Part shown: piece by piece, positions 1-64,000 of the stretch
Layout of the letters: every line of letters starts with the position of its first letter
Position numbering within the stretch: the first letter of the stretch is position 1
NCBI GenBank assembly: GCA_027531565.1
Contig: JAPZSB010000007.1
Location: 186,001-250,000 of the forward strand
Reading direction: 5' to 3'
Source: Beijerinckiaceae bacterium
GTDB lineage: Bacteria > Pseudomonadota > Alphaproteobacteria > Rhizobiales > Beijerinckiaceae
DNA: 64,000 nt
The notes under the pieces: model-generated
What the model saw: only the letters and a program-made list of their open reading frames with translations
Databases searched by the model: none
What the model was told of the DNA's origin: nothing
Made by a program: the position numbers and the translations under genes

Positions 1-829
1 TGTTGGCGGCCACGATCGGCTCGACCTCGGCATTGAGGAAGGCGACATCGGCCAGCCGGTCCTGCAGGGGCCGTTCCGGCAAGGCGAAAGGCGCGCCGAA
101 CCGCAGCCGGAAGCGGCAGCCGGCGACCCGTTCGCTGTGACAGATCACGAATCGCGCGCCGGTATGGCGGGAAAGCCGCGCCGCAATCGAGAGATTGCCG
201 GCTTCATGCGGCTCCCGGCCGAAAAGCGGGCCCATCGTGCGGCCCTCACGCGCTTCGTCGGGGAAGATCATCACCACCCGATTCGCGCGCAGCCGCCGCA
301 TCGCCTCGCGCACGCCGGACGCGTCGGGCCGGAGCAGGTCGACGCCGAATCGCTGGCGGGTCTTCACGGCCACCTCGCGCTCGAGCAGATCGTCCGGCGG
401 CTGGTAGAACGAGGTCAGCGGAATGCCGGCCTGCTGGAAGACCGGGCCGAACGTCTCCCAGTTGCCGGTATGCAGCCCGATGGCGATGAGCGGTTCGCGG
501 CCGGCCAGCGTGCGGAAGGATTCAAGCCCCTCGACCGCCAGCCGCCCCTCGCGCTGGAACCGGTGGATGACCGAGAACTCCGCCATGATCCGGCCGACCC
601 CGTCGAGGAACTCGCCGATCCATGCCTCGAGCTCGGCCTCGCTCGCTCCGGGTCGGTGCCGGGCAAGATTGGCCCGGGCATTGGCGATGATTTCCGGCCG
701 GTTGAGCCGGACGTTGCGGGTGATGCCATAGGCGCCGATATTCGAGACCCATTCGGTCGGAAGGAGGCCGAGCGCATGATAGATGGCGCGCTTGGCCCAG
801 TATTCCGCGTTCCGTTCGCCGGTGCTCAT
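1..829 (-). CDS. LpxL/HtrB-family lipid acyltransferase (3' end outside window)
   Basis: Likely a membrane-associated acyltransferase that moves an acyl chain onto lipid A or a related glycolipid. The 276 visible residues contain an H-x4-E catalytic motif (H120 and E125 in GLHTGNWE), the hallmark of the LpxL/LpxM/HtrB family, followed by the family-like block IFPDEAREGRTMGPLFGRE near residues 190-207. The ATG at 829 lies 7 bp after the P450 stop, so the two are probably co-transcribed. The C-terminus runs off the left edge. The acyl acceptor cannot be read from the sequence; other family members acylate mannosides or ornithine lipids. Confidence 0.85.
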   Translation of the reverse strand, partial: MSTGERNAEYWAKRAIYHALGLLPTEWVSNIGAYGITRNVRLNRPEIIANARANLARHRPGASEAELEAWIGEFLDGVGRIMAEFSVIHRFQREGRLAVEGLESFRTLAGREPLIAIGLHTGNWETFGPVFQQAGIPLTSFYQPPDDLLEREVAVKTRQRFGVDLLRPDASGVREAMRRLRANRVVMIFPDEAREGRTMGPLFGREPHEAGNLSIAARLSRHTGARFVICHSERVAGCRFRLRFGAPFALPERPLQDRLADVAFLNAEVEPIVAAN

Positions 830-836
830 GCGAGGC

Positions 837-2249
837 TCAGCGCGGATGGACCGTGACGGGCATGCCGCCGGCCGGGCGCAGCGTGAGCCGGCAGACCGGC
901 TCGGCCACGTAGCCCGCGCGCGGCTCGACCCGGAATTTGCGGATCAGGATCGCCAGGCAGAGAATGGCCTCGGACAGGCCGAAATTCAGCCCGGCGCAGA
1001 TCCGCGGCCCGACCGAGAACGGAATGAAGGCGAAGGGATTGTAGCGCGCGTTGTTCTCGAAGCGCTCCGGCATGAAATGGGTCGGGTTGTCCCAGATATC
1101 CGGGCAGCGCTGGATCAGCCAGGGCGCGATCATCACGAGCCCGCCCTTGGCGACGGGCAGGCCACCGACCTCGTCCGCCTCGCGCGCCTGGCGCGGCAGG
1201 AGCGGCACCGGCGGATAGAGGCGCAAGGTCTCCATGATGACCGAGCGGGCATAATCGAGCTTGTCGAGATCCTCGATGGTCGGCGTGCGGCCGGGGCAAT
1301 GCGTATCGAGTTCGGCCAGCAGTTTCTGTTCCACCCAGGGCGATTTCGCCACGCAATAGAGCGCCCAGGTCAGCGTGGTTGCCGTGGTTTCATGACCGGC
1401 CATGAAGATCGTGGCCGCCTCGTTGCGCAGGGCGGTGACATCAAGGGCCAGTTCAGGGTTGCGCTGCTGGCGCTTGATCAGCAGGTCGACCATCGAGCCG
1501 GTATCGCCGTCGCCGGCGAGATGGGCGTTGATCACATCCTCGACGACCGAATGCACCATCTCGACCGACCGGCGCTTGCCCGGCCCGTGGATGACCGGCC
1601 AGCCCTCGTCCCAGCCGAGGAAATAGCCGAGATTGAAGTTGTCGATCGACTTCTGGTAGCTGGTGAAGCCCTCGATCACCCGCCGGGCCGCTGCCGCGCC
1701 GAGGTTCCGGCCGAACACGGTCTGGGCGATGATCTCGGCGGTCAGTTCGGCCATCGAGGCCGTCAGCTCGAATTCCTCGTCCGGGCGCAAGGTCTCCCAG
1801 TGCCGGGCGAAGGCCAGCGTCACCTGCTCCATCGTGACGCCGAAAGCCGGGACTCGGTTCTTGTGGACGATATCCGCCACAAGCGGGCGGCGCGTCTTCC
1901 AGATCTCGCCCTCGGAAATGAAAAGGCCGTCGCCGAGCAGCACTTCGAGCGCGCGCCGCATCTGCGGGCTCTTGCGCTCGAAATTCTGGTGCCGGGTCAC
2001 CATCACATATTTGATGTGCTCGGGCGAATTGACCACCACCACCTGCCGGCCGAGCAGGTCGAACCGGTCGAGCCCGGCGCGGTAGCTGTCCACCATCCAG
2101 TTGCCGAGCAGGCTGTGCCGGGCGCCGAGGACGATGGCCGTCAGGCTTGGCGCATCGCGGCGCGGCTCGGGATGCGGGGCGATGAAATAGCCATCGCCGC
2201 ATTCCTCGATCACCCTCGGAGGGGTGTAGAGCCGGAAGGCGATCCCCAT
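837..2249 (-). CDS. Cytochrome P450
   Basis: Haem-thiolate monooxygenase of 470 residues, the usual size for a soluble bacterial P450. The I-helix oxygen-activation motif AGHETT is at about 284-289, the K-helix ExxR (ETLR) at about 340-343, and the haem-binding loop FSVGPRICAG carries the ligand Cys at about 418. I chose the ATG at 2249; an in-frame start 24 residues upstream would add a basic, unconserved-looking leader. No ferredoxin or reductase gene is adjacent. It sits directly upstream of the lipid acyltransferase gene, which suggests, but does not show, a lipid or fatty-acid-derived substrate. Confidence 0.93.
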   Translation of the reverse strand: MGIAFRLYTPPRVIEECGDGYFIAPHPEPRRDAPSLTAIVLGARHSLLGNWMVDSYRAGLDRFDLLGRQVVVVNSPEHIKYVMVTRHQNFERKSPQMRRALEVLLGDGLFISEGEIWKTRRPLVADIVHKNRVPAFGVTMEQVTLAFARHWETLRPDEEFELTASMAELTAEIIAQTVFGRNLGAAAARRVIEGFTSYQKSIDNFNLGYFLGWDEGWPVIHGPGKRRSVEMVHSVVEDVINAHLAGDGDTGSMVDLLIKRQQRNPELALDVTALRNEAATIFMAGHETTATTLTWALYCVAKSPWVEQKLLAELDTHCPGRTPTIEDLDKLDYARSVIMETLRLYPPVPLLPRQAREADEVGGLPVAKGGLVMIAPWLIQRCPDIWDNPTHFMPERFENNARYNPFAFIPFSVGPRICAGLNFGLSEAILCLAILIRKFRVEPRAGYVAEPVCRLTLRPAGGMPVTVHPR

Positions 2250-2351
2250 CGACGTGCCCCGCTTGCCATGCCTGTTCGGTATTCCCGGCCGGTTCTTCCT
2301 GCTAACCGGCCCCGAGGTCAAGGGTTTCCTGATCGTTCGCGGCCAGCCGGC

Positions 2352-3182
2352 TCAGGAAACCGGCACGCGGTCGGTCACGCGGCGCCAGACGGTGCCGTCG
2401 GAAAAGGCGACCACGGCGCCGCCGGCCGCATCGGTGACATGGATCAGCGCGCCGGCACCGCTGGCGACCGGATCGGGAAGGCCGGCCCGGGTGACCGCCC
2501 CGAGACGGAGCGCGCCGGCGAGATGGAGCGACACCGACGGGGCGGCGATGCCGCCGAGCCCGATACGGCCATCGGGCTGGATCACCAAGGCCGTCAGCCA
2601 GGTCTGGCCGTCGGCAGACAGCTTGATGGCGAGCGCGTCATTGCCGATCGTGCCGATCTCCGCCCTGCCGGACCAGCCGGTCTGGAAAAGCAGGCTGGCC
2701 GTTGCCGCGGCCATCGCCTTGTTGAGCTTGAGCTGGTGCCCGTCGCCTTCATGGGTCAGCAGGGTGGCCGTGCCGCGAACCGCGAGCCGGTTGACACCCT
2801 CGGCCGTGGTGCCGATCCCCAGACGGTCGAGTTCCTGCAACGGGCCGATGGCCGGCACCCAACCGGCCGGGGTGAAGACCAGCAGCCGCGCCTCGTCCTC
2901 GATCCAGGCCAGCCAGCCCGGACCGGGGGGCACCAGCATCCAGCCGCCATCCTGCCAGGCCGCGACCTGCCCGGCATGGCCCTGCCACAGGCCGCTCGCG
3001 CCGTCCGGCACGAGAAAGCGCGCGCCCTCGCCCGGATCATCCGGCGGCAGCCCGATCTGGCGCGAGCGGGCGGAAAGCTGCACCAGCATGTCGAGGCGGC
3101 GCAGCGATTCATTGAGCGTGACATGCTTCTGGGCCTGGCCGGCGGCAAGATAGGGCAGGGAAAGAAGAGGCGTTTCGTCCAT
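2352..3182 (-). CDS. DUF2793 domain protein
   Basis: 276-residue protein whose N-terminus (LLSLPYLAAGQAQKHVTLNE) matches the DUF2793 family as I remember it, a group often found among alphaproteobacterial phage or gene-transfer-agent tail proteins. The N-terminal part is Trp/Gly-rich and the C-terminal half looks like a beta-rich appendage. A GAGGA ribosome-binding site lies about 6 bp upstream of the ATG at 3182. No phage genes are nearby, so its role here is unknown. It is 102 bp upstream of the P450 gene on the same strand and could be in the same transcript. Confidence 0.75.
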   Translation of the reverse strand: MDETPLLSLPYLAAGQAQKHVTLNESLRRLDMLVQLSARSRQIGLPPDDPGEGARFLVPDGASGLWQGHAGQVAAWQDGGWMLVPPGPGWLAWIEDEARLLVFTPAGWVPAIGPLQELDRLGIGTTAEGVNRLAVRGTATLLTHEGDGHQLKLNKAMAAATASLLFQTGWSGRAEIGTIGNDALAIKLSADGQTWLTALVIQPDGRIGLGGIAAPSVSLHLAGALRLGAVTRAGLPDPVASGAGALIHVTDAAGGAVVAFSDGTVWRRVTDRVPVS

Positions 3183-3488
3183 GGCAATCCTCGGGATCTG
3201 ACGGGAGCGTCGAGGATAGGCCCGCCCGGCGCGCCGGGGCGTCCAGCCAAGGCGCCGGCAGGGCGGAGTGCCTGACCGGCTTCCGCTTTTCCCGCCCGCT
3301 TGCGCCGGGCGTCACGGCGTCGGGACATAGAATTGCGCGAAGGCCCGCCCTGTCGGAATGCTGCGGAATTCCCTCGAATCCCGCGCAATCCCTACAAGGC
3401 GCCTTAAGCACGTCCGCAGTCCCGGGCCTTTGTCGAAAACTCTCGCCATGTCCCGGTAACCACTCGAGGCCTAGGGTCCCCGTGCTTC
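3183..3488. other. Intergenic region between divergent genes
   Basis: About 306 bp between the DUF2793 gene (minus) and the GGDEF/EAL gene (plus), so it should hold both promoters. I see no convincing sigma70 boxes. It contains an 8-bp inverted repeat (ATTGCGCG at 3332-3339, CGCGCAAT at 3382-3389) and a 10-bp palindrome AAGGCGCCTT at 3396-3405. Both are short enough to be chance in GC-rich DNA. The open frames here look like shadows. Confidence 0.4.
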
Positions 3489-5864
3489 ATGCGGGGGTAT
3501 GGCTTGCTTTCAGCGGTTTTCAGGGTCCAGGACCGGTTCATCGGCCTGGCGGGACAGGATCCCGAATTTGTCGGCCGGGCGCATGCGGAGCAGATCCGCG
3601 CCGTGGTGCGCCTGACACCCGCCATGATGCTCGGCAACGTGTTCAGCATTGCCGTCCTTCTCGTATCCTATTCCACGGATCCCAAGCTGCCCCAGCTCAT
3701 CCTCTGGAGCGCGGTGCTTTCGTTCCTCGTCTTGCGGTCCCTGCGTGCCTGGCGGGCCTTCCGTCGGGCCCCGCCCCGCAACTGGGCCTCGCCCCGGGCC
3801 ATCCACCGGGCAACAGTCAATGCTGCGGTATTCGGGATCGTCTGGGGCATGATGCCGCTGGTTTCCGGTCCGGATTCCGGAGACGGACAGCGTCTCGTCG
3901 TCACGGCAGTCCTGACCGGCATGCTCGGCGCCGGCAGCTTCGCCCTTTCCGCCATGCCACGGGCGACACTGGTCTTCCTGCTGCCGGCCACGCTCGGCTC
4001 GACGCTGGCCCTGCTCGCGCGGATGAGTGCCGTCGACATGCTGCTCGGCATCCTCCAGTTCGCGCTTGTCGGCGTTGCCCTGCTGGCCTCCCATCATCAT
4101 GCGCGGATGCTGGTCTCCCATCTCCGGGCCGAACGGGACGCGCTCGAACAGAAGGGCGTGATCGGGCTGCTGCTCAAGAGTTTCGAGGACCATGCCAGCG
4201 ACTGGCTCTGGCATATCGACGAGGCCGGGCGGTTCCGCCACGTCTCGCAACGCTTTGCCCAGGCGGCCGGGTTGCCGGCCCGCGACATCGAGGGCACCCC
4301 GGCGCCGACCCGGCTCCATCATGCGGGGGTGAACCCGCGCAGCGTTGCGCGGCTGATCCTCGCCTTCCGGCGGCGACGGGCCTTCCGGGATGTGGAGATC
4401 CGGCTGACGATCGGGGGAAGGCCCCGCTGGTGGCGCCTCTCGGGCGAACCGGCCCTCGACAATGCGGGACGCTTCCTTGGCTTCCGCGGTGTCGGCTCCG
4501 ATGTGACCGAGGCGCGGGAATCGGCCGACCGGCTGTCCTATCTCGCCCATTTCGACGGAGTTACCGGCGCGGTGAACCGGGGCCGTTTCAGCGAGCTCCT
4601 CGGCGGCCTCGCCACGCGGGCGACGCTGCGTCAAACCCCCTTCGCCCTGGTCTATGTCGACCTCGACTTCTTCAAGGTGGTGAATGACAGGCATGGCCAC
4701 CGGACGGGCGACCTGCTGCTGGCGGCCGTGGTCGAGCGCCTGCGCGTGCTGGTCCCGCCGGAGGCGATCGTCGCGCGGCTGGGCGGCGATGAATTCGCCC
4801 TCGCCCTCGATGCCCCGGGCGGCGAGCCCGAACTTGCGGCCCTTGCCGGCCGGATCATTGCCCATCTGTCGGAGCCCTTCGAGATCGGCGAGACGCGCGT
4901 GACCATCGGCGCGAGCCTCGGCATCGTGGTGGCGAAGACACCCGGCGACGCCGAAACCCTGCTCCACCAGGCGGATCTCGCGCTCTACATCGCCAAGGAA
5001 TCCGGGCGCCGGACCTTCCGCATCTTCCGGCCGGACATGGAGGACCGCCAGCGCGACCGCGCCCTGCTGGAAGCGGATCTCGCCCATGCCATCACGCGCG
5101 GGGAACTCGAGCTCCACTACCAGCCCTTCGTCCGGACCTCGCGATCGACCATTGCCGGCTTCGAGGCCCTGCTGCGCTGGAAACACCCGGAGCGCGGGAT
5201 GATCCCCCCGGCGGTCTTCATTCCGCTGGCCGAGAAGAGCAGCCTGATCAACCGGATCGGCGACTGGGTCCTGCAGGAGGCGTGCCGGGCGGCGGCCGCG
5301 ATGCCGGGCGACATGGTGATCGCCGTGAACCTGTCCTCGCGGCAATTCGAGCCCGGCCATCTGGCCGGCGACATCCAGCGCATCCTGGCCGAGACCGGCC
5401 TCGCCCCGCCGCGACTCGAGCTCGAGGTGACGGAAAGCGTGCTGATCGACAACCCGGATGCGGTGATCGAGTGCCTGCGCGAACTGAAGGCCGTCGGCGT
5501 CCGGATCGCGATGGATGATTTCGGCACCGGCTATTCGAGCCTGTCCTATCTCTGGCGCTTCCCGTTCGACAAGATCAAGATCGACGGGGCCTTCATCGCG
5601 GCCATGACGCAGGACCGGACCGCGCGCGACATCGTGCAGGCCATCGCGATGCTGACGCGCCAGCTCGGCGTCGAGCTGACGGCCGAGCGCGTGGAAACGG
5701 AGGAGGAGATCCGGTTCCTGAAGGAAATCCGCTGCGACTACCTGCAGGGCTATTTCTTCGCGCGCCCGATGCCCCTCGCCGATGCGGCCATCCACCTCAT
5801 CGCCGGAACACGGCGCCGCGGGCGGGCATCCGCCTCCGGCCGGCCGAAATCGCTCGCGGCCTGA
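3489..5864 (+). CDS. Membrane PAS-GGDEF-EAL c-di-GMP protein
   Basis: 791 residues. About six hydrophobic segments occupy residues 43-200, followed by a PAS-like region (about 230-340), GGDEF (about 345-510) and EAL (about 520-770). The cyclase signature GGDEF (432-436) is intact. The product-inhibition RxxD site just before it is missing: the equivalent residues read PPEA. In the EAL domain EAL (559-561), DDFGTGYSS and QGYFFARP are present, but the usual AEGVET loop reads AERVET (Arg734 for Gly). It probably makes or degrades c-di-GMP in response to a membrane or PAS signal; which activity dominates is not clear. It precedes manC and an RTX gene on the same strand, fitting a link to surface material. 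Confidence 0.92.
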   Translation: MRGYGLLSAVFRVQDRFIGLAGQDPEFVGRAHAEQIRAVVRLTPAMMLGNVFSIAVLLVSYSTDPKLPQLILWSAVLSFLVLRSLRAWRAFRRAPPRNWASPRAIHRATVNAAVFGIVWGMMPLVSGPDSGDGQRLVVTAVLTGMLGAGSFALSAMPRATLVFLLPATLGSTLALLARMSAVDMLLGILQFALVGVALLASHHHARMLVSHLRAERDALEQKGVIGLLLKSFEDHASDWLWHIDEAGRFRHVSQRFAQAAGLPARDIEGTPAPTRLHHAGVNPRSVARLILAFRRRRAFRDVEIRLTIGGRPRWWRLSGEPALDNAGRFLGFRGVGSDVTEARESADRLSYLAHFDGVTGAVNRGRFSELLGGLATRATLRQTPFALVYVDLDFFKVVNDRHGHRTGDLLLAAVVERLRVLVPPEAIVARLGGDEFALALDAPGGEPELAALAGRIIAHLSEPFEIGETRVTIGASLGIVVAKTPGDAETLLHQADLALYIAKESGRRTFRIFRPDMEDRQRDRALLEADLAHAITRGELELHYQPFVRTSRSTIAGFEALLRWKHPERGMIPPAVFIPLAEKSSLINRIGDWVLQEACRAAAAMPGDMVIAVNLSSRQFEPGHLAGDIQRILAETGLAPPRLELEVTESVLIDNPDAVIECLRELKAVGVRIAMDDFGTGYSSLSYLWRFPFDKIKIDGAFIAAMTQDRTARDIVQAIAMLTRQLGVELTAERVETEEEIRFLKEIRCDYLQGYFFARPMPLADAAIHLIAGTRRRGRASASGRPKSLAA

Positions 5865-5994
5865 AAGCGCGGCAGCACAGGCATCCTTCCCGGCATTTTT
5901 CCCTGACCATCCGCGCACGAGGCGCCGCGGAAGGCTTGTCAGGGCCCGAGGCTTGTGCCTTTAAACGCCGAGAAACTCCTTCGTGCAGGTCGCC

Positions 5995-7416
5995 ATGTCC
6001 GTTTCCTTCCCCCTCGTTCGTCCGATCATCATGTGCGGCGGCTCCGGCACCCGGCTCTGGCCCCTCTCCCGCGAGGCCGTGCCGAAGCAGTTCGCGCCGC
6101 TTTTCGACGGACGGTCGACCTTCCAGGAAACCATCCTGCGGCTGAAGGATCCGGCGGTGTTCGGCAAGCCGATCATCATCGCCAACCAGGGTCACCGCTT
6201 CCTGATCGAGCGCCAGATGGCCGAAATCGGCGCGGAGGCCGATCTCGTTCTCGAGCCGGTCGCCCGGGATTCCGGGCCGGCCATCGTGGCGGGCAGCCTG
6301 TTCTGCGAGCAGGCCAGCCCCGGCCAGCTGGCCCTCGTGCTGGCGGCGGACCATCTCGTGCTCCGGCCAGAGGCGTTCCGCGCCGCCGTGGCCGAAGGGC
6401 GCGGGGCGGCGATGTCCGGCTCGATCGTTACGTTCGGCGTGGTTCCCGCCGGGCCGGCGACCGGCTATGGCTATATCGAGCCGGGCGATGCGGTCTCGGG
6501 CGAGGTCCGGGCCGTGAAGCGCTTCGTCGAGAAGCCGGACCTGCCGACCGCCATCCGCTATCTCGAGCAGGGTTTCCTCTGGAATTCCGGGAATTTCCTG
6601 TTCGCCCCGGCCACGGTGATCGCGGAATACGAGGCCGGCGATGCCGCCAGCGTCGCAACCATCCGCAAGGCGCTGGCCGAGGCGCGGCAGGATCTCGGCA
6701 TGCCGGTGCTCGACCCGGAAGCGTTCGGGGCCGCGCGCAAGATCTCGTTCGACTATGCGGTGATGGAAAAGACGAAGCGCGCCGCCGTGATCGGCGGGGA
6801 TTTCGGCTGGTCGGATATCGGCAGCTGGGATGCGCTCTGGGATGTCTCGGACCGCGATGGCGCCAACAATGCCATTTCCGGCGAGGCCGTGCTGGTCGAC
6901 ACACGGAACAGCTATGTCTCGTCCGAGAACCAGCTGGTGGCGACGCTGGGCGTGGACAATCTCGTCGTCGTGGCGACGCGCGATGCGGTGCTCGTCGCCG
7001 ACAAGTCCCGCGCCGGCGAGGTGAAGCAGGTCGTCGATACCCTGCGCCAGCATGGCAAGCCGCAGGCCAACAACCATGCCCGCATGTACCGCCCCTGGGG
7101 CTGGTACCAGACGCTGGAGCTGCAGGGCCGGTTCCAGGTGAAGCGGATCGTGGTCTATCCCGGCGGCAAGCTGTCGCTGCAGAAGCATTTCCACCGCGCC
7201 GAGCACTGGGTGGTCGTGCGCGGGACCGCCCGCGTGACGGTCGACAACGACCTGCGCGAACTGACCGAGAACCAGTCGGTCTATATCCCACTGGGGGCCG
7301 TCCACCGGCTCGAGAACCCGGGCAAGATCGATGTCGAGATCATCGAGGTCCAGACCGGCTCCTATCTCGGCGAGGATGACATCATCCGCCTCGAGGATGT
7401 CTACCAGCGCAGCTGA
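5995..7416 (+). CDS. manC: Bifunctional mannose-1-P guanylyltransferase / mannose-6-P isomerase
   Basis: 473 residues, normal for the fused ManC/AlgA/XanB type. The N-terminal nucleotidyltransferase opens with MCGGSGTRLWPLSRE and contains VEKP. The C-terminal type II phosphomannose isomerase cupin has QKHFHRAEHWVVVRG and a later PLGAVHRLENPG. It makes GDP-mannose from mannose-1-phosphate and interconverts fructose-6-P and mannose-6-P in the cytoplasm, feeding polysaccharide or glycoprotein synthesis. I chose the ATG at 5995; an in-frame GTG at 5983 is possible. It stands alone, with no glycosyltransferases nearby. Confidence 0.95.
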   Translation: MSVSFPLVRPIIMCGGSGTRLWPLSREAVPKQFAPLFDGRSTFQETILRLKDPAVFGKPIIIANQGHRFLIERQMAEIGAEADLVLEPVARDSGPAIVAGSLFCEQASPGQLALVLAADHLVLRPEAFRAAVAEGRGAAMSGSIVTFGVVPAGPATGYGYIEPGDAVSGEVRAVKRFVEKPDLPTAIRYLEQGFLWNSGNFLFAPATVIAEYEAGDAASVATIRKALAEARQDLGMPVLDPEAFGAARKISFDYAVMEKTKRAAVIGGDFGWSDIGSWDALWDVSDRDGANNAISGEAVLVDTRNSYVSSENQLVATLGVDNLVVVATRDAVLVADKSRAGEVKQVVDTLRQHGKPQANNHARMYRPWGWYQTLELQGRFQVKRIVVYPGGKLSLQKHFHRAEHWVVVRGTARVTVDNDLRELTENQSVYIPLGAVHRLENPGKIDVEIIEVQTGSYLGEDDIIRLEDVYQRS

Positions 7417-7531
7417 TCCCGCACGGCCGGTGCCGCCGCCCGGCAGCGCCCGGTTCGTCCGTCCGCAGTAACCTTGATTCCGGCAGATCCTGAACAGGAC
7501 TTGCCAGGAACGGGGAAATGTTTATTCTGTG

Positions 7532-7562
7532 TTGACGCGAATTTTGTTCGATTTTCTATAAT
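7532..7562 (+). promoter_or_regulatory. Probable sigma70-type promoter of the RTX gene
   Basis: TTGACG at 7532-7537 and a perfect TATAAT at 7557-7562 are separated by 19 bp, slightly long. The region is markedly AT-rich against the GC-rich background and ends 40 bp before the ATG of the RTX gene. Confidence 0.55.
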
Positions 7563-7602
7563 TAGTCCTTTCTAATACTTCAGTTTTCAAGAAGAGCCCC
7601 TC

Positions 7603-10600
7603 ATGTTCAAGCCCTTTGCTGCGGCCAATGCCGTGCCGGTTGCCGCCCGGCAGATCAAGCTCGTTCCGCCGGCCGGAAACGAGGCGATCGTCCTCCAGGT
7701 TGCCCCGGGAGATACGCTGGACCTGTCCGCCCTGGCAGACCGCAAGATCACCATGGTCCGGCTGGATCACCGGCTGGTCCTGCTCTTCGAGGACAAGGGG
7801 CATATCGTGCTCGAGGGCGCGCTGACGCCGGACGGGCACCCGGTTGACGGCATCCTGACCAGCCCGGTCGAGGGCAAGGTCCTGCCCCTCGCCGATCTGC
7901 TGGCCAGCATGGGGCCGCTCCACACGGCCGAGATCATGACGCAGGCGGGTGTCGAAGCGCCGCCGGTCATCCATTCGGCGCTGGCGGCCATTCCGCCCGC
8001 GATCGACTATGATCCGGGGCGCCGCCCGGGCCTCGACCTGCTGGGGAACGAGGAATTCGGATCCTCGCTGCCGCTTCCGGAGAAGAAGATCGGGGCCCTT
8101 GACGTGGATGTCGAGGTCGATGATCCGGTTGTCATCGATCTCGATAAGCGGGACGACGCGACCAACAACTACTATGGTTTTTACGAAATCGAGGCTGCCG
8201 CCTCGGATGCCCTGGCCTCACCCTGGAGCGGGGTGGAAATCGTCCAGGTCTCTTCGGCCGACGGTGTCGCCCATGTCGCGATCTTCGATCCCGATGGCGG
8301 CCCGATGCCGATCCGGCTGGTGATCGAACTGGGGGATACGCGGATGGGCGATCCCGGCCTGCTGCAGGTCGATCCCGCCGTGCTGGCACAGTTCGGCGCC
8401 TCGGTGTCGGGCGACGGCACCGGGCGGATCGTTCTGGAGACCGGGAAACCGCTCTCGGCAGACGAGATGACGACCCTGCTGGCGGCGATCCGGTACTACA
8501 ACACGGAAGACACGTTCCTGATGGACAATGCCGACCGCGAGATCACGGTGACGGCCATCCATGAGGGCGGCCAGACCTCAAGCGCGACCGCTTTCGTGCC
8601 GGTCATCGCCTATGTCGAGGACGTCTCGAATATCGACTTTTTCATCGCAACGCGCTTCAGCGACATCATCCTCGGGCTGAACGGGGATAACGTCATTGAT
8701 GGGGGAGCGGGCCATGACTGGATCGAGGCCGGGGACGGAAACAACCGAATCGATGGCGGCAGCGGACGCGACACGATCCTGACCGGCAGCGGCGATGACC
8801 GGATCGAGGGCGGGAGCGGCGGCGATTTCATCCAGGCCGGCGCGGGCGCGGACCTTGTCTCGGGTGGCCGGGGGGATGACGAGATCGAGGGTGGTGATGG
8901 GGACGACCGGATCGAGGGCGGCGAAGGCGACGACTCGGTGTCTGGCGATGATGGCGACGACATTGTCCGGGGCGATGCCGGCAATGACTTTATCAGGGGC
9001 GGAGCCGGCACTGACGTGCTTCTGGGCGGAGCGGGTAACGATCTCCTGATCGGCGGCACGGAGGATGACCGGCTCGAGGGCGGTGACGGCGACGATTACC
9101 TGGTCGGTGTCTCAGGGGATGACCGGATCGAGGGCGGCGACGGCGACGATACAATCGTCGTCAGGATCTCTGACGGGTATGACAGCCACATCGATGGCGG
9201 TGCCGGCACCGACACGCTCTTCATCACGTCGGATGACCCACAGACGCGGTTCTCCGTCACGCTCGACGGCGACCAGATCCGCGAAATCACGTTGGACAGC
9301 GCAAACACCTTCGACGACATCATTCTGACGGACGCGCACGGCAACCGGAATGTCCATGGGGTGGAGGATTTCCGACTGGAGCAATTGAGCACGCCGATCG
9401 GCATCCTTGATTTCTCGGCCACGCAGACCGCGATCTCGGTCGATCTCGATGTCTATACCGATCGTAACGTGGTCTTTGGCACGGCCACCGGCTTCAGCGC
9501 CATTACCGGCTTCCAGGATTTGATCGGCGGCTCGGGCGACGATACGCTGGTGGGTAACGGGCAGCATAACGAAATCCTCGGCGGCGACGGCAATGACCGG
9601 CTCGAGGGCGAAATCGGTGACGACCGGCTCCAGGGCGGCAGCGGCGATGACATCCTGATCGGTGGTTCCGATAACGACGACCTCGAAGGCAGCTGGGGCA
9701 ATGACGAGATCCATGGCGGCGACGGGAGAGACTGGATCATCGGTGGCAGGGGGGATGACTGGATCGATGGCGGTGACGGGAACGATTTCATCCGCACGAA
9801 CATCACCGACGGATTCGACTCGCATGTCGATGGCGGTGCTGGCTTCGATAGAATGTTGATCGAGTCCAATGCACCGGGCACGCGATTTGCCATCACCCTT
9901 GACGGCACTGCCATCCGCTCGTTGTCGCAGTTCAGCCCCAACCTGTCGCGGGAGGTGATCGCGACAGACGCCCAGGGCAAGAGCAACGTCACGGGCATGG
10001 AGCGTTTCGAACTGACGCAGTGGTTCCTGATGGATGGCACCCTTGATTTTTCAAGCACGCAAACGGACGTGGCCGTCGATCTCGACACACAGCCTCGAGG
10101 AGGCGGCACTTCGGGCATCGCGACGGGCTTTGCCGAGGTCTATGGTTTCCTTCATGTCACGGGTGGCTCCGGGCATGACAGTCTGACCGGCGATGCCGGC
10201 GACAACATCCTGACTGGCGGCGCCGGCGACGATGCTCTCCGGGGCGAGGCCGGGAACGACACCCTTCGCGGCGGAGCCGGCGATGACCGGATCGATGGCG
10301 GCGATGGTGATGACGTGATCGTCCACGGCATAGGCGATGGCTTCGACAGCAAGATCTCGGGGGGTGCCGGAAACGATGTGATGCGCATCGAAACCGATCT
10401 GAATTCGACCTATGCAACAATCCAGCTCGACACGAATGGCGTGGTGACAGGGTTGACCCTTGATGCAATCGGTGTCAGCGAGCAGGTCATCGCCACCGAT
10501 GCCCAGGGCAACCGGAATGTCACTGGCGTGGAGAATATCTCGCTCCATCACGAGGGATCGGCGGATGGCACTCTCGATTTCTCGACCGCAACCGCCGCTA

Positions 10601-11640
10601 TCAACGTCGATCTCGACGGGCCGTTTCCCGGCAATGGCAGGGGCACGGCCACCGGGTTCAGCGAGGTGGTGGGCTTCCTCAACGTCATCGGCGGCTCGGG
10701 CGACGATTCGATCTCGGGTGACGCGCGCGACAACCTGCTTCAGGGCGGGGATGGCAACGACATCATCCTTGGCGGCGCCGGGAATGATTTCATCGAGACC
10801 GGCGACGGCCATGACCAGGTCTGGGGCGGGGATGGTGATGATTACATCAACACCCTCTCCGGTCCGAAATACATCGATGGCGGTAACGGCAATGACGACA
10901 TCGTCGGCGACGCTTCCGACGACATCCTGATCGGCGGCAGCGGTAGCGACTTTCTGATCGGCTATCTCGGCAATGACCAGATGGACGGGGGGGATGACGA
11001 TGATACCTTGATTGCCGGGGGCGGCGACGACCGGGTCTGGGGCGGTGCCGGCGATGACAGTCTCGAAGGTGGCAGCGGCAATGACATCGTATCGGGCGAT
11101 AAGGGCAACGACGAAATCGTTGGCGGCGACGGCGATGATTTCCTGTTCGGGGAAGAAGGCAATGACCGGATTTTCGGCGGAAGCGGCAATGATTTCCTTG
11201 CCGGCTATCAAGGTGATGATGTGCTCGATGGCGGCGACGGCGATGACCGAATGTTGGTCCAGTTCGGACACAACACGTTGACCGGCGGGAACGGTGCGGA
11301 TGCTTTCGCCATCTCCGTCGGAATCATCCAGTTCGACCCTGCCACAAACGGCAATCATGTCATCACGGATTTCGATGGCGGCCAGGGCGACACGATCAAT
11401 TTCTTCAGCTGGAATCTGATGGAGCCCAGCGCCCTCGGCGGTGCGAGCACCGGCGTGCTGGCTGCCGAACGGTTCACCAGCGGCACGGCGTTCACCGATA
11501 CGACCCAGCGCTTCCTGTTCAACACGCAGGACAACACGCTGTACTACGATGCCGATGGCGCCGGTGCCGCATCAAACATGCTGGCAATCTGTACCCTCCT
11601 TCAGGGGACCCTCACCGCAAACGATATCCGGATCGAATGA
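7603..11640 (+). CDS. RTX calcium-binding repeat protein, probable type I secretion substrate
   Basis: 1345 residues, acidic and Gly/Asp-rich, with no N-terminal signal peptide. Residues 1-200 form a non-repeat head, and about 205-340 look like a cadherin-like beta domain. Blocks of GGxGxDxUx nonapeptides (about 354-523, 642-735, 854-911 and 1030-1240) alternate with three copies of a 118-residue beta module. The last 60 residues (QRFLFNT, LYYDADG, final hydrophobic and acidic residues) closely match the C-terminus of the giant repeat protein at the right end, which argues for recognition by the same type I exporter. The repeats should fold into calcium-loaded beta-rolls outside the cell. The protein is probably an adhesin or surface protein; no enzymatic domain is recognisable. 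Confidence 0.9.
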   Translation: MFKPFAAANAVPVAARQIKLVPPAGNEAIVLQVAPGDTLDLSALADRKITMVRLDHRLVLLFEDKGHIVLEGALTPDGHPVDGILTSPVEGKVLPLADLLASMGPLHTAEIMTQAGVEAPPVIHSALAAIPPAIDYDPGRRPGLDLLGNEEFGSSLPLPEKKIGALDVDVEVDDPVVIDLDKRDDATNNYYGFYEIEAAASDALASPWSGVEIVQVSSADGVAHVAIFDPDGGPMPIRLVIELGDTRMGDPGLLQVDPAVLAQFGASVSGDGTGRIVLETGKPLSADEMTTLLAAIRYYNTEDTFLMDNADREITVTAIHEGGQTSSATAFVPVIAYVEDVSNIDFFIATRFSDIILGLNGDNVIDGGAGHDWIEAGDGNNRIDGGSGRDTILTGSGDDRIEGGSGGDFIQAGAGADLVSGGRGDDEIEGGDGDDRIEGGEGDDSVSGDDGDDIVRGDAGNDFIRGGAGTDVLLGGAGNDLLIGGTEDDRLEGGDGDDYLVGVSGDDRIEGGDGDDTIVVRISDGYDSHIDGGAGTDTLFITSDDPQTRFSVTLDGDQIREITLDSANTFDDIILTDAHGNRNVHGVEDFRLEQLSTPIGILDFSATQTAISVDLDVYTDRNVVFGTATGFSAITGFQDLIGGSGDDTLVGNGQHNEILGGDGNDRLEGEIGDDRLQGGSGDDILIGGSDNDDLEGSWGNDEIHGGDGRDWIIGGRGDDWIDGGDGNDFIRTNITDGFDSHVDGGAGFDRMLIESNAPGTRFAITLDGTAIRSLSQFSPNLSREVIATDAQGKSNVTGMERFELTQWFLMDGTLDFSSTQTDVAVDLDTQPRGGGTSGIATGFAEVYGFLHVTGGSGHDSLTGDAGDNILTGGAGDDALRGEAGNDTLRGGAGDDRIDGGDGDDVIVHGIGDGFDSKISGGAGNDVMRIETDLNSTYATIQLDTNGVVTGLTLDAIGVSEQVIATDAQGNRNVTGVENISLHHEGSADGTLDFSTATAAINVDLDGPFPGNGRGTATGFSEVVGFLNVIGGSGDDSISGDARDNLLQGGDGNDIILGGAGNDFIETGDGHDQVWGGDGDDYINTLSGPKYIDGGNGNDDIVGDASDDILIGGSGSDFLIGYLGNDQMDGGDDDDTLIAGGGDDRVWGGAGDDSLEGGSGNDIVSGDKGNDEIVGGDGDDFLFGEEGNDRIFGGSGNDFLAGYQGDDVLDGGDGDDRMLVQFGHNTLTGGNGADAFAISVGIIQFDPATNGNHVITDFDGGQGDTINFFSWNLMEPSALGGASTGVLAAERFTSGTAFTDTTQRFLFNTQDNTLYYDADGAGAASNMLAICTLLQGTLTANDIRIE
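9172..10689 (+). repeat. Three copies of a 118-residue module inside the RTX protein
   Basis: Copies at 9172-9525, 9808-10161 and 10336-10689 (residues 524-641, 736-853, 912-1029). Each begins DG(Y/F)DS and GGAG, contains TDA(H/Q)G, then LDFS and VDLD, and ends in ATGF before GGSG. The GGAG-to-GGSG distance is exactly 110 residues in all three. RTX blocks of 94 and 58 residues separate them. Confidence 0.85.
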
Positions 11641-11669
11641 CCGGCGCCGCTCCTCCCGGGGCCGGTCCT

Positions 11670-11699
11670 GCCCCGTCGCGTCCTGCGGCGGGGCCTTTT
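11670..11699 (+). terminator. Rho-independent terminator of the RTX gene
   Basis: A 10-bp stem (GCCCCGTCGC with GCGGCGGGGC, one G-U pair), 5-nt loop and CTTTT tail, 29 bp after the RTX stop codon. Confidence 0.85.
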
Positions 11700-11715
11700 C
11701 TCCCCCGCCCCCCAA

Positions 11716-11734
11716 GGCTTTCGCGCCGAAAGCC
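11716..11734 (-). terminator. Weak hairpin downstream of livF
   Basis: GGCTTTC and GAAAGCC pair as a 7-bp stem around GCGCC, 35 bp beyond the livF stop. There is no clear T-run on the minus strand, so termination is only possible. Confidence 0.3.
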
Positions 11735-11769
11735 CGGGGCCGGAACGGGCCAGTCGCCGCCCGGAGCCG

Positions 11770-12492
11770 TCAGTCCGGATTGGCCGGGGCGTGATGGCTG
11801 CCGAGATAGAGTTCGGCGGCGCGGTCATCGGCGAGGAGATCCGTGGCCGGGCCGGCCAGCGCCACCTGCCCGCCATCGAGGATCGCGCCGCGATGGGCGA
11901 TGGCGAGGGCCTGCCGCGCCCGCTGTTCGATGAGCAGCACGGCCGTTCCGGTTTCGGCCAGGCGGGCGATGTGCCGGAAGCTGGATTCCACCAGAGCGGG
12001 CGAGAGCGCGGCGGTCGGCTCATCCAGCACCACGACGCGGGGCCGGGTCATGAGGGCGCGGGCAAAGGCGAGCTGCTGACGTTCCCCGCCGGAGAGCGAG
12101 CCTGCCCGCGACCGCGCACGCCCGGCGAGGGCCGGGAACAGCGCGAAGAGCTCGTCGATGCGCTCACGGGCGCGGGAGACGCCCTCGACCACCTCGAGAT
12201 TCTCGCGGATGGTCAGCGAGGGGAAGACATTCGCCACCTGCGGCACATAGCCGATCCCGGCGCGGGCCCGCGCCTCGGCCGGCAGGCCGGTAATATCGCG
12301 CCCCTCCAGCCGGACCGAGCCGGCAAGGCGCGGCAGCAGGCCGAGCACCGCCTTGGCGAGGGTGGATTTGCCAGCGCCGTTGGTGCCCGCGACGACGAGG
12401 ATTTCGGCCGGATCGAGCACGAGATCGATCCCGTTGAGGATATCGACTTCCGAATAGCCGCCGCGCAGGTCGCGGATTTCAAGCAGGTTCAT
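11770..12492 (-). CDS. livF: Branched-chain amino acid-type ABC transporter ATPase LivF
   Basis: 240-residue cytoplasmic ATPase with Walker A GTNGAGKST, signature LSGGERQQ and Walker B VVVLDEPTA. Length and order match LivF. Its start overlaps the livG stop by 4 bp (ATGA), indicating translational coupling. It is the last gene of the TetR-amidohydrolase-livKHMGF operon. The real substrate of such systems is often an amide, urea derivative or aromatic acid rather than Leu/Ile/Val, and the linked hydrolase points the same way. Confidence 0.93.
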   Translation of the reverse strand: MNLLEIRDLRGGYSEVDILNGIDLVLDPAEILVVAGTNGAGKSTLAKAVLGLLPRLAGSVRLEGRDITGLPAEARARAGIGYVPQVANVFPSLTIRENLEVVEGVSRARERIDELFALFPALAGRARSRAGSLSGGERQQLAFARALMTRPRVVVLDEPTAALSPALVESSFRHIARLAETGTAVLLIEQRARQALAIAHRGAILDGGQVALAGPATDLLADDRAAELYLGSHHAPANPD

Positions 12493-13277
12493 GCGGCATT
12501 CCCCGCCTGGGCGTTTCCGCCGGTTGCCCCGCCGAGATAGGCCTCCCGGACCAGCGGGTCGGCCAGCACGGCAGCGGGCGTGCCCGAGGCGATGACACGG
12601 CCGCGATCCATGACATGCATGGTCGAGACGAGTCGCGAGAGCGCGCCGAGATCATGCTCGATGATGAGGAAGCCGGTGCCGCGGGCATGCAATTCGCGGA
12701 TCCGCCCCGAGAGCTGCTCGATCAGCACCGGGTTCACGCCGGCAAAGGGTTCGTCGAGCAGGATCAGGCGGGCCCCGGTCATCAGCGCGCGGCCGAGTTC
12801 GAGCAGTTTCTTCTGGCCGCCGGACAGACTGGAGGCGGCAAGATTGGCCACCGGCTCGAGCCGGAGGAAGGCCAGCACCTCGTCGATGCGCGCGGCCAGG
12901 GCTTTCTCCTCCGCTCTCACGCGGGCGGGGCGCAGGAACAGGCCGGCAAGACTTTCCCCGGTCTGGCCCGGCGCGGCGGCGGCGAGGTTCTCGCGCACCG
13001 AAAGATGGGTGTATTCGCGCGGGACCTGGAAAGTGCGGACCATGCCGGCCTGCGCGCGGGCATGGGCGGGAAGCCGGTCGAGCGGGGCCTCGCCAAGCTG
13101 CACGCTGCCGGCATCCGCCTCGATGAAACCGGTCACGAGCGAGAAGAGCGTCGACTTGCCGGCCCCGTTCGGGCCGATAATGCCGGTCATCCCGTTTTCG
13201 GGAATGGCGAGGCTGACGCCATCCACCACTTTCAGGCCGCCATAGGCCTTGGTCAACCCGTCGAGGATCAGCGTCAT
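12489..13277 (-). CDS. livG: Branched-chain amino acid-type ABC transporter ATPase LivG
   Basis: 262 residues with Walker A GPNGAGKST, signature SLSGGQKK, Walker B LILLDEPFAG and the switch His in IIEHD. The ATG at 13277 overlaps the livM stop (ATGA). The reading frame stays open upstream through livM, but that part is a shadow because livM has a well-formed membrane protein in another frame. Confidence 0.93.
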   Translation of the reverse strand: MTLILDGLTKAYGGLKVVDGVSLAIPENGMTGIIGPNGAGKSTLFSLVTGFIEADAGSVQLGEAPLDRLPAHARAQAGMVRTFQVPREYTHLSVRENLAAAAPGQTGESLAGLFLRPARVRAEEKALAARIDEVLAFLRLEPVANLAASSLSGGQKKLLELGRALMTGARLILLDEPFAGVNPVLIEQLSGRIRELHARGTGFLIIEHDLGALSRLVSTMHVMDRGRVIASGTPAAVLADPLVREAYLGGATGGNAQAGNAA

Positions 13278-14161
13278 CGGCGGCGCGCCTCCCCCATCAG
13301 CCCCTGCGGGCGGTAGAGCGTGAACAGGATCAGCGCCAGCCCGACCAGGCCGAGGCGCACGCTGGCCATTTCCACTTCCGAAATGAAGGGCACGATGTCG
13401 CGCAGGAAGCGCGAGCCTTCGAGGAAGAGCATCAGGATCAGCGTGCCGGCCAGCGCGCCGGAAACGCGGCCGACCCCGCCCATGATGATGGCCATCCAGA
13501 TCTGGAAGGTCACGAGCGGCACGAACTGGTCGGGCGAGATATAGCCGATGTAATGGGCATAGAAGGCACCGGCGAGACCGGCGAGGGCGGCGCCGAGCAT
13601 CAGCACCTGCACCTTGAACCGGGCCGGATCCTTGCCGAGCGCCTTCACTGCCTCCTCGTTGTCGCGGATGGCCTCGATCATGCGACCGAAGGGCGAGGCG
13701 ACAATCCGGCGCATGGCGAGAATGGCGACGAGGTTGACCAGAACCAGCAGGGCGAGGACCGCGGCGCCGTTGGCAAGGCCGACGCCGAGCCCGGAAAAGA
13801 GCTTGGGGATGCCGGGAATGCCCTGGACGCCGTTGGTCAGCCATTTCTCGGACGTCACGACGAGGCGGACGATCTCCGAGAAGCCGAGGCTGACAATGGC
13901 GAAATAATCCTCCCGCAGGCGCAGCGAGACCATGCCGAGCGGCCAGGCCGCGAGCGCGGCCAGCACGGCGGCCGCCGCGAAGCCGACCGGCAGCGGCCAG
14001 CCAGCCTGGGCGAAGAGGGCGGTGGCATAGGCGCCGATGGCGAAGAAGCCGACATGGCCGAAATTGATGATGCCGGTCATGCCGTAGTGCAGCGTCAGCC
14101 CGAGGGCGAGCAACACATAGATGGCGGAGATGATGCCGATCGCGACGAGATAGGCTTCCAT
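13274..14161 (-). CDS. livM: Branched-chain amino acid-type ABC permease LivM
   Basis: 295-residue inner-membrane permease with about eight to ten hydrophobic segments. It contains the typical LivM stretch YFAIVSLGFSEIVRLV and the ATPase-docking region around EAIRDNEEAVKALG. It is coupled on both sides: a 1-nt TGATG overlap with livH and ATGA with livG. Confidence 0.93.
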   Translation of the reverse strand: MEAYLVAIGIISAIYVLLALGLTLHYGMTGIINFGHVGFFAIGAYATALFAQAGWPLPVGFAAAAVLAALAAWPLGMVSLRLREDYFAIVSLGFSEIVRLVVTSEKWLTNGVQGIPGIPKLFSGLGVGLANGAAVLALLVLVNLVAILAMRRIVASPFGRMIEAIRDNEEAVKALGKDPARFKVQVLMLGAALAGLAGAFYAHYIGYISPDQFVPLVTFQIWMAIIMGGVGRVSGALAGTLILMLFLEGSRFLRDIVPFISEVEMASVRLGLVGLALILFTLYRPQGLMGEARRR

Positions 14162-15027
14162 CAGCGCGCCCCCGCCACGGTGCCGAACAGGCCTTTCGGG
14201 CGGACCAGCAGCACGGCCAGCAGCACGATGAAGGACAGGGCGATCTTGTAGGTGAAGCCGACAAAGGGTGTCGCGATTTCCTGGACGATGCCAAGCGCGA
14301 TCCCCGCGACGATGGCGCCGCCGGCATGGCCGATCCCGCCGAGGATGGCTGCGGCGAAGGCGGGCAGAAGCAATTCCCAGCCCATTTCGGGGCTGACCAC
14401 GGTCTTGATGCCGATGATCGTACCGGCGAGGCCCGAGACAGCGCCGGCGAGCAGCCAGAGCGTCATCATCACCTTGTGCGGCGAGATGCCGGAGACGCGC
14501 GCAAGGGCAGGATCATCCGCCACGGCGCGCATGCGGCGGCCGATCGGCGTGAGATGCAGCAGCGCGAAGACCGCCGCCAGCGCCAGAAGCACCACGAGCG
14601 AGAGTTTCAGGTCGTTGGGGTGGATGCGGATGTCGAGGATGCGCCAGGGCCGGACGAGCGGCATCTGGAAGACCTGCTGCTGATGACCGAAGACCACGCC
14701 CATGAAGGCGCGGATGACGAAGGCAACCCCGATCGACGCCAGCAGCGCCGCCACGGAGGAGCGGCCTGAAAGCCGACGGAACACGAGGAGATAGCCGATG
14801 AGCCCGGCCAGCGCGCCGCAGGCGGCGCCGGCAAGGCCACCAAGGATGAGCGAGCCGCTCACGCCCGAGGCCGCCAGCGCCGCATAGGCGCCGAGCGTCA
14901 TGACATCGCCGGTCGCGGCATTGGCGAAGCGCGCGATGCCGAAGACCAGCGTGATCGCCAGCGCAGCAAGGCCGATGACGAGCCCGGAAACGAGCCCGTT
15001 GATGAGGAGTTCGGCAAAGGCGGTCAT
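14161..15027 (-). CDS. livH: Branched-chain amino acid-type ABC permease LivH
   Basis: 288-residue inner-membrane permease. The segment VFGIARFANAATGDVMTLGA is close to the LivH consensus (usually GxINFAHGDxxMLGA), and RRMRAVADDPALARVSGI marks the coupling loop. I chose the ATG at 15027; a longer in-frame version would add 22 residues of non-hydrophobic leader lying in the livK-livH spacer hairpin. Confidence 0.92.
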   Translation of the reverse strand: MTAFAELLINGLVSGLVIGLAALAITLVFGIARFANAATGDVMTLGAYAALAASGVSGSLILGGLAGAACGALAGLIGYLLVFRRLSGRSSVAALLASIGVAFVIRAFMGVVFGHQQQVFQMPLVRPWRILDIRIHPNDLKLSLVVLLALAAVFALLHLTPIGRRMRAVADDPALARVSGISPHKVMMTLWLLAGAVSGLAGTIIGIKTVVSPEMGWELLLPAFAAAILGGIGHAGGAIVAGIALGIVQEIATPFVGFTYKIALSFIVLLAVLLVRPKGLFGTVAGAR

Positions 15028-15055
15028 GGCACCCCGGGATTCGGGAGGAAGGGAA

Positions 15056-15085
15056 CCCCGGAGGCGGGAGAGAACACCTCCGGGG
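15056..15085 (-). promoter_or_regulatory. Stem-loop between livK and livH
   Basis: CCCCGGAGG (15056-15064) pairs perfectly with CCTCCGGGG (15077-15085) around a 12-nt loop, 11 bp after the livK stop. There is no T-run. It probably shields the livK message from 3' decay or partly terminates it, giving more binding protein than permease. Confidence 0.6.
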
Positions 15086-15096
15086 CCATTCAAGGG

Positions 15097-16317
15097 TCAG
15101 ATCTTCACAATATACTTGCGGTCGATATTCCCCTTGGACACGACACTGACGGAGAAGTCGGGCGTCACATCGCCGGACTGGTCGAAATCGAGGACCGACG
15201 AGGCGCCCTCATAGTTGATCTTGCCCTTCTTGAGGGCGTCCTTGCCCTCGGCGAAGGTCGAGACCTTGGTGCCGGCGGGGTTGGCGACCTCGCGGATCTT
15301 CGCATTGATCGCGGCGATGTTCGCGCCCGGGCCGGCCGCCTCCATCGCGAGAGCGAGGGTGACGACCATGTCCCAGGTCATGGCGGCATAGACATTGTCG
15401 AGGCCGGGCTTGCCCATGGCCTTCTGGTAGGCCGCGTCATAGGCCTTGAAGGCTTCCGAGCCCTCGTTCGAGATGCTGTCCACGGCGAAGATGCCCTCGG
15501 CGACCTCATTGCCGACCGCCTTGACCAGCTGCGGATTGGCCGCCCAGGCCGGGATGACCCATTTCGTGGTCTCGCCGGTCTGGAACCATTCGCGCAGGAT
15601 GATGGTGGTATCGGCAATGTAGGAGCCGGTGACGATCACATCCGGCTTGGCGGCGAGCACCTTCTGCAATTCGGCGCGGTAGCTCGGCTGGTTGGGCTCG
15701 TAGACCACCGCCTCGACGACCTTGCCGCCCTTCGCTTCCCAGGCCTTCTTGAAGCCTTCCGTGTTGCCGATACCGGAGGCATTGTTGAAGGCCATGGTGG
15801 CCGGGCGCTTGAAGCCCTCCTTCTGGCAGAGTTCGGCGAAGGCACGGCCGAAGCGGTCATTCGTGGCCTGGAACCGGTAGGACAGGCCCTTCGCATTGGC
15901 CGGCGGCACCGAGAGGGCCGGCGCGCCGGAGGTGTTCATCAGGAAGATGTTGGCGTCGTTGATCAGCGGGATCACCGCCAGCGAAACCCCGGAGGACCAG
16001 GTGCCGAGCACGGCCTGCACCCGGTTGACCTCGATGAGCTTCTTGGCCGCGAGAACGGCAGCCTGCGGCGTTGTCTGGGTATCCTCGGCGAAGACCTCGA
16101 AGCGCCGGCCACCGGCGCCGCCGGCCGCGTTCACCATCTCCACCGCCGCGACGATCATCTTCTGCATGCCGGTGCCATAAGGCGAGCCGGCACCGGTGAC
16201 CGGGTTGAGCGCGCCGATGCGGAACGTTTCCGCCTGGGCGAAGGCGCGCTGGCCGAGCGAGCCGGTCAAGGTGGCGGCGGCGAGCGCCTGGAGGGTGGAG
16301 CGGCGAGACAGGTTCAT
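15097..16317 (-). CDS. livK: Branched-chain amino acid-type periplasmic binding protein
   Basis: 406 residues of the type I periplasmic-binding fold (LivK family). The N-terminus has SRRSTLQALAAATL and a cleavage site near AFAQ, a twin-Arg-like export signal. The mature part starts FRIGALNPVTGAGSPYG. It delivers ligand to LivHM. The gene follows the amidohydrolase gene by 37 bp and is followed by a strong hairpin. Confidence 0.92.
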   Translation of the reverse strand: MNLSRRSTLQALAAATLTGSLGQRAFAQAETFRIGALNPVTGAGSPYGTGMQKMIVAAVEMVNAAGGAGGRRFEVFAEDTQTTPQAAVLAAKKLIEVNRVQAVLGTWSSGVSLAVIPLINDANIFLMNTSGAPALSVPPANAKGLSYRFQATNDRFGRAFAELCQKEGFKRPATMAFNNASGIGNTEGFKKAWEAKGGKVVEAVVYEPNQPSYRAELQKVLAAKPDVIVTGSYIADTTIILREWFQTGETTKWVIPAWAANPQLVKAVGNEVAEGIFAVDSISNEGSEAFKAYDAAYQKAMGKPGLDNVYAAMTWDMVVTLALAMEAAGPGANIAAINAKIREVANPAGTKVSTFAEGKDALKKGKINYEGASSVLDFDQSGDVTPDFSVSVVSKGNIDRKYIVKI

Positions 16318-16354
16318 GACTTAAACTCCCGGTTGTTGATTGTCAGTTCAGGCG

Positions 16355-17593
16355 TCAGTTCAGGGCTTTGCGCTTCACGAAGGCGCCGCCGCGCAGGATG
16401 ACCGGCATGTGCCGGCCCTGACGCGTCAGCAGCGAGAGATCGGCGAGGGGATTGCCCTCGACGACAACGAGATCGGCATGGGCGCCGGGGGCAACGGTGC
16501 CGATCCGGCCCTCCATCCGGCAGAGGCGGGCGGCAATATGCGTCGCCGAGGCGATGACATCCCTCGGCTTGAGCACGCGGCCACGGATGACGAATTCTTC
16601 CGATTGGTGGCGATGCATCGCGCCGAGCAGGTCGCTGCCATAGGCCATGGTCAGCCCGGCATCCTGCATGATCTCGAGGGATTTCAGCCCGGCAAGGCGG
16701 ACCGTGTCGATCTTGGCGACGGAATCCGCCGGGAAGCCGAGCGAGGCGCCTTCGCGGGCCAGCATCTCGTAGGTGACGAGGGTGGGCACGGCGACGGCGC
16801 CGGCCTTCGCGGCGAGGCGGGCTGTTTCCGGACCGATCAGGTTGCAATGCTCGAGGGAATGCACGCCGCATTCGACAGCCCGGCGGATCGCCTCGTCGGT
16901 GTAGAGATGGGCCGAGACATAGGTGCCCGCCGCCGCGGCCTCGGCGACGATGGCGGAGATTTCCTCGCGGCTGAAGCCGAAGAAATGGATCGGGTCCGTC
17001 GGCGAGGCGACGCCACCATTCGCCATGATCTTGATGAAATCCGCCCCGGCCTTGATTTCCTCGCGCGAGGCCTTGCGGACCGCGTCGACCCCGTCGCAGA
17101 TCCGGCCCAAAGCGCCGAGCGGGAACGGGCCGGTCTCCTGCGGCGGCCGGGAATCGAAGCGGCCCCGGAAATCGGCATGGCCGCCGGTCTGGCTCAGGGC
17201 CTTGCCCGAAATGACGAGGCGCGGCATCGGCAGGAGCCCCTCCTCCGCCGCAAGCTTCACGCCGAAATCCGCACCGCCGACATCGCGCACGGTGGTGAAG
17301 CCGCGCATCAGCATGCCCTGCATGATGCCGATGGCCCGGCTCATCACGAGGGAATCCGGCAAGGCGGCGTTGCGGCCGAGATCGGCCAGGCCGGCGACGA
17401 CATGGACATGGCAATCGATCAGGCCGGGCATCAGCGTGCGGCCGCCGAGATCGAGGACCTTCGCCTTCGCGGAAGCGACTTTCGGCCCGACCTCGCGGAT
17501 GGTGCCGCCCTCGACGAGCACGTTGACCGGATCGCCGGGGCGGTCGGCCGTGCCATCGACGATGCGGGCATTGGCGAGAAGAAGCATGGCCAT
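16355..17593 (-). CDS. Metal-dependent amidohydrolase (imidazolonepropionase/prolidase-like)
   Basis: 412 residues, amidohydrolase superfamily. The HxH metal pair is in GLIDCHVHV, the probable carboxylated-Lys region in FIKIMANGG, a further His in LYTDEAI-adjacent VSAHLYTD and in SLEHCNLIG, and the catalytic Asp in AYGSDLLG. No signal peptide, so cytoplasmic. It starts 2 bp downstream of the TetR stop and precedes the Liv importer, so it probably hydrolyses the imported compound, perhaps an amide, cyclic amide or Xaa-Pro peptide. The exact substrate cannot be read from the sequence. Confidence 0.87.
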   Translation of the reverse strand: MAMLLLANARIVDGTADRPGDPVNVLVEGGTIREVGPKVASAKAKVLDLGGRTLMPGLIDCHVHVVAGLADLGRNAALPDSLVMSRAIGIMQGMLMRGFTTVRDVGGADFGVKLAAEEGLLPMPRLVISGKALSQTGGHADFRGRFDSRPPQETGPFPLGALGRICDGVDAVRKASREEIKAGADFIKIMANGGVASPTDPIHFFGFSREEISAIVAEAAAAGTYVSAHLYTDEAIRRAVECGVHSLEHCNLIGPETARLAAKAGAVAVPTLVTYEMLAREGASLGFPADSVAKIDTVRLAGLKSLEIMQDAGLTMAYGSDLLGAMHRHQSEEFVIRGRVLKPRDVIASATHIAARLCRMEGRIGTVAPGAHADLVVVEGNPLADLSLLTRQGRHMPVILRGGAFVKRKALN

Positions 17594-17594
17594 T

Positions 17595-18260
17595 TCAGTG
17601 TCCCTTCAGCGGAATCGTCACGATGCGCGGGCCGCCGCGTTCCGGGCGGGCGGCGGCAAGCTGGGCGCGGATGCTGGCTTTCCAGAAATCCAGCAGCCGG
17701 CGGTAATAGGGTGGGTCATCGCGCAGGATGGTCTGGGCGATCATGCCGCGGATCAGGCACATCGTGGCGTTGAGCAGATCGCGCCCCGCTTCCGGCTTCA
17801 TGCCGTAGCGGGCGGTCAGCTCGCCCCAGATTTCATCGAGAGCCGCGTGCCAGCGGCTGACCACCGGCACCAGCCGGCGGCGGAACATCGCATTGTGGCG
17901 GGCCTCGGGGAGATATTCGAGCGTCACGTAGAACAGCCGGTCCGACATGACACCGTAGAGGAACTCGATCAGCGCATCGGAGGAGCTTTCACCCTCGGCG
18001 ACACGGGTGGCGTAGCTCTTCAGCTCGCCGATCACCTTGTCGAGCATGTCCTCGATCGCGGCGGCGATGAGCTCCTCGCGGCTCTCGAAATGATGGGTCA
18101 ATGCCCCGCGGGAGACGCCGGCCGTTTCGGCAATGTCATTGGTGGAGGTGCCGGCGAGGCCGCGCTCATGCATCAGCGTGACGGCGGCATCGAGCAGGCG
18201 CTGGCGCGTCTCGGCCGATCGCTCGGCCTGGGATCGCCTCGGCTTCGGCTGCTGCGCCAT
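17595..18260 (-). CDS. TetR-family transcriptional regulator
   Basis: 221 residues. The N-terminal helix-turn-helix is clear (LLDAAVTLMHERGLAGTSTN, then ETAGVSRGALTHHFESREEL), followed by an all-helical ligand domain. I chose the ATG at 18260 because a GGAGG site lies 7 nt upstream; in-frame ATGs at 18266 and 18314 are weaker. It heads the operon with the amidohydrolase and Liv genes and probably represses it, released by the imported compound. Confidence 0.9.
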   Translation of the reverse strand: MAQQPKPRRSQAERSAETRQRLLDAAVTLMHERGLAGTSTNDIAETAGVSRGALTHHFESREELIAAAIEDMLDKVIGELKSYATRVAEGESSSDALIEFLYGVMSDRLFYVTLEYLPEARHNAMFRRRLVPVVSRWHAALDEIWGELTARYGMKPEAGRDLLNATMCLIRGMIAQTILRDDPPYYRRLLDFWKASIRAQLAAARPERGGPRIVTIPLKGH

Positions 18261-18302
18261 ACCCATCCCTCCCCTCGAATGGAGGAAGGCTAACCGATCA
18301 AA

Positions 18303-18324
18303 ACAAACCGTCAAGCCTGTTTGT
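18303..18324 (-). promoter_or_regulatory. Candidate TetR operator overlapping a promoter
   Basis: Inverted repeat ACAAAC (18303-18308) and GTTTGT (18319-18324) with a 10-nt spacer, 43 bp upstream of the tetR start. Read on the minus strand, the spacer and right arm include TTGACG, a good -35 box, with a poor -10 (TAGCCT) about 18 bp on. This layout suits autorepression of the operon. Confidence 0.5.
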
Positions 18325-18368
18325 AAATGTATGGCAGCGATGCATCGATGACCGCGGGACCCGCGCGA

Positions 18369-20798
18369 TCAGACCTTGTAGCGCCGCGCCGATTGCTGGA
18401 GCGTGGCCGAGATGGCGGTGAGATCGCCGGCGCGCTGGTCGAGTTCCTGGGCCGAGCGGACATTCTCGCCCACGGTCTGGCGGATCTGCCCGACGACATG
18501 GCCGGTGGTGGAGATCGCCTGGTCGACATCGCTCATGTAGGTCGCGAGATGGACGACATCGCCGGACATGCGCCCGACCGACTGCGCCACGACGCTGACA
18601 CGGCCGGACACATCCTCAACCGCACCGTGGACGGTGCCGGCCACGCGCGCCTGGCTCTCCGAGGCATCGGCAATGGCGGTGATGATGCCGCCGATATCGG
18701 CAAGGACCGTGCGCAGGGCCTCGAAACTCTGGCTGGCTTCGGCCGTGCCGCTGCGCAGGGCGGCGACGCGGGACTTGACCTCCATGGTCGCGCGCTGGGT
18801 CTGGAGCGCCAGCGCCTTGACCTCGGAGGCGACGATGGCGAAGCCGCGGCCCGCCTCGCCGGCCCGGGCCGCCTCGATGGTCGCATTGAGGGCCAGCAGG
18901 TTGGTCTTGCTGGCAATATCGTCGATCAGGTCGGCGATGGCGTTGATCTGGTCGCTGGCGAGAACGAGGCTCGACATCTGCTGCTCCGAGCGCCCGACCA
19001 GTTCGCTGGCGGAATGGGAGACCTCGCGGCCTCGGCGGGCCGATTCCCCGACATCCATCACCGAGCCGGACAGCGCACCGATCTGGTTCGCCAGTTCGTT
19101 GATCGTCGTGCTCATGCCCATCGCGGCTTCGGCGACGCGGCCGGCATCATCCCGCAGGTCCTCGGCCTGGCCAGCGCTCTGGCGCGAGCGGCCCTGCAGG
19201 TCCTGCGTCGAGCGGCCCACCTCGGCAGTTTCGCGGTCGAGCATCTCCGAATCGCCCCGGAAACGCTCCGAGAGCCCCTTCAGCGCGCCGGATGCCTGCG
19301 CGATCCGGCCGGCATCCCGCGCGATCTGCGCCTGAAGGCGGTGAAATTCATCGAGGAAGGGATTGATGATCTGCGCGATCTCGCCGGATTCGTCGCCGGA
19401 ATCCGCGTCGAGCCGGCGGGTGAGGTCACGGTCGACCTGGGTGATGCGGTAGAGTTCCTGCTGCAGCGCGCCCGTGCCGATCTGGGCGCCATGCTCGGCG
19501 ACATTGAGGCCGCGCAGTTCATCCTCGGCGGAGAGCCGGATGCCGATCGTGCGCTTCATGACCCAGAACGCCGCAAGGCCCATGCCGAAGGCCCAGACGA
19601 AGGCGGCGGTGACGCCCTTCAGCTGGACAAGGAACGACCCCATCACCGTCAGGTCGCCCAGCTTGCCCGACAGGGCGAAGAACGGCACCAGCAGCGTGCC
19701 GATCACGCCGGCCACGCCATGCACGCCGAGCACGCCGGCCACGTCATCGAGCTTCATCCTGCTGAGAACGAAATCCTCGACATAGACCACGGAGGCGCCA
19801 CAGCAGAGGCCGATGACAACCGCACCCTTGAGGCCGACCGCATCGCAGCCGGCGGTGATGCCGACCAGGCCGGCGAGCAGGCCGTTGATCAGGCGGTTGG
19901 TCTGGTAGCAGCCGTCGCGGAAGCGCCCGATCAGCACGGCGATGATGCCGCCGGCCGCAGCCCCGAGCAGCGTGTTGGCCGCGATCTTGCCGATCGCCCC
20001 GCTGGCAGCCACCGTGGAGCCCGCATTAAAGCCGATCCAGCCAACCAGCAGCAGCATCGCTCCGAAGGCCGTCAGGACATGCGAATGACCATGGATCGGC
20101 AGCGGCTTGCCGTTGGCATCGAAGCGGCCGATGCGCGGGCCGAGCATGATGATGCCGGCCAGCGCGATCCACGCGCCGACCGAATGGACCACGGTGGAGC
20201 CGGCAAAATCGATGAAGCCCTGTGCCGCAAGCCATGGCTTGTTCTCGGTGACAAGGCCCGCTCCCCAGGCCCAATGGCCGAAGACCGGATAGATGACGAG
20301 GCCGACCATGGCGGCCAGCACGATATAGGCGCTGTAGCTCATCCGTTCGGCGACCGCGCCGGATACGATGGTGGCGGCCGTGCCGGCAAAGGCAACCTGG
20401 AAGACGAAATAGGTCTGGCCCCAGTCATCGAGGCCCTCGAAGGACCAGATCGGCCCGGGCATGCCGAAAAGGCCGCCGATCGAGGGACCGAACATCAGCA
20501 TGAAGCCGAACAGGGCGAAGCAGAAGGCGGAGACGAAGAAATCGATCACGTTCTTCTGGGCGACATTGATCGTGTTCTTCGAGCGGACCATGCCCGCTTC
20601 GAGCATCAGGAAACCGCATTGCATCAGCAGGACCAGCGCGGCCGCGGTGATCACCCAGACATGGTTGAGGCTGGTCTTGAGGGCGGCGAGTTCCGCGGCG
20701 AGATTGGCATCGGCGGCCCAGCCCGGGGCTGGCGTGAGAACAAGACCTAAGAGCAAAGCGGCGACAGCGCTTCGGGCAGCAGGGCGAGCCGGTATCAT
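18369..20798 (-). CDS. Ammonium transporter (Amt) fused to a chemoreceptor signalling domain
   Basis: A single uninterrupted 809-residue frame. After a signal-like segment, residues about 35-440 are a complete Amt/Rh channel. Asp197 ([10 protein letters not shown]), the twin pore histidines His205 and His360 (LGVHGVAGV) and the C-terminal motif GLNVAEHG are all kept. It continues into a HAMP-like helix ([18 protein letters not shown]), a long coiled coil and a classical MCP hairpin tip ([12 protein letters not shown] then [18 protein letters not shown], about 627-660). There is no CheR-binding tail. It probably senses external ammonium and signals through CheA/CheW, with or without transport. 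No glnK or che gene is nearby. I prefer the ATG at 20798, which has GGAAAA upstream, over an in-frame ATG at 20834 that lies in AT-rich leader without a Shine-Dalgarno. Confidence 0.93.
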
Positions 20799-20940
20799 CA
20801 CATTTTCCGTCGACAGAGCACGATCGGACGGCATTTTTGATTAGAATTGTATAATATATGGTTAAAATACTGAAAATCCTAGGATTTCTCTCCTCGGCGC
20901 TGGATCTGTTGCCGGCTCGTGAAAAATGCCGTCCCGACGG

Positions 20941-22038
20941 TCACGGAACGGCGGAAATCAGCAGGAAGACCAAGAAGATCACGAGGTGGATCACCCCGTG
21001 CAGCGCTGTGGTCTTGCCGGTGCCGAGCGTCAGCGTGCTGACGAAGAGCGTGAGGACCAGCATGGCCATGGCCGAGCTGGAGACGCCGAGTTCGAGCTTC
21101 ATCCCCATGACGACGGAGAGCACCGCCACGACCGGCACCGTGAGCCCGATGCTGGCGATAGCAGACCCGACGGCGAGGTTGATCGAGTTCTGCAGACGGT
21201 TCTGCACGGCGGATTTCACCGCGGCGATGCTCTCCGGCAGCAGGACGATGGTGGCGATGACCACGCCGACAAAGGCATCCGGCAGGCCGGCCCAGGCCAC
21301 CGCCGCATCGAGCGGGGCAGACAGCACCTTGGCCAGCAGGATCACCGCGCCGAGAGAAGCGAGGAGCAGGACCAGACTGGCCTGCGCGACGGCGCGGGTC
21401 GGCCGGTCATGCTGGCGGACCTCTTCGCCGACGGTCGGTGTGTCGAGGAAGTAATTCCGGTGGCGGATGGTCTGGGTGAAGACAAAGGCGCCCCAGAGCA
21501 GGAGCGAGACCGCCCCGACCACCAGCACCTGCAGGCGGCTGAAAGACGGGCCGGATTCCGAGAGCGTGAAATTCGGCAGGATCAGCGTGATGGTGGCGAG
21601 CGTCCCGAGCACGGCCAGCGCCGAGGAGGCACCGAGCAACTGGAAGCTCTGCTCGTGATGGCGGCGCCCGCCGGCGAGCAGGCAGAGGCCGATCACCCCG
21701 TTGAGAACGATCAGCACCGCGGCAAAGACCGTATCCCGCGCGACGCCTGCCGAGCCCTGCACGCCCGAGAGCATGATCGAGACGATCAGCCCGACCTCGA
21801 TCACCGTGACCGCCACGGCAAGCAGGATCGAGCCGAAGGGCTCGCCCAGTTTCAGCGCGAGGATTTCCGCATGATGCACGGCCGCGAAGACCGCGCCGCC
21901 GAGCAGGACCGAGACGAGAAGCAGGACCCAGACCGCCCCGGCGGGGATGATGCCGCCGAATTTCAGGCCGAGGACGAGCAGGGCGACCCCGGGGGCGATC
22001 CAGGTCCAGGCGGGATTGGTGACGGAATGCGCGGCCAT
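20941..22038 (-). CDS. chaA: ChaA-type Ca2+(Na+)/H+ antiporter
   Basis: 365 residues with about eleven transmembrane segments. Both CaCA-family alpha repeats are visible: GEPFGSILLAVAVTVIEV early and LLPESIAAVKSAVQNRLQNS later, each with the conserved acidic residue. It should exchange cytoplasmic Ca2+ or Na+ for protons at the inner membrane. GAGG lies about 7 nt before the ATG at 22038. It is upstream of the Amt-MCP gene on the same strand with 142 bp between, part of it AT-rich, so they are likely separate units. Confidence 0.9.
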   Translation of the reverse strand: MAAHSVTNPAWTWIAPGVALLVLGLKFGGIIPAGAVWVLLLVSVLLGGAVFAAVHHAEILALKLGEPFGSILLAVAVTVIEVGLIVSIMLSGVQGSAGVARDTVFAAVLIVLNGVIGLCLLAGGRRHHEQSFQLLGASSALAVLGTLATITLILPNFTLSESGPSFSRLQVLVVGAVSLLLWGAFVFTQTIRHRNYFLDTPTVGEEVRQHDRPTRAVAQASLVLLLASLGAVILLAKVLSAPLDAAVAWAGLPDAFVGVVIATIVLLPESIAAVKSAVQNRLQNSINLAVGSAIASIGLTVPVVAVLSVVMGMKLELGVSSSAMAMLVLTLFVSTLTLGTGKTTALHGVIHLVIFLVFLLISAVP

Positions 22039-22157
22039 GCTCTACCTCGTGACGGTCCTCGAGAGATAGCATCCCGGGCGGGAATTGCGACCTGCCGGAC
22101 CGGGCGCAGGCATCGCCGCCCACAGCCCGTTGCCGCTGCGTCACAGGGCGCAGGCGA

Positions 22158-22907
22158 TCAGGCCGGCTGCAGGCGCGGATCGGTGAAAATGCGGCCCCAG
22201 CCGGCAAGGCTGTCGGGGCGGAGGCCGATCGCCATCAGGCAGCCCCAGAGCGTGACCGAGACCGAATCGAGCACCATCGTGCCCCCGGCGGGTTCGAGCT
22301 GCGGGGCGAGGGCGGCGCCGTCCATGTTGGTGCAGAGCACGGTGATCGCATCCGGCTCAACGGCGAGGCATTCGCCGATCATGCCGGCAATCGTCGCCGG
22401 CGGCACGGTGCCGAAGGCGAAATTGTCCCGGATGCCGAGATGCCGTTCCGCCGGGCAGGCATAGCCCGCTGCGGCATAGGTCGCGATGATGCGGGCCTGC
22501 ACGTCGTCGGTATAGGGCGAAACCAGCGCCTGCGACCTCGCGCCGAGGCGGCCGAGAATCTCGAGCAGGGAGAGGATGCAGGTGGTCGCGCGGATGCCGG
22601 TGGCGGCCTCGATCCGCTCGACCAGCCGGCGGTCGCGGTCGAACCCGAGCCACGAAGCGGAGGTGCCGTTCCAGGCGATGACATCCACCTTGGCATGGGC
22701 GAGGAGTTCCGCCGCGCGCAGGATCTCGCTGTCATCGAACTGGGCGAGCGCGGCGGCATCGAGCGCGATTTCGGTCACCCGGAAGCGGCTGGAATGCGCC
22801 GTGACGCCCGGCAGGCCCGCCAGCAGGGCTGCCGTGACCGGTTCGAGCACCGTGTTCGACGAGGGCACCAGCATGCCGATGCGGCGGCGTGGGGTATCAG
22901 GCGTCAT
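22158..22907 (-). CDS. Asp/Glu racemase-superfamily enzyme (maleate isomerase / arylmalonate decarboxylase-like)
   Basis: 249 residues starting MTPDTPRRRIGMLVPSSNT, typical of the maleate isomerase/AMDase branch. The C-terminal catalytic Cys is present (VLCTNMDG), but at the N-terminal position where racemases and maleate isomerases carry Cys this protein has Gly-Thr-Ser (AWNGTSASW), as in arylmalonate decarboxylase. Its ATG lies 11 bp inside the hyuB gene, so it is translationally coupled to the hydantoinase subunits. A racemase, isomerase or decarboxylase acting on the hydantoinase substrate or product is plausible. Confidence 0.8.
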   Translation of the reverse strand: MTPDTPRRRIGMLVPSSNTVLEPVTAALLAGLPGVTAHSSRFRVTEIALDAAALAQFDDSEILRAAELLAHAKVDVIAWNGTSASWLGFDRDRRLVERIEAATGIRATTCILSLLEILGRLGARSQALVSPYTDDVQARIIATYAAAGYACPAERHLGIRDNFAFGTVPPATIAGMIGECLAVEPDAITVLCTNMDGAALAPQLEPAGGTMVLDSVSVTLWGCLMAIGLRPDSLAGWGRIFTDPRLQPA

Positions 22908-24561
22908 GGATATGGCCTTCTTCGATATAGCCTTCCTGCCGGTCATGGGTGATGGCGGCGGGATCGCGCTCGGCGGGCGGGCCGAAGCCGCCGCCGCCGG
23001 AGGTGACGAGCTGGACAACATCGCCCTTCCGGAGCGGCATGTTGGCGACCTTGGAGGGCAGGTCGCGCAAGGCGCCGTCCCGCGTCAGCGTGAGGCGGCC
23101 GGCCGCGCCGGCCCCACCGCCCTGGAGGCCGAACGGGGTGAAGCGGAACCGGTCCATCTGGGCGGTGAAGGTGGCGGCTTCGGAATCGATCCGCCAGATC
23201 CGCGTCAGGCCGAGGCCGCCGCGCTGACGGCCGGCCCCGCCCGAGCCGGGCGCGAGGCCATAGCCGAGATAGGTGACGGGGACATCACTCTCGATCATCT
23301 CGATCGGGATGGCGGCGTTGTTGTGCATGCCGAAGGAGAGCGCATTGGCGCCGTCGCCACGCGGATGGGCGCCGCAGCCCCCGACCTCGATCTCGACCAG
23401 CACCTTGCGGGTGCCATCGGCGGCGCGGGTCTGGAAGGAGCAGACATAGCTCACTGCGTAATAGGCGGCGGGCATCCGGTCGGGGATGGCCTGCGAAAGC
23501 GCGCCGAAGACGACATTGAGCAGTACATGGCACGGCGCGATGCGATGCGCGACCGGCGCCGGGTGGCGGGCGGAGATGATCAGGCCTTCCGGGGCGATGA
23601 TCTCGATCGGACGGTAGCAGCCGGCATTCGGCACGATGGGCCGGTCGGCGGCCGCCATGATCGCGAAATAGACCGCAGAGCTGGACGAGCCGAGCGTGGC
23701 GTTGATCGGCCCGGCGGCTTCCGGTGCGGAGCCGGAGAGATCGACGACCAACCGGTCCCCCGCCACGGTGATCGCGGCATGGATGCGCACCGGCCGGTCC
23801 GGCGTGATGCCGTCATCGTCGAGGAAATCCTCGAATTCATAGGTGCCGTCGGGAATGCGGCGGATGCAGTCGCGCATGGCCGCTTCGGAGAGGTCGAGCA
23901 GGCGCGCCGCCGCCTTCTGCAGCGTAGCCCCGCCATAGCGCCGGGCGAGGCGGGTGATCGCCTCGACGCCGACGCCGAGCGAGGCGACCTGCGATTGCAG
24001 GTCGCCCATCACGGTGGCGGGCTGGCGGACATTCTGGCCGATCAGCGCCCAGAGCGCCTCGTTGCGCCGCCCCGCCTCGAACAGCTTCACCGGCGGGATG
24101 CGCAGGCCTTCCTGATAGATCTCGGTGGCGGTGGCGGCATAGGAGCCGGGCGACATGCCGCCCATATCGAGATGGTGGCAGAGCGTGCCGACAATGGCGA
24201 TGCAGCGCCCCGCCTCGAAGACCGGCCGGAACGAGAGGATGTCCGGCAGGTGCTGGCCACCGCAATAGGGATCATTGGTGATGATGACATCGCCATCCTG
24301 CCATTCGGCGGCGGGGATGAAGCGCTCGAGAATGGCGCGGAGGCCATAGCCCATCGAGTTGAGATGCTGCGGAATGCGGGCGGATTGCGCGATATTGTTG
24401 CCGGCGGCATCGAAGATCGCCGTCGAGTAATCCAGCATCTCGCGGACAATGGTGGAACGGCTGGTCCGCCACATCGTGACATCCATATCCGCCGCCGCCG
24501 CGGTGAGGGCGTTGCGGATGACTTCCAGCTCGATCGGGTCGATCCCGTCGGTCTTGGCCAT
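22897..24561 (-). CDS. hyuB: Hydantoinase B / 5-oxoprolinase subunit B family
   Basis: 554 residues. The start MAKTDGIDPIELEVIRNAL and the blocks ITNDPYCGGQHLPDI and GGGGFGPPAERDP are characteristic of HyuB/OplB. Together with HyuA it forms the ATP-dependent enzyme that opens a cyclic amide (hydantoin, 5-oxoproline) or, in the related acetone carboxylase family, carboxylates a ketone. Start ATG at 24561 overlaps the hyuA stop by 1 nt (TGATG). The open frame extends further upstream, but that part lies inside hyuA and is a shadow. Confidence 0.92.
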   Translation of the reverse strand: MAKTDGIDPIELEVIRNALTAAAADMDVTMWRTSRSTIVREMLDYSTAIFDAAGNNIAQSARIPQHLNSMGYGLRAILERFIPAAEWQDGDVIITNDPYCGGQHLPDILSFRPVFEAGRCIAIVGTLCHHLDMGGMSPGSYAATATEIYQEGLRIPPVKLFEAGRRNEALWALIGQNVRQPATVMGDLQSQVASLGVGVEAITRLARRYGGATLQKAAARLLDLSEAAMRDCIRRIPDGTYEFEDFLDDDGITPDRPVRIHAAITVAGDRLVVDLSGSAPEAAGPINATLGSSSSAVYFAIMAAADRPIVPNAGCYRPIEIIAPEGLIISARHPAPVAHRIAPCHVLLNVVFGALSQAIPDRMPAAYYAVSYVCSFQTRAADGTRKVLVEIEVGGCGAHPRGDGANALSFGMHNNAAIPIEMIESDVPVTYLGYGLAPGSGGAGRQRGGLGLTRIWRIDSEAATFTAQMDRFRFTPFGLQGGGAGAAGRLTLTRDGALRDLPSKVANMPLRKGDVVQLVTSGGGGFGPPAERDPAAITHDRQEGYIEEGHIHDA

Positions 24562-26636
24562 CACCCGCCCTCCCCTGCGAAATCCGCGACGAGATGCCCG
24601 CCGGCGGCGCGGCGCAGCCGCCAGGCCGGGGCGAGATAGATCGTGGTATAGGCTTCCTCGATCATGGCGGGGCCGGTGATCTCGAGGTCCGGCCCGATCG
24701 CCTCGCGACGCCAGATCGCGGCCTCGCCCCAGCCTTCGGCGAGATAGACCGGGCGGCTGCCGATGGGCCTGCCGCTGGCCCCGGCCGGGCTCCCTGCCGC
24801 TTCCGGACGCGGCAGCAGGCCCTTCGCGGCAAGGCGGAGCGTGACCATCTCCACAACATCCCCGGGGTTGCAATAGGAGAAACGCTGCTCGTGCTGGGCG
24901 TGGAAACGCGCGGCGATGGCGGCGATCCCCTCGGGGCCGAAGCCGGAATCGAGGCAGGGCACCGTAAGTTCGAAGGCCTGGCCACGATAGCGCAGGTCGA
25001 TGGCCAGGACGAAACGCTGCCGATCCGGCGGGATGCCGTCGGCTGCGAGCTGCGCCTCGGCCTGGGCCTGCATCTCCCTCGCCAGCCGGACGAGGGTCTC
25101 GCCAGCCCCGTCATCGAAGCGGCGGATCAACGAACGGGCAAAGGCGTGCTCGATATCCGCCTCGAGAATGCCGCGCGCCGAGAGGGTGGAGGCATCAACC
25201 GGGAAGACGATCCGGCGGATCGCCAGTTCCTCGGCCACCGCGCAGGCATGGACGGAGCCCGCCCCACCGAAGCTGAGCAGGGTGAAATCGCGCGGGTCGA
25301 GCCCTTTCTCGAACAGGCTGACGCGGATCGCCGCGGCGAGGCTGGTATTGGTCAGCCGGAGAATGCCCGCTGCGGCGGCATCCTCGGCCAGACCCAGCGG
25401 TTCACCGACCCGGTTCCGGATTGCCGCGCGGGCGCCGTCAAGATCGAGTGCCATCCTGCCGCCGAGGAAGAAGGCCGGGTCGAGCCGCCCCAGCACCAGA
25501 TTGGCATCGGTCACGGTGGGTTCGGTGCCGCCCCGGCCATAGCAGACCGGGCCCGGCCGGGCGCCGGCGCTTTCCGGACCGACACGGAGGCCCCCGCCGG
25601 TTTCCACCCGGGCGATGGAGCCGCCGCCGGCACCGATGGTGCGGATGTCGATCATCGGCACGCGGACCGGCAGGCGCTCGATCTCGCTCTGGGTGACGAT
25701 TTCCAGCCGGTCCTCGCGCACGACCGAGACATCATAGCTGGTGCCGCCCATATCCACCGCGACGACATTGGCCTCGCAGAGGGTGCGGGAGAGGCCGAGC
25801 GCGGCCATGGCACCGCCACTCGGGCCGGAGAGCAGCAGGCGCACCGGTTCGGCCGCGGCCGTGGCCGGCGCGCAGACCCCGCCATTCGACTGGACGATCA
25901 GCAGGCGAGGCTGGAAATTCTCGGCGGCGAGGCGCCGTTCGAGCCGCTCGAGATAGGAGCGGACGACCGGCTGGAGCAGCGCGTTCAGCACCGTGGTGCT
26001 GGTGCGCTCGTATTCGCGGATTTCCGGGCTCACCGTCGAGGAGCAGGAGATGGCGAGGCCGGGCAGGCGTTCGGCGATCCTTGCCGCGAGGCGCTGTTCA
26101 TGCACCGGATTGGCGTAGGCATGGAGCAGGCTGATCGCCACTGCCTCGACGTGGAGCGCCGCAAGGCGGGCGATGACCGCGTCGAGATCGGCCTCGCCGG
26201 GTTCGATCTCGGCCCGGCCATCGGCCTTCCTCCGCTCGCGCAGGCCCAGCCGGCGACTGCGCGGCACAAGGGCGGGAACCGGGCGCGGCCAGGTGGCGTA
26301 GATGTCGCGCCGGTTATGGCGGCCGATCTCCAGCACGTCCTCGAAGCCGGCGGTGGTGACCAGCGCCCCGCGCGCCATCTTGTTTTCCAGCACGGCATTG
26401 GTGGCGATGGTGGTGCCGTGGAGAATGTAGCCGACTTCGTCGAGCCGGAACCCGTCCCGCGCGGCGGCGCCATGGATGCCCTCCATCAGCCCGAGCGAGG
26501 GATCCTCCGGGGTGGTGGGCACCTTGAAGGAACGGATCGCGCCCGAACGGGAATCGAGGATCTGGAAATCGGTGAAGGTTCCCCCGATATCGACCCCGAT
26601 CCGGACGGGCTTCCCGTCATGACTGCCTGCTGACAT
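24561..26636 (-). CDS. hyuA: Hydantoinase A / 5-oxoprolinase subunit A family
   Basis: 691 residues. The N-terminal ATP-binding motif VRIGVDIGGTFTDF, HGTTIATNAVLE and the later VDMGGTSYDVS are the hallmark actin-like phosphate loops of HyuA. It supplies ATP-driven phosphorylation for the HyuAB complex in the cytoplasm. The start at 26636 is 2 bp after the dctM stop. Linkage to a TRAP importer implies that an anionic cyclic amide or related carboxylate is taken up and opened. Confidence 0.92.
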   Translation of the reverse strand: MSAGSHDGKPVRIGVDIGGTFTDFQILDSRSGAIRSFKVPTTPEDPSLGLMEGIHGAAARDGFRLDEVGYILHGTTIATNAVLENKMARGALVTTAGFEDVLEIGRHNRRDIYATWPRPVPALVPRSRRLGLRERRKADGRAEIEPGEADLDAVIARLAALHVEAVAISLLHAYANPVHEQRLAARIAERLPGLAISCSSTVSPEIREYERTSTTVLNALLQPVVRSYLERLERRLAAENFQPRLLIVQSNGGVCAPATAAAEPVRLLLSGPSGGAMAALGLSRTLCEANVVAVDMGGTSYDVSVVREDRLEIVTQSEIERLPVRVPMIDIRTIGAGGGSIARVETGGGLRVGPESAGARPGPVCYGRGGTEPTVTDANLVLGRLDPAFFLGGRMALDLDGARAAIRNRVGEPLGLAEDAAAAGILRLTNTSLAAAIRVSLFEKGLDPRDFTLLSFGGAGSVHACAVAEELAIRRIVFPVDASTLSARGILEADIEHAFARSLIRRFDDGAGETLVRLAREMQAQAEAQLAADGIPPDRQRFVLAIDLRYRGQAFELTVPCLDSGFGPEGIAAIAARFHAQHEQRFSYCNPGDVVEMVTLRLAAKGLLPRPEAAGSPAGASGRPIGSRPVYLAEGWGEAAIWRREAIGPDLEITGPAMIEEAYTTIYLAPAWRLRRAAGGHLVADFAGEGG

Positions 26637-26638
26637 CA

Positions 26639-27940
26639 CTACCCGCGCATATAGTTCGGCAGCCATGTCGCGATGGCCGGAAACAGGATCAGCAGCACGG
26701 CGAAGAGCATCATGATCGCCGCATAGGGCAAGGCGCCGCGGATGACATCCGCCACCGGCCCGCCATCGGTGCGGATGCCCTGCACGACGAAGAGATTCAT
26801 GCCCACCGGGGGCGTGATCAGGCCGAGTTCACACATCAGCACGATGAAGACGCCGAACCAGATCGGATCGACCCCGACCGAACTGACAACCGGGAAGACC
26901 AGCGGGATCGTGGCCACCATCATGGAGAGCGTGTCCATGAACATGCCCAGGACGAGGTAGAACAGGATCAGTGCGAGCAGCAATTGCACCCGTTCCAGCC
27001 CGAATCCGGTCACCCATTTCGTCAACGCCTCGCCGATGCCGGTGAGGCTGAGCGCAAGGTTGAGGATGAAGGCGCCGAGCACGATCAGCAGGATCATGCC
27101 CGTGGTGCGGGCACTGGAGAGGAAGCAGGTCTCGAGGAGCGAGACCGTGAGGCGGCCCTGCAGGGCGATGAGGATGAAGGCCGTGACGAGGCCGAGCGCC
27201 GCGCTTTCCGTGGCCGTGGCGATGCCGGAATAGAGCGTGCCCATCACGAGGCCGAAAACCAGGAGCGGCTCGACGAGGTAGCGCAGCAGGCGGATCCGCT
27301 CGGCCAGCGGCACATGGACCGGGACCATCTTCTCCTTCGCGAAGCGATGGCGGAGCGTGATCCAGAGCATGAACATGCCAGCCAGAGCGAGGCCGGGAAT
27401 GATGCCGGCGATGAAGAGCTTGCCCACCGAGGTATTCGTCATCGAGCCGTAGATGATGAAGTTGATCGAAGGCGGGATCATGATGCCGAGCGTGCCACCC
27501 GCCGCAAGCGAGCCGAGGGAATCCGGCATCGGGTAGCCGTTCTTGCGCAAGGAGGGCAGAGCCACGGTGCCGATGGTCGCCGCCGTGGCAACCGACGAGC
27601 CCGAGGTGGCGGCGAAGAGCGCGCAGCAGCCGATATTGGTGTGCAGCAGCCCCCCCGGCAGCCGGCCGAGCCAGGCCGCGAAGACCGTGTACATCCGGTC
27701 CGCGATGCCGGAGCGCAACAGCAATTCGCCGAGCATGACAAAGAGCGGAATCGCGGTGAGGTTGTATTCGCTCATCACCCCCCAGGCGACGGAGGCCGAG
27801 GAGGAGAAGAAGGCGAAACCATAGGCCATCATGCCGCCGACAAGGCCGAGCAGCAGCATGACCGCCGCGATCGGCATGCCGACCAGCATCAGCCCGACCA
27901 TGACAAGGAAGCCGAGGATCCCGACCGCGACGGTGCTCAT
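26639..27940 (-). CDS. dctM: TRAP transporter large permease (DctM)
   Basis: 433 residues with about twelve transmembrane helices. Family stretches include ATSGSSVATAATIGTVALP and GIMIPPSINFIIYG, and near the end GLITPPVGMNLFVVQGI. It forms the Na+-driven transmembrane pathway with DctQ. The start overlaps the dctQ stop by 4 bp and the stop is 2 bp before hyuA. Confidence 0.95.
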   Translation of the reverse strand: MSTVAVGILGFLVMVGLMLVGMPIAAVMLLLGLVGGMMAYGFAFFSSSASVAWGVMSEYNLTAIPLFVMLGELLLRSGIADRMYTVFAAWLGRLPGGLLHTNIGCCALFAATSGSSVATAATIGTVALPSLRKNGYPMPDSLGSLAAGGTLGIMIPPSINFIIYGSMTNTSVGKLFIAGIIPGLALAGMFMLWITLRHRFAKEKMVPVHVPLAERIRLLRYLVEPLLVFGLVMGTLYSGIATATESAALGLVTAFILIALQGRLTVSLLETCFLSSARTTGMILLIVLGAFILNLALSLTGIGEALTKWVTGFGLERVQLLLALILFYLVLGMFMDTLSMMVATIPLVFPVVSSVGVDPIWFGVFIVLMCELGLITPPVGMNLFVVQGIRTDGGPVADVIRGALPYAAIMMLFAVLLILFPAIATWLPNYMRG

Positions 27941-28530
27941 CGGGCCGGCCCTCCCTCGACGGGATCGGCAAGGCCACCGCGGGCCTTGAGATCGGCCAGT
28001 TCCTCCTCGAGCTCGTCCTGCGCGCCGCGCGGGCCGTAGTGCCGGTCAATCTCGCGGAAGCGGCCCGTCAGCGCGAGGGCGATGACCTTCCCCGCCTCGA
28101 CCAGCGCGAAAACGACGAAAACCGCCAGCGCGGCAAGCCAGGCGCCCTGCGGGTATTTCAGCGGCGTGGCCCAGGGCGTCTGGGCGACGGAGGAGAATTC
28201 CACCGTCTCGCGGAACGCGAACCATGCCATGACGAAGATCGCCAGGGCGGTGAGGGCGAGCGCGGGATAGGCGATCAGGTTGAGCGCCACGCGGAAGGCG
28301 CGGGGCAGCCGGTCATGCACCACATCGATCCGGATATGCGCCCGGGAGCGCAGGGCCAGGGCGATGGCGAGGGAAGCGCCGATGGCGAGGGCATAGCCGC
28401 CGAATTCGTCGACCCCCTGCAGCGAGCGCACGAAGACGCGCCGCATGATGGTTTCGACCGCAACCAGCAAGGCGAGGACAACAAAGGCGAGGCCGAAGAC
28501 CCACGCGGCCAGACGCTCGAAGACAGGCAT
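27937..28530 (-). CDS. dctQ: TRAP transporter small permease (DctQ)
   Basis: 197 residues with four hydrophobic segments and the DctQ motif (VDEFGGYALAIGASLAIALA, then RSRAHIRIDVV). The C-terminal 35 residues form a charged cytoplasmic tail (ELEEELADLKARG), longer than usual. I chose the ATG at 28530; the frame extends 11 residues upstream into the dctP-dctQ hairpin. Confidence 0.92.
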   Translation of the reverse strand: MPVFERLAAWVFGLAFVVLALLVAVETIMRRVFVRSLQGVDEFGGYALAIGASLAIALALRSRAHIRIDVVHDRLPRAFRVALNLIAYPALALTALAIFVMAWFAFRETVEFSSVAQTPWATPLKYPQGAWLAALAVFVVFALVEAGKVIALALTGRFREIDRHYGPRGAQDELEEELADLKARGGLADPVEGGPAR

Positions 28531-28552
28531 GGTTGCCCTCCGGAAATGGCAA

Positions 28553-28585
28553 AGCCCGCGCATCCTTCGAGGGAATGCGCGGGCT
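28553..28585 (-). promoter_or_regulatory. Stem-loop between dctP and dctQ
   Basis: AGCCCGCGCAT (28553-28563) pairs perfectly with ATGCGCGGGCT (28575-28585), 11 bp. The loop can extend pairing (CCT/AGG). It lies 11 bp after the dctP stop, without a T-run: the expected place for mRNA stabilisation or partial termination. Confidence 0.65.
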
Positions 28586-28596
28586 GGCCGGATGGT

Positions 28597-29652
28597 TCAG
28601 TTCATGCCGACGATCGGGCCGACCTTGGCCTTCCAGCTCGACGAGCAGGTCGGGTTGACCTTGTCGCAGGCTTCCGCCCAGGCCGGGAAGGAGATTTCCT
28701 TGACGGCCGACTTCACGAACTCGATGTCCTCGGGCTTCACCTCGACCGTCTTGAGCTTGTACTTCTTGCCGGTGGTGCAGGGATCGGCGCCGGCATTGCA
28801 GCGCATGCCGTCATCCCAGAGGTCCTTCGAATAGGCCCAGATGTCCTCGGTCAGCTTCTCGATGGCGCCCTGCAGCTTCTTCTGCTGGTCCGGCGTGAGC
28901 TTGGCCCAGGCCGAATTGGTGATGGCATAGCCCTGCACCGCCACCTGAAGGGCGAGCGGGTAGACATGCGTCGCGCTTTCCGGCCAGCCGGCGGAATTGG
29001 CCGAGGACGGGCCCGTCACGGCGCAGTCGATCGTTCCGAGCGCGAGACCCTGGCTGACTTCGCCGAAGGCGAGCGTGACCGGCGTCGCGCCGACCTTCTC
29101 CATCACCTTGGCCATCACGCCATCGAGGATGCGGACCTTCTTGCCCTTGAGATCGGCGAGGCCCGAAATGGCGGGCTTGCAGAAGATCAGCTGCGGACCG
29201 AAGGGCCAGACGCCGAGCAGCTTCATGTTGAACTGCTTGTCGAGCCGCTCTGCCACCGTGCCCTGGAAGGCCGTGACGACCTTCTTGGCCGTGTCGTAAT
29301 TCGTGTTGAGGCCGACAAGGTCGAGGCCGAGGATGGTCGGCTCGTCACGCGAGACCTGGCCGAGGCGCAGGCCGATAATGTCGAACAGGCCCGAGCGCCC
29401 GATCCGGAGCTGCTCGAATTCCTTGATCCCGGTCTGGTCGAGGACCTTGTAATCGGCCTCGATACCGGTCGTTTCCTTGAGCTTCTCGAAGAAGGGTTGC
29501 TCGCGGTTCTTCTGGATGTTGCCGGTGGCGAGGGGCATGCCCATCACCTTCAGTTTCGGCGCGTCCTGCGCCGCCGCCTGGCCCGATGCCATCCCGAGAA
29601 GGAAAGCGGCCGCGAGACCTGCCTTGATTGTGCTGCCTGCTTTGTTCTTCAT
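28597..29652 (-). CDS. dctP: TRAP transporter periplasmic binding protein (DctP)
   Basis: 351 residues with a Sec signal peptide (LAAAFLLGMASGQAAAQ). The mature protein has the DctP-family core: GLADLKGKKVRILDG, then PVTLAFGEVSQGLALGTIDC, with the substrate-carboxylate Arg in the first block. The C-terminal region has four Cys (RCNAGADPC and CDKVNPTC), suggesting disulphides. It is the first gene of the TRAP-hyuAB operon. I chose the ATG at 29652. Confidence 0.92.
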   Translation of the reverse strand: MKNKAGSTIKAGLAAAFLLGMASGQAAAQDAPKLKVMGMPLATGNIQKNREQPFFEKLKETTGIEADYKVLDQTGIKEFEQLRIGRSGLFDIIGLRLGQVSRDEPTILGLDLVGLNTNYDTAKKVVTAFQGTVAERLDKQFNMKLLGVWPFGPQLIFCKPAISGLADLKGKKVRILDGVMAKVMEKVGATPVTLAFGEVSQGLALGTIDCAVTGPSSANSAGWPESATHVYPLALQVAVQGYAITNSAWAKLTPDQQKKLQGAIEKLTEDIWAYSKDLWDDGMRCNAGADPCTTGKKYKLKTVEVKPEDIEFVKSAVKEISFPAWAEACDKVNPTCSSSWKAKVGPIVGMN

Positions 29653-29855
29653 GCGCTGAACTCCCTGCCCTGCATACAGCACGCTATCACAAGAACCGTG
29701 CCAAGGAAGCGCGAAGTCCCGACGGCCCCGAGCCCTGTGGAAAGGCCGCCGGCGGGGCGATTCCAGGGCACCGCCCGGCGATCCGGCGGAAGCCCTGACC
29801 GACAAAACGGCAGCCTGCCCGCTTTTCGGGCTTGCCGGGTTCGGAGCGGCCGCGT

Positions 29856-32039
29856 TCAGGCGGGGGGGTCGAGCCGGACCGGCACGCGGCCCCGCCAATC
29901 GACGGTGACGCCGTCATCGTCGTAGACGAGGCAGAAAGGCTGTGCCGGCATGCCGAAGGCACGGGCTTCCACCCTGCCCTCCGGGCCAGCCAGCGGCAGC
30001 ACGGCGCCGCTCCGCACGAAGAGCGGCAGCCTTCCCGGGGGGCCGGGCACCGCATGCTCCGCGCCGCCGGGATAGACGGTGCCGTCGTGGAAATCGATCC
30101 AGCCGCCGGGATGGGCGGGGAAATAGACCCGCCGGCCGGTGGCGCCCTCCTCGAGGACCGGCGCGACCAGCACATCCGGGCCGAGCAGGAACACATCATC
30201 GGCAGCGATGGCGACGGGATCGTCCGGCCAGTGCCAGAGCAGCGGGCGGATGGCGGGCTCGTCCTGCGTCGCCGCCTGCCACATCAGCGTGTAGATCAGC
30301 GGCATCAGCCGTTCGCGCAGCTGCATCGCGGCGCGGATCTGCGGCAGGACTTCCGGGTAGAGCCAGGGCACGGTCGTGACGCCGTCGTCGTTCCACGAAT
30401 TCATGACGAAGCGCGGCCAGAGGCAGCAGAATTCGGTGAAGCGCACCAGAAGTTCCGGCCCGGGCCGCGGGCCATGGAAGCCGCCGACATCATGGCCGGT
30501 ATTGTACATGCCGCTCAGCACCATGGTCAGGCCCTGGCTGAGATTGAAGCGCAGGGTCTTCCAGGCGGTGGCATTGTCGCCGGACCAGGTCTGGCCATAG
30601 CGCCAGATCCCCGCCGAGCCGGCGCGGGTGATGTTGTAGGGCCGCTCGCCCGGCGCGCGGGCGCGATGGGCCTCGTCCGCGAGCTTGGTCATCAGCAGCG
30701 CCTGGGCCGGCCGGGCGAGGCCTTGCGGGAAAGGCCGGCCATCACCGGCGCAGAGGGCATCCTCGTCCCAGATCTCGTATTCGTTGTTGTCGTTCCAGAT
30801 CGTCGTGACGCCATGGGCGAGCAGGGTGCGCTCCATGCCGTCTCGCCACCAGGCACGGCCTTCCGGGCTGGTGAAGTCGAGATGGAAGCCGAGGCCGTCC
30901 CAGAACTGCGCCGTGGCCGGCGCGCCGGTGGCGCCGTCACGCACCAGCCCGGCCCGCCGGATCTCGCCGAGGCGCGGATGGTCATCGAGCAGGCAGGGCT
31001 TGAGATTGGTGATGGCCCGCATGCCGGCTGCCTCGATACGGGCGATCGTGGCGGCGGGATCGGGGAATTTCCCGTGGTTCCAGCGGAAGGCATAGCGCTT
31101 GCCGTCATGCATCGAATAGCCCGAGCCGAAATGGAAGCTGCGGCAGGGAATGCCGTGCTCATGGCATTTCTTGAGGAAAGCGGTGATCCGCGCATCGGCA
31201 TCCGGCGCATCGGCAATGGCCATGCTGGTCATGCCGAAGCCGAGTGACCAGCGGGGCGGGAAGGCCTGTCCGCCCGTCAGCCACGAGAAACGCCGCGTGA
31301 CATCGGCCACGCGCGGCCCGGCGAAGACGTAATAGTCGAGATCGCCGTCATCGGCCGAATAGGACCGGAACAGGCCGTGGTAATTGTCGAGCGTCGCGCC
31401 GAAATCCACCGAGGCCGTGGCGAGGTTGTCGTAGAACAGGCCATGCGCGCCCGCCTCGCCATCGACAATGTAGAACGGGATCATCTTGTAGAGCGGGTCG
31501 CTCGTCTCGGCATCGAAGCCGCAGGGATCAACGGCATCGATCCGGAAGCGACGGCCGGTCTTGTCGAGGCGGCCGGTCTTGTCGCCGAGGCCGTAATGCC
31601 GGTCGGAGCCCTTGCGGGCGAGGAAATGCGCGAAGGCGCCGGTTTTCCGCGAGACGAGATAGGCCTGCGTGCCGCGGTCCTCGAGAAAGGGCGCGGTCTC
31701 GCCGGCCCGGCGCCAGGTGAGACCGAAGGGCGAGAGCCGCACGGAAACCGATAGCCCCGCCCCGGCAATCCCGATCACGTTGCTTCCGGTTGTCGCGTGG
31801 GCCTCGGGCAGGGCGAATCCGGCGAGATCGTCACGCGGGCGGCCCTCGAAAGGCGGTTCGCTGCCGCCGGGTGCGATGGCCCAGCCCCGATCCAGCCGGT
31901 AGCCGCCCTCGCGGCGGAACACGACGCGGGCCAGCCCCTGGTCGAGCAGGGCGAGGCGCGCCTCGAAGCCATGCGCGAGGCCGAAGCGGAACCACGCGCC
32001 CTCCCGGCCGAGATAGGTTGCGTCAACGAGGGCTTTCAT
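29856..32039 (-). CDS. Glycoside hydrolase family 31 (alpha-glucosidase/alpha-xylosidase-like)
   Basis: 727 residues, no signal peptide, so cytoplasmic. The GH31 nucleophile is Asp417 in TTIWNDNNEYE and the acid/base is probably Asp488 in TWSGDNATAW. The N-terminal beta-sandwich contains HYGLGDKTGRLDKTGRR, as in family members. It should remove alpha-linked glucose or xylose from the oligosaccharide imported by the preceding ABC transporter. It is the last gene of that operon, 30 bp after the ATPase gene. Confidence 0.92.
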   Translation of the reverse strand: MKALVDATYLGREGAWFRFGLAHGFEARLALLDQGLARVVFRREGGYRLDRGWAIAPGGSEPPFEGRPRDDLAGFALPEAHATTGSNVIGIAGAGLSVSVRLSPFGLTWRRAGETAPFLEDRGTQAYLVSRKTGAFAHFLARKGSDRHYGLGDKTGRLDKTGRRFRIDAVDPCGFDAETSDPLYKMIPFYIVDGEAGAHGLFYDNLATASVDFGATLDNYHGLFRSYSADDGDLDYYVFAGPRVADVTRRFSWLTGGQAFPPRWSLGFGMTSMAIADAPDADARITAFLKKCHEHGIPCRSFHFGSGYSMHDGKRYAFRWNHGKFPDPAATIARIEAAGMRAITNLKPCLLDDHPRLGEIRRAGLVRDGATGAPATAQFWDGLGFHLDFTSPEGRAWWRDGMERTLLAHGVTTIWNDNNEYEIWDEDALCAGDGRPFPQGLARPAQALLMTKLADEAHRARAPGERPYNITRAGSAGIWRYGQTWSGDNATAWKTLRFNLSQGLTMVLSGMYNTGHDVGGFHGPRPGPELLVRFTEFCCLWPRFVMNSWNDDGVTTVPWLYPEVLPQIRAAMQLRERLMPLIYTLMWQAATQDEPAIRPLLWHWPDDPVAIAADDVFLLGPDVLVAPVLEEGATGRRVYFPAHPGGWIDFHDGTVYPGGAEHAVPGPPGRLPLFVRSGAVLPLAGPEGRVEARAFGMPAQPFCLVYDDDGVTVDWRGRVPVRLDPPA

Positions 32040-32069
32040 GGGCCGTGGCTCCGGTCGAGGGGGAAAAGG

Positions 32070-33146
32070 TCAGGGGCGGAGGGCGAGGCCGGCCGCATCG
32101 AAAACATGCAGGCGATGGCGCTCGAAACGGACCGGCAGGCTCTCGCCGCGCCGGGCCGGATCCTCCAGCGGCGAGCGGAGGGTGAGCGCGGCGCCGCCGG
32201 GCAAGGTGCCGTAGAGATAGGATTCGCTGCCGAGCTGCTCGACGAGATCGACGGTGAGGATGGCGTCGGGCGCCTCGCCGCCGGCCGGCAGCACATGTTC
32301 GGGGCGGATGCCGAGGGTGATCTCCGCGCCCGGGGCGAGGCCCGCCGGCAGGAAGGGCCCGGACTGCGCAAGCGCCCCGCCCGGCATCTCGAAATGCCCG
32401 TCCGGTCCGACCCGGCCGGAGATCAGGTTCATGCGCGGCGAGCCGATGAAACCGGCCACGAAGAGATTGGCCGGGCGGTTGTACAGCTCGAGCGGGGTGC
32501 CGACCTGCTCGATCCGGCCCTTGTTGAGGACGACGATCCGGTTGGCCAGCGTCATCGCCTCGACCTGGTCATGGGTGACATAGATCATCGTGCCGCCGAT
32601 CTCGGCATGGAGGCCCGCCAGTTCCTTCCGGGTGGCGACACGCAGTTCCGCATCGAGATTGGAGAGCGGTTCGTCGAAGAGGAAGATCTTCGGATCGCGC
32701 ACCACCGCGCGGCCGATCGCCACGCGCTGGCGCTGCCCGCCCGACAGCGCGCCGGGCTTTCGGTCGAGATAATCGGTCAGCCGCAGCATCGTCGCGGCGC
32801 GGCGGACGCGGGCCTCGATCTCCTCGCGCGGGAGGCGCATGTTCTCGAGCGCGAAGGCGATGTTCCGGTAGACGCTCATATGCGGATATAGCGCATAGGA
32901 CTGGAAGACCATGGCAAGGCCGCGCTCGGCGGCGCGCTCGGCGGTGACATCCTGCCCGTCGATGAGGATGGTGCCGGAGGTCACCTCCTCCAGCCCGGCA
33001 ATGACGCGGAGCAGGGTGGACTTGCCGCAGCCCGACGGGCCGACAAAGACGACGAATTCGCCGTTCGCCACCTCGAGATCGATGCCCCGGAGCACCTCGA
33101 CCGGGCCGAAGGACTTGGCGATCCCCTTCAGGACAAGACCTGCCAT
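32070..33146 (-). CDS. Sugar ABC transporter ATPase (MalK/UgpC type)
   Basis: 358 residues: Walker A GPSGCGKST, Q-loop VFQSYALYPHM, signature LSGGQRQR, Walker B IFLFDEPLSNLD, H-loop YVTHDQ and a C-terminal TOBE/OB region. It energises the MalFG-type permease encoded just upstream, starting 1 bp after that stop. The subfamily often serves several sugar importers. Confidence 0.95.
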   Translation of the reverse strand: MAGLVLKGIAKSFGPVEVLRGIDLEVANGEFVVFVGPSGCGKSTLLRVIAGLEEVTSGTILIDGQDVTAERAAERGLAMVFQSYALYPHMSVYRNIAFALENMRLPREEIEARVRRAATMLRLTDYLDRKPGALSGGQRQRVAIGRAVVRDPKIFLFDEPLSNLDAELRVATRKELAGLHAEIGGTMIYVTHDQVEAMTLANRIVVLNKGRIEQVGTPLELYNRPANLFVAGFIGSPRMNLISGRVGPDGHFEMPGGALAQSGPFLPAGLAPGAEITLGIRPEHVLPAGGEAPDAILTVDLVEQLGSESYLYGTLPGGAALTLRSPLEDPARRGESLPVRFERHRLHVFDAAGLALRP

Positions 33147-33147
33147 C

Positions 33148-34218
33148 TCATTTCATCCCTGTATTGGCGATGCCGGTGGTGATGAAGCGCTGCAGGAACA
33201 CGAAGACGAGGGCCACCGGCGCCAGCGTCATCACCGTCATGGCCAGCAGGTAGTGCCATTGCGTCTGCAATTCGCCCTGGAAGGCGTTGAGCCCGATCTG
33301 GAGCGTGTAGACCTCGCTCTTCGTCAGCACCGCCAGCGGCCAGAGGAACTCGTTCCAGCGCCACATGATCGAGAAGATGGCCAGAACAGCCAGCGCCGGC
33401 AGCGTGAGCGGCATGACGATGCGGGAATAGATCTGCCATTCCGACGCCTTGTCCATGCGGGCCGCCTCGATCAGGTCGCGCGGGAGGGTGAGCATGTATT
33501 GCCGGAGCAGGAACACGCCGGTCGGCGTCGCGGCGCCGGGCAGGATCACCGCCCAGAGCGAATTGTTGAGCCCGAGCTGGGTGACAACGAGGAAGACCGG
33601 CACCAGCACGATGGTGATCGGGATCATCAGGGTGCCGATCACCATCAGCAGCGCGGCGTTCCTGCCGCGGAATTCGTAGATCGCCAAAGCATAGGCCGCC
33701 ATCGAGTTGATCAGCAGCGTGATCAGCGTGGCCACGATCGTCACGACCAGCGAATTGGCAAAGTAGCGGCCGAAGGCGAATTGCTTCAGCGGCTCGGTAT
33801 AGTTCGACCAGGCGAAGGCAACCTCGCGGACCGGCTCGCGCGCCTCGATCGGGACGCGGATCACCGGCCCGCCGGGGCTGGCCGGGTCGATCATCGTTGC
33901 CTGGATGCCGATGCGGCGCACCTGCGCCAGTTCCTTCACCGAACCATCCGGCAGGCGGACGCGATGCAGCTCCAGCGGCTGGGCATGGCCCGGCACGGAG
34001 ATCGTCTTCTGCGTCAGCGGCAGGAAGGAGGGCGGGAATTCGAGCAGGGCGGCCGGCGTCTTCAGCGAGGACAGGACCAGCCAGAGGACCGGCCCGAACA
34101 TCAGCACGACGCCGAGCGCGAGATAGCCATAGGCGAGGATGTCGGTCCAGCCGAGGCGGCCGGGACGGCGGGCCTGGCGGAGGAGCAAGAGGGCGCGGCT
34201 CGTGTTGACGCGGCTCAT
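33148..34218 (-). CDS. Sugar ABC transporter permease (MalG type) with enlarged periplasmic loop
   Basis: 356 residues, against roughly 270-300 for most MalG-type permeases. Between the first transmembrane helix (about 30-50) and WSNYTEPL (about 137) lies an insert of about 70 hydrophilic residues, probably periplasmic, like that of alpha-glucoside permeases such as AglG. The coupling motif EAARMDKASEWQIYSRIVMP is intact. The ATG at 34218 overlaps the upstream permease stop (ATGA). Confidence 0.92.
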   Translation of the reverse strand: MSRVNTSRALLLLRQARRPGRLGWTDILAYGYLALGVVLMFGPVLWLVLSSLKTPAALLEFPPSFLPLTQKTISVPGHAQPLELHRVRLPDGSVKELAQVRRIGIQATMIDPASPGGPVIRVPIEAREPVREVAFAWSNYTEPLKQFAFGRYFANSLVVTIVATLITLLINSMAAYALAIYEFRGRNAALLMVIGTLMIPITIVLVPVFLVVTQLGLNNSLWAVILPGAATPTGVFLLRQYMLTLPRDLIEAARMDKASEWQIYSRIVMPLTLPALAVLAIFSIMWRWNEFLWPLAVLTKSEVYTLQIGLNAFQGELQTQWHYLLAMTVMTLAPVALVFVFLQRFITTGIANTGMK

Positions 34219-35228
34219 GCGGCCTTCCTCCGCGCGATCCAGAGCTGCAGCATCGTCAGCGCGAACAGAACCGCGCCGAGCAGCATCGAGGCGGCAGCGG
34301 CAAGGCCGAAATTCTGCACCTGATTGGCGAAGGCGGTCTCGTAGATATACTGCACCACCATGAGCGTGGCCGTGCCCGGCCCGCCGCCCGTGAGCACGAA
34401 GACCTCGTCGAAGGTCTGCACGGCCTTGATCAGCACGAGCACCAGCACGACGACAAGGTTCGGCCAGAGCAGGGGCAGGGTGATCCGCGTCAGGACGCGC
34501 ATCGGCTTCGTGCCGTCCATCTCCGCCGCCTCGTAGAGATCGGCCGGGATGGCCTGCAACCCGGCCAGCAGGATGAGCGTGTAGAAGCCCATATGCGCCC
34601 AGACCGAGACGAAGACGGCCCAGAACATCGCCCAGCCGGGCTCGACGAAGAACAGGATCTTCTCGCCGCCGACAAGCGTGATCGCGCCGTTGAGCAGGCC
34701 ATCGCGCTGGAGGATCCATTTCCAGATCAGCGCCACGACAACGGGCGAGAGCAGCACGGGGAAGAAATAGACCGCACGGAAGAAACCGCGGCCGCGGATC
34801 TTCCGGTTGAGGACGAGCGCTGTCACCAAAGCCGTGCCGACCATCGCCACCATCTGGAAGAGGGTGAATTTCAGCGTGTTCGACACGCCTTTCCAGAAAT
34901 GGTCCTCGCGGCAGGAGGCAGGATCGAGATAGGAGCCGCATTGCATCAGCGAGCGATAATGATCCGTGCCGACGAAAGGCCGCTCGGAAAGGAAGAGATT
35001 GGTGCCGCCGGTCAGCGACATCGCCATGTTGATGCCGATCGGCAGGAAGACGAAGAGCCCGAAAAACAGGATGTTCGGCGCCAGGAACACATAGGCCATG
35101 CCGCGCCCGCCGACGGCGCGCTGGATCCACGCCATCGGCCGGTCGAGCAGGCCCGCCACGGCCTGGATCAGGCGCGAGGCGAGGCTTTCGCGCGGGATGG
35201 CGCGAGGCGGGGGGCCGGTTTCGGACAT
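34215..35228 (-). CDS. Sugar ABC transporter permease (MalF type)
   Basis: 337 residues, six main transmembrane helices. The coupling loop reads LYEAAEMDGTKPMRVLTRIT. It pairs with the MalG-type protein encoded immediately downstream. The first 37 residues form an amphipathic N-terminal tail before helix 1. It follows the binding-protein gene after a 119-bp gap containing a strong hairpin. Confidence 0.93.
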   Translation of the reverse strand: MSETGPPPRAIPRESLASRLIQAVAGLLDRPMAWIQRAVGGRGMAYVFLAPNILFFGLFVFLPIGINMAMSLTGGTNLFLSERPFVGTDHYRSLMQCGSYLDPASCREDHFWKGVSNTLKFTLFQMVAMVGTALVTALVLNRKIRGRGFFRAVYFFPVLLSPVVVALIWKWILQRDGLLNGAITLVGGEKILFFVEPGWAMFWAVFVSVWAHMGFYTLILLAGLQAIPADLYEAAEMDGTKPMRVLTRITLPLLWPNLVVVLVLVLIKAVQTFDEVFVLTGGGPGTATLMVVQYIYETAFANQVQNFGLAAAASMLLGAVLFALTMLQLWIARRKAA

Positions 35229-35314
35229 GCTGCACCTTGGCAGATTGGGGCGGACCCTGAGGCGACCGTTATGGCCGGAGCATCGTGCAACAGGGATACG
35301 GGAACGGGAAGGGA

Positions 35315-35340
35315 GGCGCGCGGAGGAGAGCCCGCGCGCC
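35315..35340 (-). promoter_or_regulatory. Stem-loop after the sugar-binding protein gene
   Basis: GGCGCGCGG (35315-35323) pairs perfectly with CCGCGCGCC (35332-35340), 8-nt loop, 7 bp beyond the binding-protein stop. There is no T-run, so mRNA protection or partial read-through is more likely than full termination. Confidence 0.6.
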
Positions 35341-35347
35341 CTGGCCC

Positions 35348-36625
35348 TTACTTCTTGTTCCGCTCGGCGACCTGCTGGGCGACATCCGAATCGATCCGCT
35401 TGATCGCATCGTCGAGCGAGATTTCACCCGCAACGGCCTGGCCGAGACGGCTGATGGCCGCGTTGAACACGATGCGGCTATAGGCATTGCCCTGGATGCG
35501 GTAGGCCGCGGGATCCAGCGCGGCGACGGCATCGCCGAAGACTTTCAGCGCGGCAGCGGCTTGCGGCGACGCGCCCTGATAGGCGACGCCCTTCTTCGCG
35601 ATGCCGATATGGCCGGGCACGAACAGCGTGCGGGCATAGAATTCCGAGAGAACCGGCTCGCTGGCGAGGAAGTCCATCACCTTGGCGACTTCCGCCGGGT
35701 GCTTCGTCGCCTTGATGCCGATCACGCCGGCACCGCCGGGCATGCCCGAACAATTGGCCGGGCCGCAGGGCGTGGGCGCGGCGATCCAGTCAAAGGCATT
35801 GCCCACCGTCTTGTCGAACTGGGCGATCTGCCACGAGCCGGAGAGATAGAACGGCACCTGCGCGTTCTTGAATTCCTCGTTGGCGCCGCGATAGGCGGTG
35901 CCGGACACCGAACCCCAGAGTTCCTTCGACATCACGCCGGCCTTGTGCCAGTCGACGATGAGCTGGGCCGCGCGGCGGAAGCCCTCGTCGGCCGGGGCCG
36001 GCAGGCCGTCGGCGCCGATCATCTTCGCGCCCTGCGAGACGGCGAGGCCGAAGAAGCGGTGGCCCGAGCGGTCAAGGGCCACCGGATAGGGCGCCTTCAC
36101 CTTGTCGGCGACGGCCTTGGACGCCCTCGCCCAGTCTTCCCAGGTCGCCTTGGGACCGGGGATCGCCACGCCGGCCTGTTCGAACAGGGTCTTGTTGACC
36201 AGCGGGCCGGTAACCGTGAGCTGCGTCATGTAGCCGGGAATGGCCGTAGTGTTGCCGGGCTCGCGCATCCATTCGAGGAAGGGGCCGAAATTCTGCTCCC
36301 AGTAGCCGGCATTGGCGAGATGCGGCCGCAGATCGAGCGCGAATTTCGCGAGGCCGCCGAAATCGACGATGCGGGCCATGTCCGGCCCCTGCCCGGCCGC
36401 GAGCTGCACCGGCAGGTTCTCGTTGATGGCCTTGAAGGGCACCGTATCGAGCACGACCTTGATGCCGGGATTGCCGGCCTCGAACCGGTTCAGGAGGTCG
36501 CGCATCACCTCCCCTTCATTGCCGTCGGAATACCAGGTCATGCGCAGGGTCGTCTGCGCCTGGACCGGGCTCGATGCCAGCGCGGCCGCCACCAGCGCGC
36601 CCGCGAGCCAATGCCTGCGATTCAT
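35348..36625 (-). CDS. Sugar ABC transporter periplasmic binding protein
   Basis: 425 residues of the MalE/UgpB-like family 1 extracellular binding proteins, with a signal peptide ending ASSPVQAQ and mature start TTLRMTWYSDGNEGEV. Trp/Tyr-rich stretches such as YLSGSWQIAQF suit carbohydrate stacking. First gene of the importer-GH31 operon, divergent from the LacI regulator with a palindromic operator between them. I chose the ATG at 36625; upstream in-frame codons lie in the regulatory gap. Confidence 0.93.
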   Translation of the reverse strand: MNRRHWLAGALVAAALASSPVQAQTTLRMTWYSDGNEGEVMRDLLNRFEAGNPGIKVVLDTVPFKAINENLPVQLAAGQGPDMARIVDFGGLAKFALDLRPHLANAGYWEQNFGPFLEWMREPGNTTAIPGYMTQLTVTGPLVNKTLFEQAGVAIPGPKATWEDWARASKAVADKVKAPYPVALDRSGHRFFGLAVSQGAKMIGADGLPAPADEGFRRAAQLIVDWHKAGVMSKELWGSVSGTAYRGANEEFKNAQVPFYLSGSWQIAQFDKTVGNAFDWIAAPTPCGPANCSGMPGGAGVIGIKATKHPAEVAKVMDFLASEPVLSEFYARTLFVPGHIGIAKKGVAYQGASPQAAAALKVFGDAVAALDPAAYRIQGNAYSRIVFNAAISRLGQAVAGEISLDDAIKRIDSDVAQQVAERNKK

Positions 36626-36725
36626 GTCGTTTCCTCCAGGACGGGCAGCCGGTTGGCCCAGCGCCATGCTCTCGTTCTCCGATGGCACGACGCGAATTCC
36701 TCGCGCTGTTCACCGGGAATTCAAG

Positions 36726-36745
36726 CTTGGCAAACGTTTGCCAAG
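36726..36745. promoter_or_regulatory. LacI-family operator
   Basis: Perfect 20-bp palindrome CTTGGCAAACGTTTGCCAAG centred on CG, as LacI-family operators usually are. It lies between the divergent binding-protein gene (start 36625) and lacI-type gene (start 36808). A half site, CTTGCCAAG, follows at about 36754-36763. It very probably binds the adjacent regulator and controls both directions. Confidence 0.75.
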
Positions 36746-36807
36746 ACGTCAATCTTGCCAAGCCGGATTTTTTGGTGATCGTTCCCGGAAAGGATACGGA
36801 AGACCTG

Positions 36808-37815
36808 ATGCCGGAGACGAGAAAACCGGGAGCCCCTCCCTCGCTGAGCGATGTCGCCCGCACGGCCGGCGTCTCGGCCTCGACGGTCTCGCGCATCGTC
36901 AACGGCGATTTCGGCCGGGCCTCGAGCGTGACGATCCACAAGGTGCAGGCCGCGATTGCCGGGCTCGGCTACCGGCCGAACCATGCCGGGCGGAGCCTCC
37001 GCCGCCGCGAAAGCCAGATCGTGGCGATGCTCTCGCCCAATCTCGACAATCCGGCCATGGCCGCGATTGCCGCGTCGACCGAGCAGGCCCTGCGCGATGC
37101 CGGCTATGTGATGGTGCTCTGCGACACGCATGACCGGCCGGAACTGCAGGACGAGTATCTCGAGGCGATGCGCGCGCAGCTGGCGCGGGGCTATATCCTC
37201 GTCTCGGCCGTGCCCAGCCCCGGCCTCCGCGCAGCCATGGCGCGCGGCGAGGCGATCGTCTGCGTCAACCGGCGAAACCCGCTGGGCCCCTCCCCCTTCG
37301 TGGGCATCGACAACCGGAAGGCCGGCGCGGACGTGGCGGACCGGTTCCAGGAACTCGGCCTCACCGATCTGGCGGCGATCCGGCCGGAGATCATGTCATC
37401 CTCGATTGCCGAGCGGATCGACGGCTTCCTGGACCGCTGTGGCGAGCATGGGCTGCCGCGCAGCACGATCCCGGTGGCCGCGGGGGCCGGGCCGGACCAT
37501 CTGGCGATGGGCTATGCTGCGATCCGAACTCTGGTTGCGCAATATGGCTGGCCGGCCGGCCTGCTCTGCCCCAGCGACCTGATGGCCTATGCCGCCTTCC
37601 GCCATGCCAGCGAGACCGGCCGCGCGGTGCCGGGCGAGACGCGGATCATCGGCATCGACAACAATGCCTTCAACCAATGGATCGCGCCGTGGTTGAGTTC
37701 GGTCGAGATCCCCTACCGGGATTTCGGGCCCGTCGTCGTGGAGCAGCTCCGCGCCTGCTGGGAGGGCGCGGCCATTGCCGACCGCATCCTCCCGCACCGG
37801 CTCATCCCGCGCTAG
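36808..37815 (+). CDS. LacI-family regulator of the GH31 sugar operon
   Basis: 335 residues: N-terminal helix-turn-helix SLSDVARTAGVSASTVSRIV followed by the hinge (YRPNHAGRSLRRR) and a sugar-binding-like effector domain. I chose the ATG at 36808; the open frame continues upstream through the operator and is not coding there. Probably represses the divergent sugar import operon until an oligosaccharide or phosphosugar binds. Its 3' end overlaps the convergent tctA gene by 4 bp. Confidence 0.93.
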   Translation: MPETRKPGAPPSLSDVARTAGVSASTVSRIVNGDFGRASSVTIHKVQAAIAGLGYRPNHAGRSLRRRESQIVAMLSPNLDNPAMAAIAASTEQALRDAGYVMVLCDTHDRPELQDEYLEAMRAQLARGYILVSAVPSPGLRAAMARGEAIVCVNRRNPLGPSPFVGIDNRKAGADVADRFQELGLTDLAAIRPEIMSSSIAERIDGFLDRCGEHGLPRSTIPVAAGAGPDHLAMGYAAIRTLVAQYGWPAGLLCPSDLMAYAAFRHASETGRAVPGETRIIGIDNNAFNQWIAPWLSSVEIPYRDFGPVVVEQLRACWEGAAIADRILPHRLIPR

Positions 37816-39311
37816 GCAGCCGCGGCGCGGGCCGCCTGCCGTCGCCGGAGCCAGATCGGCACCACGACGATGGCCACGGCCATGATCCAGAGGATGATCG
37901 ACAGGGTGCTCGAGAAGAAGATCCCGAATTCGCCGCCCGAGAGCGCGAGCGCGTTGCGGAAATTCACTTCCATCACCTTGCCGAGCACGAACCCGAGCAC
38001 GATCGGCGCCATGTCGAAGCCGAGCTTGCGCAGGAGGTAGCCGATAATCCCGATGCCGAACATGATCAGCACGCTCATCACGCTCGAATAGGCGGTGTAG
38101 ACGCCGAGAATCGACAGGGCCGTGATGCCGGGGATCAGGATCCAGTTCGGCATGAGCAGCATGCGGGCGAAGACCTGGACCATCGGCAGGTTCATGATCA
38201 ACAGCAGGATATTGCCGATATACATCGAGGCGATCAGGCCGCCGACGAGCTTGGGCTGCTCGACGAAGAGCTGCGGACCGGGCTGGATATTGTAGAGCAT
38301 CAGCGCGCCGAGCATCACCGCCGTGGTGCCGGAACCGGGCACGCCAAGGGTGAGCATGGGCACGAAGGCGCCGGTCGCGGCGGCATTGTTCGCCGCTTCC
38401 GGGGCGGCAAGGCCGCGGATATCGCCCTTGCCGAAGGTGCCGTCCTTGTCGCTGAGGCGCTTCTCGGTGGTGTAGGAGACCGCGCTCGCCACGGAAGCGC
38501 CGGTGCCGGGCAGCACACCGATGACGAAGCCGATCACGGTGGCGCGCACCGACGGCCACCAGATGGTGCGGATTTCGGACCAGCTCGGATAGCTGCCGGT
38601 CACCGCCAGCGGCTTGAGCGTGCCCTTGACCTGGCTCTCGAGCATCAGCAGCACCTCGGAGATCGAGAACAGGCCGATGACGAGGATGATGAACTCGATC
38701 CCGTCATGCAGTTCCGGCTGGTCGAAGGTGAAGCGATAGGCGCCGGATGTGGCGTCGAGGCCGATCGTGGTGAGCATCAGGCCGAGCACGCAGCCGAGCA
38801 GCGTCTTGACCGGCTCGTGCCCGACCATCGAGCCCAGCGTGGCGAAGGCGAAGACCATCAGCACGAAATACTCCGCCGGGCCGAACTTGATCGCCAGCCA
38901 GGAAAGCGGCACCGCAAGGAAGGTCATCGCGATGACGGCGATCATGCCGCCATAGAAAGAGGAAATGCCGGAAATGGCGAGCGCCTTGGCCGCCTCGCCG
39001 CGCCGCGCCATCGGGTAGCCATCCACTGCCGTCATCACCGCGCCGGCATCGCCCGGGACGTTGAGCAGGATCGAGGAAATGCGGCCGCCATATTCGGCGC
39101 CGTAATAGACGGCGGCGAGCAGGATCAGCGCCGATTCCGCCGGCAGGCCGGACGTATAGGCGATGGGCAGCAGGAGGGCGATCCCGTTGATCGGGCCAAT
39201 CGCCGGGAGGCAGCCGATGATGGTGCCGAGAAAGCAGCCGATCAGGCCGATGAGCAGGTTCTGCGGCAGCAGGGCCACGCCCATGCCCTGCCAGAGGAAA
39301 TCGAATGACAT
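37812..39311 (-). CDS. tctA: Tripartite tricarboxylate transporter large permease TctA
   Basis: 499 residues with about eleven to twelve transmembrane helices. TctA-family stretches are clear: PAIGPINGIALLLPIAY, YYGAEYGGRISSILLNVPGD, GVLPGTGASVASAVSY and LTLGVPGSGTTAVMLGAL. Forms the cation-driven pathway with TctB. Start ATG at 39311. Convergent with the LacI gene, sharing 4 bp at the stop codons. Confidence 0.95.
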   Translation of the reverse strand: MSFDFLWQGMGVALLPQNLLIGLIGCFLGTIIGCLPAIGPINGIALLLPIAYTSGLPAESALILLAAVYYGAEYGGRISSILLNVPGDAGAVMTAVDGYPMARRGEAAKALAISGISSFYGGMIAVIAMTFLAVPLSWLAIKFGPAEYFVLMVFAFATLGSMVGHEPVKTLLGCVLGLMLTTIGLDATSGAYRFTFDQPELHDGIEFIILVIGLFSISEVLLMLESQVKGTLKPLAVTGSYPSWSEIRTIWWPSVRATVIGFVIGVLPGTGASVASAVSYTTEKRLSDKDGTFGKGDIRGLAAPEAANNAAATGAFVPMLTLGVPGSGTTAVMLGALMLYNIQPGPQLFVEQPKLVGGLIASMYIGNILLLIMNLPMVQVFARMLLMPNWILIPGITALSILGVYTAYSSVMSVLIMFGIGIIGYLLRKLGFDMAPIVLGFVLGKVMEVNFRNALALSGGEFGIFFSSTLSIILWIMAVAIVVVPIWLRRRQAARAAAA

Positions 39312-39346
39312 GGAATCTCTCCACGAAAAGGGGGCGGGTTGCGGCC

Positions 39347-39805
39347 TCAGAAGCCGAGCGGGCCTTTCGGCAGGGTGCCGCCGAGCAGCGGGCCGAACAT
39401 CAGCCACCAGAGCAGGGCCTGGCCGGCGCCATTGACGAGCGCCAGCGTCCAGTTGGCTCCGAACAGGCGGGCAATCGCGGTCATCAGCACGAGCATGGCC
39501 GGGACGAACCCGATCCAGTCCATCGCCAGCACGCAGGCGGCGCTGACGACAAGGAAGGTGAGCGCCGCGATCCGGCCCTCCTGCTCCGGCCATTCCTCGG
39601 TCGAGCCGGGCACGAGCCAGTACCAGGCCCCGAGCGCGAACAGCACCACGGCGAGGCCGGCGGGAAAGCCGCGCGGGCCGATCGGATCGGACGAGAAGGA
39701 ATATTCGATCGTCAGGCCGAAAAAGCCGTAGAACACGGCGAAAGCCATCAGCACGCCGGCCGCGATGCGGCCGATCCGGCGTTGGCGTTGGGCGAGATCG
39801 GACAT
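39347..39805 (-). CDS. tctB: Tripartite tricarboxylate transporter small permease TctB
   Basis: 152 residues with four hydrophobic segments, including GFPAGLAVVLFALGAWYW and a C-terminal LWWLMFGPLLGGTLPKGPLG, as in the TctB family. I chose the ATG at 39805. It lies between tctC and tctA. Confidence 0.88.
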   Translation of the reverse strand: MSDLAQRQRRIGRIAAGVLMAFAVFYGFFGLTIEYSFSSDPIGPRGFPAGLAVVLFALGAWYWLVPGSTEEWPEQEGRIAALTFLVVSAACVLAMDWIGFVPAMLVLMTAIARLFGANWTLALVNGAGQALLWWLMFGPLLGGTLPKGPLGF

Positions 39806-39840
39806 GGGGAATCCTCCGGGGGCGCCTGCCCCCTCGTTAC

Positions 39841-39876
39841 GGACAGGCCATGGCGGAGAAATGCCGCGGCCTGTCC
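39841..39876 (-). promoter_or_regulatory. Stem-loop between tctC and tctB
   Basis: GGACAGGCC (39841-39849) pairs perfectly with GGCCTGTCC (39868-39876), with inner GCGG/CCGC pairing. It lies 47 bp beyond the tctC stop. No T-run. Confidence 0.6.
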
Positions 39877-39923
39877 CGGGTCGGTTCATGTCAGGGCATG
39901 CGGAGGCTCAGAGCCCCGCTTCC

Positions 39924-40886
39924 TCAGAGCCCGGCTTCCTTGGCCAGCGCACGGAACTTGGCGACGTCGGCCTTCACGCGCTTGTCGAAATCGGCGCCGA
40001 GCGAATCGAAGGCGAAGAGACCGCGGGCCTCGCGTTCCTTCACGAACTCATCCGTCTTGGTCAGCTTGGTCAGCGTGTCGACCCACCACTTGTAGTCAGC
40101 ATCGCTGACTTTCGGGCCGACATAGAGGCCGCGCCAGATCGGCCAGTCAATCGTGTAGCCCTGCTCGAACGTGGTCGGGATGTCCTTGAAGGCACCCGGC
40201 AGGCGGCGATCCGACATGATCGCGAGAATGCGGAGCTTGCCCTGCTGGTGCAGGTTGATCATCTCGGAGGCGTCGCCCGAGGCGATCTTGATATGCCCGC
40301 CCTGCAAGGCGGTGGTGACGGCACCGCCACCTTCCAGCGCGGCATAGCGCATCTTCTTCGGGTCGACCTTCGCTTCCTTGGCGATCATCGCCATCTTCAT
40401 CCAGTCCTGGCTGCCGACGGCACCGCCACCGCCGACCGGGAAGGCACCGGGATCCTTGCCGAACGCCGTGATCAGGTCCTTGAGCGTCTTGATCGGGCTG
40501 TCGGCCGCCACGGCAACGATGCCGAAATCGGTCCCGAGCGCGCCGACCCAGCGGACGGCATTCTCGTCATGCTTGCCGAACTTGCCCTGGGCGATCAGCA
40601 AGGCCGAACCGGACGAGGCCGCGATCACGAGGCCGCCATCGCCCGGGCGGGTGCCGATCACGTGGTTATAGGCTACGGCACCGACGCCGCCTTCCATGTA
40701 GGTCACCGCCATCGGATCCTTGATCAGCTTGGCAGCATGCAGCGCATTGCCGGCGAGACGGCAGGTCAGGTCGAAGCCGCCGCCGGGCTTGGCGCCGGCA
40801 AGGCATTCGGTCTTGGCGGGCTGGGCCAGCGCCGAGCCGGCAAGGCCGGTCAGGGCGAGCGTGGCGAACAGGAGCGTCTTGCGCAT
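39924..40886 (-). CDS. tctC: Tripartite tricarboxylate transporter binding protein TctC (Bug family)
   Basis: 320 residues with a Sec signal peptide (TLALTGLAGSALAQ). The mature N-terminus CLAGAKPGGGFDLTCRLAG holds two Cys that may form a disulphide, and a ligand-loop region GGVGAVAYNHVIG follows. Binds a carboxylate in the periplasm for TctAB. Divergent from tctD across 184 bp, the likely control region for TctD binding. Confidence 0.9.
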   Translation of the reverse strand: MRKTLLFATLALTGLAGSALAQPAKTECLAGAKPGGGFDLTCRLAGNALHAAKLIKDPMAVTYMEGGVGAVAYNHVIGTRPGDGGLVIAASSGSALLIAQGKFGKHDENAVRWVGALGTDFGIVAVAADSPIKTLKDLITAFGKDPGAFPVGGGGAVGSQDWMKMAMIAKEAKVDPKKMRYAALEGGGAVTTALQGGHIKIASGDASEMINLHQQGKLRILAIMSDRRLPGAFKDIPTTFEQGYTIDWPIWRGLYVGPKVSDADYKWWVDTLTKLTKTDEFVKEREARGLFAFDSLGADFDKRVKADVAKFRALAKEAGL

Positions 40887-41070
40887 GGTGTTTCCTCACA
40901 TCGGTGACGAGCGAGGGTGCAGATGACGGCCTGCGGTCCCGCCGCTTCCGTTTCCTCCCCCGGTCGTTGTTTGGCTCACCCACTTGGCGGGGCGATGGTT
41001 GCTGGATACCCTCCTGACCTGTCGCGAACCTGACGCGCCGAAAAATGAAGAATCAGGGGGAACGGGCGGG

Positions 41071-41736
41071 ATGCGGATCCTGGTGGTGGAGGATGTGGCC
41101 GATGTCGGCGAGGCGATCGTCGCCTCGCTCGAGCGGATCGGCCATACCGTGGACTGGGAACGGAATGGCGGCGAGGCCGATGCCCTGCTCCGGGCCCAGG
41201 TCTATGACCTTGTGGTGCTGGATGTCATGCTGCCGGACATGGACGGATTCGCCATCCTCAAGGCCCTCCGCCAGCGGCGGAAGGCAACGCCCGTCCTTGT
41301 GCTGACGGCGCGCAGCCAGGTGGAGGACCGGGTCTCGGCGCTCGATCTCGGCGCCGATGACTATCTCGTCAAGCCATTCGATTTCCGGGAACTCGAGGCG
41401 CGCGTCCGGGCGCTGCTCCGCCGCAAGACGGGTTCCGCCACCAATGTGATCGAGGTCGGCGGCATCACGCTCGACCAGGCCGGGCGCGCCGCGACCCTCA
41501 ACGGGAAGCCGCTGGACCTGACCCGGCGCGAACTGACGCTGCTGGAGATCCTGCTGGCCCGGCCGGGCCGGGTTTTCGGCAAGGACGAGCTGATGGACCA
41601 GCTTTTCGGCTTCGAGGACGAGCCGAGCGAGAATGCCGTCGAGCAATATATTGCCCGGCTCCGCCGCAAGATCGCCGGCGCCGCGGCGGAAATCCGCACC
41701 CTGCGCGGCCTCGGCTACCAGCTGGTGGTGCTGTGA
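41071..41736 (+). CDS. tctD: OmpR-type response regulator TctD
   Basis: 221 residues. The receiver has the acidic pocket (VVEDVAD) and phosphoacceptor Asp51 in LVVLDVMLPDMDG, with the conserved Lys in LVKPFDF. The C-terminal winged helix contains LDLTRRELTLLEILLARPG. I chose the ATG at 41071, which has GGGGGAACGGGCGGG upstream. Its stop overlaps the GTG start of the kinase gene by 4 bp. It should activate the divergent tctCBA genes. Confidence 0.93.
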   Translation: MRILVVEDVADVGEAIVASLERIGHTVDWERNGGEADALLRAQVYDLVVLDVMLPDMDGFAILKALRQRRKATPVLVLTARSQVEDRVSALDLGADDYLVKPFDFRELEARVRALLRRKTGSATNVIEVGGITLDQAGRAATLNGKPLDLTRRELTLLEILLARPGRVFGKDELMDQLFGFEDEPSENAVEQYIARLRRKIAGAAAEIRTLRGLGYQLVVL

Positions 41737-43148
41737 CGCCGCGCGGGCCTTCACTCTACGGCCGGCTGGCCGGTGTCATCACGGCAGTGCTCGCGATCGG
41801 GGCGCTGGTTCTGGGCTGGGCCGCCTGGATCTATGCCCGCGTGGCGGCGGACGAGGCCTATGACCGGCTGCTGGTCGGGGCAGCCTTGCAGATCGCCGAG
41901 AGCGTGGCGACCGAGCCGGGTCGCGTCACCGTCGATCCGCCGATCTCGGCCTTCGAGACGCTGGCGCTCGCCAAGGATGACCGGATCTTCTACCGCGTGA
42001 CCGACCCCGGTGGCGACAGCCTGACCGGGCAGGATGACCTGGCCTCGGCGCGGAAACAGGGCCGCCCGGGGCGCGATCCGGTTCTCGCCGACGGCACCTA
42101 TCGCGGGTTCCCGGTCCGGATCGTCACGCTCGGCCGCTATGTGACCGGGCCGGGCGTCGATGGCTGGGTCGAGGTGACGCTGGCACAGACCCGCCTCGCC
42201 CGGCTCGAACTGGCCCGGGACCTGACATTGAAATCGCTGCTGCTGGTCCTCGGGATGAGTGTGCTGGCGCTGGTCGCGCTGCTGCTGGCGGTGCGGGTGG
42301 CCCTGCGCCCGCTCCGGGCGGTGCAGGCGGCGATCGCGGCGCGTGATCCGAAGGACCTGCAGCCGGTCGAGGTCGAGGCGCCGCGCGAGGTGGCCATGCT
42401 GGTGGATTCGATCAACCATTTCCTCGGGCGGCTGGCCGAGCGCGTCGGCGGGATGGAGCGCTTCATCGCCGATGCCGCCCACCAGATCCGGACCCCGCTG
42501 ACGGCCCTCGCCGCGCAGGTGGACCTGCTCTCCAGCGAAACCCGGGCCGAAAGGCGGCGGCAGCAGATGGCGCGCGTCCGCGAGCGCATCGAGCAGCTCG
42601 GCCGGCTGACCAGCCAGCTGCTCAGCCATGCGATGGTGATCCACCGCCGCGAGGTGGTGCAGCTCGGCCCGGTCGATCTCGTTCCGGTCGCGCAGGCGGC
42701 ACTGAAGGAAGCCGTGCCGCTCTCGCTCGACCGCGATATCCGCGTGGTGTTCGAGCCGGCGGAGCCGAGCCTCGTCATCCGGGGCGACCGGGTCTCGATC
42801 GGGGAGGTGATCGCCAATGCCGTCCACAATGCCATCCGTCACGGCGCGCCGGGCCTGCTGGCGCTGCGGCTTTCGCGGGATGGCGAGGAGGCGCTGGTCG
42901 AGATTGTCGATGACGGGCCGGGCATTCCGGCGGCGGAGTGGGACGAGGTGGTGAAGCCCTTTGTCCGGGGCGGCAGCGAGGCCGCCGGCTCGGGCCTTGG
43001 CCTGACCATCGTGGCCGATGTGGTGCTGGCCCATGGCGGCCGGCTGGACTTCCGGCAGGAAGAGGCCGGGCCTTTCGTGGTGTCGCTGCGGTTCCCGCTC
43101 CTCGTGCCGGCCGAGGACACGCCGCGCCAGACGGAGGATGCGGCATGA
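41733..43148 (+). CDS. tctE: Sensor histidine kinase TctE
   Basis: 471 residues, GTG start. A first transmembrane helix at about 13-35, a periplasmic sensor of about 130 residues (2CSK_N type), a second helix at about 168-188 and HAMP, then the H-box (DAAHQIRTPLTALAAQV, His250), N-box (NAVHNAIRH) and G-boxes (DDGPGIP, GSGLGLTI). Phosphorylates TctD. It overlaps tctD and the next binding-protein gene by 4 bp each. Confidence 0.93.
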   Translation: MTPRGPSLYGRLAGVITAVLAIGALVLGWAAWIYARVAADEAYDRLLVGAALQIAESVATEPGRVTVDPPISAFETLALAKDDRIFYRVTDPGGDSLTGQDDLASARKQGRPGRDPVLADGTYRGFPVRIVTLGRYVTGPGVDGWVEVTLAQTRLARLELARDLTLKSLLLVLGMSVLALVALLLAVRVALRPLRAVQAAIAARDPKDLQPVEVEAPREVAMLVDSINHFLGRLAERVGGMERFIADAAHQIRTPLTALAAQVDLLSSETRAERRRQQMARVRERIEQLGRLTSQLLSHAMVIHRREVVQLGPVDLVPVAQAALKEAVPLSLDRDIRVVFEPAEPSLVIRGDRVSIGEVIANAVHNAIRHGAPGLLALRLSRDGEEALVEIVDDGPGIPAAEWDEVVKPFVRGGSEAAGSGLGLTIVADVVLAHGGRLDFRQEEAGPFVVSLRFPLLVPAEDTPRQTEDAA

Positions 43149-44227
43149 GGGCGGTTCTGACCTTGCTCGCCGCCTGTCTGCTGGCAGCCCCCGTCCGGGC
43201 GCAGGACTCGGTGACGACGTTCCCGGCGCCGGGAACGGAACGGCAGGTGCTGACGCTCGACACCGCGACCGATCTCGCGGCCTTCGAGCCGCTGATCCGC
43301 GATTTCCAGCGCATCGCGCCGGATGTCACCATCCGCTACCGGGAATTCGTGACCAACGCGCTGTTCGAGCAGGCGCGGGGCGAATGCCTCGCCGAGCGCC
43401 CGAGCGCCGATCTCATGATCACCTCGTCGGTGGATCATCTCGTCGTGCTGTCGAATGCCGGCTGCGCGCTGCCGCATCGTTCGCCCGAAACGCTGGCCGC
43501 GCCGGGCTGGACGCGCTGGCGCGACGAGGTGTTCGGCTTCACCTTCGAACCGGCGGTGATTGTCTATAACCGCGCCCTGCTGAAGCCGGAGGAAGTGCCG
43601 CGCACCCGGCTCGACCTGATCGAACTGATGCGCGAGCAGCCGGCGCGGTTTGCCGGCCGGATCGGCGGCTATGATATTGCCCGCTCGGGAATCGGCTATC
43701 TCTTCGCGGCCTTCGATGCCCGCAACGCGCTGATCTATGGACGGCTGATCGAAGGGTTCGGGCGGACGCGCCTCCTGACGCGGTGCTGCTCCTCGGACCT
43801 CATCGAGGAACTCGGCAAGGGCGAGCTCTTCATCGGCTACAACATCCTCGGCTCCTACGCCTATTCGGCCCAGAAAGCCGGCGCGCCGATCGGCATCGTC
43901 ATCCCGCATGACTACGTGCTCGCGCTGAGCCGCGGCGTGATGATCCCGGCGCGGGCGCGGCAGCCGGAGCTGGCAAAACGGTTCCTCGACTACCTGCTGA
44001 GCCAGCGCGGCCAAAGGGTGGTGCAGCAGGAGGCGTTCTTCTTCGGACTGAACGGCTCGGTGCCGGAGGGGGTGGAAGCCCCGCCGGGCGGGCTGACCTC
44101 CGGCATGCTGCGGCCGATCGTGATCGGGCCGGGCCTGCTGCCGACGCAGGACCGCGCGAAGCGCGAGCGTTTCCTCCGCGAATGGCAGAACGCCCTCCAG
44201 GGCGCCGAGCCGCGCGGGCTGCAATGA
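43145..44227 (+). CDS. Orphan periplasmic binding protein coupled to TctDE
   Basis: 360 residues with a Sec signal peptide (AACLLAAPVRAQD). The mature part resembles the iron/AfuA-like extracellular binding proteins (LMITSSVDHLVVLSNAGCAL; FTFEPAVIVYNRALL). Its ATG overlaps the tctE stop by 4 bp, and no permease or ATPase follows. It therefore more likely presents a ligand to the sensor TctE, or buffers it, than feeds a dedicated ABC importer. The last codons lie inside a 98-bp direct repeat, so the 3' end has been touched by the neighbouring insertion. Confidence 0.87.
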   Translation: MRAVLTLLAACLLAAPVRAQDSVTTFPAPGTERQVLTLDTATDLAAFEPLIRDFQRIAPDVTIRYREFVTNALFEQARGECLAERPSADLMITSSVDHLVVLSNAGCALPHRSPETLAAPGWTRWRDEVFGFTFEPAVIVYNRALLKPEEVPRTRLDLIELMREQPARFAGRIGGYDIARSGIGYLFAAFDARNALIYGRLIEGFGRTRLLTRCCSSDLIEELGKGELFIGYNILGSYAYSAQKAGAPIGIVIPHDYVLALSRGVMIPARARQPELAKRFLDYLLSQRGQRVVQQEAFFFGLNGSVPEGVEAPPGGLTSGMLRPIVIGPGLLPTQDRAKRERFLREWQNALQGAEPRGLQ

Positions 44228-44292
44228 GCGTTCAGCCGGCCGCCGGGATCACCGCCCCGCGCGCCTTCACGAAGAGGCTGTAGAGCGAGGTC
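44195..44292. repeat. Direct repeat, left copy, bounding the AT-rich insertion
   Basis: 98 bp nearly identical to 45339-45437, differing by three substitutions and one extra G in the right copy. It spans the intact 3' end of the orphan binding-protein gene and a duplicated 3' tail of the SMP-30 gene. This shows that the two genes were once convergent neighbours and the junction was duplicated around the inserted DNA. Confidence 0.9.
44232..44292 (-). pseudogene. Duplicated 3' tail of the SMP-30 gene
   Basis: On the minus strand this encodes TSLYSLFVKARGAVIPAAG and a stop, identical to the C-terminus of the SMP-30 protein encoded at 45377-46294. The upstream part of the gene is missing here. 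A remnant left by the duplication. Confidence 0.85.
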
Positions 44293-44307
44293 AGTGCAGG
44301 TGTCCAG

Positions 44308-45054
44308 CTAACGGATGACCAAGCCTTGGCCCGTGGGCAGTTCAAGAACGGAACAGCCGCGTTCTGCAAACCATGGCTCTTCTGCCAACCGTTGCTCCCG
44401 ATAACCAAGCCACCCATAATCATCGAGAACAATGATGGCGCCCGGTACAATTCTAGGAAATAAAATCTCTAGGGCAGCAAGCTCCGCCTCTTTATTGTTC
44501 AGATCAAGATGTAAGAATGCAATCTTGCTTGGAGAATTTTTCTTCAAAACGGCAGGAACCTCTCCTTGATTAACCATAACATTTGTACAGTCCGAAAAAC
44601 GTTGCCTGACTTCCCTGAACAATGTCTTTGAATGTGCAGGCATTGCATGATGCGCTAATCCAGGATTATGATCAAACAAATCGTATAGATAGTACTTTCG
44701 ATCCAAAAATTTTTCAAATTTCACAACATCACAAATAATTCTCGCAGTTGTCCCTCTATAACAGGCACATTCAATGAAGTCTCCTTCGAGCTTCAATCCA
44801 TGGCGGAACCCCCAAAGGACAACCGCAGCCCGCCAGATCGTGGATTTTTCTACTTCAGTAACGGCGTGACGACTGTGCGCCTCGACAAATTCCAAATCAT
44901 CAAGAAAACTGAGATTCTTGTGAAATGTAAATAAGTTATCACCCGTGTAAGTTCCAGCAACACCATCTACGCTGTGAATTGCTTTTTGTACGCCATTAAA
45001 AAAACCTAGGAAATCTTTCACTCCAAAGAACGCATTCCCAAAATGATTCTTCAT
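44308..45054 (-). CDS. TylF/MycF-type SAM-dependent O-methyltransferase on a transferred segment
   Basis: 248 residues. The SAM-binding region is GDFIECACYRGTTARIIC. The metal and substrate residues are likely Asp in FLHLDLNN and the Asp-Asp pair in IIVLDDYGWLGY, matching the Mg2+-dependent TylF/MycF/NovP family that methylates sugar hydroxyls of macrolides or surface glycans. The gene and its flanks are strongly AT-rich: 22 of 60 bases are G or C in 44641-44700, against 38 of 60 in 43981-44040. Codon use also differs from its neighbours, so recent acquisition is likely. It stands alone between 98-bp direct repeats. A role in decorating a surface sugar is possible but not shown. Confidence 0.85.
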   Translation of the reverse strand: MKNHFGNAFFGVKDFLGFFNGVQKAIHSVDGVAGTYTGDNLFTFHKNLSFLDDLEFVEAHSRHAVTEVEKSTIWRAAVVLWGFRHGLKLEGDFIECACYRGTTARIICDVVKFEKFLDRKYYLYDLFDHNPGLAHHAMPAHSKTLFREVRQRFSDCTNVMVNQGEVPAVLKKNSPSKIAFLHLDLNNKEAELAALEILFPRIVPGAIIVLDDYGWLGYREQRLAEEPWFAERGCSVLELPTGQGLVIR

Positions 45055-45376
45055 ACCTTTTCCCCATAAAACCCGAATCGATGATATTTTTTAGCATAAT
45101 CTGAATTATCGATGATCCTGTACTGTTTATTTCAACAATTTTGGAAAATTATTATATTTTATAATTGTAACATAAATTTCTATAAACGTGCTCTGATCTT
45201 AACGCTCTCTGATGACATTGCGCGTTGCAGAGAGACATTTTTCTGCAATACTAAAACCATTTCGACGAATAAATGAACGATGATCGTTCAGACTGCCGGC
45301 TGTAGCGAGTAGCGGCGATGATCACGCCTGAAGGCCCACTCCAGGGCGCCAAGCCGCGCGGGGCTGCAATGAGCCT
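45055..45376. other. AT-rich upstream flank of the methyltransferase, with remnants
   Basis: About 322 bp without a gene. The AT-rich part carries a 9-bp direct repeat ATCGATGAT (45077-45085 and 45108-45116), several TATAAT-like strings but no single convincing promoter, and a hairpin TGAACGA-TGA-TCGTTCA at 45274-45290. From 45339 the right direct repeat begins; 45339-45372 is a frameshifted copy of the 3' end of the orphan binding-protein gene. Confidence 0.6.
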
Positions 45377-45437
45377 TCAGCCGGCCGCCGGGATCACCGC
45401 CCCGCGCGCCTTCACGAAGAGGCTGTAGAGCGATGTC
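45339..45437. repeat. Direct repeat, right copy, bounding the AT-rich insertion
   Basis: 99 bp matching 44195-44292. Here the SMP-30 3' end is the functional one and the binding-protein tail is the remnant, broken by one extra G near 45360. Confidence 0.9.
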
Positions 45438-46294
45438 TGGGCGCAGATATAGAGACGGTTGAAGCGCGGCCCGCCAAAACAGAGATTGGCGACGATCTCG
45501 CCGATCCGGATCTCGCCGATCAGCGTGCCATCGGGATGATAGCACAGCACGGAGGTGCCGCCGGATGTCCAGACATGGCCCGCGGCATCACAGCGGAATC
45601 CGTCAAAGAACCCTTCCGGGCAGGTGGCGAAGAGACGCGGCGCGCCGAGTTGCCCCGGCGCGACAACCGGGTAGGCATGGATCGTGGCCGGCAGGCCCGG
45701 CTGGTGCGAGGCGCCGGTATCGGCGACGTAGAGCAGGCGCTCATCCGGCGAGAAGGCGAGCCCGTTCGGCTTGACACGGTCGCGCACCACAGCCTCGACC
45801 TGGCCGGTGGCAGGGTCGAGCCGGTAGACCTGCGAGGCGCCGATCTCGCTCCCTGCGGCGATGCCCTCGTAATCGCTGTCAATGCCGTAGGTCGGATCGC
45901 TGAACCAGATCGAGCCGTCGGCAGCGACCACAAGGTCATTCGGCGAATTGAAGCGCTTGCCCTCGAAGCGATCCGCGAGCACGCGGACCGAGCCGTCGAA
46001 TTCCGTCCGGGTCACGCGCCGCGTCAGATGCTCGCAGGTGACGAGCCGGCCCTGCCGGTCGGTGGTATTGCCGTTGCTGTTCTGCGAGGGATCGCGGAAG
46101 ACCGAGACCGAGCCATCCGTCTCGTCGAAGCGCAACATGCGATTGTTCGGGATGTCGGACCAGACGAGATAGCGGCCGGCCGGGAAATAGGCGGGGCCCT
46201 CCATCCAGCGCCCGCCGGTCCAGAGCCGCTCGAGCCGGGCATGCCCGATGACCAGCGCGCGGAACCGTTCGTCATGGATGATGACTTCGCTCAT
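45377..46294 (-). CDS. SMP-30/gluconolactonase-family lactonase
   Basis: 305 residues, six-bladed propeller type. Probable metal ligands are visible: Glu in WMEGPAYFP, Asn in FNSPNDLVV, Asn in KPNGLAFSPDE and Asp in LLYVADTGAS. It probably hydrolyses a sugar lactone to the aldonic acid. The ATG at 46294 overlaps the upstream b561 gene (ATGA). Last gene of the second sugar ABC operon. Its C-terminal codons are duplicated at 44232-44292. Confidence 0.9.
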   Translation of the reverse strand: MSEVIIHDERFRALVIGHARLERLWTGGRWMEGPAYFPAGRYLVWSDIPNNRMLRFDETDGSVSVFRDPSQNSNGNTTDRQGRLVTCEHLTRRVTRTEFDGSVRVLADRFEGKRFNSPNDLVVAADGSIWFSDPTYGIDSDYEGIAAGSEIGASQVYRLDPATGQVEAVVRDRVKPNGLAFSPDERLLYVADTGASHQPGLPATIHAYPVVAPGQLGAPRLFATCPEGFFDGFRCDAAGHVWTSGGTSVLCYHPDGTLIGEIRIGEIVANLCFGGPRFNRLYICAQTSLYSLFVKARGAVIPAAG

Positions 46295-47013
46295 CGACTG
46301 CCCCCCGTTTCCTCGCCGCATCCCTCGCCCGGCCGGCGGATGCCCCAGCCGATCGGCTTTCGGGCATTGCCGGGATGCCGGGGCGACGGACCCCAGATGG
46401 CCTGATAGGTATCGACCGCCCTCCCCTTCCGCTGCATCCGGACGAAGAGGGCGAGCCAGAGCGCCCACCACAGGCCGAGCAGGGCCGGCATCCAGCGCGG
46501 CGCATTGGCAAGCCATAATCCGGTGAGAATGGCGAGGACGGCAAGGGCCAGCGCGACATAGCCGAGAGACTTGTGCAGCCACTCGAACAGGATGCGCCGT
46601 GGGGTCATGTCGTAATGGTCGCCGCGCAGGGTCGGCTCGCCCGGGCCACCCCGGGAACCACGCAGCCAGCCGCCGAGGAACTGCGCCGCGCCGATGGCAA
46701 GGACGGCCCATCCGGCCAGTGCATGGAGATGGCCCGGGCCCTTAAGCCCCGGCCCGGCGACCAGCATGGCGAGCCCGCCCAGCATGGCGAGGCCGCCCGC
46801 ATATTGCAGGACGAGATGACCGATCCACCAGAACCGGTTGTCGCAACGGGCAGGCCAGTCCTGCCGCGGGGTGATCTTGTAGAAGCGGGCAAGGATCACG
46901 CCGAGGGGCAGCAGCAGGGCCCAGGCCAGCACCATGAGCCGCGCATGCCAGACGATGGCGGCATCCACGAGATGCGCCCGGGCCGGGTCCAGCGGGGCAA
47001 GCCAGAACTCCAT
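46291..47013 (-). CDS. Cytochrome b561-like membrane protein
   Basis: 240 residues with about five to six transmembrane helices. Conserved-looking His residues lie in WHARLM (His23), GHLVLQ, GHLHALAGW and WLHKSLGYVALAL, spaced as in eukaryote-type cytochrome b561 domains that bind two haems. It probably moves electrons across the inner membrane. It sits between the MalG-type permease gene (3-bp gap) and the lactonase gene (ATGA overlap), an unusual place. No dehydrogenase is in the operon, so its redox partner is unknown. Confidence 0.8.
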   Translation of the reverse strand: MEFWLAPLDPARAHLVDAAIVWHARLMVLAWALLLPLGVILARFYKITPRQDWPARCDNRFWWIGHLVLQYAGGLAMLGGLAMLVAGPGLKGPGHLHALAGWAVLAIGAAQFLGGWLRGSRGGPGEPTLRGDHYDMTPRRILFEWLHKSLGYVALALAVLAILTGLWLANAPRWMPALLGLWWALWLALFVRMQRKGRAVDTYQAIWGPSPRHPGNARKPIGWGIRRPGEGCGEETGGSR

Positions 47014-47016
47014 CGA

Positions 47017-47868
47017 TCAGCCTTTCACCGCGCCGGCGGTCATGCCGGTGATGATCTGGCGCGAGGCAAGGAAGGTGAAGACCAGCGGCGGCACGGCGAT
47101 CAGGGTGCCGATCGCCATGATCTGCCCCCATTCGATATTGTGCTCGTTGATGAAGAGCGAGACCTTCACCGGCATGGTGCGGGTGAAGCGGTTGGTGAGA
47201 ACCAGCGCGAGGATGAACTCGTTCCAGGCGATGCGGAAGGTGAAGATCGCCGCCGCCGCGAGGCCGGGCTTGATCATCGGCAGGACGACGAGGAAGAAGA
47301 CCTGGAAATCGTTCGCCCCGTCGATCCGGGCGGCTTCCTCGAGCGCCGGCGGCACCTGCGCGATGAAGCTCTGGAGGATCCAGATCACGAAGGGCAGGTT
47401 GATCGCGGTGTAGACGAGGATCACGCCCGGGAGCGAATTGGAGAGCCCCAGTTCGTAGGTCCATATCATGAAGACCGGGACGGTCAGGACCGCCGGCGGC
47501 ACCATCCGCATCAGCAGGGTGCCGCCGGAAACGACATCGCGCCCGAGGAACCGGAAGCGGACGATCGCATAGGCGGCCATGCAGCCGAAGACCAAAGTCA
47601 GCCCGGTCGAGACCGTGGCCACGATCAGCGAATTGGTGAGGTAGCGGGCATTCTGGCTGTCGCCGAGCACGGCCCGGTAATTCTCCAGCGTCGGCATGAA
47701 GATCAGGCTGAAACTGCCCGAGAAGATGTCCGGCTTGGTTTTCAGCGAGGTGGCGATCATGACGAGGATCGGCCCGAGCGAGAGGATCGCGAGGGCGACG
47801 ATCACCGCATAGGAGAGGGGCGTGGCGCGGCGGGTGGTGGCAGTGCCGGTCGTTGCGGTGCCGGACAT
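47017..47868 (-). CDS. Sugar ABC transporter permease (MalG type), second operon
   Basis: 283 residues, six transmembrane helices, coupling motif EEAARIDGANDFQVFFLVVL. Standard size, without the enlarged loop of the homologue at 33148-34218. I chose the ATG at 47868, 5 bp after the MalF-type stop; the open frame further upstream is inside malF and is a shadow. Confidence 0.93.
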   Translation of the reverse strand: MSGTATTGTATTRRATPLSYAVIVALAILSLGPILVMIATSLKTKPDIFSGSFSLIFMPTLENYRAVLGDSQNARYLTNSLIVATVSTGLTLVFGCMAAYAIVRFRFLGRDVVSGGTLLMRMVPPAVLTVPVFMIWTYELGLSNSLPGVILVYTAINLPFVIWILQSFIAQVPPALEEAARIDGANDFQVFFLVVLPMIKPGLAAAAIFTFRIAWNEFILALVLTNRFTRTMPVKVSLFINEHNIEWGQIMAIGTLIAVPPLVFTFLASRQIITGMTAGAVKG

Positions 47869-47873
47869 GGGGC

Positions 47874-48770
47874 TCACTCCTTCCCGGCCCGGCCCTCGCG
47901 CAGGCTCCGGGCCAGCACGAGCAGGACGGTCAGCACGAGGACGATCAGCAGGAGCAGGTTCGACAGGGCGGAGGCGCGGCCGAGCTGCTGGCTGACAAAG
48001 GCGGTCTTGTAGATGTGCAGGGACAGGATCTCGGTGGAGAGGCCGGGGCCACCCTCGGTGAGGATGTAGATGACTTCCAGCACCTTGAAGGCATCGATCA
48101 GGCGCAGCAGGGCAGCCACCGCGATGACCGGGGCGATGAGCGGCAGCTTGATATAGAGGGTGGTCTGCCAGCGCGTGGCGCCATCGATCCGCGCCGCTTC
48201 GATGGCGGAGGCGGGCAGCCCCTGCAATGCCGCGAGCGCAAGGATGAAGATGAAGGGCGTCCATTGCCAGACATCGGCAATGATCACCGAGACCAGTGCC
48301 ATGTCGGGCGAGGAGAGCCAGGGAATGCCGGGCAGGCCCAAGGCCTTGAGTGCCTGGCTCAGCGGTCCGAACTGCTCGTTGTAGAGGAAGCGCCAGATCA
48401 GGCCGACAACGATCGGGGCAATCATCATCGGGAGGATGAAGATCGTCCGGAACAGGCTGGTGCCGCGGAGATCGCGGTCGAGCACAAGCGCCAGCGCGAC
48501 GCCGAGCACCACTTCCAGCACCACCACAGCCGTGGCGAACGTGATTGTCACGCCGACGGAGATCCAGAAGGAATCATCGGCCAGAAGCCAGCGGTAGTTC
48601 TCGAGACCGACAAAGCGGGCGGATTCGGGGGGTGTTCCGATCGACCATTCGTGGAAGGACAGCCAGACCGAGCGCAGCATCGGATAGACAAGCCCGACCA
48701 ACGCCACGGCAGCGGCCGGAGCGAGAAAGAGATAGGGCGTGGCGCGGTTGAGGCCCTGGCGGCTCGGCAT
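47874..48770 (-). CDS. Sugar ABC transporter permease (MalF type), second operon
   Basis: 298 residues, six transmembrane helices, coupling motif IEAARIDGATRWQTTLYIKL. I chose the ATG at 48770; an upstream extension would run into the inter-gene hairpins. Pairs with the MalG-type protein encoded downstream. Confidence 0.93.
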   Translation of the reverse strand: MPSRQGLNRATPYLFLAPAAAVALVGLVYPMLRSVWLSFHEWSIGTPPESARFVGLENYRWLLADDSFWISVGVTITFATAVVVLEVVLGVALALVLDRDLRGTSLFRTIFILPMMIAPIVVGLIWRFLYNEQFGPLSQALKALGLPGIPWLSSPDMALVSVIIADVWQWTPFIFILALAALQGLPASAIEAARIDGATRWQTTLYIKLPLIAPVIAVAALLRLIDAFKVLEVIYILTEGGPGLSTEILSLHIYKTAFVSQQLGRASALSNLLLLIVLVLTVLLVLARSLREGRAGKE

Positions 48771-48790
48771 GGTTCGATCCCGGAAAAACG

Positions 48791-48848
48791 AGGGAGGCCC
48801 GGCAAGGCCGAAGCCTCCCTCAGGCAAGGGCGCCCGACGCGGGCGCCC
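48791..48848 (-). promoter_or_regulatory. Two tandem stem-loops after the second sugar-binding protein gene
   Basis: AGGGAGGC (48791-48798) pairs with GCCTCCCT (48813-48820), and GGGCGCCC (48828-48835) pairs with GGGCGCCC (48841-48848) around GACGC. Both lie between the binding-protein stop and the malF start, with no T-run. Confidence 0.6.
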
Positions 48849-48862
48849 CGGAGGAGACCCGG

Positions 48863-50215
48863 CTATTTCGGCGCATTGGGACCGTAATAGCCACCCTTTT
48901 CCATGATCGCCCGGACCTTGGGCACGATATCATCCAATGCCTGTTTCGGGTCCTTCTTGCCGGTGACGATCTCGCCGAGGGCCACCCCGAAGACGGGGGC
49001 ATTGAGTTCGTTCCACTCGTTGATGATCGGCCGCCAGTCGGGATCGGTATATTTCAGTGCGGTGGCGAAGGTGACGAAATGCTTGAACTTCTGCTGGAGG
49101 TCGAGATCGCCATAGGTCGAGAAGCGCGAGGGCGAGCCGCCGGCTGCGGCGATGAGGCGGTCTGCCTTCTTCGATGTCAGCCATTGCATCAGCATGAACG
49201 CCGCCTCGCCATTGGCGGCATTCCGCGGAATGGCGATGCCGAAGCCGCCGGTCTGCGAGCCGCGGCGGATATCCTCCGGGTGGAACGCCCAGCCAACCTT
49301 GCCGGCGACCTTCGACTTGGCGGGATCGTTCATTTCCCCGGCCACGGCGATCGAATCGAGGAACATCGCGGCATTGCCCTGCATGAAGGCGTTCTTCATC
49401 TCGTCGAAGCCGAAGGCCGCGCCGCCGGCCGGGCCGGTCTCGATGATCTTCCTGAGCAGGCTGGCCGCGCGGATGCCGGCGGCATTGTTGAAGGTCGGCT
49501 GCCACTGATCGTCGAAGATGCGGCCGCCCATCGGCGCCATATGAAGAAGCCAGGCATGGACGACCTGATGCCCGGTCTGCCCGCGCGAGGCGAGCGCGCC
49601 CGTACCTTTCGCCGTTTCCGGAATGCGGGCCAGCAGCGCCTCGAGCTGGGCGTAGGTGTCCGGCACCTTCCAGCCATGCTGGGCGAAGAGATCGGCCCGA
49701 TAGGCCAGAGCCGAGGTTTCCGCGCCGAAGGGCACGCCGATCAGCTTGGCCGAGGGGCCGGCGAGATAGCCCTTCCGGCCGCCGACAAGGCCGATATTCT
49801 CCACATAGCCGGGGATGAGATCGTTGAAATCGTAATCGGGCACGGCCAGGGCCGGGTCCTTGAACATCGGCCCGATCTCGCGGATCAGCCCCTTGTTCGC
49901 ATATTCGGACTTCCAGAACACGACATAGGCGAGCAGGTCGTAATCGCCCTTGCCGGGCTTGGACATTTCCAGCAGCTGCTTGTCGCGCATGCGCAGGTAT
50001 TGCAGCGTGTCGACCTCGACCTTGATCCCCGTCTCCGCCGTGAATTGCGGCAGGATCTTCGTCACCGCGTCGAAATGCGGATGCGCCGGGAAGTTCACCA
50101 CAAGGCTGGTGCCCCTGAACCGCGCATAGGGATTGGCGCTGCCGGCGGAGGGCCACAAGGCTGTGGTGAAGGCGGCCGCAGCGCCGGTCTTCAGAAGTCC
50201 GCGTCGTGTCTGCAT
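48863..50215 (-). CDS. Sugar ABC transporter periplasmic binding protein, second operon
   Basis: 450 residues of the family 1 extracellular binding proteins. The N-terminus MQTRRGLLKTGAAAAF is a twin-arginine-type signal, so it may be exported folded. The mature part includes VVNFPAHPHFDAVTKILPQF and GGFGIAIPRNAANGEAAF. It delivers a sugar or sugar acid to the MalFG-type permease. A weak GGGCCC inverted repeat (about 50241-50260) precedes it in the 52-bp gap after the ATPase gene. Confidence 0.92.
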   Translation of the reverse strand: MQTRRGLLKTGAAAAFTTALWPSAGSANPYARFRGTSLVVNFPAHPHFDAVTKILPQFTAETGIKVEVDTLQYLRMRDKQLLEMSKPGKGDYDLLAYVVFWKSEYANKGLIREIGPMFKDPALAVPDYDFNDLIPGYVENIGLVGGRKGYLAGPSAKLIGVPFGAETSALAYRADLFAQHGWKVPDTYAQLEALLARIPETAKGTGALASRGQTGHQVVHAWLLHMAPMGGRIFDDQWQPTFNNAAGIRAASLLRKIIETGPAGGAAFGFDEMKNAFMQGNAAMFLDSIAVAGEMNDPAKSKVAGKVGWAFHPEDIRRGSQTGGFGIAIPRNAANGEAAFMLMQWLTSKKADRLIAAAGGSPSRFSTYGDLDLQQKFKHFVTFATALKYTDPDWRPIINEWNELNAPVFGVALGEIVTGKKDPKQALDDIVPKVRAIMEKGGYYGPNAPK

Positions 50216-50267
50216 GGGGTTTCCTTCCCTTGGGGTTCCGGGGCCCTCTTGGCGGGGCCCGTTGATG

Positions 50268-51359
50268 TTACCGGATGGCCGCTTCCGTCTCCGGGTCGAA
50301 CAGGTGGAGGCTGTCGGGGTCGAACCAGAAGGGCTGCTCGCCCTCGCCCGCAAGGCGCTGCTCGGAATTGACCTCGACGATGACACGTTCCCCGCCACAG
50401 CGGGTGACGAGGACGGAATGCGCGCCGATATATTCCGCCAGTTCAATATGGAGAGTCAGGGCTGGTGCCCCTGCCGGTCCCTTGCCCTGCCGCAGGGCAG
50501 AGGGGCGGAGGCCGGCGACAAGATCGCGGCCGACATAGGAGGCGAGGGCGGCCATCCGGGACGGCGGCACCGGCAGGGTGTAATCCCGGCCAAGGAGAAC
50601 GGGCTGGCCCTCGCGCGAATCGAGCCGGACCGGCAGGAAATTCATCGGCGGCGCGCCGATGAACCCGGCCACGAAGAGATTGGCCGGCGCCCGGTAGAGA
50701 TCCTCGGGGCGCCCCTGCTGCTGCACCCTGCCGGCATGCATGACGACAATCCGGTCCGCCAGCGTCATGGCCTCGATCTGGTCATGCGTGACGTAGATCA
50801 TGTTCTTCTCGACGCGCTTGCGCATCAGCGCCAGTTCGGCCCGCATCTGGTTGCGCAGCTTGGCGTCGAGGTTGGAGAGCGGCTCGTCGAACAGGAAAAC
50901 GGCGGCATCGCGCACCAGCGCCCGGCCCATCGCCACGCGCTGGCGCTGGCCGCCGGAAAGCGCGGCCGGCTTCCTGTCGAGCAGATGGCCGATCGAGAGC
51001 ATGTCCGCAACCCGCCGGATCCGGGCGTCGATCTCCGCCTTGGGGTAGCGCGCGAGCCGGAGCGCGAACGACATGTTCCGCGCGACATCCATATGCGGAT
51101 AGAGCGCATAATCCTGGAACACCATGGCGATGTCGCGGTCCTTCGGCTCCAGCCGGCTGACCTCGCGATCGCCGATCCAGATCTCGCCGTGACTGGCCTC
51201 CTCGAGACCGGCGATCATCCGCAGGGTGGTCGATTTGCCGCAGCCGGACGGTCCGACCAGAACCGTGAATTCCTTGTCCGCGAGATCAAGGTCGAGCCCG
51301 GCAATCACCGCGACATCGCCGAAATGCTTCTGCAAATCCCGGATGCGGATATGCGGCAT
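50268..51359 (-). CDS. Sugar ABC transporter ATPase (MalK/UgpC type), second operon
   Basis: 363 residues: Walker A GPSGCGKST, Q-loop VFQDYALYPHM, signature LSGGQRQR, Walker B VFLFDEPLSNLD and H-loop YVTHDQ, plus the C-terminal regulatory domain. Here the ATPase is the first gene, ahead of the binding protein, the reverse of the operon at 30-36 kb. Divergent from the second LacI gene. Confidence 0.95.
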   Translation of the reverse strand: MPHIRIRDLQKHFGDVAVIAGLDLDLADKEFTVLVGPSGCGKSTTLRMIAGLEEASHGEIWIGDREVSRLEPKDRDIAMVFQDYALYPHMDVARNMSFALRLARYPKAEIDARIRRVADMLSIGHLLDRKPAALSGGQRQRVAMGRALVRDAAVFLFDEPLSNLDAKLRNQMRAELALMRKRVEKNMIYVTHDQIEAMTLADRIVVMHAGRVQQQGRPEDLYRAPANLFVAGFIGAPPMNFLPVRLDSREGQPVLLGRDYTLPVPPSRMAALASYVGRDLVAGLRPSALRQGKGPAGAPALTLHIELAEYIGAHSVLVTRCGGERVIVEVNSEQRLAGEGEQPFWFDPDSLHLFDPETEAAIR

Positions 51360-51466
51360 CGGTTCCTCTCCCCGGCAGGCCGTTGCCTGCCTTCAACGCG
51401 GGCCTGGCGCCCGTCTCCCGGTGTCCCGAGCGAGGCTGTTCTGACACAGACCGCGTGGAAACCCGT

Positions 51467-51482
51467 ATGTTATCGATAACAT
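51467..51482. promoter_or_regulatory. LacI-family operator, second sugar operon
   Basis: Perfect 16-bp palindrome ATGTTATCGATAACAT in the 190-bp gap between the divergent ATPase gene and lacI-type gene. It closely resembles the operator of the gluconate repressor GntR (ATGTTACCGGTAACAT as I recall it), which fits an operon with a gluconolactonase-like enzyme. Confidence 0.7.
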
Positions 51483-51549
51483 CGTAGGCTGAAACCACAC
51501 TTCTTGACAAGCCCTCCGCTTTGACCCCCCATCGGACCAGGTTCGGAGC

Positions 51550-52566
51550 ATGACAATGCGGATGCAGGACATTGCGCGGCGGCTGGGGATTTCGGCCATG
51601 ACCGTTTCCCGCGCGCTGAAATCCGATTCGTCGGTCGCCCCGGCAACGCGGGCGGCAGTCCTCAAGGCGATCGAGGAACTGGGCTATGTGCCCAACCAGA
51701 TTGCCGGCTCGCTGTCGTCGAGCCGGTCGGGCTTTGCTGCCATCCTGGTGCCCTCGCTCAACAACCCGCATTTCAGCGAAACGGTTCTGGCACTCGGCAG
51801 CGCGCTGCAGGACCGGAACATGCAACTGCTGATCGGCAACACGGACTATGACCGCCGCAAGGAGGCGGAACTGATCCGCGCCTTCCTTGCGCGCAAGCCC
51901 GAGGCGATCATCCTCACCAGTGACGGCCATGATCCCCGCATCCTGCCGATGCTGGCCAAGGCCAGGATCCCGGTGGTCGAGATCTGGGACCTGCCCGCCC
52001 GGCCGATCCAGCATGTGGTCGGCTTTTCCAACCAGCGGGCAATGCGCGGGCTGATCAATGCGCTGATCGGCCAGGGCTACAGCCGCATCACCTATCTCGG
52101 CGAGGCGGATGACGCCGATACACGCGGCGCTTCCCGCCGGCTTGGGTATTGCGAGGCGATGGCCGCGGCCGGGCTTGCGCCCCGCCTGTGTTCGATCGGC
52201 CGTCCGCCGGCGACCATGTCGGATGGCGAACGCGGCCTCGACACCGTGCTTGCTGCCTATCCCGATACCGAGCTGGTGGCCTGCGTGTCGGACCCGCTGG
52301 CCTTCGGGGTGATTGCCGCCTGCCAGCGGCGCGGCTGGGCCGTGCCGGGCCGCATGGCCGTCTCGGGCTTCGGCGATTTCGAGATCGCGCGGATCGCGGT
52401 ACCGGCCATCACCACGGTCCAGATCGATGCCGCCGGGATCGGCCGGGAAGCCGGCGCGATCATCAGCGAGGCGTTCAGCGCCCGGCGGGATGCATCGCCG
52501 GCCGCGATCATCCGGGCGGTTCCCGCCCTGCCCTGCCTCAGGGCGAGCACGGCCATGGCGCGGTAA
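51550..52566 (+). CDS. LacI-family regulator of the second sugar operon
   Basis: 338 residues: helix-turn-helix MQDIARRLGISAMTVSRALK, hinge VPNQIAGSLSSSRSG and a ligand-binding domain (ILVPSLNNPHFSETV). Resembles the GntR/IdnR branch, in line with the nearby palindrome. Probably represses the divergent ABC-b561-lactonase operon. Nearby in-frame ATGs at 51556 and 51562 are alternative starts. Convergent with rmlA; the 25-bp gap holds a short GCAAGC/GCTTGC hairpin without T-run. Confidence 0.93.
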   Translation: MTMRMQDIARRLGISAMTVSRALKSDSSVAPATRAAVLKAIEELGYVPNQIAGSLSSSRSGFAAILVPSLNNPHFSETVLALGSALQDRNMQLLIGNTDYDRRKEAELIRAFLARKPEAIILTSDGHDPRILPMLAKARIPVVEIWDLPARPIQHVVGFSNQRAMRGLINALIGQGYSRITYLGEADDADTRGASRRLGYCEAMAAAGLAPRLCSIGRPPATMSDGERGLDTVLAAYPDTELVACVSDPLAFGVIAACQRRGWAVPGRMAVSGFGDFEIARIAVPAITTVQIDAAGIGREAGAIISEAFSARRDASPAAIIRAVPALPCLRASTAMAR

Positions 52567-52591
52567 GCAAGCAGGCTTGCAGGAAGACGGA

Positions 52592-53488
52592 TCAGCGCCG
52601 CCCGGCGCCCTGTTTCGCGATGCCCCGGAGATAGGCGCCATAGCCGCTCCCGCCCAGTTCCTCGGCGATGATGCGCAGCGCATCCGCCGTGATGAACCCC
52701 ATCTCGAAGGCAATCTCCTCCGGGCAGCAGATGCGGTAATTCTGCCGGGTTTCGAGGGCGCGGACGAAGTTCGAGGCATCGGCCATGGATTCCGGCGTGC
52801 CGGTATCGAGCCAGGCGAAGCCGCGCCCCATGCGCTCGACATTCAGCAGCCCGCGCCGGAGATAGGCGTTGTTGACATCGGTGATTTCCAGCTCGCCCCG
52901 CGCCGATGGCCTGACGGAAGCGGCAATGTCGATCACATCCTCATCGTAGAAATAGAGGCCCGTCACGGCCCAGTTCGACCGCGGCTCCCGTGGCTTTTCC
53001 TCGATCGAGATCGCCCTGCCGGCGGCGTCGAACTCGACGACGCCGTAGCGCTCGGGATCAGCGACATGATAGCCGAACACCGTCGCGCCCTTGTCCCGCG
53101 CGCCGGCCTGGCGCAGCAGGTGGGAAAGGCCCTGCCCGTAGAAGATGTTGTCGCCCAGCACCAGGGCGGAGCGGTGCCCGCGCACGAAATCGGCGCCGAT
53201 CACATAGGCCTGCGCGAGGCCATCGGGGCTGGGCTGTTCGGCATAGCTGAACCGGACGCCCCATTTCTCGCCCGTGCCGAGCAGGCGCTCGAAATGCGGC
53301 AGGTCATGCGGGGTCGAGATGATCAGGATATCCCGGATCCCGGCCAGCATCAGGGCCGAGAGCGGATAGTAGATCATCGGTTTGTCATAGATGGGGATCA
53401 GCTGCTTCGAGAGAGCCAGCGTCATCGGATGGAGACGCGTTCCGCTGCCTCCGGCCAGGATGATGCCCTTCAATGGTCGCGTGCTCAT
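52592..53488 (-). CDS. rmlA: Glucose-1-phosphate thymidylyltransferase
   Basis: 298 residues with [35 protein letters not shown] and IEEKP, the RmlA signature. Makes dTDP-glucose from dTTP and glucose-1-phosphate, step 1 of dTDP-L-rhamnose synthesis. The ATG at 53488 overlaps the rmlD stop (ATGA). Last gene of the rmlCBDA run. Confidence 0.97.
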
Positions 53489-54399
53489 GGGGTTTCCGGA
53501 TATCCTGTCGCCAAGTCGGCCTCGTCCAACCGCGCGAGGCAACGGGAGAGGCCATCCTCCCAATGCGGCAGCCTGATACCATAGATCCGGGCAAGCTTGC
53601 TGCAGTCGAGCCGGGAATTTGCGGGCCGCCGCGCCGGCGTCGGAAACTCCGACGACGGGATCGGCACGACCGGCGGCGCGGGCGCTCCCCTTGCAGCCCT
53701 GTGGCCGACAATCGCGCGGGCGAAACCGGCCCAGCTGGTCTCGCCGGCGCCCGCCGCATGATAAATGCCGAACGCCTCGCTTCCCGCGCGGCTGTCGGGC
53801 AACCGGCCCGCCATGGCGAGGATGACGCGGGCGAGGTCCGTCGCATAGGTCGGGCAGCCAAGCTGGTCGCCGACAACCCGCAATTCCGGCCGCTCCCGGG
53901 CAAGGCGCCGCATCGTCCGGACGAAATTCGTGCCGCCATGGGCATAGACCCAGGCGGTCCGCAGGATCACATGGCGGGGATGGCTGGCGGCGACTGCCTG
54001 TTCTCCCGCCAGCTTGGAGCGGCCATAGGCCCCGAGCGGTCCGGTCGGATCGGCTTCGAGATAGGGCGTGGCCCGGGTGCCGTCGAACACGTAGTCGGTC
54101 GAGAGCTGGATCAGCGGCAGGTCAAGCCGTGCCGCGGCGACCGCAAGCCGCCCGGCGGCATGGGCGTTGATCGCCATGGCGAGATCGGGCTCGCTCTCGG
54201 CCCGGTCGACAGCGGTGTAGGCGGCGGCATTGACGATCACGTCCGGGCGCGCCATGGCGATCAGGGCTTCGGGATCGGCCGGATTGGCCATGTCGAGGTC
54301 CGGCCGGCCGAGATGCATGATCTCGTGGCCCGAAGCGGGCCCCTCTTCCGCCAGTGCGGAGGCGACCTGACCGCGAAGGCCTGTGACGAGAATGCGCAT
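53485..54399 (-). CDS. rmlD: dTDP-4-dehydrorhamnose reductase
   Basis: 304 residues, short-chain dehydrogenase fold. The nucleotide loop is [13 protein letters not shown], and the catalytic Tyr/Lys are in YGRSKLAGE. Other family stretches are [12 protein letters not shown] and STDYVFDGT. It makes the last step to dTDP-L-rhamnose. It starts 6 bp after the rmlB stop. Confidence 0.95.
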
Positions 54400-54405
54400 T
54401 GCGGT

Positions 54406-55461
54406 TCACCCGGTCCCGGCAAGGCCAAGCCGTTCGCCGGCATAGACCTTCTCGCGCAGCGGGCGCCACCACCATTCGTTGTCGAGATACCAGCGGATGG
54501 TCTTCTCGATGCCGGAATCGAAGGTCTCGGCCGCCCGCCAGCCGAGTTCGGTTTCCAGCTTCGTCGCGTCGATCGCATAGCGCTGGTCATGGCCGGGACG
54601 GTCGGCGACATGGGTGATCAGCGCGTGATAGGGTTCCGCCTTCGGCAGCAGCCGGTCGAGCACGGTACAGATGTGGCGGACGACATCGATGTTGCGCCGC
54701 TCGTTCCGGCCACCGACATTGTATCGCTCGCCGATCCGGCCCCGCGTGACCAGCAGCCGCAGCGCCTTCGCATGGTCATCCACGAAGAGCCAGTCCCGGA
54801 TCTGGGTGCCCTCGCCATAGACCGGCAATGGCCTGCCATGCAAAGCGTTGAGAATGACCAGCGGGATCAGCTTTTCGGGAAACTGGAACGGCCCGTAATT
54901 GTTCGAGCATCCGGAAAGAATGACCGGAAGGCCGTAGGTCCGGCCCCAGGCGCTGGCGAGATGATCCGCCGCCGCCTTGGTGGCGGAATAGGGCGAGGAC
55001 GGATCATACGGCGTCGTCTCGCGGAAGGCCCCCGTCTCGCCGAGCGAGCCATAGACCTCGTCGGTCGAGACCTGCAGGAAGCGGAAAGCGTCCCGGCTTT
55101 CCGGCGGCAGGCCCTGCCAGTAATCCCGTGCGGCCTCGAGCATCGAGAACGTGCCCAGGACGTTGGTCTCGACAAAGGCCCGCGCGCCGGTGATCGAGCG
55201 ATCGACATGGCTTTCGGCCGCGAGATGCATCACGGCATCGGGCCGGAACTCGGCCATCAGCGCCTTCATCCGTTCCGTTTCGCCGATATCCGCCTGCTCG
55301 AAGGAATAAGCCGGGGCATTGGCGATCGCCGTCAGCGAGGCGAGGTTGCCGGCATAGGTCAGCTTGTCGACATTGAGGACCGTATCGCCACATCCGGAGA
55401 CAAGGTAGCGGCAAAGCGCGGAGCCGATGAAACCCGCGCCGCCGGTGACCAGAACCCGCAT
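54406..55461 (-). CDS. rmlB: dTDP-glucose 4,6-dehydratase
   Basis: 351 residues: NAD loop [30 protein letters not shown] with the catalytic Asp-Glu, Tyr/Lys in [10 protein letters not shown] and [16 protein letters not shown]. Step 2 of the dTDP-rhamnose pathway. I chose the ATG at 55461; the open frame further upstream is inside rmlC. Confidence 0.96.
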
Positions 55462-55483
55462 CGCCCGCGCCCTCCTCTGCCGA

Positions 55484-56038
55484 TTACACGAAAACCGGGC
55501 CGAGTTCCCGGAAGGGCGGCGCCGCGGCATCCTTCGCCGAGAGCCGCGCCGAGGCTTCGTCCACGGGCCAGCGAATGGCGAGATCAGGGTCGTCCCACCG
55601 CACCGCGCCATCATGCGGCGGGCTGTAGTAGGCGGTGACCTTGTAGAGCAGGTCGACATGGTCCGTCAGGGTACAGAACCCGTGCAGGAAGCCCTCGGGC
55701 ACCCAGAGCACATGGCCGTTTTCTTCGCTGAGCTCGATGGCGAGATGCCGGCCATAGGCCGGCGACGAGGCCCGCGCATCCACAATGACATCAAGAACGG
55801 CCCCGCGCGAAACCCGGACCAGCTTGCCCTGCGCCATGGGCGGCCGCTGGAAATGCAGCCCGCGGATGGTGCCCCGGACGCGCGAGACAGAGTGATTGTC
55901 CTGCACGAAACGGCGCGCGCCAACCTCCCGCTCGAACACATCCTGCCGGAAGACCTCGGCGAAATGACCGCGATCATCGCCCCAGCGCCGCGGCGTGAAC
56001 AGGACGGGCCCGTCGAGGCCGAGGCGCTCAGCGCGCAT
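55484..56038 (-). CDS. rmlC: dTDP-4-dehydrorhamnose 3,5-epimerase
   Basis: 184-residue cupin: [33 protein letters not shown] (catalytic His in LHF) and [11 protein letters not shown]. Step 3 of dTDP-rhamnose synthesis. It begins 20 bp after the HlyD stop, so the sugar genes are very likely transcribed with the type I secretion genes. Confidence 0.95.
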
Positions 56039-56058
56039 GGGCGGGCCTCCGCCGGGAC

Positions 56059-57381
56059 CTATCGTTCCTTGAGCGCTTCATCTCTCAGCATTCTCGCTGG
56101 TTTGAGCACATAGCTCAGGACGCTCTTGCGGCCGGTGAGAATCTCGACCTGGGCCACCATGCCGGGAATGATCGGCAGAGAGGCCCCGGCCCGGTCGAGA
56201 TTGTTCCGGTCCGTCCGGACGATCACCCGGTAAAACGGATCGCCGCGCGGATCGGTGGTCGTATCGGCGCTGATCCGCTCGACCCTGCCACTCAGCGTGC
56301 CGAAAATGGCGCTGTCATAGGCGGTGATCTTGACGATCGCATTCTGCTCCGGGCGGATGAAGCCGATATCCTGCGGCCGGATCTGCGCCTCGACGAGCAA
56401 GGTATCATCCAGCGGCACGATGTCGATCAGCGGCGCGGCCGACTGGACCACCGCGCCGACCGTCGTGACATGGATCCGGTTGATGATGCCCCGGACCGGC
56501 GCCCGCAGCTCGGTCCGCCGGACGCGATCCTCGGCCGCCCTCAGCCCCTCGTCCAGAACGGCGAGATCGGCGCGCGTCTTGGTCAGCTCTTCCTCGGCGC
56601 CGGTGCGGAAGGCGACAAGCGCGCCCTCCCGCTTCAGCTGGGCCTCGCGGACTCCGCCCTCGGCCCGGGTGAGATTGACGCGGTTGACCTCGAGCTGTCC
56701 GTTCAGTTCCGCCAGCTGCCGTTCGAGCCGGAGCATCTCGATTTCCGGAACGAAGCGATCGGAGAACAGCTTCCGCGTGATTGCCAGCTCGCGCTCGAGA
56801 AGCGGCTTGCTGGCGAGCATCCGCTTGCGCTGGGCATCCAGCTCTTCCTGTTCACGCGTCTTCTGGGCGACCTGCTGTTCGAGAACTTCCTGTTCCTGCG
56901 CGAGCTTGCGCACCCGCGCCTCGTGCAGGGCCCTTTCCGCCGCGACCGCCGCCGGGAACTTGTCCTCGAGGCCCTCGGGAAAGGACAGGGCGGCCGGCTC
57001 GGAGAACCGGGCTTCCCGCTCAAGCCGGGCAAAACGCGCCTGCAACGCGGCCCGACGCTCCCGGGCTTCGCCGAATTGCGAGCCGAGTACCGTGTCATCG
57101 ATCCGGACCAGCACCTCGCCCTGCCGGACGAGCTGCCCCTCCGCGACGAGGATTTCCTGGATGAGGCCGCCTTCCAGCGACTGGACAACCTGCATCTGGC
57201 GCGAAGGGATAACCTTGGCCTGCCCGCGCGTCACCTCGTCGAGGATGGCGAACGCGGCCCAGACCGAGCCGAGCACCAGCATCGCGAGGCATACAAACGA
57301 GAAATAGCGCAGGGTCCGCGGCATCTCGAGCCGGTCCGCGGCGCCGAGATCATTGGCGAAGGCGAAATCATCGGCCTTCAT
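56059..57381 (-). CDS. HlyD-family type I secretion membrane fusion protein
   Basis: 440 residues. A single transmembrane helix near 30-50 follows a short cytoplasmic N-terminus. Then comes the lipoyl half-motif (QVVQSLEGGLIQEILVAEGQ), a long coiled coil (about 100-290) and a beta-barrel region (LRAPVRGIINRIHVTTVGAV). Bridges the inner-membrane ABC transporter and TolC. Its ATG overlaps the ABC gene stop (ATGA). Confidence 0.95.
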   Translation of the reverse strand: MKADDFAFANDLGAADRLEMPRTLRYFSFVCLAMLVLGSVWAAFAILDEVTRGQAKVIPSRQMQVVQSLEGGLIQEILVAEGQLVRQGEVLVRIDDTVLGSQFGEARERRAALQARFARLEREARFSEPAALSFPEGLEDKFPAAVAAERALHEARVRKLAQEQEVLEQQVAQKTREQEELDAQRKRMLASKPLLERELAITRKLFSDRFVPEIEMLRLERQLAELNGQLEVNRVNLTRAEGGVREAQLKREGALVAFRTGAEEELTKTRADLAVLDEGLRAAEDRVRRTELRAPVRGIINRIHVTTVGAVVQSAAPLIDIVPLDDTLLVEAQIRPQDIGFIRPEQNAIVKITAYDSAIFGTLSGRVERISADTTTDPRGDPFYRVIVRTDRNNLDRAGASLPIIPGMVAQVEILTGRKSVLSYVLKPARMLRDEALKER

Positions 57382-59543
57382 GACGCCCCTCCCGGAAGGC
57401 CGGACTGGACCTTCTGCGGCTTGCCGGCCAGCGCGGCCAGAACAGGCTCGCGCGGGCCATCGGCGACGACCCGGCCCCGCTCGAACACGATCAGGCGATC
57501 CACCATCTGGAGCAGCGAGACCCGGTGTGTCGAGACGATGAGCGTCGCCGTGCGGTCCAGCCGGGCGAGCCTCTGCGTGAATTCCGCCTCGGTGCGGAGA
57601 TCGAGCGCGCTGGTCGGCTCGTCGAGGAACAGGATCTTCGGGCGCCGGATCAGCGCCCGGGCAAGGGAAATCGCCTGTCGCTGGCCACCGGAGAGGCTTC
57701 GCCCGCCTTCGGAAACCGGCAGGTCATAGCCGAGAGGCGACAGCGCGACAAATTCCTCGACCCCGGCAACGCGGCAGGCCTCGATCACTTCCTGGTCGGT
57801 GGCGGTCGTGCGTCCGAGACAGACATTCTCGCGCACCGTGCCCTGGAACAGGATGCAGTCCTGCCCGACAAAGCCGAAGCCCTGGCGGAGGTCGGTCGGG
57901 TCGAACTGGCGGATATCGATGCCATCGACGAGGATGCGACCGGCCTGCGGGGCATAGAGCCCGGCCGCAAGCCGCCCGACCGTCGTCTTGCCGGAGCCGA
58001 TCCGCCCGACAATACCGACCCGTTCGCCCCCCTTGATGGTGAAGCTGACATCGGCGAGGGCATCCTGATCGGCGCCCGGATAGCGGAAGGACACGCCATC
58101 GAAGCGCAGGCTCCCCTCCTCGACGCGGCGGGCCACGAAGATCCGGCCCGGCGGCCGCTCCACCGGCAGGTCCATCAGGGCATTGATCGCCTTCAGCGCA
58201 TGCAGCGTCCGGGCGCCGCGCATCATCAGCGAGGCGATATTGGTGACGGGCGCCAGGATACGGCCGGAGAGCATCGTCGCTGCAATCAGCGCGCCCATCG
58301 TGATCTTCGCATCGAGCACGAGGAACACACCCCAGATGACGATCAGCAGGGAGGCGAGATTCTGCGCAGCTGCCGACAGGGTCAGGCCGAGAGCCGCCCA
58401 GCGGTGAACCGCTTCGCCGGCCCGGGTGGAGGCGGCAACCGAACGCTCCCATTGGCGCTGCACCCGGCTTTCCGCGCCGAGGACGCGGATCGTTTCCAGC
58501 GCGCCGATACTCTCGACCAGAATGCCGTGCCGGGCGGCGGATTCCGCCTGCACGGATTTCACAGCCTCGTCGAGCGGCCGCTGGATCAGCAGGCCAATCG
58601 CGATCGTGACCGGCAGGAGCACCAGCGGAATGACCGCCAGCCAGCCGGCGATGCCGGCCATGAAACCGAGGAAGATGAAGGCGAAGAGCAGGTCCGTCGC
58701 GGCGATCACCGTGCCGGAGGTAAAGAACTCCCGCACATTCTCGAAATCACGGATCTGGTTGGCGAGAACGCCGGCCGAGCCGGGATGCCGCTCCATCCGT
58801 AGCCCGAGGACATGCGAGAACACCCGCGCCGCAAGGATCACGTCGATCTGCTTGCCGGTAATGTCGATCATGCGCGAGCGGACCAGCCGGAGCGCGACAT
58901 CGAAGGCAAAGGCCAGCAGCACGCCGATCGACAGCGCGATCAGCGAGGCGACCGCGCCGTTCGGCAGGATCCGGTCATAGACATTCATGGTGAAGAGCGG
59001 GAAGGCGAGCGCCAGCACGTTGATCAGGAAGGCCGCCAGCGCGATGTTCAGGTAATTGGCGCGGAACAGGCGCAACGTCGTCCAGAACCAGTGGGATGCC
59101 GCCGTGCCGGCCTCTTCCGCGCGGGCGCCGAGCCCCGCCGCCGGCTTCAGGAAGAAGGCGTAGCCGGAATAGTGCGCTTCGAGATCCGAGCGCGGCATCC
59201 GCCGTGGCTCGGCCCCGGGAACCGAGGGATCATGGATCGTGACCTCGCCCGAGGCGGCCTCGTTGCCCAGCAGGACGAGGACGCTCCGGTCCCGCAGCAG
59301 GAGCACGACCGGCAGCACCAGTTCGGGAATATCGGCCAGGCTGCGCTGGACCGGCTCGGCCACCAGATCGGCACGGGAAGCCGCCCGGATGAAAAGACCG
59401 GGCGGCAACTGCCCGTCCGTTGCCGGCAACCCGGCCATGATCGCCGCCTCGCTGACGGGGCGGCCATGAAACCGGGCAATGAACATCAGGGCCGCCAGAA
59501 GCGGGCTGCCCGGAACCGGGTTCGACACGGCTTTGTCTGTCAC
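57378..59543 (-). CDS. LapB-like type I secretion ABC transporter with inactive peptidase-like domain
   Basis: 721 residues. Residues about 1-130 form a C39-peptidase-like domain (LLAALMFIARFHGRPVSEAA) without the catalytic Cys, as in LapB and HlyB, where it docks the substrate rather than cutting it. Six transmembrane helices (about 155-430) precede an ATPase with Walker A GRIGSGKTT, signature SLSGGQRQ and Walker B ILFLDEPTSALD. It powers one-step export of RTX-type proteins. ATGA overlaps on both sides. Confidence 0.94.
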   Translation of the reverse strand: MTDKAVSNPVPGSPLLAALMFIARFHGRPVSEAAIMAGLPATDGQLPPGLFIRAASRADLVAEPVQRSLADIPELVLPVVLLLRDRSVLVLLGNEAASGEVTIHDPSVPGAEPRRMPRSDLEAHYSGYAFFLKPAAGLGARAEEAGTAASHWFWTTLRLFRANYLNIALAAFLINVLALAFPLFTMNVYDRILPNGAVASLIALSIGVLLAFAFDVALRLVRSRMIDITGKQIDVILAARVFSHVLGLRMERHPGSAGVLANQIRDFENVREFFTSGTVIAATDLLFAFIFLGFMAGIAGWLAVIPLVLLPVTIAIGLLIQRPLDEAVKSVQAESAARHGILVESIGALETIRVLGAESRVQRQWERSVAASTRAGEAVHRWAALGLTLSAAAQNLASLLIVIWGVFLVLDAKITMGALIAATMLSGRILAPVTNIASLMMRGARTLHALKAINALMDLPVERPPGRIFVARRVEEGSLRFDGVSFRYPGADQDALADVSFTIKGGERVGIVGRIGSGKTTVGRLAAGLYAPQAGRILVDGIDIRQFDPTDLRQGFGFVGQDCILFQGTVRENVCLGRTTATDQEVIEACRVAGVEEFVALSPLGYDLPVSEGGRSLSGGQRQAISLARALIRRPKILFLDEPTSALDLRTEAEFTQRLARLDRTATLIVSTHRVSLLQMVDRLIVFERGRVVADGPREPVLAALAGKPQKVQSGLPGGAS

Positions 59544-60964
59544 GGCACCTTGGGCGCGGTCGGCACCAGATCAAGCGGCGGGAGCAGTGCGCCGCTCTCC
59601 TTCAGGCCACGCATCTTGTTGGCAGCCTCTCCGGGCAGCGGCACGTTCAGCGCCGAAAGCAGCGTGCCGGAGGCGGCGAGAAGCTGGTAATCGGCGAACA
59701 GGGCGAGGCCCCGCGCGTTGATCAGCCCGACGGCCGCGTTGTAGCGGCTCTGCTCGGCATTGAGGAGATCCAGCAGGGTGCGGTTGCCGAGCTCGAATTC
59801 GTTCCGGTAGGAGCTGACGACCTGTTCGGCCGCCCGGATCTGCCCGGTCAGCGCGCGGATCCGGTCCCCCAGTGCCTGCCGGGTGGTCCAGGCCTTGTCG
59901 ATCGACTCGATCGCCTGCCGCTGGAGCACGGAGAGGCGCATCCGCTGTTCGCCGACCCGCTCGGTCAGCTCGTTCTGCCGGGCCGTGTCGGTGCCGCCGG
60001 AATAGAGCAGCCACGAAGCCGAGAGCTTGGCGCTGTATTCGTCATAGCGGCCGGTGATGTTCTGCGTATTCTTGCCATAGCCGGCCCGCCCTTCGAGGGC
60101 GACCGTCGGCAGGTTGGTGCCGCGTGCGGCATCCCGCTGCGCCTGGACGGCATTCACGTCGGAGCCGGCAGCCTGAAGCGTGGCGTTGTTCCCGATCGCC
60201 AGATTGAGGGCCGCCTGCCGGGAGGCCGGCAGGCCCTTGGGGCGGGCCGGCCAGGCCAGCTTGCTGGGCTCGCGGTCAATGGCACGGCGGAACAGCGCAA
60301 CGGCCTCGCCGAGCCGGACCTGCAATTCGGCGCGCGCCGCCTCGGCGGCATAGACGCGTTCCTGCACCTGGTCGAGATCACCCCGGCCCGAGCGGCCACC
60401 GGAGACGCGCGCGCTGACGCTCGACAGCAATGCGCGGTGAACCGCGATGTTGCGGTTGGCCTGGGCGATCATGTCCTGCAGGCGGAGAATGTCGGTATAG
60501 GCCTGGATCGCGTCGAGCGCGATCAACTCGGTCCGCTCCTTCACGCGCCACGAGGCCGCATCGACCCGGTAGGCCTGACGCCACGATTCGTTGATCGTCG
60601 TGAACCCGTCGAAGAGGAGCTGGCGGACGGTGATATTGGCCTGGCGGCCGGCCACGAAATCGCCGCTGCGCTGGGAGGCCACGAGGCTGTCATACTGGCG
60701 GCGGCTTTCCGGACCGATATCGGCCTGGAGCCGGACCTGGGGAAGCAGGCCACCCTGGACCTGCCGCATCTCGAACTCGGTCGCGCGCCGGTTGGCCGCG
60801 GCTTCCCCGACGGCCGGATTGGTCGTGACGGCGCGGCGGACCGCGGCCTCCAGCGAAAAGGTCTGCGCGGCGGCAGGTACTGCACAAGCCAGCGCAACAA
60901 GAACAAGCCCAACTCGGATTGGCACGGGGAGCCACCTTACATTCTGACAGTCAGGCCGCAACAT
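59540..60964 (-). CDS. TolC-family outer-membrane channel of the type I secretion system
   Basis: 474 residues. The signal peptide is VGLVLVALACAVPAAAQ and two TolC repeats follow (LEAAVRRAVTTNPAVGEA; ALNLAIGNNATLQAAGSDV). Motifs include LLFDGFTTINE and WLLYSGGTDTARQNEL. The export duct for the adjacent machinery. I prefer the ATG at 60964 (GGGAG upstream) to an in-frame TTG at 60988. It lies 213 bp after the repeat-protein stop; that gap has AT-rich stretches but no clear terminator. Confidence 0.93.
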   Translation of the reverse strand: MLRPDCQNVRWLPVPIRVGLVLVALACAVPAAAQTFSLEAAVRRAVTTNPAVGEAAANRRATEFEMRQVQGGLLPQVRLQADIGPESRRQYDSLVASQRSGDFVAGRQANITVRQLLFDGFTTINESWRQAYRVDAASWRVKERTELIALDAIQAYTDILRLQDMIAQANRNIAVHRALLSSVSARVSGGRSGRGDLDQVQERVYAAEAARAELQVRLGEAVALFRRAIDREPSKLAWPARPKGLPASRQAALNLAIGNNATLQAAGSDVNAVQAQRDAARGTNLPTVALEGRAGYGKNTQNITGRYDEYSAKLSASWLLYSGGTDTARQNELTERVGEQRMRLSVLQRQAIESIDKAWTTRQALGDRIRALTGQIRAAEQVVSSYRNEFELGNRTLLDLLNAEQSRYNAAVGLINARGLALFADYQLLAASGTLLSALNVPLPGEAANKMRGLKESGALLPPLDLVPTAPKVP

Positions 60965-61177
60965 TGTCCAAGGCTCCCAAACAATCAACCCGTCAGACCT
61001 GAGTCTCGTCCCGATGCCTATCCAGAAAGTCCGGAGATGTTGCAGAAGTGACGCTGCACTCGAAGGTTTACCCCTCGCCTTCTTCTCGATTCACCCCGCG
61101 GGAGAGCCCGGAAGGTGAGAATTCAGCATCCGACATATTAATGATCGCTCATAAATAGCGCCGAATGCTCGTCCTCA

Positions 61178-64000
61178 TCAGACAATCTTGATATCGCTGG
61201 CGGTGACCGTCCCGGCTTCCAGCGTCGCCAGGGCAATCGCCGACGCGCCGCCGCCGGAACCATCCGCATCGTAATAGAGCGTCTGATCGCCGGTATTGAA
61301 GAGAAAGCGCTGGTCGCCGCTGGTATAGTTGGCGCCTGAGAAGAAACGCGAAGCATCGAGCGTGCCGGTATCGGCACCGCCGAAGGCCAAACCCGCGCCG
61401 ATATCCGATGCGAGGAACTGGAACGCATCCATTCCGGTCATGAAGTCGCGCAGGGTATCACCGCCCTCGCTGGTCACCTTCCGGTAGGCCACGATATCCG
61501 CGCCGGCGCCGGTCGTGATGTCATCCACGCCGACACCGCCGAAGATGACATCATTGCCGATTCCCGCGAGAATCGCGTCATCGCCGCCGCCGCCGTCAAT
61601 GGTCGCGTTGCCTGCACCGATCACCGTGATCTGGTCGCTGCCATTGCCGGCATTGACCGTGTCACTCGTACCGGACAGCGTGATCGTGTCATCGCCGGAG
61701 CCCGAGGTGATCTGGTTGATGCCGCCGCCCGCGTTGATGTCGTTGCCGCCATTGCCGGCAATGATCGTGTCATTGCCGCTGCCGGCCACGATGACATTGC
61801 TGCCATTGCCCAGCGTGATCACGTTGTTGCCACCACCGGCATCGACCGAATTGTCGCCATCCCCCGCGGTGATCGTGTCCGCACCCGTCCCCGCGGTGAT
61901 GGCATTCGCGCCGCCGCCGAGGGTGATCACGTTGTCACCGCCGCCGGCATCGACCGAATTGTCGCCGCCGCCGGCCGTGATCACATCCGCACCGGTACCC
62001 GAGGTGATCGAGTTGTCCCCCGAACCGGCCGTGATCGCGTTGCCGCCATGGCCGGCCAGGACGATGTTGTTGCCATCGCCGGCGTTGATCGTGTTCGCGC
62101 CATTGCCGACGGTGATCCGGTCAAGACCCGAACCGGCGGTCACGGCATTGTCGCCATCGCCGAGCAGCAGGGTGTTGTCACCCTCGCCGGCCGTTACCGT
62201 GTTGTTGCCATCGCCCAGCGTGATCGTGTCGTCGCCCGCCCCGGAATCGACGCCGTTATCGCCATTCCCGGCGGCAATCGTATCCGCGCCCGTGCCCGTC
62301 GTGATCGAGTTGGCGCCCGCACCGAGCGTGACCACGTTGTTGCCGTCGCCGGCATTGACCGAGTTGTCCCCGTTCCCGGCGGTAATCGTGTCTGCGCCGG
62401 CGCCCGCAGTGATGGCATTCGCGCCACCGCCGAGGGTGATCACATTGTCGCCGCCGCCGGCATCGACCGAATTGTCGCCGCCGCCGGCCGTGATCGTATC
62501 GGCACCGGAGCCCGAGGTGATCGAGTTGTCACCCCCGCCCGCCGTAATCGCATTGCCGCCATTGCCGGCCAGGACGATATTGTTGCCGCCCCCGGCATTG
62601 ATCGTGTTCGCGCCGTTGCCGACGGTGATCCGGTCGAGACCTGCCCCGGTCGAGACCGCGTTGTCACCATCGCCGAGCACAAGCGTGTCATCCCCGCCGC
62701 CCGAAGCAACCGTATTGTTCCCGTCGCCAAGCGTGATCGTATCGTCGCCCGCACCGGACACGACCCCGTTATCGCCGTCGCCGGCCACGATGAGGTCCGC
62801 GCCCGAGCCGGTGGTGATGCTGTTCGCACCGCCGCCGAGATCGACGATGTTGTCACCGTTGCCGGCATCGATGGAATTATCACCGTTCCCGGCGACGAAA
62901 ACATCCGCGCCGGCACCTGCCGCGATGGCGTTGTTGCCGTTGCCCAGCGTGACGGAATTGTTGCCGCCGCCGGCATCCACCGAATTGTCGCCGTCGCCGG
63001 CCGTGATCGTATCCGCGCCGGAGCCCGCGGTGATCGAGTTCGCGCCGCCGCCGGCCGTGATCACGTTGCCGCCATCCCCTACGAGAATGACGTTATCGCC
63101 TTCGCCGGCATCGATCGTGTTGGCACCGTCACCCGCCTCGATATCGTCGAGGCCGGAACCTGCCGTGACGGAGTTGTCGCCATCGCCGAGCAGCAGGGTG
63201 TTGTCGCCCTCGCCGGCTGCTACCGTGTTGTTGCCGTCGCCGAGGGCAATGACGTCGTCGCCGTTGCCGCCATTGACATCGTTGTTGCCATCGCCACCGA
63301 TGATCGCGTCGTTGCCGTCGCCTCCAGAGACAACATTGTCGCCGTTGCCGAAGGCGATCTGGTCAGCGCCCACGCCGCCCTCGATCGAATTTTCGCCGTT
63401 GCCCACAAGGATGATATCCCCGCCGGCACCGCCATTGACCGAATTGTCGCCATCGCCGAGGGCGATAAAGTCGAAACCGTCGCCGCCATCGACCGAATTG
63501 TCGCCGTCGCCGGCGGTGATCGCATCAAGGCCGGCCCCGCCGGTGATCACGTTGTCGCCGTCGCCGAGCGTGATGACGTCATTGCCGTCGCCGCCATCGA
63601 CGATGTTGTTGCCGTCGCCGGCGGACAGGACATCATCGCCACCACGGCCGGAAAGGGTGTTGTTGCCACCGCGGCCATTGATCAGGTTGGTCCCGTTATC
63701 GCCGAGCAGCGTGTCGTCCCCGGAACCGCCGCCCAGGTTCTCGATGCTGGAGATGCTGGTGAAACCGGAAGCCGTCCCCGCCAGCAGGTCAGCCGAGACC
63801 GACACCGTGGCCGCGTTGTAATCCAGCGTATCGCGCCCGCCACCGCCCGCGAGCGTGACGATCTCGAGATTGGCGAGATTCGGGGCGACCGGCAGGCTGC
63901 CGAAGCCACTCGTCAGGCGCGTCAGGGCGCTGCCGTCGAAATCGACGAGGAACCGGTTGATCCCGCTATCCCCGAGGATCGAGAGTGTATCGGTCCCGTT
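61178..64000 (-). CDS. Giant asparagine-rich RTX-like repeat protein (5' end outside window)
   Basis: The frame is open to the right edge, so only the last 940 residues are visible. A module with FLVDFDGS and GGGGRDTLDYNAATV precedes a long uninterrupted array of nonapeptides of the form x-x-(A/L)-G-x-G-x-(N/D)-x. In classical RTX (GGxGxDxUx) the Asp is a calcium ligand; here Asn replaces it in most units. Part of the array is built from 19-unit (171-residue) super-repeats. The C-terminus (DFMTGMDAFQFLASDIG, then QRFLFNTGDQTLYYDADG) is a type I secretion-like end shared with the RTX protein at 7.6 kb. With the exporter just downstream and on the same strand, it is very probably the main export substrate. 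An S-layer-like or adhesive surface role is an inference. Confidence 0.9.
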   Translation of the reverse strand, partial: NGTDTLSILGDSGINRFLVDFDGSALTRLTSGFGSLPVAPNLANLEIVTLAGGGGRDTLDYNAATVSVSADLLAGTASGFTSISSIENLGGGSGDDTLLGDNGTNLINGRGGNNTLSGRGGDDVLSAGDGNNIVDGGDGNDVITLGDGDNVITGGAGLDAITAGDGDNSVDGGDGFDFIALGDGDNSVNGGAGGDIILVGNGENSIEGGVGADQIAFGNGDNVVSGGDGNDAIIGGDGNNDVNGGNGDDVIALGDGNNTVAAGEGDNTLLLGDGDNSVTAGSGLDDIEAGDGANTIDAGEGDNVILVGDGGNVITAGGGANSITAGSGADTITAGDGDNSVDAGGGNNSVTLGNGNNAIAAGAGADVFVAGNGDNSIDAGNGDNIVDLGGGANSITTGSGADLIVAGDGDNGVVSGAGDDTITLGDGNNTVASGGGDDTLVLGDGDNAVSTGAGLDRITVGNGANTINAGGGNNIVLAGNGGNAITAGGGDNSITSGSGADTITAGGGDNSVDAGGGDNVITLGGGANAITAGAGADTITAGNGDNSVNAGDGNNVVTLGAGANSITTGTGADTIAAGNGDNGVDSGAGDDTITLGDGNNTVTAGEGDNTLLLGDGDNAVTAGSGLDRITVGNGANTINAGDGNNIVLAGHGGNAITAGSGDNSITSGTGADVITAGGGDNSVDAGGGDNVITLGGGANAITAGTGADTITAGDGDNSVDAGGGNNVITLGNGSNVIVAGSGNDTIIAGNGGNDINAGGGINQITSGSGDDTITLSGTSDTVNAGNGSDQITVIGAGNATIDGGGGDDAILAGIGNDVIFGGVGVDDITTGAGADIVAYRKVTSEGGDTLRDFMTGMDAFQFLASDIGAGLAFGGADTGTLDASRFFSGANYTSGDQRFLFNTGDQTLYYDADGSGGGASAIALATLEAGTVTASDIKIV
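61790..63196 (-). repeat. 513-bp (19 x 27 bp) higher-order tandem repeat
   Basis: Copy 1 is 63196-62684, copy 2 is 62683-62171, and a third begins at 62170 and stays aligned for about 14 units, to about 61790. Each copy starts at L(L/V)LGDGDN and is made of 19 nonapeptides. Within a copy, Asp instead of Asn at unit position 8 recurs in units 2, 7, 11, 15 and 17. The 19 units before copy 1 are more diverged. Confidence 0.88.

Follow-up and report, generated by a model that had tools for sequence, protein, structure and literature searches.

Can an ammonium transporter (Amt) that runs on, in a single reading frame, into the signalling domain of a methyl-accepting chemotaxis protein (MCP) act as the sensing part of a chemoreceptor? 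The question is raised by one gene in the window, the stretch of 64,000 nucleotides of Beijerinckiaceae DNA analysed here. Judged from its sequence, we consider with a probability of about 0.73 that this fusion is a transmembrane ammonium chemoreceptor, in which an Amt of the sensor type forms the sensing part. If this is true, a transporter fold serves directly as the sensing part of a chemoreceptor. Among the matches listed in a literature search, no title or abstract start described an Amt-MCP protein, and no bacterial ammonium chemoreceptor stood out. PMC5764959 cites Tremblay and Hallenbeck 2009 for Amt modules joined to other domains, and the Amt-MCP architecture may be listed there.

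A single-frame fusion gene and its distribution

As the first-pass annotation had proposed, a full Amt module and an MCP signalling domain are encoded by a single gene on the minus strand of the window (20798-18369), whose product has 809 residues. The frame is open from an ATG at 20798 to the stop codon at 18369-18371; a second in-frame ATG lies upstream at 20834, and the start at 20798 precedes a stretch that resembles a signal peptide as judged by eye. In a Pfam scan of the whole protein, Ammonium_transp covered residues 47-438 (339.9 bits, E = 2.3e-101; positions 1-396 of the 399 of PF00909) and MCPsignal (PF00015) covered residues 587-747 (98.9 bits, E = 3.9e-28; cut-off, 34.6), and HAMP gave no match at E<=1. 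TIGR00836 (amt) matched with 352.1 bits, over its cut-off, and the NCBIfam MCP models matched with scores under their curated cut-offs. The MCP hairpin tip was recovered as annotated: both tip strings, of 12 and 11 residues, were found in the protein, and the tip aligned with those of 15 other MCPs of the same genome. The features of the locus are the following.

18369..20798, minus strand: Amt-HAMP-like-MCP fusion gene, 809 aa (open frame, Pfam, genus copies, dN/dS)
20715..20798, minus strand: signal-peptide-like N-terminus, residues 1-28 (by eye; AF2 helix at 7-20, low confidence at 21-28)
19485..20660, minus strand: Amt module, residues 47-438 (Pfam, Foldseek, residue mapping by alignment)
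20361..20621, minus strand: stretch holding the counterparts of the second ammonium site of Ks-Amt5 (alignment to Ks-Amt5 as described in PMC5764959; class conservation)
19329..19472, minus strand: HAMP-like joint, residues 443-490 (Pfam HAMP in the group, AF2 helices; the end at 490 is an estimate)
18558..19040, minus strand: MCP signalling domain, residues 587-747 (Pfam; NCBIfam under cut-off)
18819..18920, minus strand: MCP hairpin tip, residues 627-660 (alignment with 15 own-genome MCPs; AF2 turn at 645-647)

Full-length copies of the gene were found in 9 of the 17 genomes of the genus, its own included, and the other eight showed 68-94% identity. A sequencing error joining two genes, betrayed by a stop codon between residues 440 and 460, had been named beforehand as a refutation of the fusion; such a stop was not seen, the matches of all eight further homologues being free of internal stops. 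Pairwise comparison with these eight indicated purifying selection on the fusion gene, with a dN/dS of 0.03-0.18 in the linker. Against the four near homologues, dN/dS was 0.03-0.10 in every region; against the four far ones, it was 0.17-0.20 in the Amt module and 0.10-0.18 in the joint, and it ranged over 0.19-0.75 in the regions of the rod, for which dS approaches saturation. An assembly error was thus ruled out by the 9 full-length copies in 17 genomes and by the low dN/dS, which includes the joint, and also because 48 of 80 related loci (best 80 of 325) carry the fusion in a single frame. The notion of a sequencing or assembly error or of a decaying fusion, for which nothing in the window gene speaks and to which only the split relative described below would lend itself, is for practical purposes refuted by the independent full-length homologues and by the low dN/dS of all regions against the four near ones. 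That relative, L104 from Gracilibacillus (7881-9635 and beyond, plus strand), is a Bacillaceae Amt-HAMP-MCP that is split into two frames after the joint.

The 48 Amt-MCP loci, which correspond to 47 distinct proteins, were identified by a contig scan; the rest of the best 80 of 325 loci comprised 12 Amt-histidine kinase (HK) fusions, 9 Amt-GGDEF/EAL fusions, 2 standalone Amt proteins, 4 loci cut at a contig end and 5 others (two of which, L077 and L099, were placed with GGDEF/EAL by reading their tails), and these class shares, assigned by motif and a home-made MCP profile, are not frequencies, since the scan was seeded by the window protein. By record title, the Amt-MCPs among these best 80 loci fall into nine phyla: Pseudomonadota (Alpha- and Gammaproteobacteria), Campylobacterota, Spirochaetota, Bacillota, Planctomycetota, Verrucomicrobiota, Myxococcota, Thermodesulfobacteriota and SAR324. 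Many of them come from metagenome bins; the named strains belong to Metabacillus, Salibacterium, Halobacillus, Desulfoluna, Desulfopila, Neorhodopirellula, Rhabdochromatium, Rhodobium, Roseibium, Cohaesibacter and Azospirillum. Matches spanning both domains occurred in at least 5 of 385 alphaproteobacterial genomes from an even draw (G000, G163, G328, G075 and, in two pieces, G249) and in at least 3 of 398 genomes of the phylum (G000, G561 and G765), both values being lower bounds, as two first-look candidates were scored per genome. Pfam analysis of ten chosen examples returned six Amt-MCPs (four with HAMP), one Amt-HK, one Amt-PAS-GGDEF-EAL and two Amt proteins alone. The fusion is therefore no singular case, because the Amt-MCPs form a widespread group, which adjoins the Amt-HK and Amt-GGDEF/EAL proteins on the tree.

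For the trees, the removal of rows at least 90% alike reduced the set from 148 to 118. A careful tree, of 98 Amt domains, which was built without a further 12 standalone rows and without L106, L194, L064, L098, L091, L048, L054 and L075 (long, cut or gappy), placed all 40 MCP rows in one 55-row group (99/99), together with 13 rows of standalone proteins, a single GGDEF row and the split L104. It forced 5 changes of label, compared to a mean of 31.3 after shuffling; the quick tree of all 118 rows had 6 changes, of which 5 were forced. These few forced changes indicate, on the evidence of the trees, that output domains changed rarely, yet did change. The placement of the standalone rows is unstable, since the quick tree put ten of the 13 with GGDEF. 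One clean origin for all Amt-MCPs was considered and found to be unsupported, the 55-row group being mixed and 5 changes being forced. In a weakly resolved tree of MCP cores, the window rod came together with the rods of five further Amt-MCPs (95*), and one group (91) held the 14 own-genome MCPs that were included besides the fusion.

The joint, the rod and the chemotaxis machinery of the host

In the A1 alignment, the exit from the Amt tail of the fusions is marked by a GLNxAEHG-like stretch, in which E, GLN, E and H are invariant in 47 of 47 rows, and the stretch that follows the tail shows the HAMP pattern DLT.R......GDE..E.A..FN. Standalone transporters stop soon after a GLD..HG or AYPEF tail. 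At E<=1, 41 of 47 Amt-MCP linkers gave a Pfam HAMP match, the best with 2.2e-11; the next family had 7 matches, and the other 6 linkers had no HAMP match at this threshold. The set consists of the window protein's linker plus 46 from the 47 loci that were assigned to the Amt-MCPs at this point, L062 and L039 being left out. The HAMP-like joint of the annotation is thus supported by the group, with the window's own copy (14.8 bits, E = 0.037) under the Pfam cut-off of 25. Monomer AF2 models, computed from alignments of 31 sequences for the window protein (pLDDT 82.0, pTM 0.60) and 29 for a Metabacillus homologue (82.9 and 0.62), both contained a short helix (443-455; Metabacillus, 405-417), a connector and a long helix leading into the rod. 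In the window model the connector spans 456-469 and the second helix starts at 470; its rod is broken, with low confidence, at 542-552 and 742-749.

Among HK, GGDEF and other rows, 22 of 38 linkers likewise matched HAMP (A3 alignment, E<=1; L104 left out). A HAMP-like element thus lies between Amt and a kinase or cyclase in many of these proteins, though Ks-Amt5 is described as lacking HAMP in PMC5764959. L075 (3319-3663, plus strand) encodes a cut Amt protein whose Amt domain grouped with the Amt-MCPs in the quick tree and whose joint is like theirs; its frame runs into the start of a histidine kinase before ending, an apparent swap of outputs behind the same joint. As the same type of Amt and a HAMP-like joint are found on three outputs (MCP, kinase and cyclase), these parts would be swappable and comparable.

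We compared the rod with those of the host's receptors. From the HAMP Glu to the tip, we counted 180 residues in the fusion and in 8 of the 9 motif-positive other own-genome MCPs, and 181 in the ninth (15 other MCPs were compared, and 6 gave no HAMP motif). In Metabacillus, the spacing was 173 in the Amt-MCP and in 12 of 13 host MCPs with the motif, the remaining one differing by three (15 of the 25 MCP matches in that genome were compared, two of them without motif). Across the 47 A1 rows, the spacing was 180 in 23, 173 in 6, other values in 12 and unmeasurable in 6; in the spirochaete host G425, four of 13 MCPs were measured, two being at 174 and two at 139. From the matched spacing, the tip of the fusion probably lies in the same layer as those of the other receptors, which suggests that Amt-MCPs join the normal arrays of their hosts. 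An ordinary transporter with an accidental tail was ruled out by the conserved joint and the spacing. The arm after the tip measures 160 residues in the fusion versus 136-140 in 12 of the 15 other own-genome MCPs, and the methylation-site pattern used found no consensus site in the fusion, nor in 7 of those 15.

The genome contains one CheA-CheW-CheY-like-CheB-CheR row, with an FlhA-family gene about 8 kb from cheA, and the host bacterium probably swims. Its CheA carries Hpt, dimerisation and ATPase domains, two CheW-like stretches and a receiver. Besides the fusion, 15 MCP frames lie above the family cut-off (among 18 MCP matches, one was the fusion, one was under the cut-off and one was a second stretch of a listed frame). 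CheW-family matches were obtained in every one of the 17 genomes of the genus and in all 4 of the distant hosts that were tested; since the fusion occurs in 9 of the 17, the presence of the pathway does not explain which of them carry it.

A separate P-II-amtB pair is present in the genome (L143), and ammonium uptake is likely to be carried out by this amtB, which adjoins the P-II gene. No P-II gene was detected among the 14 neighbouring proteins of the fusion that were scanned (window 11770-29898), in agreement with the annotation, which had noted that a glnK neighbour was missing. The neighbours encode a TetR regulator, an amidohydrolase, a branched-chain amino acid ABC transporter, a Na/Ca-exchanger-family protein, an arylmalonate-decarboxylase-family protein, hydantoinase A and B and a TRAP transporter. 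The hydantoinase A and B, arylmalonate-decarboxylase-family and TRAP transporter genes lie at 22158-28563 on the minus strand, and the first three recurred in all 4 close relatives. Seven neighbours were sought in L030-L060: each was present in at least 3 of the 4 close relatives (L030-L033), and none was detected in the flanking DNA of the farther L034-L037 at E<=1e-30, so by this measure no partner gene is conserved beside the fusion in L034-L037. No Rfam family matched at 17000-22500.

The counterpart of the second ammonium site and the probable signal

The best PDB sequence matches of the window protein were 8qj3/8qpf, followed by 6eu6, above A. fulgidus Amt1 and AmtB. The top match was Sd-Amt1 (E = 4.5e-92, residues 44-502), and in the Foldseek comparison the fold matched 6eu6 (TMt, 0.95) and 8qj4/8qj3 (0.93). 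According to PMC5764959, Ks-Amt5 binds ammonium, its kinase responds to ammonium, translocation is inefficient, and an extra ammonium site within the membrane is formed by Q24, E31, N47, D50, T51, T109 and T112. By alignment, the window counterparts of these residues are Q60, E67, N83, D86, F87, T143 and S146. The core of the site (Q24, E31, N47, D50 and T109) is thus matched by Q60, E67, N83, D86 and T143, and the remaining ligands, T51 and T112, are unmatched (F87 and S146, the latter being conservative); Sd-Amt1 has the same two letters.

We investigated how far this five-residue set is conserved. In the 118-row set, the complete set of five was found in 40 of 43 Amt-MCP rows, in all 28 Amt-HK and all 7 Amt-GGDEF/EAL rows, in each of the 3 other rows and in each of the 3 standalone rows that the quick tree placed in its sensor part (the cut, HK-like L075 was poorly aligned in this comparison); among the three exceptions in the Amt-MCPs, one was gapped and two had K60. 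In clade A transporters, the type that adjoins P-II here, Q60, E67, N83 and D86 were found in 0 of 15 rows and T143 in 1 of 15, and clade B transporters read A-E-N-L-S at the five positions in 14 of 15 rows, the other one being gapped. In the phylum sample, 21 of 28 loci had all five residues, 5 of these being standalone; five low-scoring standalone proteins read A-E-N-L-S, and one row was gapped. The Amt proteins L201, L206, L212, L214 and L215 stand alone in frames of 435-457 aa, have all five residues of the site and show 47-49% identity to the Amt part of the window protein; L199, a fused Amt-GGDEF protein from the phylum sample, has N and A at the D86 and T143 positions. The second site was thus rejected as a mark exclusive to fusions, and the set is the mark of a subfamily, most sampled members of which are fused, and not of fusion itself. 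Loop 5, counted between chosen columns, has 22 residues in 39 of 43 MCP and 7 of 7 GGDEF rows and 20 in 26 of 28 HK rows; it has 17 in 15 of 15 clade A transporters, whereas 13 of 15 clade B transporters likewise have 22.

The pore of the fusion is formed by F137, W178, D197, H205, F257, S261 and H360. The numbering of D197, H205 and H360 in the annotation was correct, and these residues align with their Ks-Amt5 counterparts. The window protein retains all seven, as do 41 of the 43 Amt-MCP rows. In L050 (frame 7910-10261, plus strand) and L069 (frame 7836-10286, plus strand), C, L and N stand at the positions of His205, Ser261 and His360 and K at that of Q60; E67, N83, D86, the joint and the MCP are kept, and the spacing is 180. 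The residues that close the pore of Ks-Amt5, F27, Y30 and F34, correspond to F63, L66 and M70 in the window protein; because two of the three are unmatched, the window Amt may still transport. The Y30 position is mostly L in Amt-HK rows (25 of 28), suggesting that the bulky plug may be particular to Ks-Amt5.

In the mechanism that we propose, external ammonium would enter the vestibule of the Amt module and occupy the in-membrane site (Q60, E67, N83, D86 and T143), as in Ks-Amt5. Occupancy would shift the cytoplasmic Amt tail (residues 424-436), which is continuous with the HAMP-like joint (443-490); the joint would relay the change along the MCP rod to the tip, the tip would switch the CheA-CheW complex of the one chemotaxis operon detected in the genome, and the cell would swim up or down an ammonium gradient. 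With a sensing-type channel, a joint and a steering rod in one protein, the fusion would thus probably let cells swim by ammonium. We infer this mechanism from kinship with Ks-Amt5, and with it the ligand, the direction of the response, the coupling path, the swimming and a weak or absent transport; the sequence case for an ammonium chemoreceptor is good. Counted against this reading were the window HAMP match under cut-off, the longer arm, the absence of a match to the methylation pattern, the non-exclusive second site, the presence of CheW-family proteins in all 17 genus genomes when the fusion is found in 9, and the pairing of an Amt trimer with an MCP dimer.

The first-pass annotation had taken the channel itself as the sensing module of a chemoreceptor and had named ammonium occupancy or flux as the signal. 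The first part is favoured by the sequence data; as for the signal, occupancy of the second site is likelier than flux through the pore, because the Amt is closest to Ks-Amt5 and Sd-Amt1 and keeps most of the extra site. We consider it unlikely that the fusion is a transceptor whose Amt still transports and whose transport cycle, or the inward current of ammonium or ammonia, is the signal. The full pore of the window protein, also seen in most Amt-MCP rows (41 of 43), would fit such a protein, as would L66 and M70 at two of the three blocking positions. However, the genome has a separate P-II-amtB pair for uptake, L050 and L069 have lost the pore histidines and kept E67, N83, D86, the joint, the MCP and the spacing, and Ks-Amt5, which has the pore residues, transports inefficiently according to PMC5764959.

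The altered pore and the K60 of L050 and L069 can also be read as a sign that the ligand may drift within the group, and ammonium as the ligand is itself deduced. It is nevertheless improbable that the protein uses the Amt fold as a scaffold to sense a different cation or an amine, or energy or pH in general, since the acidic pair E67/D86 and the selectivity filter W178/S261 are kept in the window protein.

Control might also run outward, the chemosensory array tuning an ammonium transporter through methylation and CheA. The tail of the fused Amt, its GLN/GLD..HG stretch, lies in the region by which AmtB is gated, and no P-II was found among the 14 neighbours scanned. No MCP rod is known to us to exert outward control, the same type of Amt is fused to kinases and cyclases, which are outputs, and the tip spacing fits the host receptors measured, so that such reverse control is very improbable.

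With respect to the preferred reading, that of an ammonium chemoreceptor, symmetry matters, as Amt proteins are trimers and MCPs are dimers. One doubtful but conceivable solution is a lattice in which the three MCP chains of an Amt trimer go to three different dimers, each of them shared with a neighbouring trimer, or in which a trimer of dimers is served by two Amt trimers; the channel would then be a node of the array, and ammonium would be read cooperatively. The Amt-MCP group would offer a clean system for asking how a trimeric membrane protein drives a dimeric signalling rod.

Comparison with known systems

Transmembrane MCPs with HAMP, those of the same genome and of the Tsr/Tar type, resemble the fusion in joint, rod and tip, and the host receptors measured also in HAMP-tip spacing. 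In contrast, such MCPs sense as dimers with a periplasmic domain, whereas the sensing part of the fusion is an 11-helix channel, trimeric by family, and its arm after the tip is about 23 residues longer than in 12 of the 15 own-genome receptors. AmtB-GlnK of E. coli, represented in this genome by the P-II-amtB pair, has the Amt fold in common with the fusion; unlike the fusion, AmtB is an assimilatory transporter that lacks the second site and a fused output and has a P-II partner. Amt-HK and Amt-PAS-GGDEF-EAL proteins (e.g., L080 and L107) have the same type of Amt and the same GLN..EHG tail as the fusion, and many of them also have a HAMP-like joint, but their output domain differs.

The Amt module of the fusion is 41% identical, in structural alignment, to Ks-Amt5 of Kuenenia stuttgartiensis (6eu6), an Amt-histidine kinase. 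The two share the pore residues, five of the seven second-site residues, a loop 5 of equal length in the ungapped alignment and the lack of a glnK neighbour; they differ in T51/T112 versus F87/S146, in two of the three plug residues and in output, a histidine kinase in Ks-Amt5 and an MCP rod in the fusion. Sd-Amt1 of Shewanella denitrificans (8qj3, 8qj4 and 8qpf, titled as a receptor with ON/OFF states) has the same seven second-site letters as the fusion, and its C-terminal output, which we take to be of the diguanylate-cyclase type, differs from the MCP. The fusion is thus a new effector variant of Amt sensors such as Ks-Amt5 and Sd-Amt1 and not a new kind.
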